Shown: positions 1 to 64,000 of the stretch, one piece after another
Numbering within the stretch: the stretch's first letter is position 1
Layout of the letters: every line of letters begins with the position of its first letter
Origin: Ligustrum vulgare
Lineage: Eukaryota > Streptophyta > Magnoliopsida > Lamiales > Oleaceae
Reading direction: 5' to 3'
NCBI GenBank assembly: GCA_963555705.1
Contig: OY743181.1
Span: 30,198,513 to 30,262,512 of the forward strand
Length of the DNA: 64,000 nt
Program-made: the position numbers and the translations under genes
Notes under the pieces: generated by a model
Told to the model about the DNA's origin: nothing
Database searches by the model: none
Seen by the model: only the letters and a program-made list of their open reading frames with translations

Positions 1-33
1 ATTAGTATGTGTTCTTGATGTTGATGTGGTGTA

Positions 34-158
34 CCTACTCCTTCTTTTTTTTTTTAAACATTACAATTGGGGGGGTCTAAGGGAAGGGGCATAGACTTGA
101 ACCCGTACCTCCTCCTAGTAGGGCTGATCTTTAACTACTTGAGCTATCACCCTTGGTC
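34..158 (-). mobile_element. tRNA-derived SINE
   Basis: Read on the minus strand, this starts with a tRNA-like head. An A-box-like TAGCTCAAGTAG lies at 135-146 and a B-box-like GGGTTCAAGTC at 94-104, the spacing of an internal Pol III promoter. The head is followed by a short body and an A-rich tail (poly-T at about 43-55 on plus). The same 9 bp, TGTGGTGTA, flank both sides (25-33 and 159-167), which fits a TSD. Caveat: related GTGGTGTAATT motifs recur near 212 and 257, so the duplication could be chance. At about 125 bp it is short for a plant SINE. Confidence 0.6.
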
Positions 159-167
159 TGTGGTGTA

Positions 168-2432
168 TCATGTTTTATTTTCATTTTACTTAGTGAATGT
201 TATATTAGGAATGTGGTGTAATTATAAAATTCATATTTTAATAGATGTGTATATATAATGTGGTGTAATTAACAAAATTAGTGATGTCAATATAATTACC
301 CTTTATTGAAGAACATTTTTTGGCTCCTAAATCCAAGGTTCTTTCTTTCTTTGTGACAAGGAAAAATTGAAATTTTGTCGTTCTTAGTAATTTCATATGA
401 GCCTTAGTTCTCTCTTTATCAATTAATTTTTCTCTATCAATTAATTTCTACACACATCTTCATTTAATAGAATCAACATTTCTTCACATTGCCTTAAATT
501 TGTGTTGTGGTTATCAATTACAACAAACTCATATTTTGATGTACTACTATTACAACTTCTGGAAGTTTAGTCATTATCTTTCTGTTTAAATAACTCACCA
601 ATTCTGATTTTATTGAAACTCGAATTATATTTATTTCTCCTTTAAAATACCAAGATCTTGAAATTGCATCTACATCTACTAAAGAGATAATCTCTTCACC
701 TAAATGTGAAATAGATCTAAAATCTTTTAACTCAGTTTTCTATTGAACCTTTCTTTTTCATCCATATTCATATAAACATATATAATCAAGTTTATGTGAT
801 ACTTCTACTCTGAATCTAAATAAATTCACCAACTTACTAAGCTACAATAATCAACAAATCTTATATTCATTTCTTCTTATTGGAAATCCTCAACAGGGAA
901 AAAGTGTGAGTCATATATCACTCTATTGGGACATATCGTATTTGACTGAAGTGCTACGTATCCTTTTAGGCCTCAATATTTATTCTGTATTGACTTGATT
1001 CATGACCATTGTCGGCTCAATTATGTCTATTCCTTCTACATGGAACAACACAATACTCAAATCACTATACATTATTTTAAATCAGGATCAGAAGAAAATA
1101 TGTATCCGATGAACTTGTTCTGAACATCTCAATTTCGATATAATGTATATTGAAATATGGATTTTTGGATAGCTTTGTTTAAAATTTCAAAATCCTAAAA
1201 TAATATCAATATCCTTCGCTATTTGAGAAATATTGATTATTTCTATTCATTCTATTCAAATTATCTATGTTGATTATATTATGAGATTTGAACTTTAAAT
1301 ATACTATTTTTGGGATACAAATTTCCTTAGCCCCTTTTAAAAAATTTATTTGAATAAAAAGTTTTTTGAATAGTGAACTTTAAGAGAATGTGTGATTAAA
1401 AAGTATGGAATTTTTTATGAATTTATGTATAATATTATTTTCTTGATAAATGTGTGGTTGAAAGAAGTGAGAAAAATATGTATTTTATTTATAATGGGGG
1501 TCAGACTGGGACTTTGTTTTGTTTTCCATTTTGACTATATGAGAGTATCCTTGTGTAGAACTCTAAATATCTTTTGAAATGGTATATTGATGTAGATATT
1601 TGATTAGTGTGTGTACCCGAACCAGAACCATTTAATAAAGAAGGTAGACAATTTTGAAATGCTAGTTTGAAATTACTTATTTTGATGAGACGTAACTTTT
1701 GTTATGATTGACTGTATTATGTTTCAACAATGATGCGAGTAACTAGGTAGTGAATATTTCAAAATAGTATATTAGAAGCTCACTTTTGATGGTGGTACAA
1801 GTGCCCAAAACTAAGACAGAAATACCAACTTAAAAAGAAATTCAAAACAATAGTTTTAAGTGGCCAATTTCAACTAGCCATAACTTTTACTTTAATTATA
1901 GATTTTATAATCCGAAAATATTGTTACAAAGTACTCCATGAGAACTTCACATGATACCAAGAACTTTCTATTATGACTTCATATAACCAATAACTTTTAT
2001 AAGTTAAAATAAAATTTCTATAGTTATTTTGGAGTTATTAATAATTATTATATTGTGACTAAAGTATAAGTCTTATATTTTATAGGACCAATAGTAAGAA
2101 TAAACTAATTTAATTAATTGCATCATAGTCTCCGAGAAAACTATAAATATGGGTCATCCCCCTCCAATTTAAAGTTGTGGGATCGAACGAAAAGGTTATT
2201 GATGCCCCATTTCCAAAGGTATGTGTGTGGTTTGTTTATTATATTATAATATAATTATTGGGGAAAATTATTGTTAATATTATTAGTATTATCATATTAT
2301 TTTAAATAGAGAAATTAATAATTCATCGATGATGTATAATAAAGAGAGTTGACTCCTTTAAATTAGGGTGACCCTTATAAATAATTTAGTGTATATTTTA
2401 CATGCGCGCGTGCTCACACACACAAGATAGGC
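168..2432. other. AT-rich intergenic sequence without a recognised gene
   Basis: No reading frame here resembles a known protein and all are short. The sequence is AT-rich with local near-repeats, such as TATCAATTAATTT twice near 417-446. A TATA-like ACTATAAATATGG near 2140 is followed about 60 bp later by an ATG and a good 5' splice site. This is discussed as a finding but is not strong enough to call a gene. Confidence 0.5.
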
Positions 2433-2435
2433 AAT

Positions 2436-2860
2436 CACTACAACAAAAATAGCCTTTTGCAACGTTCAAAAAGTGTTGCCAAAAGGTTTTTGCAACATTT
2501 GACAAGTGTTGCAAATCGCAGTGTTGTCGTAGAGCAAAAACTTTTTGCAACGTTTTTTGAACGTTGTAAAAGACTGAAATAAACGTTGCAATAGACATTT
2601 TGCAACGTTTATTAAGTGATGCCGTAGATCATTTTGCAACGTTTATTAATTATTGCCATAGACCCATTTGCAATGTTTTTTAAGTGTTACAATAACTTTT
2701 AACCCAATCATTTGCAACGTTTATTGAGTGTTGCCGTAAACCCTTTTGCAAAGTTTATTAATTGTTGCGATATAGTCTTTTGCAACATTTTTTAAGTTTT
2801 GCAAAAACATTTACCCAACATTTTGCAACTTATTTTGAACGTTGCTATATGTTTTTTTTT
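2436..2860 (+). mobile_element. CACTA (En/Spm) transposon terminus with subterminal repeats
   Basis: The sequence opens with CACTACAACAAAAATAGCC, a typical CACTA terminal inverted repeat. It is followed by about 400 bp in which TTTTGCAACGTTT-type motifs recur every 40-60 bp in direct orientation, mixed with inverted AACGTTGC motifs. Arrays like this are the transposase-binding subterminal regions of the superfamily. No matching TAGTG end was found downstream, so this is a single end of a truncated or very diverged non-autonomous copy. The 3-bp TSD cannot be tested. Confidence 0.75.
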
Positions 2861-3400
2861 TTTAATATTATTGAAGAAATTATTTATAAAACCCAAATTT
2901 TTTGAATTAATTCATTAAAATGGTAATTTACACAAAAAGCAAAAGTAAATACATTATGAATTTTCGAATCCATACAAAATAAAGTCTTGATAATGTTTAA
3001 CAAATCCACAAACCATACATAATAACAAATCTACAAAAGAAAGTGATGATAATGTTTAACAAATTCGCAAAAGAACATCATCATCATATTACAAAAGAAA
3101 GATTTTACTACAGGAACATCAACTTCATCTTGCAATATAATCGCACCTTTAGATCGCAAAATCTGGTCCATCTCCAAAAGAATATATTCGAAGTTGCACC
3201 TATAACGAATTTGAGCAAAGTTATAAGTGAATATCACGCTTTACTTAATAAATGGTAGAAAAAATAAAAAATAGAGTTAAAACCCATAAATTAATTTCAT
3301 AGAAATTGATATGACTCGTCCTAAATCAATCTACTAGACCTGAGACGTGAAGTGCACCAATGACAAATGTCAGCTAGATGCTAGATCTACCACCAAGGAA
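2861..3400. other. AT-rich sequence, possible interior of the CACTA element
   Basis: No protein family is recognised. Short overlapping frames on both strands at 3031-3258 look like chance. The phrase TGATAATGTTTAACAAAT occurs twice (near 2989 and 3046), a local duplication of about 57 bp. This may be interior of the CACTA copy that starts at 2436, but nothing proves it. Confidence 0.4.
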
Positions 3401-3404
3401 ATTG

Positions 3405-3700
3405 ACCTTTCACCCCAAGTGTAAAAACCTAAAATTAGACGTGTTAACTTTCATTTCCTTCCCTTCTATTATAAAAATTTTTACAGAAATTTCCATAGAA
3501 CCTCCCCTATAAATTAGACTTAGCCAACCTGTAAAGAGACATCACAACTAACATAATAATTTAAAAATCAAACCAACAACCAAACAACATCCAATATCAA
3601 TCCTCAACTCCTCAACTTCACAAATTCAACAATAAACTCCATCTAACTAAATATGACATTAATAAACTACTAAATCAAATTTAAAACTAATTCATAGTAT
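3405..3700 (-). repeat. Fragment of a chromovirus-type LTR (3' end of the LTR)
   Basis: This matches, with many changes, the terminal 300 bp of the solo LTR at 29051-32238, in the same orientation. Shared blocks include TTTTTACAGAAATTTCC, CCTCCCCTATAAATTAGAC and GCCAACCTGTAAAGAGACATC. The rest of the LTR is missing. It is an old fragment whose edges are approximate. Confidence 0.6.
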
Positions 3701-3816
3701 CAAACAAAGTTATAAAAAATTTTGAATTTAAATTAAGCTTGTTTTCAAATTGACTTATCCGAAGTTAGTCAAATTGACTTAACATGTCTCATTTACTCTA
3801 GGGCAAGTGGGTGAAT

Positions 3817-5249
3817 TGTTGGATAGTGTATGCCCGTTGAGTTAATTTATTTGTACTCGTGACATTTTTGGAATAAAATATTATTTTGATTAAATATTTG
3901 ATTATATTATTTTGAGCTTGCATTAGTCCATAGATCGATTCGATATTACTAATTGAGTGTTTAAGTTGTTAAATACAGAAAGATTCAATTTGTAATTCGA
4001 TTTAAAATTATTGTTCACGATCAGTAAAATAAATATGGATAATTTATTTTTGATCGTCTCGATTTCATTAAAATCTATCTTTGATTTTGAAAATGAAATT
4101 GAGAGTACATTTGATGTGTATTGAACGGGACCACGTGAAATTAATTTGTGACATTGACCGTGCAAATTTAATTTCACTTGACTATCGTACATGGAACCTT
4201 AATCCTAATCGGATAATGAACTTCGATTACTAACTTGAAGTTCTTTGAGGTATCAATTGGTGAGATCAAATTGTTGGTCAATATCTCGGTACTTTGGGAA
4301 TTAAAGTAAACTAACGAGGAACATATATTCGTATTATGGAATCCGTCACCTTTAGGTATGATCATGATCTCACTGGTTCTTGTAGTGGACAGTTAAATCT
4401 GAGCTCAGTAATTCGACAGTGATTGTTGAATTTTATGATGTGATGTGATCACATTGAACTGTCAGATAGAAGATGGGAGTTGAGAATTTATGAATATTTA
4501 GATAAGGGTATTTTGGTCGTTTAACCTTACTTCGAATATTTCAGTTGACCGACGGGGGTAACATGTAAGAGCGATAAGTCAGAGGATATAATTATTGGTT
4601 ATTGCTTCAGTAATTACAATTTTACTAAGAGTGCAATCTCGTTCTTTTAGTGGAATAGAACGTGATTAATAAATTATTTTGATTGGTCAAGAGTTGACTA
4701 GATCATAATTAATTTATTGGAGCTTAGTTTAACTGGGTCCGATCAGGTTCCCTTGGTGGCTTCAATATAACAAGCATATACAGGCTTATAACTTGTATTG
4801 GGCCATGCAGAAATGGGTCTAGGTTATAGTATTAGGGTTGGTAGGGTTTTTAGAGGGTAAAGAAGTTATAAATAGTCTTCTAAGACTATTTTTCTTAACC
4901 TAATACACTTGTTGGCGGGACACACACTAAAGTGTGAAGTGTGTGTTTTCTTCTCTTGATTAAAACCCTAACCCTAGTGTAATCAAAACCCAGAGAAAAG
5001 TGACCACACACTTGCATAGCCTCTGTTGGAGAACAACAAAGAAAACTTGAAGGTTTGGAGATTGGTGGAATCAAGAACAATACAGATAATTGTCAAAGCA
5101 CGCTACAAGGGTAACGCTAAACTATTATCTGTTCAAAATTATTTAATCTAGTCAAATACATAAAACAGCGAATTCCTATTATGGGATGATCCAAATCATA
5201 GGAAATTAATTTTTGTGATTAGATATCCATTTGTTTTATTTTCCCAACA
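3817..5249 (+). mobile_element. Probable solo LTR, Copia-like
   Basis: The block begins TGTTGGATAGTG and ends TTTTCCCAACA, so it has TG...CA ends inside a short inverted repeat (TGTTGG/CCAACA). A promoter-like TTATAAATAG lies at about 4865-4874, followed by a leader. No primer binding site follows the 3' end, so this looks like a lone LTR of about 1.43 kb. The flanking 5-mers (TGAAT, AACAC) do not match, so no TSD supports the edges. Assignment to Copia is inferred from size, ends and general style. Confidence 0.5.
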
Positions 5250-5350
5250 AACACAACCCACCAAACCAAAATCTACAACTTCACTATTATATGAGCGAAA
5301 GATAAATCCTTCTAAGCTTCACTGCTTTGTCAAGAAGGAAGCTTCACATG

Positions 5351-5450
<100 letters not shown>

Positions 5451-5604
5451 AGAAGATAACTATATCCTAAAAGATCATATTTTGTGCTAAACATCAAAAA
5501 CATATCAAGGGCTACGAAAAAATTAAAAACTTCTCTCTTTTTCAAATTAACCAAATATTCCAATCTATCTTTAGATTCCCACTGCTGACTGAGTTATATA
5601 ATAA

Positions 5605-7147
5605 GAGCAACTCCAACCGAACTATAAATGGCATTTCACTCCAAGATGAAGTCATCTTCTTCCTCCAATCGAACTACATCTGTATAGTCAAAATGACGGA
5701 GTGAACAGTGCAACTGTTCATTTAGCGCAAGTTTTTTAGTTCTGGGTTTTTTTCAATTTTACCCTTCATTTTTGTATACCAAATTTGTTTTCTTCCTTCT
5801 ATGTCCATTGATGATTATTTTTTTATAATTTTGTTTTGTTAAATTTATTTATATTCTTTGTGATTTTTTTATTATTATTTTTATTAACATAATGAATTAA
5901 TTTAATCTAGAATAAATAAAAACTAATGATAATATTAAAATAAAATAGCTCATGAGTAAAATTAAAAAGTTACATAATAGATAGGAAAAATTGAAGAACA
6001 TAAAATCACGACACGATAAGAAAACGTGAAATAAAATATGAAAAGTAAACTAAACTATGATAATTTAATAATATGGTAAGTCATTTCCGGATCCTCCTAA
6101 ACCATCAAAATATTTACTAAACTTAGTAGAACTATTTTGTGCTTCCTTACTTTGTCGTTGAGATCTCTTTTCATAATTCGTAGTCGTTTGCTTCGAATAA
6201 ACTAACATGAACTTGGATATGGTATGGAGTCCAAGTCTTTAAGTAAAGTTTTATTCTGGTATGCCATATGCCATATTAATAAGATTTGAAGCTAACAATT
6301 CAACGGTTCAAATGTGATGAAATATATCCAACGATTAAGATGCAATATCTCAAATTAGGTAAGATAAGATTTGAATATATCGACCAACAGTTCAGTGTGA
6401 TGAAATACATCCAACAATTAAGATGTGGCATCTCAAATTAGATAAGATATGATTTCAAAATATCAATCTAACGGTTTCGAGTAAATGAAATCAAAATTGG
6501 ACGACTATATAAGAGTGTTGTTTGTTCTAAAACTAATTCATCATTTTGATTTGAAATAAATGAATTTCAATACTATTAGTCCCTCTAACTATTCATCTTC
6601 CATGTCTGACGAAAATGATGACGTAGATCAAGGACTGATTGCTGATCTTGAAGCAATTGATACACAGGAAGAACTAGTATCTCGTTTGTATAACAAGAAC
6701 AACATCGTAGTATGTCACTTCCTTGATCAACAAAAAATTACGTGACTCGTGGAGGATCAAAACCTGGTCATGTAGTCATCAATCGCAATCGAGGTATTGC
6801 TGATGCAAACCTTTTCAATGACTATTTTCAAAAAAAGTTTTCATGTGATTTGTAACTTTTTATGTAAAATGGTTTATCTTGATAATTGTGAGATTAATGT
6901 ATATTTTTTAATAAACGTAATATTTTCAATAATTATTTTAAATTATTGATTTATAAAATTGACTAGTCATTAAATACTTTTAGAAATAATTAATGTTGAG
7001 AATTGAAAATAATAAGAGAATATAAAGTTTGTTGTTTAGTTGGTGTAAGATTTAGAGTTCTAAGGTGGAGATGGCCATGATAGTGCGAAATTATTCCATT
7101 TTAGAGTAAATTTACTCTATTTTGGAGTCAATAGGTTGGAGATGCTT
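5605..7147 (+). mobile_element. PIF/Harbinger DNA transposon, degenerate
   Basis: The ends are GAGCAACTCCAACC and, inverted, AAGCATCTCCAACC: a 14-bp TIR with two mismatches. The trinucleotide TAA is duplicated on both sides (5602-5604 and 7148-7150), the 3-bp TSD expected for the superfamily. Inside are two copies of an approximately 80-bp promoter repeat (about 6300-6470), a TATA box near 6505, and the start of a transposase frame. At 1.54 kb the element is too short to be autonomous. Confidence 0.85.
6560..6855 (+). pseudogene. Harbinger transposase N-terminal remnant
   Basis: The frame starts at 6560, about 50 bp after the TATA box of the element. It gives an acidic Ser/Asp/Glu-rich leader of 61 residues and stops. 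One frame over, from about 6735, the text continues with INRNRG and NDYFQKKF. This resembles the segment just before the nuclease domain of PIF/Harbinger transposases, which commonly reads RDR...DYF. A frameshift near 6738 separates the two parts, and the catalytic DDE region is absent. It is a dead 5' remnant of the transposase gene. Confidence 0.6.
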
Positions 7148-7164
7148 TAAAAACACTCCCAATT

Positions 7165-7394
7165 TCATCAAATATCACCAACCAATACTACCAACCATAA
7201 TAAAATATGGGAGATAAATATTTGGTTTTTGAGTAAGTTAATAAAAAAACCCTTTTCTTGACCAGTGGTTAACGGTATTGCTTGGCCACTAAGCATTTCA
7301 TACAAAAGGATCCTGACACTCCACCAATCAACATTTTTACTATGACCTTTAGCATGTAATATTTCTGGAGCCATGTACTTTGTGGTTCCACATA
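7165..7394 (-). pseudogene. AGC-type protein kinase fragment (S6K-like)
   Basis: The minus-strand frame reads CGTTKYMAPEILHAKGH, then VDWWSVRILLYEMLSGQ. This is the P+1 loop and subdomains VIII-IX of an AGC-family serine/threonine kinase, closest in memory to plant S6-kinase homologues. The glycine normally found in WSVGILLYEM is arginine here. Homology ends within about 15 residues after the SGQ motif, at a probable frameshift. A hAT element (7395-8734) interrupts the upstream side. Host sequence resumes at 8743, but protein similarity there was not convincing. It is a broken kinase copy, not a working gene. Confidence 0.75.
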
Positions 7395-8734
7395 CAGGGA
7401 CGGATCCAGGAAGTCGATCCAGGACGAGCGAATTTGATCTAGCAGGAGCGGACACTACAAGGTAAGGGAAAAAATTTTGGCACCAAAATTACAAGATAAT
7501 ATAAAAAAATGGCATATTCAGCATGAGCGGCCAAAGGCCCTCGTTGTAAGCTAGATCCACCTACTGGTGGATCCGTCGACGGCCAGCTAGTGCGTGGATC
7601 GGCTGCCAACTAGCGCGGCCTCGCTAGCTGGCCGTCAATGGATTCACCGATTACTGTGTAACCTGTGTTCATAAGTTTTGCCGTCGCTATTGCATGAGTA
7701 ATTTTTTTTTTTTTTTTGGGCTGATTTCTTGTCTTGGTCATTTTCTTTCAAATACTTCAACCCATTTTAATGGCCCAACTTCCCAATAACCCATAACCCA
7801 ATAATGAATAACCCAAACAAATATACAAGTCTTCCGACCAATTTCTTCTTCAGACTTCAAATCCTTTGCTCAGTTACTCAAACGCAGTCGCAGCTGGCTC
7901 CTCTTACGATTTTGAATCGTCTAGTTGTGACTGGTGCGCCTCCCTTAGACCCTTATCCTCTTCAACTCTGACTCCGACTTCCAGACTGCCAGTCGTTGGG
8001 TCTTCACCCTTCGTTCAGGACTTCGAGTTTGGTAAGTAACTTGTAATGTTTTCATTTTGTAATTTCTAAGTTCTGATGAGTTTGAACCTTGATTCTCTTC
8101 TTCCTCTTCGTTGGGTCCTGAGATTTGCAGCCCCGTGACGTCCATAGATACCAGGAGCAGCTGTTGCAAAGCAAATCAATGGCAGGGGCAAGGAATTTTG
8201 TAATTGATTCTTAATTTCTCATCTTATTTCTCAAGTAATGGGAGGCTAACCCTTGATTTTAGTTTTGAAGTGATATATTTGTTAATTTTACTGAAGTTTT
8301 ATTATTAACTATTAAGTTTTTTGATTCATTATGATTGATTTGGAAATTATGCCTAAATGTTACATTTAAGTTTTTGCAATGTGGTTAGATTTATGAATTG
8401 TGATTATTGGGATGAAAATATGATTTGATTGGTGAATTGTGATTATTGATTTATAGGTTGTGAACTGAGATTTGGTGAAAATATGCTTTGATTTGTGAAT
8501 TGTGATTATTGATTTATAGGTTGTGAATTGAGATTTGGTGAATATTTGATTTGATTTGTAATCAATAATTTACAAATTATGGAACTTTTTTTTTCCAACC
8601 TATTTATTCATTTTTAATATTATTTCATTAAATAATATTCATAATCTCACTACTACGATCGTTAACGTTCGTCAATCAACGGTCAACGCTCTAGCTGGAG
8701 TTCTCGGCTGGATCCATCACTGGATCCACCCCTA
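7395..8734. mobile_element. hAT (Tip100-like) transposon, non-autonomous
   Basis: The ends are CAGGGACGGATCCAG and CTGGATCCACCCCTA, imperfect TIRs of the CAGGGGCGGA type seen in plant hAT-Tip100 elements. The 8-bp TSD TCCACATA is perfect (7387-7394 and 8735-8742). The element splits the kinase pseudogene. Inside, a 25-bp inverted repeat forms a GC-rich hairpin at 7566-7648, and a roughly 70-bp sequence is tandemly repeated at about 8391-8560. No transposase frame is present, so it is a 1.34-kb deletion derivative. Confidence 0.9.
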
Positions 8735-8949
8735 TCCACATATTATATACAAGACAATGTAAATGACAAGTTGTTCCTCTCATTTTGTCTCTGACAGCGG
8801 AATCACACCAACAATGCTAGTTAGGGTGATTGTTCTTTGCTTTTGATTTGGTTGGTTTGGTTTAGAATTGATGGATGGATGGGTGGGAGTGAAGGGGGAA
8901 AGAAAAGATGATGAATAGTAATCATTTTTGTTTCATTTCATTTTATATT

Positions 8950-8954
<5 letters not shown>

Positions 8955-9023
<69 letters not shown>

Positions 9024-9027
9024 TTTC
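8955..9027. repeat. (TA)n microsatellite plus poly-T
   Basis: About 61 bp of TA dinucleotides is followed by a T run of about 13 bases. Confidence 0.95.
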
Positions 9028-9139
9028 CTATTATAAAATCTTAAATTATACAATACAAAAGAATTTTTTTATCCTTCATTAAAATAGTCAATAGATAGTT
9101 TATTAGTCAACTAACAGATCTTTGGATGAAATTGGATGG

Positions 9140-10788
9140 TGTTGAGTGCATTTTACATGTACATTTCATTTATTTTTGGTGGCACTTTTTGAGTAATTTG
9201 GACAAATATCTATTTAATTATGCATATTTTGTGGTTAAATAGGTTCAACAATCAACTTCATGGAGAAAGCACAAGAAAGGAGCTAAATGAATGAATAATT
9301 GAAGAAATTAAGGAGAAAATAGTCAAATCCTTCAAAGAGTCAAAGTTTGGGGACCAAATTGTTACTCCCGAAAAGTGGTGGATCACATGTACAATTGATC
9401 GAAGGACTAAATTGTAAGTTTCCAAAGTTGACGGACCTAAAGGCACTTTTGAAAGGGCTCAACTGAAAGTGATCAGAAACTTTGGGGATCAAGTTGATCT
9501 ACACTGAAAGTTGGAGGACCCAATTGTTGATCATTGAAAGACGGAGCTTCCAGATGAACCACGCGATCGTGTGGCTCTTACAAGTTGCGTTCGCGAGATA
9601 GGCCAAAAATTCAACCCGAGACTCACAAGGCCAACCACGCGATCGCGAGGCATTCTACCATGCGATCGTGTGGTCAAAATATAGAGCGATAATCTAGGAC
9701 GACCTAGTGCAACCCGGTTCTGCCCAAATGCTGTTATACGCGGATCTAGCGATTTGGGGGGTTTTTGAAGTGGTTTTGGCTAGTTTTTGAACCATTCCTC
9801 CCCCCTTTTTTAAGTCAAGAAACCCTAGCTCTCTCTTTCTCTTTTATTTTATCTCTTTTTATCTTGTAATTTCCCTTGTAAGTTGTATAGTTTTGTTGAT
9901 GAATATTGATTTGGGGAGAAATACCAACATTAATGTGGAAGAATAGTGATATTTTGAAGCAAGAATCATTGGTGAAGGGAAGTGTTTTTACTTAATCTTC
10001 ATATTTCTCTATTTATTTTACTTCATAGTTGAAATGATGTATTTAATTCTTGAATTTTATTATTATTTCACTATGGGCTAAACTATTTTGTGTTGGGATG
10101 TTGATGAAGCTTGATCTAGCTTAGTTGATTTTAATGCTTGTATTAAGAATTTAAACTTTTTATTATCTTGTGCATTTATTGTTGTATTTATTGACTAACA
10201 TTTATTGTAGCCACATTTATGCTTATGTTTCATGAGATGTGCAATTATTGAGAAATTGTTGTGTATTCTAGATCAATACAATAGTTGCTCTAGGTTCTTG
10301 TTTAGAATAGAGATATACCTAAAACCCTAGATGACCCATTGAGCTATTTTTACAAAGGTTTAATGTGATTGGTGTGTTTTTAATCGACATAGAGATATAG
10401 TAGGTTAATGCCACTAATTAGGGTAGATTTCACTCGAGAGAGGTAATTGGCTAAGCTTGGAAATTCGGGTCTAACATGATTAATGAATTGTATTTCTATT
10501 TGCTTGTGATAATTCAATTAGGTAATGGTCAAGTGGAATCAAGAATCCCGACACTCCTTTATCATCTATTCATCAGCATTTTTCTAGTTATTTATTTACA
10601 ATTGCAACTTTAATTCTAGTACGAGAACATTCCCAAACAAATCTTTATTGTGTGTGTTTCTTGTTAAAATTAATTATATTAGAGTGTAGTTGAAATAGAC
10701 AATCCTTGTGGGATCGATAAATCGGACTCAATTAGTCCACTATCACTTGTATGCGACTCGTGCACTTGCGGTGTGTTTGTAACGAACA
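9140..10788 (+). mobile_element. Athila-type solo LTR
   Basis: The block starts TGTTGAGTGCATTTTACATG and ends GTAACGAACA. It matches the 5' LTR of the Athila element at 32770 along its length, including the U3 phrase 'gaccaaatt', CpG-rich palindromic boxes (9559-9673) and the block 'tccttgtgggatcgataaa' near 10700. No gag/pol follows. The downstream ATTGGCAGGGATG could be a deleted remnant of the TGGCGCC...GGGGATTG primer site. ATTGG also occurs just upstream (9131-9135), but 4 bp away from the LTR edge, so the TSD is uncertain. Length is 1649 bp. Confidence 0.8.
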
Positions 10789-11393
10789 ATTGGCAGGGAT
10801 GTTTATTTCAAAAAAGGTAAAAGTCGGGATGAAATTGTCAAAAAAGCAAAGATAGAGATGAATTTTGCAAGAGAGTCTAAATGATAGGACATTTTATGCC
10901 AAATATCATTTCTAAAAATTAATTGTGCTACTGTAATTAAAAGTAGACGGGTTTGGAGAAATTTTTTTTGTCATAATCAAGTGTTGTGCATGGTAATCCA
11001 TGGCTTATAAAGTTGGTCAAATATACTATTATATACATATTTCTGCTCACAACTTACTAATTTACACGTTCTGTAGAAAAAAAAAATTATAAACACTTGG
11101 AAGAACGACGACTCAAGCAATATGGGGCAATTTGGCGTGCAACCATCTTCAACATTTTCCACGGAAATGGAAAATGCTTTCAATGGAATTTAATAAGGAA
11201 TCCGTTCGATTGCACTTTCATTGGGTGTAATTCATTTTTCACCTTATCTCGATCTCCGTAATTTCCTTGAAAACAAGGAAATATTTTCCTCGGGGAGGTT
11301 GAGAAATCATTGTTACATTTACTAATTTCAAATATCAATTCCACTTTTAATCAAACATACCAAAATTCCTTGATTTTTGTTTTTTACGAAAAT
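10789..11393. other. Intergenic sequence, nothing recognised
   Basis: A minus-strand frame of 68 codons at 10977-11183 has a plausible N-terminal half rich in Cys and Ser. It resembles no family I know, and composition does not favour coding. Confidence 0.4.
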
Positions 11394-12294
11394 TAAGGCC
11401 CTGTTCTATTTACTATTTTCAGGCCGTTTTGAGTTTTCGATTTTCGAAAATATCGAAAATGGGTTCACTTTGCCCATTTTCAGAAATTCGATTTCCAAAA
11501 AAAAAAAAAAAAAAAAAAAAACAAAGGAAACTCAAAACGTGCGTTTTGGATATTTTGTTTTAAAAAGTCCAAAACGCGCGTTTTGGACTTTTTTTTTTTT
11601 TTTTAAAAAAATGTGAGACAATTCCTTCAATTGAAGTTTATTATGTTATTTTGCCATTATATATAGATCCATGTTAAGATTTTATTTTATTTATTTATTT
11701 ATTTTTTAAATTCACTTGAAGTTCTTATGTTATTTTACCATTATATATAGATCAATGTTAAGATTATTATTACTTTTTTTTTTTTTTTTTTGTGAGACAC
11801 TTCCTTCACTTGAAGTTCTTATGTTATTTTGCCATTATATATAGATATATGTTAAGATTTTATTTTATTTTTGGTAATTTTTTTTATTTTTTGTAAATGT
11901 GAGACACTTCTTTCACTTGAAATTCTTATATTATTTTGCCATTATACATAAATCCATGTTAAGATTTTGTTGGTATGAGGTTGGATTTTTGTTTTTCTGA
12001 AACAATATTAATGATGAATTTATTGACATAGAAAACTAACTGATTTATTGACATTAAAATTAATGTAATTTAACAAATCAACCATTTTTTACATATAAAA
12101 TATTACAAAATAAATATATAAAAAATTTACAAAGTAAATGCATTTTTCATTTTTATATTTTTGAAAACAATTTTTCAAAATCACAAAGAGAACATGTTTT
12201 CAACAATTTCAAAACAAATAACCAAACTCCAAAATTCAAAACAAAATCTAAAACTCAAAATTCAAAATCGAAACACAAAGAGAACGATCCCTAA
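11394..12294. mobile_element. TIR/foldback-like element of the 'GTTCT' family
   Basis: The left end, AAGGCCCTGTTCTATTT, and the inverted right end, TAGGGATCGTTCTCTTTG, share a GTTCTNTTT core followed by ATTTTC/GTTTCG-rich sequence. The same style of end occurs at 53405, 54354 and 56389. The interior holds poly-A/T tracts, a palindromic AAAACGCGCGTTTTGG block near 11570 and a 95-bp tandem array. No coding capacity and no convincing TSD were found. Superfamily is undecided (hAT or Mutator derivative). Confidence 0.5.
11610..11970 (+). repeat. Tandem repeat, about 95-bp unit, four copies
   Basis: Four imperfect copies begin near 11610, 11713, 11792 and 11898. Each contains GTGAGACACTTCCTTC (lost in copy 2), then CACTTGAAGTTCTTATG, TTATTTTGCCATTATATA and a GATCCATGTTAAGATT end. 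T-rich spacers between copies vary in length. Confidence 0.9.
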
Positions 12295-13348
12295 TTTTTT
12301 GGCAATTCAATTCCTTGTAACTTATTTTTTTCTTCACTCAAATTTCGTGCTTGCAAATTTGTAATCAAATAGACCCTTACTTAAATAGACTTTGGATACA
12401 TAAAATCTCCATTGTTGCATTTACACAACTCTACTCAGTTTATGTTTTGTTGAGATCATTTTCCAAAAGGACGTCATTCGAACATTGAATAATGAACTAA
12501 AGATGAAATTACAAGTAAGAGCCATAGATCAGACGAATCAAGTGGAACATAAGCTTGTCAAAATTTGGCCAACATACTATGCAACTAGCATGTGTGGATA
12601 AATAGCAGGCACATGCATGCTAGCACACTACTTGGCAGTGAGGGTGCGTTACTTATAGTATTCATTAATGAACATTTGTTCATTAATAAGTATTTGACAG
12701 AGATAAGGCGCGGCACCGTAATGCATTTGTTCTGTTTCTCTATTCATTACAATTGTATCTTTTGATGGTCTAGTCGTTTCCATCTCAACTTATCGCTGGA
12801 CCTTATCGCTTGAAGGTCCAGCCATTGTCAATTTTTGAAATTCTAAATCACCCACTTGTCGGTATATTGAAAGTTTATAATCTTGATTTTCCTTTTATAT
12901 TCAGTACACCGATTAAATTCAAGATCCATATTTTATCTTTCATGAATTGAAATTTATTTGATTACTACTTGGTCTTGCAATATAATCAATTAGTATCATT
13001 CATGATCCAACTCAATCTTATTCTTAAGCTCATTTATCGTAGTATTCAAGATGATGTGACAAATCTCAATTTGTTGGAATCAAATCGTATTTATTGTCCT
13101 ATTGCAAAACCTAAATGACCTAAAACTTGAGTCTACTTTTATAAAATATTTTTCTACTCACTTACATGTGAAGTAAAACCTAAATGGGTCAGCCTACTTT
13201 TTTAGTGATGGGCAGTCTTCAATATTTGTAAATCTTTCACCTGTCTTTCATCTCAATAAAATCTTTCTATTGTTAAGCTCATATAAATTGTTTAACCAAA
13301 AGTTTCTATTTAGAATCTTGTAAATTACCCAATATGTTGAATAACTAT
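12295..13348. other. AT-rich intergenic sequence, nothing recognised
   Basis: No gene or known repeat was identified. An imperfect hairpin (ATTCATTAATGAAC with its inverse) lies at about 12660-12692. GGTCCAGCGATAAG-like words occur inverted near 12796-12824. Confidence 0.4.
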
Positions 13349-14680
13349 TGTTGAATGCATTTTACATACTCATTTCATACATTTTAGGTAGTATTTTTGG
13401 TATAAATTGAGCAAATATCTACTTACTTATGCATATTTTGTATCTACATAGGTTAACATTGAAGATTGAGGTGAAAAATCACAAATGATGACAAACCATG
13501 CTGAATTGGGACTTTGAGAACCTAAATGACACTTTCCAAAAGTTGAGGACCGGCAACGCAATTAAAAGAGGGTCCAAAGTGCAAATTCCTAGGAGTTGAA
13601 GGACCTCAATTGCAATTTTGGAGGACTTATTTGAAAGAAAACCAAAAAATTAGGAACCGAATTGAACGTGGTCAGAAGATGGATGACCTGACTGCAAATA
13701 AAATTGGCTAGGACTGGAAAGTTTCAACCACGCGACCACGTGGTTCAGTCAAGATGTGGTCACGACTTCACGTAAAAAATGGACAGAACATTGGTTTGGA
13801 CTGCTCTCAAGAACCATGCGACCGCGACCATTAAAGTCGAGCGGTCGCGTGTCTTCTCAATTCAAAAAAAAATATATTGGGCCTTCTGGGTTGACTCAAT
13901 AAGGCCCAAAAGCTGTTTCTCGCGAGTTTCAACCGATGTTGGGGTTTTTTGGTTCATTTTGGATGAAATATAAATAGAAACCCTCATTTTTAGCTAGATC
14001 TTATCTTGGTTCTTGCCTCTTCTTCATTTTTCTCCCTTTATTTTCTTTTTAACTTCAATTTTATTTAGGTTTTATCTTTGTTTTGTGTTTTTCGTGGTTG
14101 AAACATTGATTGAGGAAGGAAAAACTAACAACAAGGTGGAAGAACATTCAAGTTTTGAAATCAAGATTCTTTTTGGAAGGAAGATTTTATTGTTTAATCT
14201 TCATGTTCTTATGTATTTTAACCCATTATTGAAATGATGTATTTAAACTTTGAGTTTTATTGTTATATCGTTAAGGGCTAATTTATATTGTCTTGGGATG
14301 ATTGAAGAAATCTGACCTAGTTTAGTTGATTTTAATGCTTATATTGAGAATTTAAGTTATTGATTATCTTGTACATTTATTGTTGTATTTTATTGTCTTA
14401 CATTTATTTTGTCCAAATTAATACTTAAGTTTTGTTGAATGTGCAATTGTTGAGATATTGTTGTATATTCTAGACCAATGCAATACTTGCTCTAGATTCT
14501 TGTTAAGGATAGAGATATACCTTAAGTACTAGATGATCCATTGAGTTATTTTCATTAAGATTTCATGCAATTGGTTGGACTTTGACATATAGATATAGTA
14601 GGTTAATTCAACTAATTAGGACTAATTTCACTCGAAAGAGGTCATTAGTTAATATAGGAAAATTAGATATAATGTAAATA
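13349..14680 (+). mobile_element. Athila-type LTR, 3' truncated
   Basis: It starts TGTTGAATGCATTTTACAT and aligns with the LTRs at 9140 and 32770 through the phrase 'tcactcgaaagaggtcattag'. It has a TATA box, TATAAATA, at 13969-13976 and CpG-rich palindromic boxes at 13728-13743 and 13814-13850. The last 250 bp or so of a full LTR are missing; the sequence passes directly into a minus-strand hAT element. Confidence 0.75.
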
Positions 14681-15754
14681 TTAAATAACCAATCTGAAAG
14701 TGTTGTATATCCCATTCCAGAACCACTAGTGGCTGATGAACCAAATTGTAGTTGACTTTGATTCGGTTCAACGAACCCGTGCTTTGGCTGACACTTGCGA
14801 TAGTGACGGTTGAGGTGTGTAGTACCAATCCCCTTTGTCCATGCCAATTTTTGTGCACAATATTTGCACACAACTTTGAATTCATCTTCTCCTTCAATTT
14901 TTTCCCCGTTGCGACTAATTTAAAGTGATCCCAATACTTTGAAGTTGGCTTCTTACCTTTTCTAGCTTTTCTTTTTTCCTTTTGCGTCAGGAATATCCAG
15001 ATCATTTTGTAAGATTTGAACATCCGTATCTTCTTCAATATCGTCCAAATCGATTCGCTGATTTAATGGATCTTCAATATTGTCGGGAATTGGTACGTCG
15101 TTGAGATCGAAAAATTGATCGTAGAAATGAGCGTGAGATTGTGGTGTTGAGTCATCATGCCCCCCAAATCCAGTTGGACCATCAAACAATTCATTAACAA
15201 ATCTTCGGCTGTTGGGATCCATTCTTTTGTATGTGATGTGGTGTGGAAAAATTGAAATATAAAATGAAATATGTGTAATTGAGAGATATAATGACAAATT
15301 GAGATATTGAAATTGAAATATCAAATATGTAACTAAGAGATATTGAAATTGAAATATCAAACTTGTAGTATATTTGTAATGTAAAATTGTAGAAAATAGA
15401 GTAAATGTAGTAGAGTATAGAAGAGTAGAGTGTAGTGTAGAATAAGAATTAGAGTAATTTAGAGAGTTGTAGTAGATGTAGTAGAATTGTAGAAATAAAA
15501 TTGTGTTGTCTTAAAATTTTTTTTTTTCTTTTTGGAAACGGTGTGATCGTTTCAAAAAAAAATTTCTTTGTTTTTCAACGAGCCCGCGAGCCGCTCGGCT
15601 CGCAGGCTCGTTGAGCTCATTGGCACGAGCCACTCGTTGAACCAAGAGACGAGCTTGGCTCGGCTCGTTGTTCAACAATGTTGATTGGCTCGCCCACGAG
15701 CTCGTTCATTTGACTAGCCGAGCCTCCCTCGGCTCGACCCGTTTGCCACCTCTA
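14680..15754 (-). mobile_element. hAT (Ac-like) transposon, 5' half only
   Basis: On the minus strand the element begins TAGAGGTGGCAAACGGG, a classic plant hAT terminus. About 200 bp follow that are packed with GGCTCG/CGAGCC words in both orientations (15580-15740), typical subterminal transposase-binding sites. Then come a promoter-like AT-rich stretch with short repeats (GATATTGAAATTGAAATATC, 15300-15360) and the start of a transposase gene. The rest of the gene and the 3' end are missing at the junction with the Athila LTR. Confidence 0.8.
14690..15222 (-). pseudogene. hAT transposase N-terminus with BED zinc finger
   Basis: The start codon at 15222 opens MDPNSRRFVNEL, followed by an acidic segment. 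After a frameshift near 14990 comes SKYWDHFK and a Lys-rich stretch. After a second shift near 14880 comes CKYCAQKLAW...GTTHLNRH...C. The pattern W-x2-F then C-x2-C...H-x4-5-C/H is the BED-type DNA-binding finger at the N-terminus of Ac-like hAT transposases. The RNase-H-like catalytic region is absent. Two frameshifts and the truncation make this inactive. Confidence 0.75.
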
Positions 15755-16259
15755 GCCATAACTGCTCAACTGGATAAGATTTCGCAGAATTTTGATTATT
15801 TTATTTCCTTTTACGTTTTAGTTATTTTAATTTAATTAGGACTCTATTTTGAGCCCATTAGCGGCTAGGGTTAGTTGATAGATTATTTTTTCATTATTTA
15901 TATGTTATTTCCATTCATTGTAAAAACATATTTGATTTGATTAAAAACAGTTTATTGAGGATTCAATAAAAGTTATAGGTGGATTCATATATTTTCTTTC
16001 GAATTTATCAAAGAGTGATTCTTTGTGGCGTTCATCCGGAACTTAACAAATATTCGCAAGAATATTTGTGGCGTTTAAAACTAGAAACTTATCAAGGAAG
16101 CTGGACAAATCCTTGTGCCGTTTCGTAAATCTTGGTTCTTCAATCCGCATCGTTGATCTTCGCGTCGTGATTGTCTGGTCAAGATTCACCGTCCATCCGC
16201 AACCTGAGTTCGGAACTTTCCAACATTTAATTCTGTACATCTCGAATCGTATCACCCTT
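15755..16259. other. Unclassified repeat-like sequence
   Basis: No gene was found. The sequence has a leader-like style: a promoter-like AT-rich part, a 'caataaaagtt' phrase, and GTGGCGTT words at about 16027 and 16070 around an inverted AATATTCGCAAGAATATT. It may be the end of a Copia LTR and its 5' leader, but no primer site or terminal CA could be fixed. Confidence 0.3.
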
Positions 16260-16590
16260 GCCAATCACCGCCTCCCCCCAAGTAAGCTCACTCGTCCCTG
16301 CACTGTAAGCACACTCCTCCCCTTCTCACTCACTATTGTTGCCACATGCGCTTACACACACTCTCACGATAGTGCACACATGAGTTTACACATATCCGTG
16401 AACACACACATACACACTTACTTATATTGATTTGTATGCTAGTATTGATGTATATGTATGTATATATGTGTGTAGGTAATTTTATTACTACAATTTTATA
16501 TTTTGATTTATTCTAGATTTTGAGTTTTAACTGTTAATTGGAGATTTAGTATTGTGATTATGTATAGGTATGTATTTATATTATATAAAT

Positions 16591-17380
16591 TAGTGTTCTG
16601 AAAATCAGAACTGGTTGGACTAGAAAAAAGTAACGAATTAAGGGTCAGAAGGTCAAATCGAGGTCGAAGGAGTTTCAATTAAAAATTTAAAAATTACTCT
16701 TAAAATCACAAATTTACTAAAAAAAAATATGTTGTTTCACAAAAAAAAAAAAAAAAAAAAAGTTTTTTTTATATAAAACTATTTAATTTCAGAATTAATA
16801 ATTCAAAGAAAATAGATTCATAATTGTTAATTTTATTTATTATACTATAATTTATTTCAAAGTATTTTAATCTATAAAAATAAGATAAAAATAATTTATT
16901 TGAGTGAGGAAAATTTTAGCAAATAGTAAATAAAAAATTGACAAAAAAAAAAAAGGAAAAGGAAAGGAAGACGTATAATAAAGTGTCAATTTTGACTAAA
17001 AAGTAATTTGAAGGAAAAAAATGAAGAGGAACACATCCCACGTCGAAAAGCGATGTGGGAGTGGGTGGAGAATAGCCCTTATAAATAGGGTTATTCTGAG
17101 TCGATCTTAGTGCATAAAGGGTTGGCTTATACTGTCCCTTTAAAAGCTTTTTTTTGTGTGTTAATTATTAATATTATTTATAATTAAAATTAACCAAAAG
17201 TATAAAATTTTTTGAAACGACTTTTAAACCCGAATCGAGTTAACCGGGTCGCGATTTAACTGCTAAAAAATCAGCTTTCTGGTCCGAGTTTTAAAGTGGA
17301 GGTTTTTAATGCATTTCGGACCGATTTTTCGACCGATTCCCTGTTGAACCGGCCAGTCGGGTCAAATTTTCTAAACATTG
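16591..17380. mobile_element. hAT-type non-autonomous element (790 bp)
   Basis: The ends are TAGTGTTCTGAAAATC and, inverted, CAATGTTTAGAAAATTTG. The 8-bp TSD ATATAAAT is perfect on both sides (16583-16590 and 17381-17388). The subterminal regions carry the phrases 'aactggttggac' and 'gaaccggccagtcgggtc'. The element at 42880-43328 is a shorter relative with the same ends. No transposase is encoded. The interior holds an snRNA-promoter-like module. Confidence 0.9.
17035..17087 (+). promoter_or_regulatory. snRNA-like USE + TATA promoter module
   Basis: ATCCCACGTCG (17035-17045) differs by one base from the plant snRNA upstream sequence element RTCCCACATCG. An inverted CGATGTGGGA follows at 17051-17060. 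TATAAATA starts at 17080, leaving 34 bp between element and TATA, the spacing of Pol II-type plant snRNA promoters. The downstream sequence does not resemble U1, U2, U4 or U5. Confidence 0.5.
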
Positions 17381-18770
17381 ATATAAATGTGAATTTCAGA
17401 ATTCGAATGTTGTGAGTCTCATTTTGAATTTTTGGTTTTGGATGGTTTATTTTGATTAGGAGATAGGTAAATTCTGATTTTCAGTTATTGGATTTTTAAT
17501 TGAAATTTTAGAATATTAGGTTTCATTTTGAACTCAAATTGAAGTTTTAATCTTGGTTAATTTTGATTAAGTATTAAAATGAATACAAATGTGCTTGTGA
17601 ACTAAAAGTTATATTTTGTTAATGAATGGAAATAATTTGGAGAATTGGTGCATTGATGTCACGGGCAACCAAGACTTCCACATACTATTTAAGTAAAGCG
17701 ACTACTAAGGATTTCAGGTAAGTAAACTTTTCCTATTTTTCATCAAAGATGAATGTTTAATATGGAATTAATGTGCTTAAATGATATTCTTGCAATTTAC
17801 CTGCTTGTGATGCTTTATATTGATTTTATGCATGCATGTGTTATAAGGAAATGTTCAAACATGCATGTTATCATATCATTGCATCATCAAGCATGCATTG
17901 GCATCTAATTTGGAAGTCAATAGTATTTAAATGAAAAAAAATGTGTAAAAGTGCAAGTTTGTTCAAAAATTATGTATCCTAAATTTTTAATAAAGAATGA
18001 GTGTACTTTTATGTCATGAAAGATGTGAATGGAGGGCACGAGCGACCGGCGTACCTGAAAGTAATGAGCCGCTTTGCGGTGGAATGAATGTTAATTTCTT
18101 TGCGATTTTACCAGTAAATGTGATCTGGTTCCAAATAAAAATTGTCCACTTTTATCTGATTAACTAAAAGATACATCAAATGAGATCACGATGGAAATTG
18201 AGTAAAAATTTTGAAATGTTTAAGTGAAGTTTGAAAAGTTCAAGGAAATGAGGATACATATTTCGAAGCATTTAAAACATTTTATATCATGAGTATGCAT
18301 CATGTGCATAAAGTTTACTTACTGAGCTTTAGTTCACCCCAATCCCTCCCCAACATTTCAAGAGATGAAAGCTAGATAATCTGAGGAGAAACTGGGCGGC
18401 AAACTCAGACAATACCTGTAGTTTATTCTCTTTTAAAATTGAATTAATGATTTTTTTAAAATTTTTCATTGGTTATTCTTTTATTAGTACATTCTTTGAA
18501 TTGTTTTGGCTAGATTGAGTTTAAATAAGTTATGGTAATTCCAGAAATGCTTGGTTTATTTTATATTTTTCCAGTTGAAGTTTATAATTTGAATTTTGTT
18601 ATAGATGAGAAGTTTGAGGATTGATGTTGAAATGGTTTTGAAATGTTGAATGCTGTTGAGTTGTGAGATATGTTTTAAATTATTAGGTTGGCTACGATGT
18701 TCCTATGCATGTTTGCTAAGTCTAATTTATATGTGAAACTCCGCTGAAATTTTTGTAGGAGCTAGATTGA

Positions 18771-20122
18771 ATCCGTGACGACTGATGGCCAGTCGGCTAT
18801 TCTTCGCTCCATTTAATTTCGTATTTAAGATCTTTTAAGAACATATTCTATATTCATATCATTCTATTTTATACATCTCTTACAAGTTGATTAAAAATTA
18901 TAGGTGAACAAAACAAAAACTATCTACTGACTGTTATTTTGAATTATGAACAAAATACATCGAAGATCACTACATCTTTTTTTACATAGTACTGAATATA
19001 ACGAAGTACTACATAAAATGAATGACACAATAGAATATAATTTTTCAATCTTTAATATTGTAGAGTATTATTGTTAGGGTGAATTATCACCTACCAAATA
19101 ATTCACAGTTGACTTTTTTTGGTTTTTATCTGTTCCTATATTAAAATCATAAATGTTGTTGATGTATACACGAAAGCAAAGAGGAAAGAACGTTAGGAGA
19201 AATTCAAGAGAAAACTTTAACAATTCATAAAAACTTAATATTGTCTTTAAAATCAACTAACACAACTACTGTATCCAAGTAAATCAAGTAACTCACCTTT
19301 GCCTACGTGTACTTCAATACGACCATGATGTCCAATTGATCATATAAATATGTATCATTTTTTGCATATTAAGATAAGCTTAAAGAATTCATATGAACAC
19401 CTAAAAGATCGACGTAACATACTTTTTTTTAATCAAATTAAATAAATTATAAACAGACCAAGACCATGAGAGATGAAAAAAAAATCGTGAATGGACATCC
19501 ATTTAAATACATGTAGAAACATTGAGTACGGTGTGTTTGTGTGGCTACGAAGAGAAAAAGAAAGAGATAAGACAATAAGCAATACCAATAATCAGCATGA
19601 AAGCAGACTGTAGATGTTGAGGAAAAGATACTATGAACTTTCTCTTCCCAGACACAGACAAAAAAGCGTTGAATTGTTTTCAAAGGAAAACACCTCAACT
19701 TCATAAAATTCTAGAACCCCAAGATTTTTACCAAGAAAGTAGAAACAAAAACATGGCGGGCAATGCCATGAAATTTAATATAGTTTTGAGTGATCCATTT
19801 TTTGGTACTTGTTCTTCCACTTAAAATAATATAATCTTAAGAAGCCCTATATAGATTCTCTGCATCTATAATTAGTAAACGTAGCCATTCTTGCTTATAT
19901 TCCAATAATTCATTCTCATGCATGTATGTTTTATATGAACACATGAATAAATCACATCCTCGAATGCAAAGTTGCCCTTTCAAAAACATAAAAAAATATC
20001 AGCATTTTATCCATTTGTGGTCCCAAATTATCTCAAGATTCCAATGAACAGTCACATAACTCACAAGATGTCAAATTAAATATAAATAGTTCAACCAAGG
20101 GCTTTAAATTAACCTAACTAGA
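18771..20122. other. Intergenic sequence, nothing recognised
   Basis: Frames of 60-85 codons on both strands (19074-19824) overlap each other and resemble no protein I know. CCGTGACGACTGATGGCC at about 18773 is a slightly GC-richer island. No TE ends were located. Confidence 0.4.
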
Positions 20123-20127
20123 TGATG

Positions 20128-21470
20128 TGTTAAGTGCATTTTTATACACTTTTTATACTTTTAAATTAACATCTTTTGGAATATCTTGAGCAAATATCTA
20201 TTAATTTATGCATTTTTTGTATTTAAATAGGTAAATATCCAAGTTTGGGGCCAAAAATTACAAAATGAGTGCAAATTATGCTGAAATTGGAAATTTGAGG
20301 ACCATTTTGTCACTTTTGAAAAGTTCTGGACAAGTTGCGCAATTAGCCGATGGACCAAATTGCAAGATTCCAAAAGTTGAAGAACCTAAAGTGCAATTTT
20401 AGAAGGACATATTTGAAATAAATCGGAAAATTTGGGGACTTAATTGATCATCATTGAAAGATGAAGGACCTCATGGAAATTATAAAAGGACTTGGCTGCA
20501 AAGACCATGGCTCGGCTGAATCATGCAAAAGCGTGGTCTGATCAGAGCCGCGCGCGCGAACCATGGCTCGAAACGGACCCGGGACCAAACTTGGTCCCAG
20601 ATTTTTCGCCACTCGATCGCGCGGTGTAGCACTAAGCGATCGCGTAGTTATTAAAAAAAAAAATTCTTTTTTTTCAGGTCAACCCGGTTCAGCCCATTTC
20701 GCCGTGTACGCGGATTTGTGGGTTTGTTAGGGTTTTTGGTTGATTTTTGGGATGATATAAATACCCAACTTCCTCACTTTGCAAAATCATGTAAGTCTTG
20801 CCCCTTTTCATTTTTCTTTGTATTTTGCTCTCTACTATGTTTCTTTTAGTGCATTTAAGTTTTTAAATTATTGTGCTTTTACTTGCTTTGTTTAATTTCA
20901 AGCTTATTATTGTTGTTGAAATTTCATTATTAATCTTTTAAGTTAGTTTGTTGTTAAATGTTTTTGTTACTTTATTATGAGCTTATTTTGTTTATGGGCT
21001 AAATAGTATTTTGTAGGGATGATTGGTGTTACTTAACTTCACTTAGTTATTTTAAGCTTGTTTATGTATTTTGAGTTATTTACTTTCAAGCATTTGAATT
21101 TATGATTATTGTCTTTTAATATAGTGTACTTTGATTTATGTTTATTGTCTTGCATTTGTCTATCTTAAGTAGCTAATTTTATATACAAAATTACAAATTA
21201 ATTAAGTGGTGTTTGAGTGAAATCATGAATCCCAACTTTTTAATATTTCATTTTCTTTATTGTTGTTAGAATTTAAAGTTAGTTTGTTTATGTATTATTT
21301 TCACTAAAAAAAATCCAAAAATTATTGTGTGACTCTGTTGTTAAAATTAAATTAACTAGCCTGTGTAATTGAGTATACATTCCTCGTAGTTTCGACAACC
21401 CGGATTCAAAAAGTCTACTTTATTACTTGAACGCGACCCGTGCGCTTGCAGTCCACGATTTTAGCGAACA
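20128..21470 (+). repeat. 5' LTR of the non-autonomous element
   Basis: The LTR is 1343 bp with TG...CA ends. It contains U3 text shared with the Athila LTRs ('gaggaccattttgtcac'), CpG-rich boxes (20520-20650), and a TATA box TATAAATA at 20756-20763. An R/U5-like region ends at 'gcgcttgcagtccacgattttagcgaaca'-type sequence. It differs from the 3' LTR by small indels and substitutions, so the insertion is not brand new. Confidence 0.9.
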
Positions 21471-21476
21471 AGTTTT

Positions 21477-21494
21477 TGGCGCCGTTACCGGGGA
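21477..21494 (+). promoter_or_regulatory. Primer binding site, tRNA-Asp type
   Basis: TGGCGCCGTTACCGGGGA begins 6 bp after the LTR end. It is complementary to the 3' end of plant tRNA-Asp apart from one A for G. This is the primer class used by Athila and Tat gypsy lineages. Confidence 0.85.
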
Positions 21495-21662
21495 ATGTTT
21501 TTACTTGATTGCCACTTTAATTAAGTTTAGTTTTAACAATTTTATTTTATGTTTTATTTTGCTACCTTTGGTTAACCATTATCATTTTAATCTTTCTTAT
21601 TTTTGGTTTTCCTTTTATGTATGCATGATTCTAACATTGGTAAAGTAGGAAAGATTTTTGCA

Positions 21663-22430
21663 ATGGACAATCTTTACATGGGTAATGAATATATGCTTGG
21701 AGAATATTCGAGTTGTGAAATTTGTTACAAGGTGCATGATAATGGACAATGTTTGTATTCGGGCAATAATTTGTTTATGTCGAACCTTCTTGCATTTAGA
21801 CAATATTTGAATTTTCGAAAACAGACAATTGACACGTCCGATGCTAGTTACATGCTCTTGGGAGATTGTGTACCAGAAGATTGGGATGAGGACATTACTC
21901 TTATAGGAGAGGGTCCTCCATTTTTGAATGAAAATGTCCTTGCAAAATATTACAATGAGCTTGCCAAGTTGGATGAAGATGATATGCTTATGGAAGATAC
22001 CATAGTTTGGGAAGGATTTAAAATATGGGGGTATGATCCACTCTTGGGGATAAATAGGAAAAACTTGTCATTGCCCATGGATTCGAATTTTGGATTGGTC
22101 ATTCAATCCGAGGAGATATCAACTATTGAAGATGAGCTTGAAGAGAATGACAAGTTAATCACAAAAGAATCACAAGGGGAAGTGTCAGTTAATGAGGATG
22201 AGATTAAGTCACATTCTCTCAACTTCATTGATTGCCCAACAATTGATTTTGTGATTAAGACACTTGAGGAGGAACAATTCTACATAGTTGAATTTGAATT
22301 GGATGAAGTAGGCAAGCCATATGACATTGGAAGGGGCAATGTGCAAGTTTGGAGAATCAATGAAGAGTGGAACAAAGTCAAAAGAAGAAAAATGGGCGAA
22401 GTATCAAAAGCTTCATTTAAAGTGTCATGA
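21663..22430 (+). CDS. Unfamiliar acidic protein of the non-autonomous LTR element
   Basis: The protein is about 255 residues and I do not recognise its family. The start at 21663 (MDNLYMG) is preferred over an in-frame ATG at 21603, because the second copy of the protein (42502, minus) begins at the same place. Features, by residue: CEIC near 19-22, a CxxC pair kept in both copies; FRQYL near 45; IDTSDASYML near 55-64; CVPEDWDEDITL near 68-79; AKYYNELAKLDED near 90-102. The C-terminal half is Glu/Asp-rich and ends in a short Lys/Arg-rich tail. There is no zinc knuckle, aspartic protease, RT or integrase motif, and no clear membrane span. It occupies the gag position, so a packaging or RNA-binding role is possible but unproven. 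The frame is open throughout. Confidence 0.7.
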   Translation: MDNLYMGNEYMLGEYSSCEICYKVHDNGQCLYSGNNLFMSNLLAFRQYLNFRKQTIDTSDASYMLLGDCVPEDWDEDITLIGEGPPFLNENVLAKYYNELAKLDEDDMLMEDTIVWEGFKIWGYDPLLGINRKNLSLPMDSNFGLVIQSEEISTIEDELEENDKLITKESQGEVSVNEDEIKSHSLNFIDCPTIDFVIKTLEEEQFYIVEFELDEVGKPYDIGRGNVQVWRINEEWNKVKRRKMGEVSKASFKVS

Positions 22431-24241
22431 AGTGCTTATGCAAAAAGTCGAGTTTATGACTTTAACCAAGTGCTTTTTAGGAGGCACCCCAAATTTTTTC
22501 TCTTTTGCTTTACTTTACTTCTTTACTTTCTTTTTAATTATTTGTCAAACTTTTGTAGGTAACAAATATTTTTGAAAATCCTAAGAGACATTGTCTTCAA
22601 CAAATTTGGGGGTGAACTACATTCGGCGAAAGCTTATGTCAATTTCAAACATCACAAGCAAGCATCAAATCAGGATAAGTTTTATTAACTCTTTTCTTCT
22701 TTACATATTGTTTCTATTTTCACATTGAGGACAATGTGTAATACAAGTTCGGGGGTTTTGACTTCATTTTGCACTTTATCATATTAGATAACCTAGCCGG
22801 CTTAAGATGTTGTGATGTTTGATTTTGTTCCTTTTATTTTGGATATTAACATGCTAGATAGCCTTGTCGGCTCAAAATGATTTGATATTTGAAATTGCTG
22901 ATTAATTCACGAATTATGATCGAATATACTACTTGTGCCTATTTTTTTATCAATTACTTATCTATGAGTGATCCTAAGTTCTCTTGAGCACAATAGTCAT
23001 AACTAATTGTTGTTGAGATTTGGAATCTATTGAAGTTCGGAGAAATTCGTGAAGTAGAAAAATTAGGTTGTGAGCTTGCATTTTCAATTTTTATCAACCT
23101 ATCCAATTACTTTTCAATGCTCTTAATCTCTTGATCCTTTGTGAGACAAATTTGGGGGTGGTCAATCCGGTAAAGGAAACGGTCTAGATGCGTAGTGATT
23201 CCATGCATGCTTGATATGAATTTGTGTGGAGTGTTGTTGACGTTAAGTATAAGCTAAGTGATGACCAAATGCTAGAGATCTAAGCCCATTTTAATTATTG
23301 CATTGCCCTATCTCGTAGCCTTTTTGACTCGAGTAATTAAGCCTGTTGGAGTATCTTGAAACTTGGTGCCTTAAGTTTGAAACTTGGGAGTCACCGGTCT
23401 AAAGCTCGCTATATGGGTCAATTAGAAAGCTTAAGGAGTAGGGTACACACACACACTTTGAAAAAAAAAACATACCATCATCATTTCCTTTGCTCAATAA
23501 GTCTACCTCACTTCATAGCCTTTTTTACTAAAGTTATTAAGTCCGTAGGGGTATTTTGAAACCTGGTACCCTTTGATCTTAAAACAATCGAGGAGTTGCC
23601 GACCTAAAGCTCGCTACATGAGTCAATTAGAAAGCTTAAGGGAGTGGGGAAGTCAAGAACAATCATCACATTAGTTTGTAGAAATCATGCATTTGTATTT
23701 ACATAAGGGCTTAGATTAATAGTGGGTTTGAATTGCTTGGTATAAACTTTAATGTTGAAGTACTCATCTAGTGGAGAGTCACTGCATAGCTAGATTGTTG
23801 AGATTACCGGTAAGTCACAACCAAGCTTTAGTGGAAAAAGAAATGTGTGAATTGAGAGTTATCTCTAGGATGGCATCTCGGGAGAGAAAAGAAATAATTT
23901 GGGGGGATGAATGATACGAGAGGGACATGATTGAAATTGACCACTAAGGGTGGATAGTATTGTTTTTTATCCTTCCTACAATGTTTCTTTGAACCTTAGT
24001 GATAATTGGAGTGACTATGCGCGCGCACGCGCGCACACACACACACCGATCAAACATGAGATAAGCTCAACTTCTTTTTGTAGTATTATTTTGAAAATAT
24101 AATTGTGAATTAATCATGCAATTTTACACTCAAGCAAGGATTTGCAAGTTCTCTAGCATTGTTTATCACTCATTCATCCGTACTTATTATGCTAGTAGAT
24201 ACTCTTGCTCGAGACGAGCAAGAGTTTAAGTTTAGGGTATT
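22431..24241 (+). other. Long 3' untranslated interior of the non-autonomous element
   Basis: About 1.8 kb carries no recognisable protein. It contains repeated phrases: GATAACCTAGCCGGCTTAAGAT at 22788-22809, similar text at 22855-22876, and two copies of an approximately 190-bp unit with AAAGCTCGCTA...GTCAATTAGAAAGCTTAA near 23400 and 23605. 'aatttgggggtg' words at 22601 and 23149 resemble the purine-rich text found before Athila 3' LTRs. A GCGC/ACAC tract lies at 24019-24047. Confidence 0.6.
24019..24047. repeat. Alternating GC/AC microsatellite
   Basis: A run of alternating purine-pyrimidine (GCGCGCACGCGCGCACACAC, continuing) about 28 bp long, a composition able to form Z-DNA. It lies about 195 bp before the 3' LTR. 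Confidence 0.9.
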
Positions 24242-25605
24242 TGTTAAGTGCATTTTTATACATTTAAATTAACATATTTTGGAATATCTTGAGAAAATAT
24301 CTACTAATTTATGCATATTTTGTGTTTAAATAGGTTAATATCCAAGTTTGAAGCCAAAAATCACAAAAGAAGTGCAAATTATGCTGAAATTGGAAGTTTG
24401 AGGACCATTTTGTCACTTTCAGGAAGTTCTGGACGAGCTGCGCAATTAGCCGAGGGACCAAATTGCAAGATTTCAAAAGTTGAAGGACCAAAAGTGCAAT
24501 TTTAGAAGGAGTTATTTGAAAGAAATTTGAGAATTTGGGGACTTAATTGATCATCATTGAAAGATGAAGGACCTCATGGAAATTACAAAAGGACTTGGCT
24601 GCAAAGACCATGGCTCAGCTGAACCACGCGAACGCGTGCTCTGATCCGAGCCCCGCCTGCGAACCATGGCTCGAAACGGACCCGGGACCAAACTTGGTCC
24701 CGGATTTTTGGCCGCGGGATCGCGTGATGTAGCACCGAGCCATTGCACATATTAAAAAAAAAAAAAAATTTGGGTCAACCCGGTTCTGCCCATTTCACTG
24801 TGTACACGGATTTGTGCGTTTTTTAGGGTTTTTGGTTGATTTTTGGGATGATATAAATACCCAACTTCCTCACTTTGCAAAATCATGTAAGTCTTGCCCC
24901 TTTTCATTTTTTTCTTTATATTTTTCCTTGTATTTTGCTCGCTACTTTGTTTCTTTTAATGCATTTAAGTTTTTAAAGTATTGTGATTTTACTTGCTTTG
25001 TTTAATTTCAAGCTTATTATTGTTGTTGAAATTTCATTATTAATCTTTTAAGTTAGTTTGTTGTTAAAATGATTTTGTTAGTTGTTAAATGTTGTTGTGA
25101 CTTTATTATGAGCTCATTTTGTTTATGGGCTAAATAGTATATTGTTGGGATGATTGACGTTACTTAACTTCACTTAGTTATTTTAAGCTTAATTATGTAT
25201 TTTGAGTTATTTACTTTCAAGCATTTGAATTTATGATTATTGTTTTTTATTATTGTGTACTTTGATTTATGTTTATTGTCTTGTATTTGTCTATCTTAAG
25301 TAGTTAATTTTATTTACAAAATTTCAAATTAATTAAGTGTTATTTGAGTGCAATCATGAATCCCAACTTTTTAATATTTCATTTTCTTTATTGTTGTTAG
25401 AATTTAAAGTTAGTTTGTTTATATTTTATTTTCACTAAAAAAAAAATTCAAAAACATATTGTGTGACTTTGTTGTTAAAATTAAATTAACTAGAGTGTGT
25501 AATTGAGTATACATTCCTCGTGGGGATCGACAACCCGGACTCAAAAAGTCCACTTTATTACTTGAATGCGATTCGTGCGCTTGCGGTACACGATATTAGC
25601 AAACA
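24242..25605 (+). repeat. 3' LTR of the non-autonomous element
   Basis: The LTR is 1364 bp and nearly collinear with the 5' LTR. TATA box TATAAATA at 24852-24859, CpG boxes at about 24625-24735. It ends GCAAACA, immediately followed by the TSD TGATG. Confidence 0.9.
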
Positions 25606-25821
25606 TGATGTAAAATGAGTAAATTATGTCAAATAAATGTGATCAATTTAACTAATTGTTAATTAAAAAATAACTATGAGAAAAATACTAGACCAAGAAG
25701 CAATGCAGGGAAACAGAACAAATGAAACCAAATAGTTGAAGAATGGAAGAAAATGAAATGAGCAAAATTTCTCACCAAAAGTAAATCAGGGGTTTTGTAA
25801 AAAGCCCTCATCTAAAGAACA

Positions 25822-26493
25822 TGTTCGCTATAAATACACCGCAAGTACACGTGTCGCATACAAGTAATATTGGACCAGTGAGTCAGGTTTATCAATCCCA
25901 CGTTGATTGTCTATTCTAATTACACTCTAGTGCGATCAATTTCAACAATAAACATACACACAATAAAGTTTTGATTCTGAAAATGTGATAGACTTAAAAC
26001 TAAATCCACAATAAATTAATTAGCTAAATGGAAAATAAGGGATGAATTGATGATAAAAGAGAGTTGAGATTCTTGATTCCACTTTACCTTCACCTAATTG
26101 AGCTTTCAACACACAAATTGAAATGTCATTTACTATCATGTTAAATCCGATTTTCCAAGTTTAGTTAATTTCCTCTCTTGAATGAAATTAACCCTAATTA
26201 GTGGAATTAACCTGTTATATCTCTATATCGATTAAAAAAACTCAATGGATCATCTAGGGTTTAAGGTATATATCTATCATTAACAAGAACATAGAGCATT
26301 TATTGTATTGATCTAGAATATACAACAATTTCTTAATAATTACACATTCCATAAAATCCAAGCATTAATTTGGCCAAAATAAATGAAAGACAATAAATAC
26401 AACAATAAATGTACAAGACAACAAATAACTTAAATTCTAAATGCAAGCATTAATATCAATTAAACTAGGTTAAGCTTCCTCAATCATCCCAAC
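25822..26493 (-). mobile_element. Athila-type LTR, 3' half, minus strand
   Basis: The inverse of this block ends TATAGCGAACA and contains the Athila LTR phrases 'ggattgtctatttcaat', 'cctagatgatccattgag' and a GGTCAA...ATTCTTGATTCC-like region in inverted form. It is cut at 26494, where a chromovirus LTR begins, so the rest of this LTR was displaced by that insertion or lost later. Confidence 0.7.
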
Positions 26494-28917
26494 TGTTACG
26501 CCCTAGGTTCCGTAGAACGGGGGACGCCACCTTGTCCTTTATAACTAACTTTTGAATAAAATTTTGTTGCGGAAATAGCTAAAATTTAAACATCACATTC
26601 ATTAATTGATAATTTATAACTATAACTCAAATTAAAACAAATTTATTTGAAACAATTTATGAAATCCCAAATCTCAACAAAATGAAATAACCAGATTCAA
26701 TAAAAGTGACTTTCAAAATAACTTAAATTAAAGATTTACCACCACTACCTTTCATTTTCCACCGTCTCCGATATCTGTAAATGCTGTTAAAATAACGGGT
26801 GAGCATTTTGAAAGATATACTCAGTAGACTCTTCGCCAATAATTAATTTACAAAATAATTAAACACGTAATCATGCAAATAATACAGTGACATTCTCTTC
26901 TTAATCATAAGTATCACATAGTGAGTGCAAATGAACATATTCTTGTCTTGTCTCGTGCAATAAAACATATAAGTTGTGACATGTATAACATAAATTTCTC
27001 ATTTTATCTCATAAGAGATATTCTTGTCTTATCTCATGCAATTAAGCATATAAATCACGTAAATTCACAAAATACATTCAATTATAATTTAAACTAATTA
27101 GTGGGGGCGAGTGTACCTCAAACTTAACGAATTCACAAAAAGTGGAGCGGGAATAGGACGTCAATCTCTTGATTCACCAAATGTTTCGTCTAGCCAAAAG
27201 AAAATTAATTTAGATTAGTACATTCGAAATTAAAGTTTAAAGTGACAAAATAAAACTTGAGGAATAAATTTTAATTTTAAAGAAATTGGAAATTTGAAAG
27301 TATAGGACTGAAAATGTATTTTCAAAACTTAAGGGTTGATTAGAAGTATTTTAAAACTCAATAGGGGCATACTGATATAGCTTAAAACTACAGGGGCGGA
27401 ACAAAACGTTTTAAAAATTGAAAGGACTGAAATAACATATTTTTGAAACTTGGGGTTTAAAAGCAATTTTCAAAACTTAAAAAAAAAATACTCCCTCCAT
27501 CCTACAAAGATAGGCCTGTATACTATTTTCGTCCGTCCCATAAAGATAGGTCACTTACCATATTGAGCATGTATTTAATTTTTCATTTCCTCATATGCCC
27601 CTAATTAATGTACCTTGGTAATAATCCAAATCAACTACCTTGACATTTAGTTTGAATGAATTAATGAGTCTTTGGAATTAGTATAGGGGTATATTTGAAA
27701 AAGTATAGATAAATTTATTATTTCAACTATATTAACTACCATTTCTTAATCTGTGTGAAAATGGGAACATGCCTATCTTTGTGGGATGGAGGAAGTACAA
27801 GATAGATACATATCATTTCGGGTGACGAGTCCTCCGATTCCACCTCCGACTGAAGGGTCGGCGATAGTGCCACCGTCATGTGGTAGCTCCGGTGTATGGG
27901 TGAAGTGGCTGGGGTGGATTTGGTGTCTTTTGGCAGAAATAGCTGAGGCTAGGAGGTTCGAATTTGGGTGGTTTCTCCTGCGGCAATCCAGCTAGAAATG
28001 GGTTGGGGTTGAGGTAAGGTATGGGTTATTTTGATTCTTAGGTTTTTGGGTTGTTTTGGTGAATTTGAGGGTGATTTTGAAAAGGACATTGGAGGTTTGG
28101 AGGCTGGTTTTGCTGGTGGTGTGTGAGAGGTTTGTCCTTCCCAGGTTTGTGGGAGTGGTTTTGAAATCTATAGTTGAAAAATCGGTTTGGTAGTGTGGTG
28201 ATGGAGTTCAGATTGTGGGAGGTGTGGTTAGGTGATGAAGGTGGAGGTGGAGGTTTGGGTGATGGTGGAACTAGTGTCAGTGGTCGTGTGGCTGCCGTGG
28301 AGTAGTGTTAGAGAGGAAAAAGTTCATACTGCTGGATTTTGTGGTGTCGTGAGTTTTTGAGGGGGAGTATATGTTGTTGGTTGTTTATTAATTTTGGGTA
28401 AAATGTGGTGACTTCTGGTTTGGTAAATGTTGAGGGAATATGCAAGGAGATAATGGCTGAATGAGGGAACTGAGGGAGAGGTTAAAGGGATGCAGATCAG
28501 TTATGGGCGTGTGAGGGGGGGTGGATTTTTGGAAATAATAATCATCCATGAATGGATAGAGCTAGTGACCTGGAAAGAGAGAATTTCTGGGAAGAAACAA
28601 AAAAAAAAAAACGTGGAGAGTTGTAGTAATATTTGGGCTTATGGGGTTGGGTTGGGTTGAAATAGTTTGTACTCAAAATAATTTAAATTTGGACTTAAGA
28701 TAATTAACACTTGGACTTAAAAAATAATAATTTGTGATCTTGGAACACTTTTCATAAATTTTGGAATTTGAAAAAGATTAAAAATAAATTTAATTCACTT
28801 AATCATGGTTAGACGAATACTCTTTTAAAATAAATGAGAGAAGTCGTAGCGACACGTCTTTAAAGATTTTTAAATATTTTATTTAAAAAAAGTAACGAAG
28901 AATTCCTAATCACTACA
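26494..28917 (-). repeat. 3' LTR of a chromovirus (Tekay/Del-like), minus strand
   Basis: On minus the LTR starts TGTAGTGATTAGGAATTC next to a polypurine tract and ends CTAGGGCGTAACA. Start, end and body match the solo LTR at 47440-51009 and the LTR piece at 41198. Length is 2424 bp. A Stowaway element is inserted at 27491-27795. The Gly/Val-coding plus frame at 27786 is chance within this LTR. Confidence 0.8.
27491..27795. mobile_element. Stowaway MITE (Tc1/mariner)
   Basis: The ends are CTCCCTCCATCCTACAAAGA and, inverted, CTTCCTCCATCCCACAAAGA, the classic Stowaway terminus. The dinucleotide TA flanks both sides (27489-27490 and 27796-27797). Length is 305 bp with no coding sequence. Confidence 0.95.
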
Positions 28918-28930
28918 ACCCTACCCCCTT
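28918..28930 (-). promoter_or_regulatory. Polypurine tract of the chromovirus
   Basis: On minus, AAGGGGGTAGGGT directly precedes the LTR start TGTAG, as expected for the plus-strand primer of an LTR retrotransposon. Confidence 0.75.
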
Positions 28931-29050
28931 AAAATAATTTTGTCCTCGAAATTTAAACTTACTTGGTCTAAAATACCTAGATACTTGGCCAGAATTTCTT
29001 CTTCTTTTTCTCAGGTAGCCTCATCGCTACCATATCTACCCCACTGGATT
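28931..29050 (-). pseudogene. Chromovirus pol C-terminus (after the solo-LTR insertion)
   Basis: The minus text reads QWGRYGSDEAT followed by a Glu/Lys-rich stretch and then a phenylalanine-rich end close to the polypurine tract. This matches the very end of chromovirus integrase/chromodomain proteins, where 'W...EATWE' is usual. The Trp codon after EAT is a stop here. The upstream part of the same frame continues at 32239 on the other side of a 3.2-kb solo LTR. Confidence 0.7.
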
Positions 29051-32000
29051 TGTAACACCCTAAGTTCAAAAATCTTAAACTTAGGTGTGTTAACTTCTCT
29101 TTACTTAAATGCGGAAACAAATCATTTAAAATTTCAGCATTTTCATTTTCAATTATAAAATTTTACAGAAATTTCGACAGAGTCTCCTCTATAACTTGGA
29201 CATAACCAACCTGTAGAGGGACATCATACCCATATTAAATATACAAATTCTCAACTCATTCAAATTCAACATTCAACATCCAACCAAAATTCCAAAATCA
29301 ACTTCAACATCAATTCCCAAACTCAACAATAATTCCTTGAAGTAAATAATTTTTAAACTTATGAAATATGATATAAACTAATCACAGCGAAATACCACAA
29401 CTTATTTTAACTAAAACCGACAACTAATAAAAATAATTTATCAACTAATAAAAATAATTTAGTGAAAGCCCTTGATTCATTCTTAAAGGAAATTGAATTA
29501 TGAGTAGAACTGTCTGAGCCTGTCGCCAAGTACTCTCCTCGGATCACCTAACTTTCATCACCTGAAATGTTGGGGAGGGATTGGGGTGAGCTAAAACTCA
29601 GTAAGTAAACTTTATGCATGTAATGCATGCTTATGACATTAGATGATTTAAAAATTCGAAATATGTATCCCCATTTGCTTTACTTTCCAGAACTTTCAAG
29701 CTTTTCAGACTTTCACTTGACATTTCAAAACTTTCACTTCATTTCCATCGTGAGCTCACTTGGTGTATCTTCCAGTCAATCAGATAATAGTGGGTAATTC
29801 TTATTTGGAACAAGATTAACATTCACATTTCCACCGCAAAGCGGTTTAACAGTCCACCATAAAACTGTTGAACATTCCGTTGCAAAGCGACTTAGCTCGG
29901 GTACGCCGGTCCCCCGCCCCCCATTTCCCACTCGCATCTTTCATGAACTAGAAGTACACCCATTCTTTCTTAAAAATACTTGGGATACATAACTTTTGAA
30001 CAAACTTGCATCTTGACACATTTCTTTCATTTAAAAAAAACATTTGACTTCCCAATTTCTATGCCAATGCATGCTTGATGATGCAATGACATGATAATGT
30101 GCCTGCTTGAACATTCTTCTTAATAACATATACTTTCACAAAGTAAATGAAATTCATCAAAGCAAGTAAGTTGTAAACAGTCATTTACACATTTCACATT
30201 TACATTTAACTTCTATGAAAATAGGGGAAGTTTACTTACCTGACGTCTTTTAGTATTTACCGTTATCTTGACTTGCAAGTGGAAGAGTCTCAGATGCCCG
30301 CGACGTCAATGTACCAAATCTCCTAATTATTTCCATTCATTAATAACATATTCTTTTAGTTTAAAAATCACAAATCTCATTCTTCTAATATTAATAGAAC
30401 TTTCAATCGAGATCAAAACCTCAATTTAACCTAATTGTGACCTTCAACTATGAACAACACATACATTATCACATTCGAAATAGGGGATTAACTACATATA
30501 CAATAGAAAGTTTTCTGGTCTTTTAAATTCAAACTCAGATAAATATATCAACTTAAACCAAAATTAACCAAATTCTTATTAGCAACTCTAACCATTCATG
30601 AATTTTTCCCAAAGTAGAAAATCACAAATTTCCACTCATAGTTAAACACGAACAATAAACTAACAAGCTTAAATTCATAATTTTTCAAATTTTGAAAAAT
30701 TAATCCATATAAACTTAAAAATCTGAAAATTGACAATTTAGCTTCGAAATTTAAACTAAGTCTAAATCTGAGTTTAGACACATGTCTATATATATATGCA
30801 TTATCCAAAATTCCAATTAATAAATTCGAAATTTGACTATAACGCGAATTTGAAAATACATAAAATATACATATATATAATTATCCCTAAATCTGAATTT
30901 ACAATTATAAGTCTGAAATTATAGATTAATCTGAAATCAGAAACTTTAAACAAACATTTGAAGAAATCTGAGATTTATACTTAAGGAAGATATTTACATT
31001 GATACATACATATATAAACATTACCCAATTCTCCAATTTAACAATTATAATTCGAAAATGCCACTAACTTAAATTTGAAAACACACACATTATAACTCAA
31101 ACTAAAATATTTAACTTAACTCAAACTTTACTAAATATCAATTTACCATTTTAAACATTATAAAATCTGAATTTTACTTGTATGTATATGCATTACCCAA
31201 ATCAAAAATTTTATATTTCTTACCAAAATTTAATATGAACTTCAATTAAACAAATTTATAATTTTCGAAATTTAAAACTTACCATAATATCTTTTGCACC
31301 TTAAAAACATCAAAATTCCTAAATTGAAACGGAAGCAATTAATTAAACGATTAATTTCATATTTCCAAAATCTGAAGTTGATATACACATTCACAAAATT
31401 TTCCCTCAAATTTCGAAAATCACCATTTCTAAATCAAAATGAAACTAAACATTTCAATTACACTAATTAATTCATAAATTTTGAAATCTGAAAATTAGTC
31501 TACATAAACTAAGAAATCTGAATTATACATGAGGTTCATATATATACATCAATATATGCTTACAACTCCATATATACATACAACAATTACACGTGTGTTG
31601 TGTGTGTGTTGTGTCGGACGTGCGTGCGTGAGTGTTATCGGAGGAGGGCGAAAATGGGGTCCTTACCGATGTTGGGGAGGTGGTCTCCAGTGAAGTGGTC
31701 GGCGCCGGAAAGGAGGGTGGCGGTGGTCGAAGGCGAGAGGGAGAGGTCGCGACAGAGAGAGCTGAGAGAGAGATGAGGGACGAAACTTAGAGTGAGAGAG
31801 GCAGGGGAGAGTATCGGGTGAGAGAGTGGGATCCGGGTTCGGGAATAGGGTAGGGTTTTAAATTTTAACTTTCGAAATTTGTAATTAAGTCCCTCACTCT
31901 CCCCATGCACATAGGTAGGTCCATAACTTCAATTTAGTCTACAATTACCACAAAATCTTCCCCACTTTTAATTTAACACAATTAGGTCACTTACAATTTA

Positions 32001-32238
32001 ATCAAATAAAAATTATAGCATGCTTAGGTAATAAAACAATTAATCACATAAAATTGCACGTGAACAATTTATAAACTTTCTAATTGGCACATTAATCGAA
32101 ACGGCGTCCAAGTCCTTCCACTGCAAATTAATTCAAATTATAGACATTAAAGATCATAAATTTATAATTTATAATAACATTAACATAAATATTACGTGAA
32201 ATTTAAAATTGCACGTAAAAATGAAAAGCGGTCTTACA
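29051..32238 (-). mobile_element. Solo LTR of a second chromovirus family, 3.2 kb
   Basis: The ends read TGTAACACCCTAAG...GGTCTTACA on plus, that is TGTAAGACC...GGGTGTTACA on minus. The 5-bp TSD GGATT is perfect (29046-29050 and 32239-32243). It splits one codon run of the host chromovirus pol. Inside, on minus, lie a GC-rich leader with CTCTCTC repeats (31620-31850), an AC-rich microsatellite near 31580 and the 'ggcgtacc' region near 29900. No primer site or internal domain is present, so it is a solo LTR left by recombination. Confidence 0.85.
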
Positions 32239-32769
32239 GGATTTGACTAGTGAAATCTCTTTATTTCTTAAGACGTAGACTTTCCTTTCTATAATGCATA
32301 TAGGTGTCTCCTCATAGGATAGATTCTTTTGAATCATAATAAACTTAAAGTTCACCACGTGACTGGTATCGTAAGTATACTTTCTCAATAAAGAAATGTG
32401 AAAGACATTGTGTATAGTCGAGAGTTCGGGTAGCACTGCCAAACAATAAGACACGTTACCCACTTTCTCTAATATCTCAAATGACCGATAAAACGAGGCC
32501 TTAATTTTCCTATCTTGCCGAAATGAATAGTGCCCTTCACAGGAGTTACTTTCAAGAATATTTTCTCTCCAATCTTGAATTCCAAGTCTTTTCTCCTTTG
32601 ATTGGCATAGCTTTTCTGTCTGTCTTGGGCGGCTTTAATTCGCACTCTGATCTTGTCAATAGCCTCTACAGTCCTTTTAACTAATTATGGACCCAATAAC
32701 AGTCCTTTCAATCGGCGATCGACATCTTCGCCCATATAATGCTTCATATGGTGCCATACCAATGGCAGC
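32239..32769 (-). pseudogene. Chromovirus integrase C-terminal region
   Basis: From 32769 downwards the minus text shows GMAPYEALYGR (end of the integrase core, with the usual PYEALYGR signature). After stops and frame changes come a Lys/Arg-rich section and VLPELSTIHNVFHISLLRKY, then LRNKEISLVK at the solo-LTR junction. These belong to the GPY/F and chromodomain-linker part of a Tekay/Del-type integrase. Several stops and frameshifts make it inactive. The upstream part of the integrase is cut off by the Athila LTR that starts at 32770. Confidence 0.8.
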
Positions 32770-34366
32770 TGTTGAGTGCATTTTACATGCATATTTCATA
32801 CATTTATGGTAGTACTTTTTGAGTAATTTGGACAAATACCTATTTAATTCTGCATATTTTGTGGTTATATAGGTTTAACATTTAACTTCATGGGAGAAAG
32901 TACAAGAAAGAAGCTAAATGAAAGCTTAATTGAAGAAATGGGAGGAAAAAGAACCAAAACATGCAAAGTAAAGAAGTAAGGGACCAAGGTGTCAATTTTT
33001 AGAAGCTCAAGGCCAGACTTGCAATTAGAAGAGGGACCAGAATGCACATCTCCAAAATTTGAAGGACATCAGCAATTTTACAAGGACCTTTTTGAAAGAA
33101 ATCGAAAAATTTGGGGACTAAGTTTACCTACATTAAAAGCTGGAGGACCTCAATTGCAATTTATTGAAGGACCAAGCGCCAAAACCATGCCCAGCTGAAC
33201 CACATGAACACGTGGCTCGAACCAGGTGGCGCACGTGACTCAGGCCAAAAATCTAACCCGAGAGTTTTCAGGGTTACCATGCGATCCCGCGGTCAACTTT
33301 TTGAAAAAATATTTGGGCCGAACCGATGTGACCCGATTCGGCCCAAACGAGGATCTACGCATTTTTTGGGTATTTTTGAAGGTTTTTGGTTCACATTCTT
33401 CTTGCCCCTTTTTCAATTTAACACATTTCTCTCTCAAGATTTCTTACACTTTCTTGATATTTCTCTTGTAATTATTTATTTTGGTTGATGAATGTCAATT
33501 AATGGGAGAAATACCTACAACATTGAAGAAGAATATTGATGTTTTGAAGCAAAATCATTGTTGAAGGGAAGTTTTATTGTTTAATCTTTATATTTCTTCA
33601 TCTACTTGAGCCGTTGTTGAAATGATAAATTTAATTCTTGAGTTTTATTGTTATTTCACTATGGGCTAAGTTATATTGTGTTGGGATGATTGATGAAGCT
33701 TGACCTAGTTTAGTTGTTATTAATGCTTGCATTGAGAATTTAAGTTATTTATTATTTTGTGCATTTATTGTTGTATTTATTATCTTGCATTTATTTTAGC
33801 CAAATTTATGCTTGGATTTTATGGGATGTGCAATTATTGAGAAATTGTTGTATATTCGAGACCAATACGATATATGCTCTAGGTTTTGTTAAGGATAGAG
33901 ATATACCTTAAACCCTAGATGATCCATTGAGTTATTTTCAAAAAGGTTTAATGCAATTGATGTGTTTTTAATCGACATAGAAATATAGTAGGTTAATTCC
34001 ACTAATTAGGGTTGATTTCACTCGAGAGAGGTAATTGACTAAACTTGAAAAATCAGATCTAACATGTTTAGTAAATCACATTTCAATTTGTATGTTGAGA
34101 ATTCAATTAGGTGATGGTCAAGTGGAATCAAGAATCTCAACACTCATTTATCATCAAGTTATAACAATTTTCTACTTATTTAGTTACAATTGTGATTTTA
34201 ATTTAAGTACTAGAACATAACTCTATGGTGTGACTTTATTGTTGAAATTGATTAAATTGGAGTGTAATTGAAATAGACAATCCTTGTGGGATCGATAAAC
34301 CGAACTCATTTAGTCTACTATTACTTGTATGCGATACGTGTACTTGCGGTGCGTTCATAGCGAACA
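32770..34366 (+). repeat. 5' LTR of the Athila element
   Basis: The LTR is 1597 bp, TGTTGAGTGC...AGCGAACA, collinear with the solo LTR at 9140. It has CpG-rich boxes at about 33196-33300 (CACGTGG, GCGATCCCGCGG). The preceding 5-mer is GCAGC; its partner is lost with the 3' end. Confidence 0.85.
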
Positions 34367-34372
34367 AGTTTT

Positions 34373-34390
34373 TTTCGCCGTTTCCGGGGA
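34373..34390 (+). promoter_or_regulatory. Degenerate tRNA-Asp primer binding site
   Basis: TTTCGCCGTTTCCGGGGA matches TGGCGCCGTTACCGGGGA at 21477 apart from changes in the first bases and one T. It lies 6 bp after the LTR, as in the intact element. Confidence 0.75.
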
Positions 34391-34525
34391 TTGTTTCTAT
34401 TCGAATTACATTTTAGTTGATAATAGGTTTGACAATTAGTTACTTTTATTTCTTGTACAAATTTTATTTTGTTTTGTGTAGGAAATCATCTAATTTCTCT
34501 TGTTGTTTTAGGTTGTCAATAGTGC

Positions 34526-35675
34526 ATGCGTCGAACTAGAAGTCTTGATCTAGTTGAATTATATCCGGATATCGAGGGAACTTTTCGATGTAGACTAAGG
34601 GAACGACGGGAAGCTAGGAGACAACTTCATATTGATATGGAAGGAGAAAGAGTTAACAACGAGCTTAATGCTCCACCGCAATTCCTCCAAGGGGTGGAAT
34701 CCCACCCGGTTTCAATCCTCAAGCGGCTAGAGTTCAAGAGCCTGTGGTTAATGAAGAAGACATGCTATTTGGGGATTTCATGAATCTCCCTATTGTTGAT
34801 AATCAATCAAGCATTGTCAATCCTTCCTATAATTATCCAAATTTTCAACTTCAGCCGGATGTCATCAATTTGTTCTCCAACACTAGCTCATTCTATGGGA
34901 GGACCGATGAGAATCCACATGGACATGTGGCACGCTTCCTTGAGATTTGTCGCAACTTCAACTATGAGGGTGTGAATGTGGAAGCAATTCAGATGATATT
35001 ATTTGTGTACACCTTGAAAGACAAGGCAAGAGAATAGTTTGAGACTATCACCGGGGAGCATCACTACTTGGGCGGAATTTGTCCAAAGATTTACTAAAAA
35101 AAAATTCCGCCTTCTAGAGTTGCTAAACTCAAGCATGACATTACTACATTTCAACAATTCGAAATGGAGAGTTTTCATGAAGCTTGGGAGAGATTCAAGG
35201 ATATGCTTAGGAAGTGTCCAAATCATGGGATCACATTGGGGCAACAAGTCAACCACTTCTACGCCGGGTTAACTTCTCCTTGTCGTTCAAATGTGGACTC
35301 ATCTTCTAACGGGTCCAACAAAACAAAGAGCATTCGAGAGGCTTATGATTTGTTTGAGTTTATGAGTGAACAAAGTGCAATGTGGTCGGATAAAGATGCA
35401 CCAAGGAGTTCTAGTGGTGCACGTGGGGGTGATGATTACTTCAACCTCTCGGCCCGTCAACATTGTTCAAACCCCTCCGGTATATGAATTATGTGGGGCT
35501 AATCATCAAAGTTCAATGTGTCCATTGGTGGCAAGTGGTTCTTCATCTACCGAGCAAGTTGCTTATGCTCAAAATTTTCAACGCCAAGGGTTCAATCCAT
35601 ATTCTCCTACCTATAATCCCGGCTGGAGGAGTCATTCCAATCTATCTTATGGCAACAATTAAAATGTATTGAATC
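34526..35675 (+). pseudogene. Athila gag
   Basis: The frame starts MRRTRSLDLVEL, like Athila gag N-termini. After frame changes it shows the retrotransposon gag core: FYGRTDENPHGHVARFLEIC, SITTWAEFVQRFTKKKF, FHEAWERFKDMLRKCPNHG, VNHFYAGL. A zinc-knuckle-like segment, YELCGANHQSSMCP, follows near 35485-35525. The first Cys of the expected C-x2-C-x4-H-x4-C motif is missing. A TAG at 35035-35037 replaces the usual Trp, and at least two frameshifts occur. Gag would form the virus-like particle; this copy cannot. Confidence 0.85.
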
Positions 35676-35832
35676 CAAAGTCACAAGACAATAAAGAAGG
35701 ATGGGAAGAGGCTATCACCAAGCTAGCAAATCATCAATTACAATATCAAGAACGCAATGATGCCTCTTTGAAAAATTGGAGAAGCAAGTAGGCCAAATAG
35801 CAAAACTTCTCTCGAAAAGGCAACAATGAGCT

Positions 35833-36473
35833 TTGCCTTGTAACACCGATTCAAATCCTAGAGAGAATGTCCAAGCTATTACAACAATGAGTGAGGTACA
35901 ATTTCCAGAGATCACTACTCCTCAACCAATGACTCAGTTAAGCAAGGCTCCTATTGAAGAAAATGAGCAAATTCAAACAACCGAAAAATTTATTGAAGTG
36001 TCCAAAGAAAGTGAATTGAAATCATCAACATCAAAGGCTCCAACACCAATCAAAGCTTATGTACCTCCTATCCTCTTTCCTCAAAGGTTGCAAAAGCAAA
36101 AGATTGATAGTCAGTTTGGCAAGTTTTTGGAAGTGTTCAAGAAGCTACACATTAACATCCCTTTTGTTGATGCCTTGGCTCAAATGCCAAGCTATGCCAA
36201 GTTCATGAAGGATATTCTATCCAACAAAAAAAGACTTGAAGAGCATGAAACGGTGAAGCTAATGGAGGAGTGTAGTGCAATAATTCAAAACAAGCTACCT
36301 CTAAAAATCAAAGATCTAGGGAGTTTTATTATTCCTTGCACTATTAGTGATGTTAATTTTAGTAAGCTTTATGTGATCTTGGTGTTAGCATTAATTTGAT
36401 GCCTTTGTCCATTTTCAGGAAATTGGAATTGGGAGAAGCTAAAGCAACCATCGTGTCTCCACAATTGACAGAT
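35833..36473 (+). pseudogene. Athila gag-protease linker region
   Basis: A 188-codon frame contains a Pro/Ser/Glu-rich part followed by YVPPILFPQRLQKQK and FGKFLEVFKKLHINIPFVDAL, text conserved before the protease in Athila polyproteins. It continues with PCTISDVNFSKL. The aspartic protease entry is cut by the Cassandra element at 36479. Protein text resumes at 37186. Confidence 0.8.
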
Positions 36474-36523
36474 AGATCTGTAATACCTTGACTAAGAAAA
36501 CTTAAAAGAAATGATAGATACTA

Positions 36524-36639
36524 CTCATACCAACAAGATGCACCTTCTTTTTCGGAAGTCCATCGTTAGAAACTCCACAGTTAAGCGTGCTTGGCTTGGA
36601 GAAATTTTGGGATGGGTGACCTCCCGGGAAGTTTTCTCG
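36524..36639 (+). other. 5S rRNA-derived domain in the 5' LTR of Cassandra
   Basis: CTCATACC, ACTCCACAGTTAAGCG and GATGGGTGACCTCC follow the order and spacing of plant 5S rRNA. The Pol III A box (AAGCGTGCTTGG, 36583-36594) and C box (GATGGGTGACCTCC, 36611-36624) are intact. It is LTR sequence, not a functional 5S gene. Confidence 0.9.
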
Positions 36640-36948
36640 GGGAGCATGCGAATGAGGACAAAGCATGCTGAAAAGACTCATGTTGGTACAGTGGGGACAG
36701 TACGTCGTCATCTAATGGCCGGGACAGCCAGTTAAGTGGGACCCGGGTCGTTACAAATGGTATCAGAGCCGGCCGCTAGCAGGAATCGGGAACTAAGTGC
36801 TACGTCATAGGGCGGGAGCCACCTCTAGAATCCCAACGCCTGACAACAGATCCTCAGATGGGTTAAGCGCGACGAGGACGTCGCAAATCTAACAGTGGGT
36901 GATTATAATACCCCGACTAAGAAAGCTTAAAAGAAATGATATGTACTA

Positions 36949-37064
36949 CTCATACCAACAAGGTGCACCTTCTTTTTCGGAAGTCCATCGTTAAAAACTC
37001 CACAGTTAAGCGTGCTTGGCTTGGAGAAATTCTGGGATGGGTGATCTCCTGGAAAGTTTTCTCG
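36949..37064 (+). other. 5S rRNA-derived domain in the 3' LTR of Cassandra
   Basis: Same domain as in the 5' LTR. The A box is unchanged, but the C box reads GATGGGTGATCTCC with one C-to-T change, and GGGAAGT has become GGAAAGT. Confidence 0.9.
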
Positions 37065-37185
37065 GGGAGCGTGCGAGTGAGGACAAAGTATGCTGAAAAG
37101 ACTCGTATTGGTACAGTGGAGATAGTACGTCGTCATCTAACGATCGAGACAGCCCGTTAAGTGGGACCCGGGTCCTTACAAGATC

Positions 37186-37573
37186 CATCAAATATCCTCG
37201 GGGTATCATTGAGGATGTTGTTGTGAAGGTGGATAAATTCATCTTCTCATCGGATTTCATTATTCTTGACATGGAGGAAGATCATGACATTTCAATCATT
37301 TTGGGAAGGCCATTTCTAGCAACCGGGAGAGCTCTTATTAATGTGCAAGAAGGTCAATTGATATTGAGAGAGCAAGATGAGCAGGTCACCTTAAATGTGT
37401 TAAAAGCTATTAAATATCCTTCGAGGTCCAATTCATGTTTTCGGGTGGATGTAATTAATCATCTAGTGGTCAACTCTTTCAACCGTGGGATTTCTAAGGA
37501 TCCATTGGAATCTTACATTGCCCATTCTTTGACTGCTAAGGATGAAGATCATGAAGTTGAACAAATGGTTTAA
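37186..37573 (+). pseudogene. Athila protease, C-terminal part
   Basis: After the Cassandra TSD the text continues VKVDKFIFSSDFIILDMEED, then ISIILGRPFLATGRALI, the flap-to-C-terminal segment of the retroviral-type aspartic protease (ILGRPFL is the conserved C-terminal signature). The catalytic D-S/T-G would lie upstream in the part disrupted by the insertion. The frame stops at 37573. Confidence 0.85.
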
Positions 37574-38899
37574 TACTTGGAAGTATCACCATAATATCAA
37601 CACAAGAGGGATCCTTATTTTGAGGAGGTGAAGAAGAGTTCTTCACCGCCATTACCATCTCTCGAGAAACTACCTACTCTTGAACAAAAGCCTCTTCCTT
37701 CCCATTTGAGGTATGCTTATTTGGGAGAATCTTCTACCCTTCCGGTCATTATTTCTAATTCTTTGAATGAAGTGGAGGAAGAAAAATTGCTTTGAGTATC
37801 AAAGGAGCACAAAGAGGCTATTGGATGGACCATCTCGAATATTCCAGGTATTTTCCCGTCATTATGTATGCATAAAATTCTTATGGAAGATGATTCCAAA
37901 CCCTTGGTGGAGCATCAACGTCGGTTGAATCCTAACATTAAAGAAGTTGTGAGGGCCGAAGTGGTGAAGTGGCTTGATGCGGGTATTATCTATTCAATCT
38001 CGGATAGTGCACGGGTAAGCTCGGTGTAAATAGTGTCAAAGAAAGGATGTGTCACGGTGGTGGAGAATGAAAACAATGAGCTTATTCCAGCAAGGTCGGT
38101 GACGGGGGTGGAGAGTTTGTATTGACTATCGCAAACTCAACAATGCTACTAGGAAGGATCATTTTTCCCTTCCATTCATCGATCAAATGCTTGAGCTGTT
38201 GGCGGGTCACTCTCACTATTGCTTTCTAGATGGGTATTCAGGCTATAATCAAATTCCTATAGCCCGAAGGATCAAGAGAAGACAACATTCATATGCCCAT
38301 ACTGAACTTTTGCATATAGGAGGATGCCCTTCGGTCTTTGCAATGCTCCCGCTACTTTCCAACGGTGCATGATGGCCATCTTCTCCGACATGATGGAGAA
38401 ATTTATTGAGGTATTTATGGATGACTTCTTAGTATTTGCCACTTCATTTGATGACTGTTTGAATAATTTGAATATGGTGCTAAAAATATGTGAGGATACC
38501 AATTTAGGGTTGAATTGGGAAAAATGTCACTTCATGGTTCAAGAAGGGATAGTTCTTGGATATCGGATTTCAAGCAAGGAGATCAAGGTCGACAAAGGAA
38601 AAATTCAAGTTATTGAAAAAATACCTCCCCCAACCTCGGTGAAGGGCATAAGAAGCTTTTTAGGGCATGTGGGATTTTATAGGTGGTTCATCAAGGACTT
38701 TTCAAAAACCACAATGCCACTATGTTCACTACTTGAGAAGAGTGTCACATTTGATTTCTCTAAAGAGTGTCTCCAAGTTTTTAACACTCTTAAAGAGAAA
38801 CTCATCATGACACCTATTATTATGGCTCCGGGTTGGAGTTTGCCCTTTGAGCTTATGTGTGATGCGAGTGACTATGCCGTGGGGACGGCGGTGGGGTAA
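37574..38899 (+). pseudogene. Athila reverse transcriptase
   Basis: The text runs through WRVCIDYRKLNNAT near 38110, LPFIDQMLE, FLDGYSGYNQIPIA, then after a frameshift MPFGLCNAPATFQRCM and the catalytic box FMDDFLVF (about 38418-38440), where F-M-D-D is the usual Y/F-x-D-D. Thumb text such as VLGYRISSKEIKVDKGKI and IRSFLGHVGFYRWFIKDF follows. Frame changes near 38035, 38090 and 38270 and a stop at 38896-38898 inactivate it. Confidence 0.9.
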
Positions 38900-39118
38900 A
38901 TGAAAGACAAAATCTTGCATGTCATCTACTATGCTAGTAGAACATTGACTGATGCCCAATTAAATTATGCTACTACCGAGAAAGAGATGCTAGCGGTGGT
39001 CTTTGGTTTTGACAAGTTTCGATCATATCTTATTATGTCTAAGGTGATTGTGTATATCGACCACTCGGCCCTCAAGTATTTGTTGGCAAAGAAAGATGAT
39101 AAGCCGAGGTTAATTTGA
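38780..39118 (+). pseudogene. Athila RNase H
   Basis: PFELMCDASDYAVGTAVG carries the first catalytic Asp. After a stop (GTG GGG TAA) come [38 protein letters not shown] and the segment with [16 protein letters not shown], the order seen in gypsy RNase H. A stop at 39116 separates it from the integrase region. Confidence 0.85.
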
Positions 39119-39119
39119 T

Positions 39120-40100
39120 TTGGAGATTCGTGACAAGAAGGGAATCGAGAATCTTGTAGCCAATCACTTGTCTAGACTTGAGCAAACTGAGGAGGTTATT
39201 GATGAAGAGATAAGTGAGGTAATCCTGGATGAGCAACTTTTTCAAATCATGGATTTTCTACAAGCTTCTAGTGTGCCATGGTATGCGGACCATGTGAATT
39301 TTCTAGCAAGTGGTATCACTCCCCCGGACCGCTCCTATCAACAAAGGAAAACGTTCTTTGCGGATATCAAGCATTATTTTTGGGATGATCTTTTGTTGTT
39401 CAAAAGGGGTTCAGATCAAATAATTCGAAGATGTGTGCCTGAGGAAGAGATGGAGAAAATTCTTGAACAATGTCACTCATCACCTTATGGAGGTCATTTT
39501 GGTGCTATGAAAACCGCATCAAAGGTTCTTCAATCTGGATTTTATTGGCCCACCTTGTTCAAGAATTCTCACATTGTTCAAGGATTCTCACACACTTGTT
39601 TCCAAATGTGATCGTTGCCAACGCCTAGGTAATATCTCCAATAGAAATGAAATGTCTTTAAATTCTATTTTGGAAGTGGAAATATTAGATGTTTGGGGTA
39701 TTGACTTCATGGGACCTTTCCAATCTTCTTTTTCAAATCAATACATTTTGGTAGCGGTGGACTATGTGTCAAAATGGGTAGAAGCGGTGGCACTCCCCAC
39801 CAATGATGCTTGAGTGGTGGTGAACTTTTTAAAGAAAAATACTTTTTCTCATTATGGCACCCCTCGAGCTATCATTAGTGATGGAGTAAAATACTTTTGT
39901 AACCGCCTCTTCGAATCACTCTTACATCGAATATCTACCCCTTATCATCCACAAACAAGTGGGAAGGCGGAGATTTCAAATAGAGAGTTGAAGAAAATTC
40001 TTGAAGTGATGGTAAACGCCTCGAGGAAAGATTGGTCCAAGAAATTGGATGATGCATTATTAGCGCGTCTGGCCATATCCTTTAAAATAGAAACAAAAAT
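39120..40100 (+). pseudogene. Athila integrase, truncated
   Basis: The N-terminal HHCC finger is present as H-x3-H ([14 protein letters not shown] region) and CDRCQRLG. The catalytic core shows D ([11 protein letters not shown], about 39700), D (IISDGVKYF, about 39873) and E ([12 protein letters not shown], about 39970), so the DDE triad is still readable. A local duplication of 'attctcacattgttcaaggattctcacac' type text near 39566-39595 causes a frameshift, and a TGA lies at 39811. The protein ends soon after KLDDAL, where the element is cut. Confidence 0.9.
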
Positions 40101-40333
40101 GCTTGTAACTTCTTGAAAAAAAATTTACGAACCAAATATAATATATATTCAACTCCAATATAGGTGAAGAGGAAAGAAAAAAATATGAATCCTTTCATTA
40201 ATAATTCAAAATTCCTTCAAGTGAGAATACAATCGTAGAATGTTAATACTGGAATTGGGAAATATGCTAGACAAAAGCTAAAACATCAATCATATATTCT
40301 ACATCATCGGTGGTGACATGAGAGATATCGATC
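40101..40333. other. Junction region between the Athila element and the next element
   Basis: AT-rich, no 3' LTR of the Athila copy. On minus, text near 40255-40325 reads DISHVTTDDVEYMIDVL, which looks like the displaced C-terminus of the reading frame at 40334-40816. Confidence 0.5.
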
Positions 40334-40816
40334 CTAGTGTGCCGGGGGTATAATCTGGTGCTCCTGGGGTAATACTCGGTGAGTCAGTGGTAAACCCTGG
40401 TGAGTTGGAGTATAATCTGGTGCACCTTGGGTCACACTCGGAGAGTCAGGGGCATAACCCGATGAGCCAAGAGTATAGTCATATGTGCCTGACTCAGAGT
40501 CGGGTATCTCGATTGGCTCCTCTTCATCGTCATATATAATAATAACTTCTGGTACTGGTTCTGGAGCAGGGGCTAGGTAGAGATCCCAGGGCATCATAAA
40601 TTTTCCGCAGACAGTTTGGAAGCTCACGTCCTCTCCCAGATGTCTCTTCACATCATTATAAAACTCATTTGCTAAGTTTCACTGACCTTCTAGGAATGTT
40701 GATAAAAGATGGCCAATAGATCGAGTGTCAGTCACCATAATTCCACTAGCTATAGCGCCGTGATGAATGTTGCAATAGCGAAGATTATGGTTTGATATCC
40801 CATCAATTGGTGCCAT
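40334..40816 (-). CDS. Unfamiliar proline-rich acidic reading frame of a chromovirus-type element
   Basis: On minus, an ATG at 40816 opens MAPIDGISNHNLRYC and continues with one in-frame TGA (about 40680) into NEFYNDVKRHLGEDVSFQ, PAPEPVPEVIIIYDDEEEP and a Pro/Tyr/Thr-rich tail with imperfect repeats (GYAPDSPSVTQGAPDYTP...). It lies about 370 bp inside a tRNA-Met primer site and LTR end, where gag would be expected, but has no gag core or zinc knuckle. I do not recognise the family. It may be the product of a non-autonomous derivative. The single stop could be recent decay. Confidence 0.45.
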
Positions 40817-41180
40817 GTCTAAAAATCAAATTATGCAAAGTCGAGTTATGGTTCTATTATTCATTTAAATTCAAGGACAAAATATTTTATGAAAACATCT
40901 TTATATTGTACTAATTCCCATAATGCTCCAAAACTCGTTTTTTTCTTTCTCATTATTTTGGATAAAAATTTCTATCTTTCTTTTCTAAATCTCAGAACAT
41001 CACATTATTCAAGTATCCAAAATAATATAAACATCATAATAAATTTCTTTACCTTAGGAGTTGGCAGAAGGAATGATGGCAGTGACAAAAGTCGTCAAAG
41101 CATAATTTATTATTATTATTGAAAAATTTCTTAGAAATTTTATTTATTTATTTATTTTGCAAGTTTACAGAAATATAGAC
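40817..41180 (-). other. 5' leader of the minus-strand element
   Basis: AT-rich sequence between the primer site and the reading frame. No motif is recognised. Confidence 0.4.
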
Positions 41181-41194
41181 CCGCTCTGATACCA
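41181..41194 (-). promoter_or_regulatory. Primer binding site, tRNA-Met type
   Basis: On minus it reads TGGTATCAGAGCGG, three bases after an LTR ending GGAGCATTACA. This is the primer class of chromoviruses and many Copia elements. Confidence 0.85.
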
Positions 41195-41197
41195 CAC

Positions 41198-41845
41198 TGT
41201 AATGCTCCGAGTTCTGTAAAACGCAAGGACGCTACTTTGTGCTTTATAACTAACTTTTGAATAAAAATTTGTTGCGAAAATAACTAAAATTTAAACATAC
41301 CATTCATTAATTGATAATTTATAATGATAACTCAAATTAAAATAAATTTATTTGTAACAATTTATGAAATCCCAAATCTCGACAAAATGAAATAACCAGA
41401 TTCAATAAACGTGACTTTCAAAATAACTTAAATTAAAGATTTGCCACCACTGCCTTTCATTTGCCATCATCTTCGAGATCTGCAAATGTTGTTAAAATAA
41501 TGGGGTGAGCATTTCGAAATAAATACTTAGTAGACTCATCTCCAATAATTAATTTACAAAATAATTAAACATGTAATCATACAAATAATACAGTGACATT
41601 CTCTTCTTAATCATAGGCATCACATAGTTAGTGCAAATGAACGTATTCTTGTCTTGTCTCATGCAATAAATCACTTAAATTCACATAATACATGCAATTA
41701 TAATTTAAACTAATTAATGGGAACGAGTGTACCTCAAACTTAACGAGTTCACAAAAAGTGGAGCGGGAATAACACATCAATCTCTTAATTCACCAAATGC
41801 TTCGTCTAGCCAAAATAAATTTAAATTAAATTAATACTTTCGAAA
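41198..41845 (-). repeat. 5' LTR (3' part) of a chromovirus-type element, minus strand
   Basis: The inverse ends CGGAGCATTACA. Blocks match 26494-27240: TTTATAACTAACTTTTGAAT, GATTCAATAA, GTGACATTCTCTTCTTAATC, TTCGTCTAGCC. About 1.7 kb of its 5' part is missing at the junction near 41845 with an inverted copy of the unfamiliar-protein element. It could pair with the LTR at 26494 as one element or be a close relative. Confidence 0.75.
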
Positions 41846-41849
41846 TTAT

Positions 41850-42502
41850 TTGTCTTTTTCATCCGTTCAAATTCCACTTTGAAGACTTCTATCTCCTCAT
41901 CGGGTTTAATCATGAAATCAATTCCTTGACAATCAACCAAGTCAAAACAATGTAAGTTGATTTTCTCCTCATTGATGGTCACATCTTCATTTAGCTCCAT
42001 CGTGATTGACTTTTCATTCTCTCCAAATGTTTCTTCAATAGGTGACTTATCTTTAGATTGGATGACTAGTCCTTCATTAAGTTCCAAAGGAAATGGAGAA
42101 TCTTTCCTATTAATTTCCACGAATGGATTATACCCCCACTTTTGAAATTCACCCCCAATACATGGCATCTTCCACAAGTATTTTATCTTCATCCAACTTG
42201 GCAAGCTCATTGTAGTACTTTGCAATTACCTTATCATCTAATAGTGGAGGACCATCTCCCACAAGAGTGATGTCCTCATCCCAATTTTTTGGTACACAGT
42301 CTGCAAAGAGCATGTAACTTGCATCCGATGTGTCAATTGCTTGTTGTTGGCATTTCAAGTATTGTCTAAACATAATAAGTTTTGACTTAATTAAACTATT
42401 TCCAGCATCCAAGTATTGTCTATTATAATGCATTTTGTAACAAAATTCACAACTTGGATATTCTCCAAGCGTGTCTTCATAATCCATGTGGAGATTGTTC
42501 AT
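41850..42502 (-). pseudogene. Homologue of the unfamiliar LTR-element protein, frameshifted
   Basis: From 42502 the frame opens MNNLHMDYEDTLGEYPSC and runs 117 codons, then shifts near 42150 and continues KWGYNPFVEINRKDSPFP to about 41850. By hand alignment 74 of the first 116 residues match the protein at 21663. Strongest blocks: FRQYL, IDTSDASYML, CVPxxWDEDITL, AKYYNELAKLDED. The CxxC pair (CEFC) is kept; the third nearby Cys is not. The C-terminal acidic section is also recognisable. One frameshift and the truncation make it a pseudogene. Confidence 0.8.
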
Positions 42503-42550
42503 TGCAAGCCAATGGTAGAATCAAATATACCTAGAAAGAAAACCAAACAT

Positions 42551-42567
42551 AGGAAGGTAACAGCGCC
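42551..42567 (-). promoter_or_regulatory. tRNA-Asp-type primer binding site of the second copy
   Basis: On minus TGGCGCTGTTACCTTCC follows GCGAATAAGATTT. It matches the site at 21477 with a few changes at the 3' side. Confidence 0.75.
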
Positions 42568-42573
42568 AAAATC

Positions 42574-44442
42574 TTATTCGCTAACAGCAATTGTACGAAT
42601 TGCACAAGTATTAAAGTGGATATGAGTCTGAATATCGTTCCCATGAGGATTGTGTAAATTGTATTTTAGACTAATTACCTTAACCGGAATAATAGAAATT
42701 TGATTTGAATTTGGAATTTTTGAAATAACTAATGAATATAAATAAACAAGTTTGAACAATTAAAATAATGAGAAAAACATACTAGAGTCGAGAATCCATT
42801 TTACTTCCATCATTTATGCATTGATTTACATGTCTAACTACAATTCATGAGGTTTTGAAAATCATGTTCCTATTCTTATCAGTGTTTAGAAAACCAGATC
42901 GAATCGGCCGGTTTAACCTGAAAAATCGAGAACCTGTCCATAAATTGGTCCGGTGCGACCTAAAAATCGGTCATTTAAAAACCAAACGGAAAACCCGATT
43001 TTTGGCCGATTCAACGAGGAAAATCGGGAATCAGCCGATTTTTAAACCCGTTTTTCCAGTTTTTTTCTGCCTTTTTTGTTTTGGTTTTTTTTTTTGTTTT
43101 CCTCAAGTTATTTTAAGCTACTTTTGTGAATTATTTTATTTTCTAAATAAGTAAATCTTGGTTTATTTGTAAAATAACTTACTTTTTAAAGAATATTTTA
43201 TGATTTTTTAAATAATTTTTAATTTTTTAATTGAAACTGGTTCGACCCTGATTCAACCCGGTCGGACCTTTTGAACTTTGATCCGTTGCCTTTTTCGTTC
43301 GAACTGGTTTCCGATTTTCTAAACATTGATTCTTATTGAAACCCTTTCGGAAGGTGAATTAAAACATTTTCCTACAAGGGATCCGGCTATATTTCTATGA
43401 TGAATTCAAACATATAAGAAAACATTATCATTTTGTGAACACTATTTGGAATTACACAAAGCATAGGGGTATATTTCTATCCTCTATCGAACTTCGTGGA
43501 AATTAAAACATGTATAATGTAATCCTAATCTTTCTAACTTAGAAAAACACCACAAAAACCATAAAATAAATGACCAAATAATCATATATGATAATAAAAA
43601 CACGAATTAATTGCTTAAACCCATGAATCATATATATTAAACAATAAATAAAAACATAAAATCAGAAAAGTAAAATATAATCACGACTCTAACATAACTA
43701 ACTATCCTAGATACATAATTGAAAGAATAAATAAACAAGAAGATTTCATGGAATTCATTACCCTGATGTAGAAATTAATCTTATTGAGGGAGAGATCTTG
43801 AATTTGATGTAGATCTTGATATGTGCCTCCTCTTTCTCTCAATTATTATATAGAATGTGGTGTCTAACCTAACTCCCCTCTTTTGTTGCCCATGTAGTCT
43901 CTTATATAGATGAAATTAGGTCAAAATCATGTCAAAATTGGGTTGCGAAAGGGTCCTAATCAAATAAGGAAAGTAGAACTCCCGTCGTCTTTGCACAGCT
44001 GTCAGTATTTTGATCATATCTTTCTATTCGCTTATCCGATTGAGGTGATTCAAAATGAGTTGTAAATAAAACTCAAAAGAATAAAATTCTCCCTGAAATA
44101 CAATTTTCCTAATTTGAACGTTTACCACCCCAAACTTATGTCACAAATATATGGTAATATTCTTTTCATATTTCATTCCTTTTTTACTTCTAATTGCATT
44201 CAATTGACTCCTAGCAACCTTCAAATATCACAGTGTAGTCCGAATCAACCATTGAATATTTGCACTTTGGTCCTTCTTCATTTGATTCATACACTTTAGT
44301 CCTTAAACTTTTGAATTCACTCGACTTTGGGATATTTTTGAAATATAAACAAATAATAACTAGATCAATAGCAAATATTCTAAAACGATGACAATAAATC
44401 CTTCTTCTAGCATGAAAATAAGTGTATAAAATATACTTATCA
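42574..44442 (-). repeat. LTR of the second copy
   Basis: On minus it starts TGATAAGTATATTTTATACAC and ends GCGAATA. Without the inserted hAT element it is about 1.41 kb, close to the 1.34-1.36 kb of the first family member. U3 phrases such as 'aggaccaaagtgcaaat' are shared. Confidence 0.75.
42880..43328. mobile_element. hAT-type MITE (449 bp)
   Basis: The ends are CAGTGTTTAGAAAACC and, inverted, CAATGTTTAGAAAATCGG. The perfect 8-bp TSD is ATTCTTAT (42872-42879 and 43329-43336). Same family as the element at 16591-17380, but without the promoter-like module. Subterminal GGCCGG/CCGATT words are repeated. No coding sequence. Confidence 0.95.
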
Positions 44443-44609
44443 CCAGCCTATATATATTATGCGAGAATTGGCATATGCAAAATGATGTCTCGACATAAAA
44501 ATAAAAGATTGGTAATCAGTGCTGTTAAACAATCTCAAGTATTAAATATTGAGCAAATTCCTATAAAAGTTAATGATTCAAGAAGAAAAAGTATTTTATA
44601 TGCATAAAC

Positions 44610-45303
44610 TTATACAAGTGTAAAAGTGAGTACCATCTCCTGATTTATCTCTCCTTCGTTCATTAGATAAGCCTCTAAAGGGTCTTGTGCCTCCCACTCA
44701 CTTCTTTCTTGTGCCAAATTGGAAAGCAGAACAAATAAAGCCATTAAAAAACTATCCCTCTCATGCCCATCTTTTCTTGAATCAAAAGCCCCAATATACA
44801 CAATGCTTTTCATGTCATCAAGCCAACCAAAGTTACGTGCACTTCTCTTTTGATTAGTGGCGTAGAAGGTGGTGCACATAGGGACGTACCTATGTTGCCA
44901 GCAATTGAACACAAATTATACGCACAATTAGAATACTTATTCTCATGAGGAAAATACAAAGAACAATAAATCATAGCAAAATAGTACCGAAAATTCTTCA
45001 AAACCTTCTTGGCAACATCATAAAGCCAAGGAATTCCAAAATCCAAGTTTCCCACCAAGATTGGATCAACCAAAAATTTCACCCTACCCACTTCTCACAA
45101 CCAACTATTCCACTAATCCAAAAAATAAAAGCCTTTCATTTCCAACAAAAATTCTTAATCAATTAACAGGAGAAAAAAAGGAACTAAGAACAGAAAATCA
45201 AAATCCCACCTCCAAATAAATGAGTTTATACGTATCAGTTACAGGGTCACCTGACTTCACTACCGTTTCTTCGGATACTATAGTCGATACATCCTGACTC
45301 GAT
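44610..45303 (-). CDS. Spliced coding fragment, product not recognised
   Basis: Three exon-like blocks lie on minus. Exon a, 45303-45209, is bounded by CTTGCAG and a GTGGGA donor and reads VSEETVVKSGDPVTDTYKL. Exon b, about 45094-44990, follows a GAG acceptor and reads VKFLVDPILVGNLDFGIPWL. Exon c, about 44893-44612, reads GWLDDMKSIVYIGAFDSRK then SFLMALFVLLSNLAQERSEW. Codon use and splice sites look genuine. I do not recognise the family. Outer exons were not found: one side is an LTR, the other the LTR element at 44442. It may be a captured or stranded gene fragment. Whether it is expressed is unknown. Confidence 0.35.
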
Positions 45304-45374
45304 CTGCAAGAATTCAAATCTAACAGTTCAATCTAACTTAAGCATATTAAAACAATTGACCCATTAATTCATAA

Positions 45375-46530
45375 TGTATGTCAATCGCAAGTGTACGGTA
45401 TCGTATCCAAGTAATAAAGTCGACAAAAGTCCAAGTTGTTGTTCCACAGAGATTATGATTAACTACCGGAGTTAATCTAACCCTTGCTTTATGTGAACAA
45501 TTAAAGAATGAGATTTTTGTGTAAGCTAAACGATTTAACGAATAGCCATAAAACAAGAAAGCAAATTGGGTTTTTGTAATGAATGGATGAGAAGTTGGGA
45601 TTTCACGATTTCACATAGTCAATAATTTTAATTTCACCATTCAAATTTTAACCTAATAATGTGATTGATCGAGTGCACTTATGCATATGAAATTCATCGC
45701 TCGAGTTTAATTCAACTCTACTTAATTAGTTAATCGTGTTTCAAGACAGCAGGTCGTAATGATTAGGTGTATGGAATACAAGAACTCAATAAACACCACA
45801 ATAATAACAAACGTATATCTCTATCGTTCGTTCAATTATCGAATTTTATTCCTAGATCTAAATCGTGAGCTTACCTCTCGAATTATGAAAATAACTCATT
45901 AAATCAATGAATTAGTGGCCAGTTAATTCATGCATTAATTACAAAATAAAACCATCATATGCAATCTATACTTAAAACTTGAACAGTGCAATCAAAAGCA
46001 AAAAACTACGATACATCGTTATTCCCATCAAGAAATTTAGTTGTTCAACATAATAATAAAGAACAACATCACGAGTTTATTAAAGAAACATGTAAAAGAA
46101 CTCTATATCAAGAAATAGCTTCCACGCTTTGATATTTAACTCTCATGCCTTTGCCTCCAATTAACTTCAACAATCTCTATGGTAGGATGATGAATTTATC
46201 CTCTTGAATATGTGTGCAAAGGTTTCTCAATCATGTATGAGAAGTAGTACATATATGTTGTCAAGAAAACTAGGTAAAACAAGACATAATTTTGCGCATG
46301 GGCCTATTATTGCCCTGGGTTGTACTATTGCACGGTCGCTCAGTAGAGTTTGTGGTGGCCGCGCAGGCGACCAAAATTTAGATCTGCCCACTTGACTTCC
46401 AATCGCGCGGCCACCCAGTTTAGAAGTCGTGGCTACGTAGTTCACTGATTTTAGCGCAATTTCCATCTTTTTCAATGAGTTTAAGTATGTTCCTAAATTT
46501 TATTTGCACGTGAGTCCTTCATAATAAAAG
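45375..46530 (-). mobile_element. Athila-type LTR remnant, minus strand
   Basis: The inverse contains 'gtcgactttattacttggatacgat'-type text and 'cgtacacttgcg' (compare 'gtgcgcttgcag' at 21440), an ATAGAGATATACG block, and CpG-rich boxes at 46330-46440 (GGCCGCGCAGG, CGCGCGGCC). No clean ends, no TSD. Confidence 0.6.
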
Positions 46531-46544
46531 TAAACTAAACTAAC

Positions 46545-46855
46545 TTTAAATTATAATAATAAAAAATGAGGAAAACGAAATATTAAATAGTTGAAATTTA
46601 GGATTTCACTTAAATCTTGCTTAATTAATTTCTCAACATGCAAATTAACAAATTACTCATTCACAATGTTTGACCCGGTCCTCCAATTTTAGCTCATTAC
46701 TTCTCCCGAATGAAATTAATCCTAATTGATTGGTATAACATACTATATCTCTATGTCGATTAAAGCCAAAAAATCTCATTAACATTTTGTGAAAATAACT
46801 TAACGGATTACATGGGGATAGGCATTATCTCCTAAATTACTGGAGTTGACAAACA
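46545..46855 (-). mobile_element. Second Athila-type LTR remnant, minus strand
   Basis: Matches 26060-26260 in the same orientation: TTCACTTAAATCTTGC, CCCGAATGAAATTAATCC, CATACTATATCTCTATGTCG. It lies in tandem with the previous remnant. Edges are approximate. Confidence 0.6.
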
Positions 46856-46903
46856 ACCAATAACAATATTATTTGTTTCTTAGTATAGATTAGAAATTGA
46901 TAA

Positions 46904-46975
46904 TAGGGTGTGACCAAGTGGTATGGCAACGAGTTTTGGTCTCGCTATTCAGAGGTTCGAATTGAAGCACCAAGG
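46904..46975 (+). pseudogene. trnQ-UUG: Relic resembling plastid tRNA-Gln(UUG)
   Basis: GTGACCAAGTGGTATGGCAA is nearly the D-arm of plastid trnQ-UUG, and ACGAGTTTTGGTCTCG is its anticodon arm with TTG anticodon and a paired change (GGG/CCC to GAG/CTC). AGAGGTTCGAAT keeps the T-loop, but the 3' half of the T-stem and the acceptor do not pair. Best read as an old plastid-derived insertion. A tRNA-like SINE head is the alternative. Confidence 0.6.
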
Positions 46976-47004
46976 ATCCACGAATTGAAGCACCAAGGAT
47001 CCAC
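46959..47004 (+). repeat. 23-bp perfect tandem duplication
   Basis: The 23-bp unit starting GAATTGAAGCACCAAGGATC occurs twice without a gap (46959-46981 and 46982-47004). It begins inside the T-arm of the trnQ-like relic and ends at the MYB fragment. Confidence 0.95.
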
Positions 47005-47005
47005 G

Positions 47006-47268
47006 AGTTTGCTTAAAGACTGGATGTCGAAAATGCCAAAATCTGAACAATCGATTTCTTCTTCTAATCAATCAACAACAATCTGACGTCGTTTGGGAGT
47101 TATTCAAATTCAGGTGTTTGGAGATCTGATTCTCTTGAGGCTAGCTTTGTTCAAGGTAAAAGCAAACCCAACCCTATTGGACTTGCTCCATTATCAATGC
47201 TAGAAAATTGGTTGCTTGATGAGAGTGTGATTCCAGGGAAAGAATATTTGACTGAATTTCATATTTGA
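47006..47268 (+). pseudogene. R2R3-MYB C-terminal fragment
   Basis: The frame reads SLLKDWMSKMPKSEQSISSS. After a 1-2 base shift near 47082 it continues through GSYSNSGVWRSDSLEASF and GLAPLSMLENWLLDES to a stop at 47266-47268. 'LLK/EGWM' followed by a Ser-rich linker and a terminal 'ENWLLDE' is the C-terminal layout I recall for subgroup-1 R2R3-MYB factors (MYB30/60/94/96 group). No DNA-binding repeats are present. Downstream to 47439 may be its 3' untranslated region. Confidence is limited by the short match. Confidence 0.45.
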
Positions 47269-49427
47269 TTAAAACTTTCAGAATTATTATTTGGTGGCAA
47301 GATTGGAGCATATTTCGCACTGCTTACAAGAACTTTTTAGTTACATATTTCTCTGGCACTAATAGTCTGATAAATGATATCGGTTTTTCTTCCCCTTTTC
47401 TTATTGTCAATGTCTTTGTAAGGATAATTAGCACAAATTTGTAGCGATCGGGAATTTTTCAGTTGATTATAAAATAAATATTTAATTTCTCAAAAATGTG
47501 TCGCTATAATTTCACCTATTTTTTTTTAAATTAAAGCGTGTTCGTCTAGCCATGCTGATTATTTCGAGCCAATAAAATATAATTTGAATCCAATTCGATT
47601 CTTAGTCCAATTTCATAATTTTAAATATTGTCCAAATCCAAAATTTGATTTAAGCCCAAAAATATTATTTATTTTAAATCCAAGTTATTTTAAGTCTAAA
47701 ATTTCAAAGTTCAATTTTATTATTACTCAAATTTATTTTTTATCCAAGTTTTATATTTTAAGTAATTATTTTTAGTAATGTATTCTATTCGCACTAGTAT
47801 TCTTGTAACCCAAATTTTTACAATCATATTCTAAATCAAACGTTTCCATATTCAACATTTTACAATTCTATTCCAATTGGAACACTTTCCATATCAAATC
47901 TGTATATACTCCCTTTCTTCAATTCAAGTCACATACAAAAAATCACAACACTTTTCAAAATGCAATTTCCCGTCTAGGCATGTTTGTTTCTGCGTTCAAC
48001 CCGCCATTGTCAGCCATAACCAAGTCATGTCCAACACCAAACTCTAAAACCAAGTCGAAGTCGAACCTCCCAATCCCAGCCTCAAGCTATGAACCGAATC
48101 AAACACCGGAGGAGCTCACTGCCATTGCCCAACACCATCAATATAGCAAACAGCATTGCCCACTGATCAACTGTACAACCCAAAGCCTCAATCACACAAA
48201 CCCAACCATCGCTGTCACCACCAATTGCACAAGCCAAACCTTCACTGCCATTACAACCCAATCTATCAAACCACCATATACCCAATCAGTCGAGTTTCCA
48301 AGAATTGTTTATTACCAAACAACAATCCTCCCAACTCCAATTTGTATCCATGATCAAAAATCCCAAAGCAACCAAGAAAAATAAAAGGACCCAACACCTC
48401 ACCTCACTGCCAACGACCACCACTGCGTTGAAACACCACCTCAAAACATCCACCGCCCAAACTTCAATCCCCCAACCAATTAACTCCAAAACAACCCAAA
48501 ATGACCAAGAGACCAAATAATAAACTAAACCAAACACCTACCTCGGCATCGACTGCTCAATCGAGTTATCACCAGAAATCGCAGCACCCAAAAATCGCCC
48601 AGCCTCCTTCTGTTGCAGCCCCCCTACATCGACAACATCACCACCCCTCGATGGAGGTGTCACCGCATGCGATCGCCGGCGAATGGCACCGGCGCCCCCT
48701 TCCCCGTCACCTCTCTCCCTCTCTCTGTCGTTTTGAATGGAGAGAGAGATGAGGATTGGTTTTAATGTTTTAATTTTATAAAAATGCCCTTTAGTCCCCC
48801 CTTGTTTTCAAAGTTAACTATTTCATCTCTGTTAGTTTTAAAGTCACTTATTTAAGCCCCACTTTTTTTAAAGCCTTTTAATTCAGTCCCAAGTTTTAAA
48901 ATATTTTATGTCAGCCCCTTTGGTTTTAAAAGTATTATTTTGATATTTTGGTTTTAAAATGTTTTGATTCAGCCTTGCACTTTTAAAATAAGTTAGTTAA
49001 TCCCCAAGATATTTAAAACATATGAGTCAGCCCAATTGCTTTCAAAATTATTTATTCTCGTCCCAACTCTATTAAAATCCCAACTATGTTTAATTTTCAA
49101 TTTAAACCCTAAACATTTATTCTTTTTTTAAAAACTATTTCATTTTAAAACCTTTGAATTTCAAAATACTAGTTTAAAATTTATTTTATATATTGGCTAG
49201 ACGAGGCGTTTGGACATTTAGAAGATTGACGTTTTCCCTCTCAACAAACTCGAGATTACTTTCAAGGTAGGTACATTACTTCAAAAATCTTTTATGTTAA
49301 ATGTACAATATTACGTAAACATGTATTGTGAATTTATGCATGTGATTACGTAATGGATTAATTAGACTCTACACTAGTTCCTTCAATCCTTCGTAAATAA
49401 ATACATTATTTAGAAAAATACCCGATT

Positions 49428-49431
<4 letters not shown>

Positions 49432-49464
<33 letters not shown>
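49432..49464. repeat. (AG)n microsatellite
   Basis: An uninterrupted AG run of about 33 bp inside the solo LTR. Confidence 0.95.
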
Positions 49465-49468
<4 letters not shown>

Positions 49469-50370
49469 GTTTTATTGACCTCATTAATTATGAAACCTAT
49501 TATTTAGGGATGTAGTTACCATTTATTTAGGAAATTAAATTAGGAATGTAATTACATATAAAATAAACTGATAATATGAAAATTACAATTATTAAATTGG
49601 TTTAATAATATGGGAAGTCATCTTCTAAATCGGACGTAATATTACGAGTTATGTAATTTAATTAAAATTACATACAATTTAACATACCTCGAATTGACGT
49701 TAAATGAAATTTAATCGATAAAATCATATACCAGCTTCAGATTACATCCAATGTAATGTTTTACAAATATTAAATAATTGTATGGAATGTAATATTACGA
49801 GCAACCCCAGCACTTGCCCTATGTATTACATTCGTTGTAATATTACATCCAGTGATACTTCAAAACTCTATGGATTCATGAGGCAAAATTACATGCACAA
49901 TAGTCTTTCAATGAGTTTAATTTCACGTTATCTACTATTACAAGCTTTGTAATATAATTAAAATACCGTCATTTTGTGATGTTTGATACATTGTAATGAC
50001 AACATGTATTACAGTACATTACACGACATGTAACATTAGTAGCAACAATGTAATATTACATGAAAATGGTAGGGATTAATCATTACACAAATATAGAGGG
50101 TGGTAGTCTGCAAAGAAATGAAAAGTGGCTAAATTCTAGGATATTTGAAATTTTCTAATTTAATTAGCTAAATAATTGGTAATAATTTCCTAAATAAAAG
50201 GATTTCTAGTTAATCATGTCAATCAAATATTACATTTTCTCTCTTCAAAATTCGGTATTTTTCTAAAGTTATGACAAGAAATTCAGTAATATTACAAATA
50301 GTTTGAAAATCGGGTATTTTTCAATTACAGTACATTACATCTAGGTAGTTACGTAATTTATGAGAACTAG

Positions 50371-50615
50371 TTGCCTTCGGGCCCATATTCACATGTCTTC
50401 GGGCATGGACCAATTGCTTTCGTGCCCAGATCCACATGTCTTCGGGCATGGACCAATTGCCTCCGGGCCCAAATCTATATGTCTTCGGGCATGGACCAAT
50501 TGCCTTCAGGCCCAGATCCACATGTCTTCGGGCATGAAAATTTATGACTTATGAGATCCACTTGCCTTCGGGCATGAAAATTTATGACTTATGAGATCCA
50601 CTTGCCTTCGGGCAT
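50371..50615 (+). repeat. Minisatellite, 43-bp x4 then 40-bp x2
   Basis: Units starting TTGCCTTCGGGCCCA lie at 50371, 50414, 50457 and 50500, each 43 bp apart. They contain CACATGTCTTCGGGCATGG. Two 40-bp units with AAATTTATGACTTATGAGAT follow (50531 and 50571). The array is in the downstream part of the solo LTR. Confidence 0.95.
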
Positions 50616-51599
50616 GAGAGTACTACTACATGAGAATTTATGAGATGATGTTGCATGATTATATGTGTTATTTACGGTATAGTTTATTTAATTTGCGCTG
50701 AACCTACTGAGTATTTCTATGAAATGCTCACCCGTATTTTTAAACTTACAAATTGCAGATTTCGGAGTTGATGACGGAGCGGGTGATGGTGGCTATTGAA
50801 CAAGTTTTAAAACATGCTTTTGTTTAGAATTTCGAGAACTTATTTACTCTATCCAATTTATGTTAAACTTTGAATTTATTTAATGTTTAAATTTTTGAAT
50901 GAAACTATTTAAATTAAATCTCAGTTATTTTTTCACACAAATTATTATTTGAAAGTCAATTTTAAAGGACGGCGTGACGTCCCGGGTTTACGAAATTCGG
51001 GGTATTATAAAATTACATTCCAAGTTCATTTTATTTTGTGGAATATATCTCTACCTTGTGTAAAACATCCCTAATCATTCAAATCTTGTTTAATACATCC
51101 CCTTTCTTATATTACTTTTCCCAAAGAAATGATAAATCTTCCGAACCTTTTAAATAAAGAAGAAAAGTAAAGAATTAATTGCATTCATTACTTCAAAATT
51201 TTCAAAAAAGTGCAAGAGTCCTAATTAAATAATTTTAAAAAATAAAAATAAATATTGTAATAAATATTTTCACATTTTAAATATTATATATTAAAATCAA
51301 TCGGAATCCTTCTTCTTCTTCCACCTGGGACTGAAGGTTGACTGCGACATCTCTGCTGTCGGAATTCAAGCCAAAATCGACGAAAAAATTGCCTTCGATT
51401 CTTGCCTCAAACTTCCAAAGTCAATAATGTTTGGGCTTTTTTTTTTTTTTTTTTTTTACGGTTAAATCATGTGTTTTAATCTTATGGAATTAAAATTTGA
51501 CGGAGTTGCGATTGTGAGATTCTATTGTATCTCCCAGCTTTTTTCCATGGACTCATTTTCTCCCCTGTCTATCATACTTCACAATTCGCAACGGTGAGA

Positions 51600-51960
51600 A
51601 TTTCTATGTTGCAGATATCAGATGGCATCCCTATTTTCTTGATCATTCAGTGCCCAAGGAAGGTGTTGTTAAGAAGGACTATTATATGAATAAGTATAGA
51701 TCGCGAGTTGAACAAATGAAATCTCGAATGACTAAGGTTTGTATCGCTCTTGAAGCCGTTCCCTTGAACAATCTAGTTTTTTTTTTTTTTTTTTTTTTAT
51801 CTTGAATCTTGCATATAAGTAATATGATTCTGAAACATTGTGACTTGCAGATCTTTAAGGGTTTTTTGAATAGAATACAAAATGGATGGGCTAACTTACG
51901 TTCAATTTGGGATAAGTAATTCAACAATGCGTCATTTCTTATATTTTAAGGAGGTGTTAA
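51600..51960 (+). pseudogene. DsbA-like (FrnE family) oxidoreductase fragment
   Basis: After an AG acceptor at 51613-51614 the frame reads DIRWHPYFLDHSVPKEGVV, then KKDYYMNKYRSRVEQM to a splice donor AAG/GTTTGT at 51736. After an intron (51737-51850) it resumes IFKGF, then, shifted, EYKMDGLT. This is the helical insert of plant DsbA-like thioredoxin-fold proteins related to bacterial FrnE, which typically read RWxPFFLxPxAPKEGV. The catalytic thioredoxin CxxC part upstream was not found. The exon-2 frameshift suggests a pseudogene. Intron retention shows it came from genomic DNA. Confidence 0.65.
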
Positions 51961-52352
51961 AACTCACAAAATAAATCGTTGGAAGCACCTTAACTATTGT
52001 GTTAAAGAAGGTGGTGGTTTTCAGTTCCCATATTGTATTTATGACTATTAGTACAAAGTATATTGAGCGTTTGTAGTTGACGTCAATTATGTCATGTTTA
52101 GTAAAAAGACAATGCTAAACAGGAAGACCAAGATTTTTATTTTTTCTTTATTAATTCGTAGATTTTACTGCTTTTTTTTTCTCAATTGTACATTTTCTAT
52201 AATTTTGTATTTTTCAATGAAATATGTCCATGCCTCGCACGAGTGTAAAACTAGTTATTTTGTATATCTATTATTACTAACATTTTTTTTAACTTTTAAT
52301 TTTTTATTATTATTATTTTAAAAAATAATAATGGTCTCCAACAAGGGCAAGG
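51961..52352. other. Intergenic, nothing recognised
   Basis: AT-rich sequence. A 75-codon frame at 52094-52321 is hydrophobic and T-rich and resembles no protein. Confidence 0.4.
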
Positions 52353-53400
52353 TTAGGTGGCCTCCTGTTTGTATTTTATTTTGTATTTTCATTTTTGAAA
52401 ATGTTTTATGTTTCCTATTTTTATTTTTATTTTTAAATTTGCTAAAAACGTGTTTGGTTTGTCATTTCTGAAAACTATTTTTGGAAATGAAAAACTGAAA
52501 ACAAGTACTGTTTGAAATTTTGCAGAATACTACTTAAACTATTTTTAATTAATTTGCTTGCAGAATACTATTGTGTTTAAACTCAAATTTCCTTTCACAA
52601 TACACTCAAAACATGATTACATGCAACACACTAATGTGAGCATTAAGAATCTATAATAACACAGCTTGGTCAGGTTCGAGATTTGAGAAAACTCTAGTTC
52701 TATTAAAATTCAGAAAATGCAAGTTCTTTCAAAATCACCAGAGTCCATTTATCAAGTCATTTTTTGAAATATAACAACAAGAATTCCTACTTAATTTTTT
52801 TTGTAATGTTGATATTGAATTCAATAAAAACTTTATTTTAGGCTTAGTTCCAAGTTAGAATAATTCTAAAAAAAAAAATTATTTATGCTTAATTCCAAGT
52901 TAAGATAATTCTCCAAAGAAAAAAAACTTTATTTAGCCTCCATTCGGCGGCTAGGAAGTAAAAAAAAAAGGTTTTTTTTGTGTGGTTTGTTAGGTAGATT
53001 GATGGTTAAAAAGTGGAGAGAGAAATATGTAGGGTTAGAGATTGATTTGAGGAATTGTGTAGTTTAAAAATTGGTTTAAAAACCAAAAAAAACCTAAAAA
53101 ATCCTATTTACCGAACATAGGCTTAGAGTTTAGTTCTAAGCTAGGATAATTTTTTAAAAAAAAAAAAAATTCAAAAACGCGTTTTCGCGTTTTGAACATT
53201 TTTGTTGAACTATATTTAAAACGTCTAAAACGAGGTTTTGGGCTCAAAAAATGGTTTTTTTTTTGTGGTTTTTTCGGTAGATGGATGGTTAAAAAGTGGA
53301 GAGAGGTAGGGTTAGAGATTGATTTGAGGAATTTTATAGTTTAAAATTGATTTAAAAATAAAAAAAAAAACCTAAAAAAATCCTATTTACCTAACAGAGG
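52353..53400 (+). mobile_element. 'GTTCT'-family repeat, copy A with adjacent block X
   Basis: Copy A starts GGTGGCCTCCTGTTTGTATT and runs through TTCACAATACACTCAAAAC and ACAGCTTGGTCAGGTTCG to GCTTAGTTCCAAGTTAG words near 52845. It is in direct orientation with copy C (54350) and inverted to copy B. Block X (53120-53250, with AAACGCGTTTTCGCGTTTTG) recurs directly at about 55131-55255. No protein is encoded. Confidence 0.8.
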
Positions 53401-53404
53401 CTTA

Positions 53405-53654
53405 AGTGGCGTTCTGTTTGTATTTTCATTTTCGAAAATATTTTGCCCCTATTCTCTTTGCTGTTTTGAGGTCGTTTTCTATTTTTATTTTCGAAAACGC
53501 TAAAAACGCGTTCTCTTTACCATTTTCGAAAACGCATTTTGAAAAAAAAAAATAAAAATTGTACACAAAACGAAAAATGCCCGAAACATCGTTTTGGGCG
53601 TTTTGTGTGTATTTCGACAAAAAATGTCTAAAACGCGGAAAACGCGTTTTTGTA

Positions 53655-53720
<66 letters not shown>

Positions 53721-55137
53721 GAATTATCTTAACTTAGAACTAAGTTTAATATAAAGTTTTTATTTTTTTTATTTTTTTTTTATTTTTTTTAGAATTATCC
53801 TAGCTTGGAACTAAGCCTAAATAAATTTTTTTTTTTTTTTTTTTTTTTGAGAATTATCCTAACTTGGAACTTAGTTTAAATAAATTTTTATTGAATTCAA
53901 TATCAACATTACAAAAAAAATTAAATGAGAATTTTTGTTGTTATATTTCAAAAAATGCAATGATAAATGGACTCTGGTGGTTTTGAAAGAACTTGCATTT
54001 TCTGGATTTTAATAGAAGTAGAGCTTTCTCAAGTCCCGAACCTGACCAAGCTGTGTTAATATAGACTCTTAATGCTCACATTAGTGTGTTGCATGTAACC
54101 ATATTTTTAGTGCATTGTGAAAGAAAATTTGAGTTGGAGTTAGTAGTATTCTGCAAGCAAATTAATTAAAAATAGTTTAAATAGTGTTCTGCAAAATTTC
54201 AAACAGAATGTGTTTTCCAGCTTTTCATTTTCAAAAACAGTTTTCAGAAATGACAAACCAAACGCGTTTTCAACAAATTTGAAAACAAAAATGAAAACAC
54301 AAAACATTTTCAAAAATGAAAATACAAAATAAAATACAAACAGAACGCCACCTTTGTATTTCCTGTTTTCATTTTTGTTTTCAAATTTGCTGAAAACGCG
54401 TTTGATTTGTCATTTCTGAAAACTGTTTTTGAAAATGAAAAGCTGAAAAATACGTTTTGTTTGAAATTATGCAGAATACTACTTAAATTATTTTAATTAA
54501 TTTGTTTGCAGAACACTACTGATTCAAACTCAAATTTCCTTTCACAATATACTCAAAACATGGTTACATGCAACACACTAATGTGAGCATTAAGAGTCTA
54601 TAATAACACAGCTTGGTCAGGTTCGGGATTTGATAAAGCTCTAGTTCTATTAAAATCCAGAAAATGCAAGTTCTTTCAAAATCACCAGAGTCCATTTATC
54701 AAGGCATTTTTTGAAATATAACAACAAGAATTCTCACTTAATTTTTTTTGTAATGTTGATATTGAATTCAATAAAATTTTATTTAAGTTTAGTTCCAAGT
54801 TAAGATAATTCTAAAAAAAAAAGAAAAAATTTATTTAGGCTTAGTTCCAAGTTAGGATAATTCTAAAAAAAATAATAAATAAATAAAAAAATAAAAACTT
54901 TATATTAAGCTTAGTTTCAAGTTAAGATAATTCTTAAAAAAAAAAAAAAAAATCCCAAAACCCGCGTTTTGAACATTTTTTGTCGAAATACACACAAAAC
55001 GCTCAAAACGAGTACAATTTTTTTTTTGTTTTCCAAAATACAATTTTGAAAATTTTAAAGAGCACGCGTTTTTAGCGTTTTCAAAAATAAAAACAGAAAA
55101 CGACCTTAAAACAGTAAAGAGAATATGGTCTTAAAGT
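53405..55137. repeat. Large palindrome (inverted repeat), centre near 54353
   Basis: The left arm comprises D (53405-53645), an AT microsatellite, three tandem 'AGAATTATC...CTTGGAACTTAG' units and copy B. The right arm comprises copy C, the same three units inverted and D' (about 54955-55137). Arms are about 0.8-0.95 kb with almost no spacer: B ends GAACGCCACC at 54354 and C starts TTTGTATTTCCTG. Identity was not computed, but long blocks such as ACTAATGTGAGCATTAAGA match exactly. The outer ends share the GTTCTNTTT motif. Confidence 0.85.
53661..53717. repeat. (AT)n microsatellite
   Basis: About 57 bp of AT dinucleotides in the left arm of the palindrome, absent from the right arm. Confidence 0.95.
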
Positions 55138-55331
55138 TTAGTTCAAAGCTAGAATAATTTTTAAAAAAAAAAAAATTTTCAAAACGCATTTTCGCGTTTT
55201 GAACATTTTTGTTGAAATATATTTAAAACGTTTAAAACGAGATTTTGGGCTCATTTTGGGGTTTAGTATTTTGTATACAATTTTTTTTTTGTTTTTCGTA
55301 GTGAGCGAAAATGATAAAAAGAACGCGAATT

Positions 55332-56341
55332 TAGGGGTTTATTCAATTGAGATTTCGAAAGACATTTAAAGACTTTTTTTGATGGACTTTTTTTGATGGA
55401 TTTCATTGAATTTGATTGACTTTTATGGATTTATATAGACTTTTAAAGATTTTCGTGAACATTTATTTAACAGACTTTCATATACTTTCAAAAACTTTTA
55501 TAGATTGATTTAAAAGACTTTCAAATACTTTTAAAGACTTTTACAGACTTTTGTTTTTTAATTGAAAAACATAAACGCTAATAGATTAATTTTCGTATGA
55601 TGTGAATATGAATCGTTATTAATAATTATATGTAAAGTGAATTAAAAAAAAAGCGTGAGAAATATAAATAGTTTTAAGACAGAGAAATATTTGTGATTAA
55701 AAAAATGGGGAGAAAATAAAATCGCATTTGATATCGACATAAAAATTGTACTATGTTCATAAAAAAATTTCTAGAGAAAATTCTTGAATCACTTTACTTA
55801 TTATTATTTGTTTTGACACAATTTATTTATTATTTTTCTATAAGATCTTATGGAATTTTAGTTAGATTTATTTTCATAAAAAAATCGAAAAAAACAATGA
55901 AAAAAAAGAGAGTCCAAATATAAAGAAAAAATATTTAAAATAAAAAAAAATACAAAAAGTTGAAGAGAAGAGAAATAATGATTTGTTTATTCAAATGTTT
56001 AAGGTTTCTAAAAATAATATAAAAGAAGAAAAATATAGAATAAATAAAATTACAATTTAAAAGAATTTTTTTTTTTTTTATAAAAGTCTTTCAAAAATCT
56101 TGGAGGTTAATGAGAGACAAATAAAGAGATTTTGTGGTTGTACTTTATTTTTAGAAGTTAGTACATAGAAGATTTCGTAGGAGTCTTTAAAAGTCATTGA
56201 TAATTTGAATAACACGGAACTTTTAAAAGTCTTTATACAATACACCATGACTTTAAAAGACATTTTAAGAGTCTATTAAAATCTAGATTGAATAACTCAA
56301 GATTTTAATGGATTTAAAAAAGTTTAGATTGAATACCCCTA
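55332..56341. mobile_element. TIR element rich in AGACTTTT words
   Basis: The ends are TAGGGGTTTATTCAATTGAG and, inverted, TAGGGGTATTCAATCTAAAC: a TIR with one base inserted. The subterminal parts repeat AGACTTTTAAAG-like words many times (55360-55560 and 56080-56340). No coding sequence and no clear TSD were found, so superfamily is open. Confidence 0.6.
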
Positions 56342-56388
56342 GACTTTTAAATTCCATCAAAGTCTTTAAATTTTCAGCCAAATCCTAA

Positions 56389-56624
56389 TTAAGGGTGTGT
56401 TCTTTTAGATTTAATTTGGAATGTTTTGTGTCAAATCAAGGAATTGAAATTATTTGTTGATTTATTTGTGTTTTCTAGGTGAGATGAAGGGTTAAAAATT
56501 GGAGAGAGAAAATGTGAATGATTAAAAAATGGTATGAAAAATTTTATAATTTAAATTTTTGTAATGATGACAAATTCCCCTTAGAATTTTCGAAAATAAT
56601 TACTGAAAACGGAGAACAGGGCAT
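56389..56624. mobile_element. Short 'GTTCT'-family TIR element
   Basis: The left end TTAAGGGTGTGTTCTTTTAG and the inverted right end ATGCCCTGTTCTCCGTTTTC resemble the ends at 11394 and 53405. It lies about 190 bp upstream of the acyl-CoA-binding gene start codon. No TSD was confirmed. Confidence 0.45.
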
Positions 56625-56707
56625 AGCGTCTGAATCTTGCCAACGGAAATCTGAGTAGTGCAAGTATTTCCTCCCTCACCTTCTTGGTCCGTAGTAAAAA
56701 CTAAAAA

Positions 56708-56722
56708 GAGAATATATATACA
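56708..56722 (+). promoter_or_regulatory. Candidate TATA box of the acyl-CoA-binding gene
   Basis: AATATATATACAAAA, about 100 bp before the start codon and followed by a pyrimidine-rich leader (TTTCTCCCAATAC). Position and context fit a core promoter; this is inference only. Confidence 0.4.
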
Positions 56723-56816
56723 AAATTTCTCCCAATACAAATCACGCCTATTGTTTAACTGATTCTGCAGCACGCTACGTTGATCTGAGGTTCTGAATCC
56801 GACGGCATAAAAGCAA

Positions 56817-57594
56817 ATGTCGGCAGCGGCGATGGGGAAAGCAGTATCAGGCCTCGCGTACCCGGAGCGATTCTATGCAGCGGCGACCTACGCCGGATTT
56901 GGTGGATCCCCAAATTCTGCAGCCAAAGGCGTCAGCTCCAAGTTTTCGAACGACGTTGCTCTTCTCCTCTACGCACTCTACCAGCAAGTGCGTTTCCTTC
57001 CTTTTTCGTCTCATTTTCTAATCATACATGATTTATAATTTCATGAATTTGGCTCGATCCACTCCATTGAAAAAAAACTATCATGAATTTTGTGTACTGA
57101 TTGGCTGATTTGTTACATTATTGTTAAAAATGTGGTGTTATTGAATTTCTGTAGATTAGTCTTTTTTTTTATTTTTTTTAAGTGCCTTTTGAAGATTTGG
57201 TACTTCCTGGAATTTTATGATTTTTTGAAATGGAGGACATGGATTCCTTTTGTTATCCCTGATCTGATCAGAAATGTGCATTCTTCAGATTTGAAATGGT
57301 CAAATTATAAACAGAAAATTTACAAATATGTTCATCCTTGCCCAGACTCAAACTGAGGCTTAAATTCTATGCACAAACATGTCTATTTAAAATAAAACGA
57401 AAAATGGTTCAGTGGTATCAGGTAACGGTAGAGTCTGGTAATCTTAGTTGGGATTTTTGAGTAAATGTTTTTTTCTTTATATTATTAAATTAAATGAGTT
57501 ATGCTATTATTTTGTGGTTGCAGGCAACTTTGGGGCCTTGTAACGTTCCTAAGCCTAGAGGCTGGAGTCCCATTGAACAAAGCAAATGGACCAG
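56817..57594 (+). CDS. ACBP4: Acyl-CoA-binding protein (ACBP4/5-like, kelch class), exons 1-2
   Basis: Exon 1 (56817-56987) gives 57 residues starting MSAAAMGKAVSGLAYPERFY and ending LYQQ. Exon 2 (57524-57594) gives ATLGPCNVPKPRGWSPIEQS and KW. The splice sites are CAA/GTGCGT and TTGCAG/GCA, then CCAG/GTTTGT. 'YPERFYAAA...FSND...LLLYALYQQATLGPCN' is the start of the acyl-CoA-binding fold of the large cytosolic ACBPs (ACBP4/ACBP5 in Arabidopsis), which also carry kelch repeats and bind long-chain acyl-CoA esters. The intron positions and phases agree with that family as I recall it. Exon 3 (usually SWQGLG...) was not found before 64000. The gene may be intact with a very long TE-filled intron, or broken. 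Confidence 0.85.
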
Positions 57595-58227
57595 GTTTGT
57601 AGTACTTAAATTTCTATAATTTTCTTGTTTGCTTTGTTGGTTTTCCAAAAAGGAAAAAGCCAAAGGAGAGCCGTATCAACACTCATTAGCTTGACTTTGA
57701 TTTCATTGTTCAATACATCATTTACATAATTTCTTGATACTAACATGACAATAGGTGCTTACAAGTTTGCATGTCAAACTTACAAAATTTGTAGTTTGGG
57801 CTTTGGAATAGTGAATGTTGAAATTGTAAGAGGGTACTATGTGCTGAAAAGAAAGCATTTGCAAGAATGGGATTTAATGATAGTTAAAAAATAAAATTAA
57901 TAAAAATAAGATAGGACAATAGCATAATGCAGAACCAGCATAGACACCATTCAAAAATGTTGGGTAATCGTAGTCTCGTATATAAACTACAAGAAAGTAG
58001 TTAGTTTCATATGGCTTCTTGTGACATATGGTATCAGCATTTACTTTTTGTGTGTATTCTGTAACAATGAATGACTTGAGACCAGCATTCTGGCATAAGG
58101 TTAGTGATGTGTTTTTCATGTTTGTACTAGTAGGAGGTGTTAACATGTATATGGCATCAATATTAAATTAAAGGGAAACACACGTGAAATATGATTACTG
58201 AAGATAACTATGAAACTGACAATATGA
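57595..58227 (+). other. Intron 2 of the ACBP-like gene, proximal part
   Basis: Starts with the donor GTTTGTAG. AT-rich, no coding similarity. It runs into the chromovirus fragment at 58228. Confidence 0.5.
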
Positions 58228-58235
58228 AAGTGAGT

Positions 58236-59424
58236 TCAACTACTTCTGATCTTATCAATAGCTTCCACTGCCCTCTCAACTAATTCTGGATCCAAAATTC
58301 TCCTTTCGCCCACTTCATCCCAACATATTGGCGAACGACATTGACGACCATACAATGCCTCATATGGAGCTATACCAATTGTAGATTGGAAACTATTATT
58401 GTATGCGGACTCTACTAATGGCAAATGATTTTCCCACTTACCACCTAAGTCTAAGACACATGCCTACAACATATCCTCAAGAACTTGGATAGTTCGTTCA
58501 GATTGCCCGTCAGTCTGAGGGTGATAAGCAGTACTAAAGGTTAACTTGGTATCCAAAGATTTCTGAAGGCTTGTCCAGAATTTCGAAGTAAATATCGAGT
58601 CTTTATCTGAAACAATAGACACTGGGACTCCATGAAGTCGAACAATTTTTTCCACATATAACCGTGCAAATTGTTCTAAGATGTAGATCATCTGTACAGT
58701 AGAAAATGAGCGGACTGCGTCAGTACGTCAATAATCACCCAAATGGCATCATGACCTCTTGTCGATCTAGGAAGACCAATGACAAAATTCATTGCAATTT
58801 TCTCCCATTTCCACTCAGATATATCCATGGGATTTAATGGCCCTGATGGCCTCTAATGTTCTACCTTTACTTGTTGACAAACCACACATCTTGATACAAA
58901 CAGTGCTATTCTCCCTTTCATGTTTCTTCCACCAAAATATAATGCAAATCTCTATACATTTTGGTTCCGCCTGGATGTGCAGCGTAAGGAGTGGAATGAG
59001 CTTCGGTCAAAATCTCATTCCTAAGTTTATCATCCTTAGGTACACACAGTCGGCCTCTAAACATCAAAGCTTGATCTTCAGCTATTTCAAATCCTTTTCT
59101 CTTCTCAATTCCCACATCCACTCTAATCTTTTCCAAAAACGGATCTTCCCTTTAAGTTGTTACAATTCTGTCCCTGAGGGTCGGTTTACTTGTTAGATTC
59201 GCCAGCAAAGAAGATGTTCCTACCGTTGGCTTTAGCACTTCAATCCTCATGTTCTCAAAATCTTTTATCAACTGATCTTGTTTAGTACCCAGTGCTGACA
59301 ACTGACCCAAGTTCTTCCTGCTTAGAACATCTGCAACTACATTAGCTTTACCTGGGTGGTAAAGGATAGTGCAGTCGTAATCTTTCACTAACTCCAACCA
59401 CCGTCGTCGTCGTCTCATATTCAA
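58236..59424 (-). pseudogene. Chromovirus integrase, broken
   Basis: On minus: WLELVKDYDCTILYHPGKAN and VVADVLSRK link to the integrase. The HHCC finger begins HSTPYAAHPGGTKMY. The catalytic core is interrupted by frameshifts between about 58920 and 58700 and resumes HGVPVSIVSDKDSIFTSKF, then TAYHPQTDGQSERTIQVLE, giving the second Asp and the Glu. It ends SPICWDEVGERRILDPELVE. The GPY/F and chromodomain parts are missing. Confidence 0.85.
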
Positions 59425-59439
59425 CTCCTTTTAGGTAAA

Positions 59440-59721
59440 GAAGTACTTTAGACTCTTATGGTCAGTATAAATCTCACACTTGCTCCCATAAAGGTAGTGA
59501 CGCTAAATCTTCAGAGTGTGAACTACCGCTGCAAGTTCGAGATCATGTGTCGGATAATTCTTCTCATATTGTTTCAATTGTCTTGAAGCATAGGCGATCA
59601 CCTTCCCATGTTGCATCAAAACACAACCCAACCCGAGTTTTGACGCGTCACTGTAAATAACAAAACCTTTTGAACCATCCGGTATAGCTAATACTGGTGC
59701 TGAGACCAATTTGTCCTTCAA
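59440..59721 (-). pseudogene. Chromovirus RNase H
   Basis: On minus: [68 protein letters not shown], then after a stop YTDHKSLKYFF. The catalytic Asp of YSDAS and the Glu of DLELAAVV are present. Confidence 0.88.
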
Positions 59722-60740
59722 CTGTGTTCACACTTTTCGGACCATACAAACTTAACACCCTTTCGATTTAGCCGCATCATAGGACCAGCTATATTGGAAA
59801 ATTCTTCTATGAAGCGCTGATAGTATCCGGCTAAGCCTAGAAAGCTTCTCACTTCACCCATGTTCACAGGTCTTGACCAATTAGTCATCGCCTCTACCCT
59901 GGATGGATCAACTCCAATTCCTTTAGATGTCACAACATGACCCAAAAATCCTACTCGATCAAGCCAATATTCACATTTCTTAAATTTGGCATATAACTTC
60001 TCCTCAAGTAGGGTTTCCAGAACTATCCTCAAATGTTTTTCATGCTGATGAGCATCCTTTGAGTATATCAATATGTCATCAATAAATACAATGACGAACC
60101 TATCAAGATACTTATGGAAAACTCGATTAATTAAATCCATGAATACCGCATGAGCATTAGTCAAACCAAAGGGCATTACTATAAACTCATAGTGCACATA
60201 ACGAGTTCTAAATGCAGTTTTTGGTACATGAGTTGGCTTAATCTTCAATTGATGGTAGCTTGACCTCAAGTCAATCTTTGAAAATACCTTTGTACCCTTT
60301 AATTGATCGAATAAATCCTCAATCCTAAGAAGGGGATACTTATTCTTGATCGTCAATTTGTTCAGTTCACGATAGTCGATATACTTCCTCATTGTACCGT
60401 CCTTCTTCTTTACAAAAAGTACCGGAGCTCCCCACGGGGACACACTCGGTCTGAAGAATCCTTTGTCTAGAAGTTCCTCCAGCTGCATTTTCAACTCTTG
60501 CAGTTCCTTTGGTGCCATTCGATATGGAGCCTTGGATACTGGTGCTGCTCCAGGAACCAAATCGATTGTGAATTCCACTTGCCTATCTGGTGGAATACCC
60601 GGTAGATCATCCGGAAATACATCGGCATACTCTCGTATCACCGGCACGTTTTCTAATTTTGTCTCAACTGATGGGGTTCCAGTAAGGTTGACAAGATAGC
60701 CTTGATAGTAAGGCTTCTTCAATAATCTCTCTGCCTTCAA
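59718..60740 (-). pseudogene. Chromovirus reverse transcriptase
   Basis: A 340-codon open frame. In order it contains [89 protein letters not shown], the catalytic [10 protein letters not shown] and [11 protein letters not shown]. Some usual residues have changed (DLRSGYH is SSYH; TNAPA is TNAHA). The frame ends at CEHS, where a frameshift leads into RNase H. Reverse transcription would need the missing domains, so it is inactive. Confidence 0.92.
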
Positions 60741-61100
60741 AGCTGATATGAGGCGAGGGAGTGTCTTATATTTGATCCATAAAATCTGAACTCATCTTCA
60801 CTGTTTCTTCGAAAAATCACTTCTTTCTCAAAACATAAAATTGTAGCCCAATTACTACCCAACAAGTCCATTCCCAAAATGATATCGAAATCTTTCATTT
60901 CTATAACATGCAAGTCTACTTCTAATGTTAATCCATCGAAATCTATCGGTATTGCCTTAGCTATTCTATTTGTATCAATAGTTCCCCCTGATGGCATACT
61001 AACCTCAAGTATACTATCAATTTTATGACACGAAAAATTAATCTTAGCTAGGCATGCATCAGATATGAACGAATGAGTTGCACCAGAATCAATATGAACG
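60737..61100 (-). pseudogene. Chromovirus aspartic protease
   Basis: On minus, HIDSGATHSFISDACL carries the catalytic D-S-G near 61092. It is followed by MPSGGTIDTNRIAK and, after about 50 residues, IILGMDLLGSNWA, the C-terminal signature. The protease region itself is open; upstream a stop lies near 61155. The frame changes at about 60740 before the RT. Confidence 0.85.
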
Positions 61101-61485
61101 TAAACAGGAATGCTAGAGATTGATAGAATACTTGCAATTACATCTGGGTTCTATGCGGAGTTATCGTGAGTCATAGCAAATACCCTTGCCTTTCCTTTCT
61201 TAGTGTGTGTTTGTTTTTCTTTAAATGGAGATTTTCTCATTTTGAAACAGTTCATAAATTATTAAAATAATAGGATTGTACTGTGCAATGTCAGAAATTA
61301 AGAACACAGCAGATGTCCGGTGAAATGTTGAAGACCACTTTTACCCTTTGCAATTTTACCAATTCTCACTATCATTTTACCAAGTCAACCATTGTAATGG
61401 TAATTTCGGAAATTAATGACAAATAGGTTAGCTTTTGTGGAAATGTGCATTGCCATTACGTCTGATACACTGCAATCCGTGAAAA

Positions 61486-62192
61486 CAGGGACGGAGCTCC
61501 CTCAGGACTAGTGGGGGTCCATGCCCCCATCGAAATTTTTAAATTTTTTTTTCCTGGTTGAAAGAAGAAAGGAAAGAACAGACCAGTGGAGGACCTTGGA
61601 GCCGACTGAGGAGGCTATTTTTTTTCTGGGTTGAAGGAAGAAAGGAAAGAATAGACCAGTGGAGGACCTTGGTCCTTGGAGCCGATTGAGGAGGATATTT
61701 TTTTTTTTCTGGTTGAAGGAAGAAAGGAAAGAACAGACCAGTGGAGGACCTTGGAGCCGATTGAGGAGGATAGGGTAAAGGAGCTTTCTGGCCTTTGCTG
61801 TGTTCTAACTTTTAAGACAAGACTCCTAGCACAGCCTACATCATCTATAAGTGGCTTACAAAGTGAAATTCGAGACAAATCCTTGAGTAGTACACGTAAA
61901 GCACATTTTCAATAAACATGCATACAATTTCTCTTGATCTTTAAATTTGACAAGGGAAATAGAAGTGTATAAAATTGCTATTTACGAATTATGTTGTTAA
62001 ATTTGAAGAGCCGATTTTTTTATGTATAATTATTTATTATTATCCTTATATAAGTTTTGGTACTCAAAATCGTCGTTTCAATCATTTTTGTTTAAAAAAA
62101 TTTGGGGCATCCGCCCCCGAACTCTCAGAAGGGGACCTCCCCCATTTGAAAATTTTAGCCTCCACTCGCTAAAAATCCTGGCTCCGTCCTTG
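61486..62192. mobile_element. hAT (Tip100-like) non-autonomous element
   Basis: The ends are CAGGGACGGAGCTCCC and, inverted, CAAGGACGGAGCCAGG. The 8-bp TSD CGTGAAAA is perfect (61478-61485 and 62193-62200). Same TIR class as the element at 7395. It contains a three-copy tandem repeat and no transposase. Confidence 0.92.
61554..61772 (+). repeat. Tandem repeat, 74-82 bp, three copies
   Basis: Units start near 61554, 61628 and 61710. Each contains GAAGAAAGGAAAGAACAGAC and CAGTGGAGGACCTTGGAGCC, and ends in a T run. The middle copy has an extra GGTCCTT. Confidence 0.95.
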
Positions 62193-62200
62193 CGTGAAAA

Positions 62201-62881
62201 CCAAATGCAATTTCGTCAAAAATAAAAGTCTAAACTTGCTGTTGGTGAAGTCGTGTGCCGTGTGGAAGTGGAAAGAAAAGAACTTGATTTGATTCTATAA
62301 CAAATTAATGCTTGGAATACTAATTAATCTAATTAATATATCTTTACAAAGATAAGCGATGGGTGAGAAATGGGTGGAAAGACTGCTGAAGTTGGCTAAA
62401 AATAAGGATATGGATACGTGTTTAACCTCCACCAATTTGAAATAATTTGACCATTTTCTAACTATATACAAGGATGCCATGTCCCATGACTTCAAATAAA
62501 GTTTGTGAATATATATATATATATATATATAATAAAATAATCCTAAAGAAATTTATAAGTTTCATGTTTTCTTTGAATTGAAATAATATGGGTCGATCTC
62601 GACCAAAATAAATTTTTTCTCGACTCCGACTTACACTATTTCATGTAAGCTACAAAATGACACCAATGTTGATATACTTTTATCAACCTTTAAAATATCT
62701 TAAATATTTAACCCAATTAAAATTATCAATATTTCAAATTAAGAAGACATTAATTTAAAACACTTGAATTTGCTTTGAAAAATATTTCATGCTCGACTAA
62801 TAAGTTCGACAATTTAAAAATAAACACAAATTCGAACATGCAACATGATAAAATATTTCTCACAATTAAACAAAATAATTG
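62201..62881. other. Intergenic or intronic sequence, nothing recognised
   Basis: No exon of the ACBP-like gene was seen here. An (AT)n run lies at about 62509-62531. Confidence 0.4.
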
Positions 62882-64000
62882 CTAGGAAAGTACCCGCAAC
62901 ATCTTGTCGTAACCAATAATTAATTTAATTAGGAAGTGTCGCAGCGACGTTACAAGCTCATAAAAATACTTTGGAACTTAACATAAAAACATTTCATTAG
63001 ACTTAAAATTTCTGGACGCTAAATCGCACATAAAACTTTTTCAACTAATAAATTATGCATGGTAAATATGCTTATATATTTCATAACATGATGCAAGATG
63101 TCTCATAATCATGCTAAAAGAATAATTTTCATTTCACACCTTGGATCAATTGAAGAGTGGTCGAATAGTGATTAGTGAGCAATGCGTGCCAAGGATTTTC
63201 CACATTGTTACTTGGTTAAAATTTACAAAAACTTAACTTTATTTTGAAACTCATAAAATTTATGGGAAACTAAATTATTATCCAAAATAATAGAATCATG
63301 CACTTCAACATTTACAACATAAAAACTTAAAACGTGAACAGTGAACATTGACAATTTAAATAAGGAATTGTAATCTAAAGTTTTGATTTAAAACTAGTGA
63401 ATCACCTATACGATGCATGAGAAGCAACGTCTGGATAAAGTTAATCTTATACTAAATAAAATGAATCTAGAGACAAAATAAATAGCATTCGCAAACAAAA
63501 GATAACATCATCATTTATTGGTTTCATAGTACTAAAAATTTTGGAAAACTTCTTTGTACACTACATTTGTTGTTGAATTTGTTGGTCTTCCCTCCTTGTC
63601 ACAAATCAGCATTTTCAATCCCTAACGACTGGTCACCCTAGATATAGCAATATTAAGTTGTCCATGAGTAAAGACCGGCCTTTCAAGAAGTTCCACAAAC
63701 GAAAGTGACTGTCCTTGACTCTTATTGATGATCATGGCATATGACACGATCAATGGAAATTATTTTTTTCGAAATTTAACGTATCCTTAAATCTGAAGGG
63801 CTATTCTCGGAATAAAAAACTTGTGACCTTCATTGCTACAAGATAAAATTCGACCTTCCAAAGCATGATCTCCAAGTCACGTAATTATCAACCTTGTTTC
63901 GTTGCACATCCCTGAGTACGATCAATATTCGTCAACAGCATGACCAAAACTCCCACTTTAAGTTTCAAGTTCAAAAATTTAGTTGAATGTATGTTTTCAA
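62882..64000 (-). mobile_element. Helitron, 3' part (runs past the window edge)
   Basis: Helicase coding text lies at 63540-64000. About 650 bp downstream on minus, GTACTTTCCTAG at 62882-62893 resembles the Helitron 3' terminus (GGGTA...CTAG), preceded by an imperfect hairpin GACAAGATGTTGCGG. The base after CTAG is C, not the usual T, so the exact end is uncertain. Confidence 0.5.
63540..64000 (-). pseudogene. Helitron PIF1-like helicase, C-terminal part
   Basis: On minus from the window edge: LKLKVGVLVMLLTNIDRTQG, then after shifts [12 protein letters not shown] text (SIRVKDSHF in the present frames), and [12 protein letters not shown] (normally FTHGQLYVALSR). 'VPIMLLRNID...' followed by 'KSQGQ' is the end of the helicase in plant Helitron Rep-Hel proteins. 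Stops and frameshifts occur about every 50-100 bp. The N-terminal part would lie beyond 64000. Confidence 0.7.

Follow-up and report, generated by a model that had tools for sequence, protein, structure and literature searches.

A selected orphan reading frame in the gag position of a probable non-autonomous, Athila-type LTR retrotransposon from Ligustrum vulgare

The described elements closest to the one considered here come from wheat and Arabidopsis. In wheat, the gag-pro region of RLG_Sabrina_NA2 to NA8 is reported to be replaced by varied sequences encoding short proteins; four RLG_Sabrina_NA proteins are described as having no homology to other wheat proteins, and RLG_Wilma, the wheat homologue of BAGY2, is given as the likely autonomous partner (PMC9744471). 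BAGY2 is itself listed under Athila (PMC6317226). In Arabidopsis, pol-less Athila families carry ORFs, either gag or gag plus env, that are under purifying selection, and these families are presumed to be mobilised in trans (PMC2410132). Soybean Diaspora, a relative of Athila, has a gag motif of the form CX2CX4HX4C and, like Calypso, a tRNA-Asp primer site starting 5 bp past the LTR (PMC1142308), and in barley RLG_Sukkula is suspected of being the enzyme donor for RLG_Surya because of homology in the LTR and primer-site region (PMC5738225). Why elements without pol keep a selected coding frame is a question raised both for the Arabidopsis Athila families (PMC2410132) and for wheat RLG_Sabrina (PMC9744471).

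The element described here occupies positions 20128-25605 of a window of 64,000 nucleotides (the whole stretch of DNA analysed) from Ligustrum vulgare. Its parts are as follows.

20123..20127, no strand: target site duplication, left copy, TGATG, read directly from the sequence
20128..21470, + strand: 5′ LTR, beginning TGTTAAG and ending AACA
21471..21662, + strand: leader, of which 21472-21598 can be aligned to its counterpart in the decayed gag-pol element listed further below
21477..21494, + strand: tRNA-Asp-type primer binding site, matching the presumed pattern at 17 of 18 positions
21663..22430, + strand: 255-aa ORF in the gag position, the sole sizeable sense frame of the element
21714..21752, + strand: codons of a CX2CX3HX4C motif (residues 18-30), intact in the homologue P0002 and with Tyr at the last position in the second window copy
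22431..24241, + strand: 3′ region, reaching the 3′ LTR and lacking any long sense frame
24242..25605, + strand: 3′ LTR, paired with the 5′ LTR by alignment
25606..25610, no strand: target site duplication, right copy, TGATG, read directly from the sequence

Structure of the element and its relatives in the window

The features by which LTR retrotransposons are recognised, paired LTRs, a target site duplication and a primer site, are all found at 20128-25605, and the sequence-only reading, which had claimed a complete element with a tRNA-Asp primer site and a perfect TGATG duplication, is borne out. The LTRs are complete, yet not young: 1213 of 1325 ungapped positions are identical (91.5%), with 57 gap columns and a K2P distance of 0.090, and a repeat alignment contains 6 indel events. 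At the substitution rate of 1.3e-8 quoted for wheat, this divergence corresponds to approximately 3.5 million years, a figure that, with its borrowed rate, gives the scale only (PMC9744471). Since the element, about 5.5 kb in length, is complete and flanked by a perfect duplication, it must have transposed. The primer site begins 6 bp past the 5′ LTR; the pattern used to recognise it relies on what we take to be the tRNA-Asp sequence, and with up to 3 mismatches allowed it matched a mean of 0.00 times per shuffle (100 shuffles). No tRNA gene for comparison with the site was found in the window. The 3′ region holds a diverged internal duplication (23313-23443 and 23513-23649, 78% identity). A match at 22479-22492 to a post-pol motif that we associate with Athila was discarded, the window containing 3 matches against 2.03 expected at 3 mismatches.

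Three further features of the window bear on the origin of the element.

32770..40150, + strand: decayed gag-pol element with remains of gag, protease, RT, RNase H and integrase, recognised by Pfam and by LTR and leader homology
41866..42502, − strand: second, decayed copy of the ORF, with one frame break near 42150 and its last compared residue at 41866
42556..42845, − strand: degraded end of an LTR with its primer site, immediately preceding the second ORF copy, recognised by alignment against shuffles

The decayed gag-pol element, the end of which (about 40150) was read by eye with no 3′ LTR seen, has Pfam matches in four of its seven pieces: PF03732, PF08284, PF00078 with PF17919, and PF17921, that is, Retrotrans_gag, RVP_2, RVT_1 with RNase H, and an integrase domain. 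The other three pieces are unmatched. The LTR of the 20128-25605 element resembles that of the decayed one over most of its extent, at 74% of aligned positions over its first 400 bp (56 gap positions), 72% over its middle (152 gap positions) and 75% over its last 200 bp (9 gap positions), and the leaders share 91 of 125 positions (73%, 11 gap positions over 21472-21598); for each of the four alignments, none of 200 shuffles scored as high. The claim that the ORF lies in the gag position is upheld in that it follows a leader homologous to the leader of a gag-pol element. We take the decayed element to be of Athila type from the type of its primer site and from its gag motifs, rather than from a tree, and, since the 20128-25605 element has no RT, its own placement with Athila is likewise made without phylogeny. 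Like Diaspora and Calypso, the element at 20128-25605 has what is presumably a tRNA-Asp site a few base pairs past the LTR.

The 20128-25605 element probably borrows its enzymes from a relative. The LTR and leader homology makes Gag, RT and integrase of Athila type the most likely ones to have been used, and we consider it likely that an Athila-type element mobilised this one. The decayed gag-pol element is itself dead, and stands for the type of the donor, not for the donor.

The second copy of the ORF was found by both tblastn and blastn (73.6% DNA identity over 21594-22315); its two pieces have 64% and 47% protein identity to the ORF. Its likeness to the first copy ends at 41850, where it adjoins an unrelated LTR followed by the site TGGTATCAGAGC, which we take to be a tRNA-Met-type primer site. 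Upstream, the degraded LTR end with its primer site aligns with a score of 143, the best of 200 shuffles reaching 71; its LTR part alone scores 117, against 75 in shuffles. The order LTR end, primer site, ORF is thus identical in both copies. Most simply, LTR, primer site and ORF already stood in the present order in their common ancestor, from which it would follow that constraint acted inside the element lineage. A six-frame profile scan of the window placed just these two ORF loci above the inclusion threshold (next best E 2.2). Neither the second copy (42502-41866) nor the CX2CX3HX4C motif had been mentioned in the sequence-only reading.

The reading frame, its protein and its homologues

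The frame is open for 279 codons (21591-22430), of which 255 are counted from the ATG at 21663. None of 2000 dinucleotide-based resamplings of the internal region gave a frame of 279 codons, the longest being 226. The single sizeable frame of about 255 residues claimed at 21663-22430 is indeed alone: no other plus-strand frame overlapping the element exceeds 91 codons. Antisense to the ORF there is a frame of 150 codons. The predicted protein as a whole is strongly acidic (pI 4.3, charge about −28), with a basic C-terminal tail (about residues 221-255, charge +4.8). Large non-coding derivatives of LTR elements (LARDs) are defined by the absence of coding capacity; the present element contains a 255-aa ORF under selection.

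Comparison of the codons of the two window copies shows the ORF to be under purifying selection, an estimate that comes from a single pair, one of them decayed. Over 210 codons the differences at codon positions 1, 2 and 3 number 55, 30 and 71 (total 156, p 1.8e-5). By the Nei-Gojobori method dN/dS comes to 0.38 (bootstrap 0.25-0.58), a value reached or undercut in 2 of 1000 neutral simulations. In the shifted forward frames dN/dS is 1.02 and 2.09; in the reverse-strand frames of one aligned piece (piece a) it is 0.36, 0.50 and 1.52. Since two of these three reverse-strand frames also fall below 1, the ratio alone is not strand- or frame-specific, and the case for selection therefore draws on the codon-position counts and the homologues as well. 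Survival of the frame in the present copy was dropped as evidence of selection: at an LTR K2P of 0.09 the neutral expectation is only 1.6 stops and 1.7 indels, with a neutral probability of 0.19 for zero stops in the ORF and 0.18 for zero indels.

A single-sequence protein search with the ORF found no homologue among 196 candidates at E up to 1. A profile made from the two window copies found six (P0001 to P0006) among 1850 candidates, with E from 1e-34 to 1e-89 and 46-58% identity to the ORF, so that the first negative reflects a limit of sensitivity; the count of six is a lower bound. The contigs that hold the six are all short (longest 951-1780 bp), and their sources carry the labels jgi or lgn. 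P0002 (256 aa) matches the ORF from end to end, with start and stop in common. The stop column is common to all four rows that reach the C-terminus (P0001, P0002, P0003 and the first window copy), and the start Met to the three that reach the N-terminus, the two window copies, whose starts were assigned by us, and P0002, whose start was assigned by the database. P0001 and P0004 start at a Met internal to the family; P0003, P0005 and P0006 start further in. The CX2CX3HX4C motif is complete in the first copy and in P0002 and retains three of its four ligands in the second copy, and the remaining five homologues stop short of this region.

The two window copies share 56% identity over 210 residues, which is about their distance from the six homologues; the six may therefore come from related plants, and, judging from these identities, could even come from one species group. 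A control search with an RT from the window shows that plant proteins are in the database, e.g., from Tanacetum, Malus and Prunus (best 120 of 7968 matches). The viral contigs scanned held no relative of the ORF, and none of 19 pattern matches in prokaryote genome contigs was a relative. We conclude that the 255-aa ORF is a real gene. The proposal of a non-autonomous element with its own conserved product has gained support from the second copy, the purifying selection, the homologues and the lack of a Pfam match.

The sequence-only reading, which saw no gag, PR, RT or IN motif in the frame, had called for profile searches with the protein and for prediction of its structure. At the level of Pfam its view holds: none of the nine alignment members matches gag, Athila ORF-1 or any other family above the cut-off; PF03732 gives no match in any of the nine at E up to 10; and the additional-ORF domains pfam10536, 04195 and 03078 are unmatched by the family, pfam03078 (Athila ORF-1, the env-like additional ORF) in 0 of 9 members. 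Comparison with Athila env was through Pfam alone. With hhalign, the ORF profile gave probabilities of 2.0% and 0.1% against two gag pieces of the window. A search of the PDB returned no solved structure matching the protein, and AlphaFold2 gave no confident fold and no usable model (mean pLDDT 29.0 with 3 rows and 33.1 with 9 rows). Weak matches to PF10237 (E 0.13-0.18), to PF22728 (E 0.021, one member), and, in the PDB, to LexA (E 1.6 and 1.7) and reverse gyrase (E 0.12-0.37) were taken as chance.

Origin and possible role of the protein

We are highly confident that the element is non-autonomous and that its ORF has been under selection. We think it probable, with somewhat more reserve, that it is an Athila-type non-autonomous element in which an orphan ORF, maintained by purifying selection, stands in the place of gag-pol. 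The LTRs, primer site and leader would yield an RNA that an autonomous relative could package, copy and insert with its Gag, RT and integrase, gag-pol having given way to one acidic protein of about 255 aa from a family with several divergent members. The likeliest role for the protein, which lies in the gag position, would be that of an accessory associated with RNA or with virus-like particles (VLPs). Its N-terminal CX2CX3HX4C motif hints at a nucleic-acid-binding feature; together with the basic C-terminal tail, the motif could bind nucleic acid, and the RNA of the element could thereby be favoured for packaging, or protected. A role in packaging or RNA binding is a tentative suggestion from these sequence features, possible rather than probable. 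The acidic pI of 4.3, unlike that of a nucleocapsid protein, the missing last Cys in the second copy, the X3 spacing, at variance with the X4 of Diaspora gag (PMC1142308), and the negative hhalign comparison speak against a nucleic-acid role. Bolder, and unlikely as we judge it, is the idea of a satellite retrotransposon lineage with a dedicated trans-acting factor: the protein, derived from neither gag nor pol, would direct the particles of foreign Athila elements to the RNA of its own element, and pol-less elements of at least two plant species would have inherited it over a long time. Somewhat doubtful is a product that acts not as a packaging accessory but as a nuclear regulator or silencing suppressor. 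The acidic body with its basic tail would suit such a protein, and a part in regulation or in modulating silencing has been suggested for other proteins of additional ORFs in plants (PMC11963269, PMC11728184), but no domain and no fold was found.

The gag position, behind a homologous leader, also invites the reading of the ORF as a gag that was truncated and remodelled, with the element a TR-GAG-like Athila derivative whose capsid drifted or was deleted, leaving a knuckle and a fast-evolving remainder. TR-GAG elements are reported to be able to transpose (PMC8704663), and the motif of the first copy and P0002 has the spacing of a YX2CX3HX4C string that the window's decayed gag contains. On that string Pfam is blind, the gag piece that holds it (35366-35659) being unmatched as well, so that the Pfam negative tells little about a knuckle. 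PF03732, however, is absent from all nine members while detected at 2e-10 elsewhere in the same decayed gag, hhalign gives no support, and the motif would sit at residue 18 of the protein and is incomplete in the second copy; Diaspora gag, moreover, has the spacing CX2CX4HX4C instead (PMC1142308). We regard a truncated gag as improbable. Less probable again is that the ORF is an extra ORF (eORF-5′F) of an autonomous Athila family and the present copy a deletion derivative that lost gag-pol. Extra ORFs are reported in most elements of the Ogre/Tat/Athila group (PMC6317226), but the profile scan found no such frame in the gag-pol element of the window, the three Pfam domains linked with extra ORFs are unmatched, and the intact element has no gag-pol (the second copy, cut off at 41850, is uninformative here). 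Capture of a host gene by transduction, the gene being passively carried and decaying, is a process reported for LTR elements (PMC7264820); selection continued after the two copies split, however, the protein matches no Pfam family, and its divergent homologues include none with a host-gene name, and we consider capture very unlikely.

Comparison with described elements

A text search of the collected literature with peptide strings from the protein found no paper, and what was consulted on Athila, on non-autonomous elements, on extra ORFs and on the motif contained no description of the family. Judged against Pfam, the PDB and this literature, the protein family appears to be new. The word "undescribed" in the sequence-only reading therefore stands for the protein; it does not stand for the kind of element, since the architecture is already known from RLG_Sabrina_NA of wheat (PMC9744471) and the pol-less Athila of Arabidopsis (PMC2410132). 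What the locus adds is a defined 255-aa family, represented by two copies within the window and by further homologues and having common start and stop positions, that offers a testable handle on RNA binding, VLP association and cis preference.

As in RLG_Sabrina_NA, the gag region is taken by an unrelated ORF for a short protein; the wheat elements are given as 6.6-7.6 kb, as against 5.5 kb here, and selection and divergent homologues are shown for the present protein, the proteins themselves being compared by description only (PMC9744471). The pol-less Athila elements of Arabidopsis likewise consist of LTRs and selected coding sequence without pol, with one or two ORFs there, but those ORFs are recognisable as gag or env, whereas the present one matches no gag family (PMC2410132). 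TR-GAG elements share the single sense ORF between LTRs and the absence of pol; their ORF is a recognisable GAG protein (PMC8704663), and the present ORF is not recognised as gag by Pfam or by hhalign. Like the extra ORFs of Ogre, Tat and Athila, this orphan ORF belongs to a gypsy-type element outside the chromoviruses, although theirs accompany the domains of a polyprotein and gag-pol is absent here (PMC6317226). With Diaspora and Calypso the element shares a tRNA-Asp-type site just past the LTR, at 6 bp rather than 5 bp; where Diaspora has a single gag-pol ORF, it has the orphan frame (PMC1142308).

An LTR pair and a direct repeat

9140-10789: LTR, same type as that of the decayed gag-pol element
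13349-about 14672: LTR, same type as that of the decayed gag-pol element

The gap between these two LTRs is about 2.6 kb and holds no frame of at least 150 codons; the pair is probably another non-autonomous or rearranged element. Within the decayed gag-pol element itself, a direct repeat lies between the remains of gag and those of the protease, and its two units are 91% identical.

36481-36756 and 36906-37181: 276-bp direct repeat

Other open frames

59718-60791, minus strand: 357-codon open frame, PF00078 match
14962-15510, minus strand: 182-codon open frame

The former, the longest open frame in the whole window, gives a strong reverse transcriptase match in Pfam (1.5e-29); for the latter, Pfam returned no match at E values up to 1.

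A different LTR in two copies

41196-41848, minus strand: one copy
26507-27232: other copy
25814-26493, minus strand: Athila-type LTR remnant

The two copies are 87-90% identical over their aligned parts. One sits at the truncated end of the second, decayed copy of the 255-residue frame, and the other adjoins the Athila-type remnant. After one of them comes TGGTATCAGAGC, which we take to be a tRNA-Met-type site.
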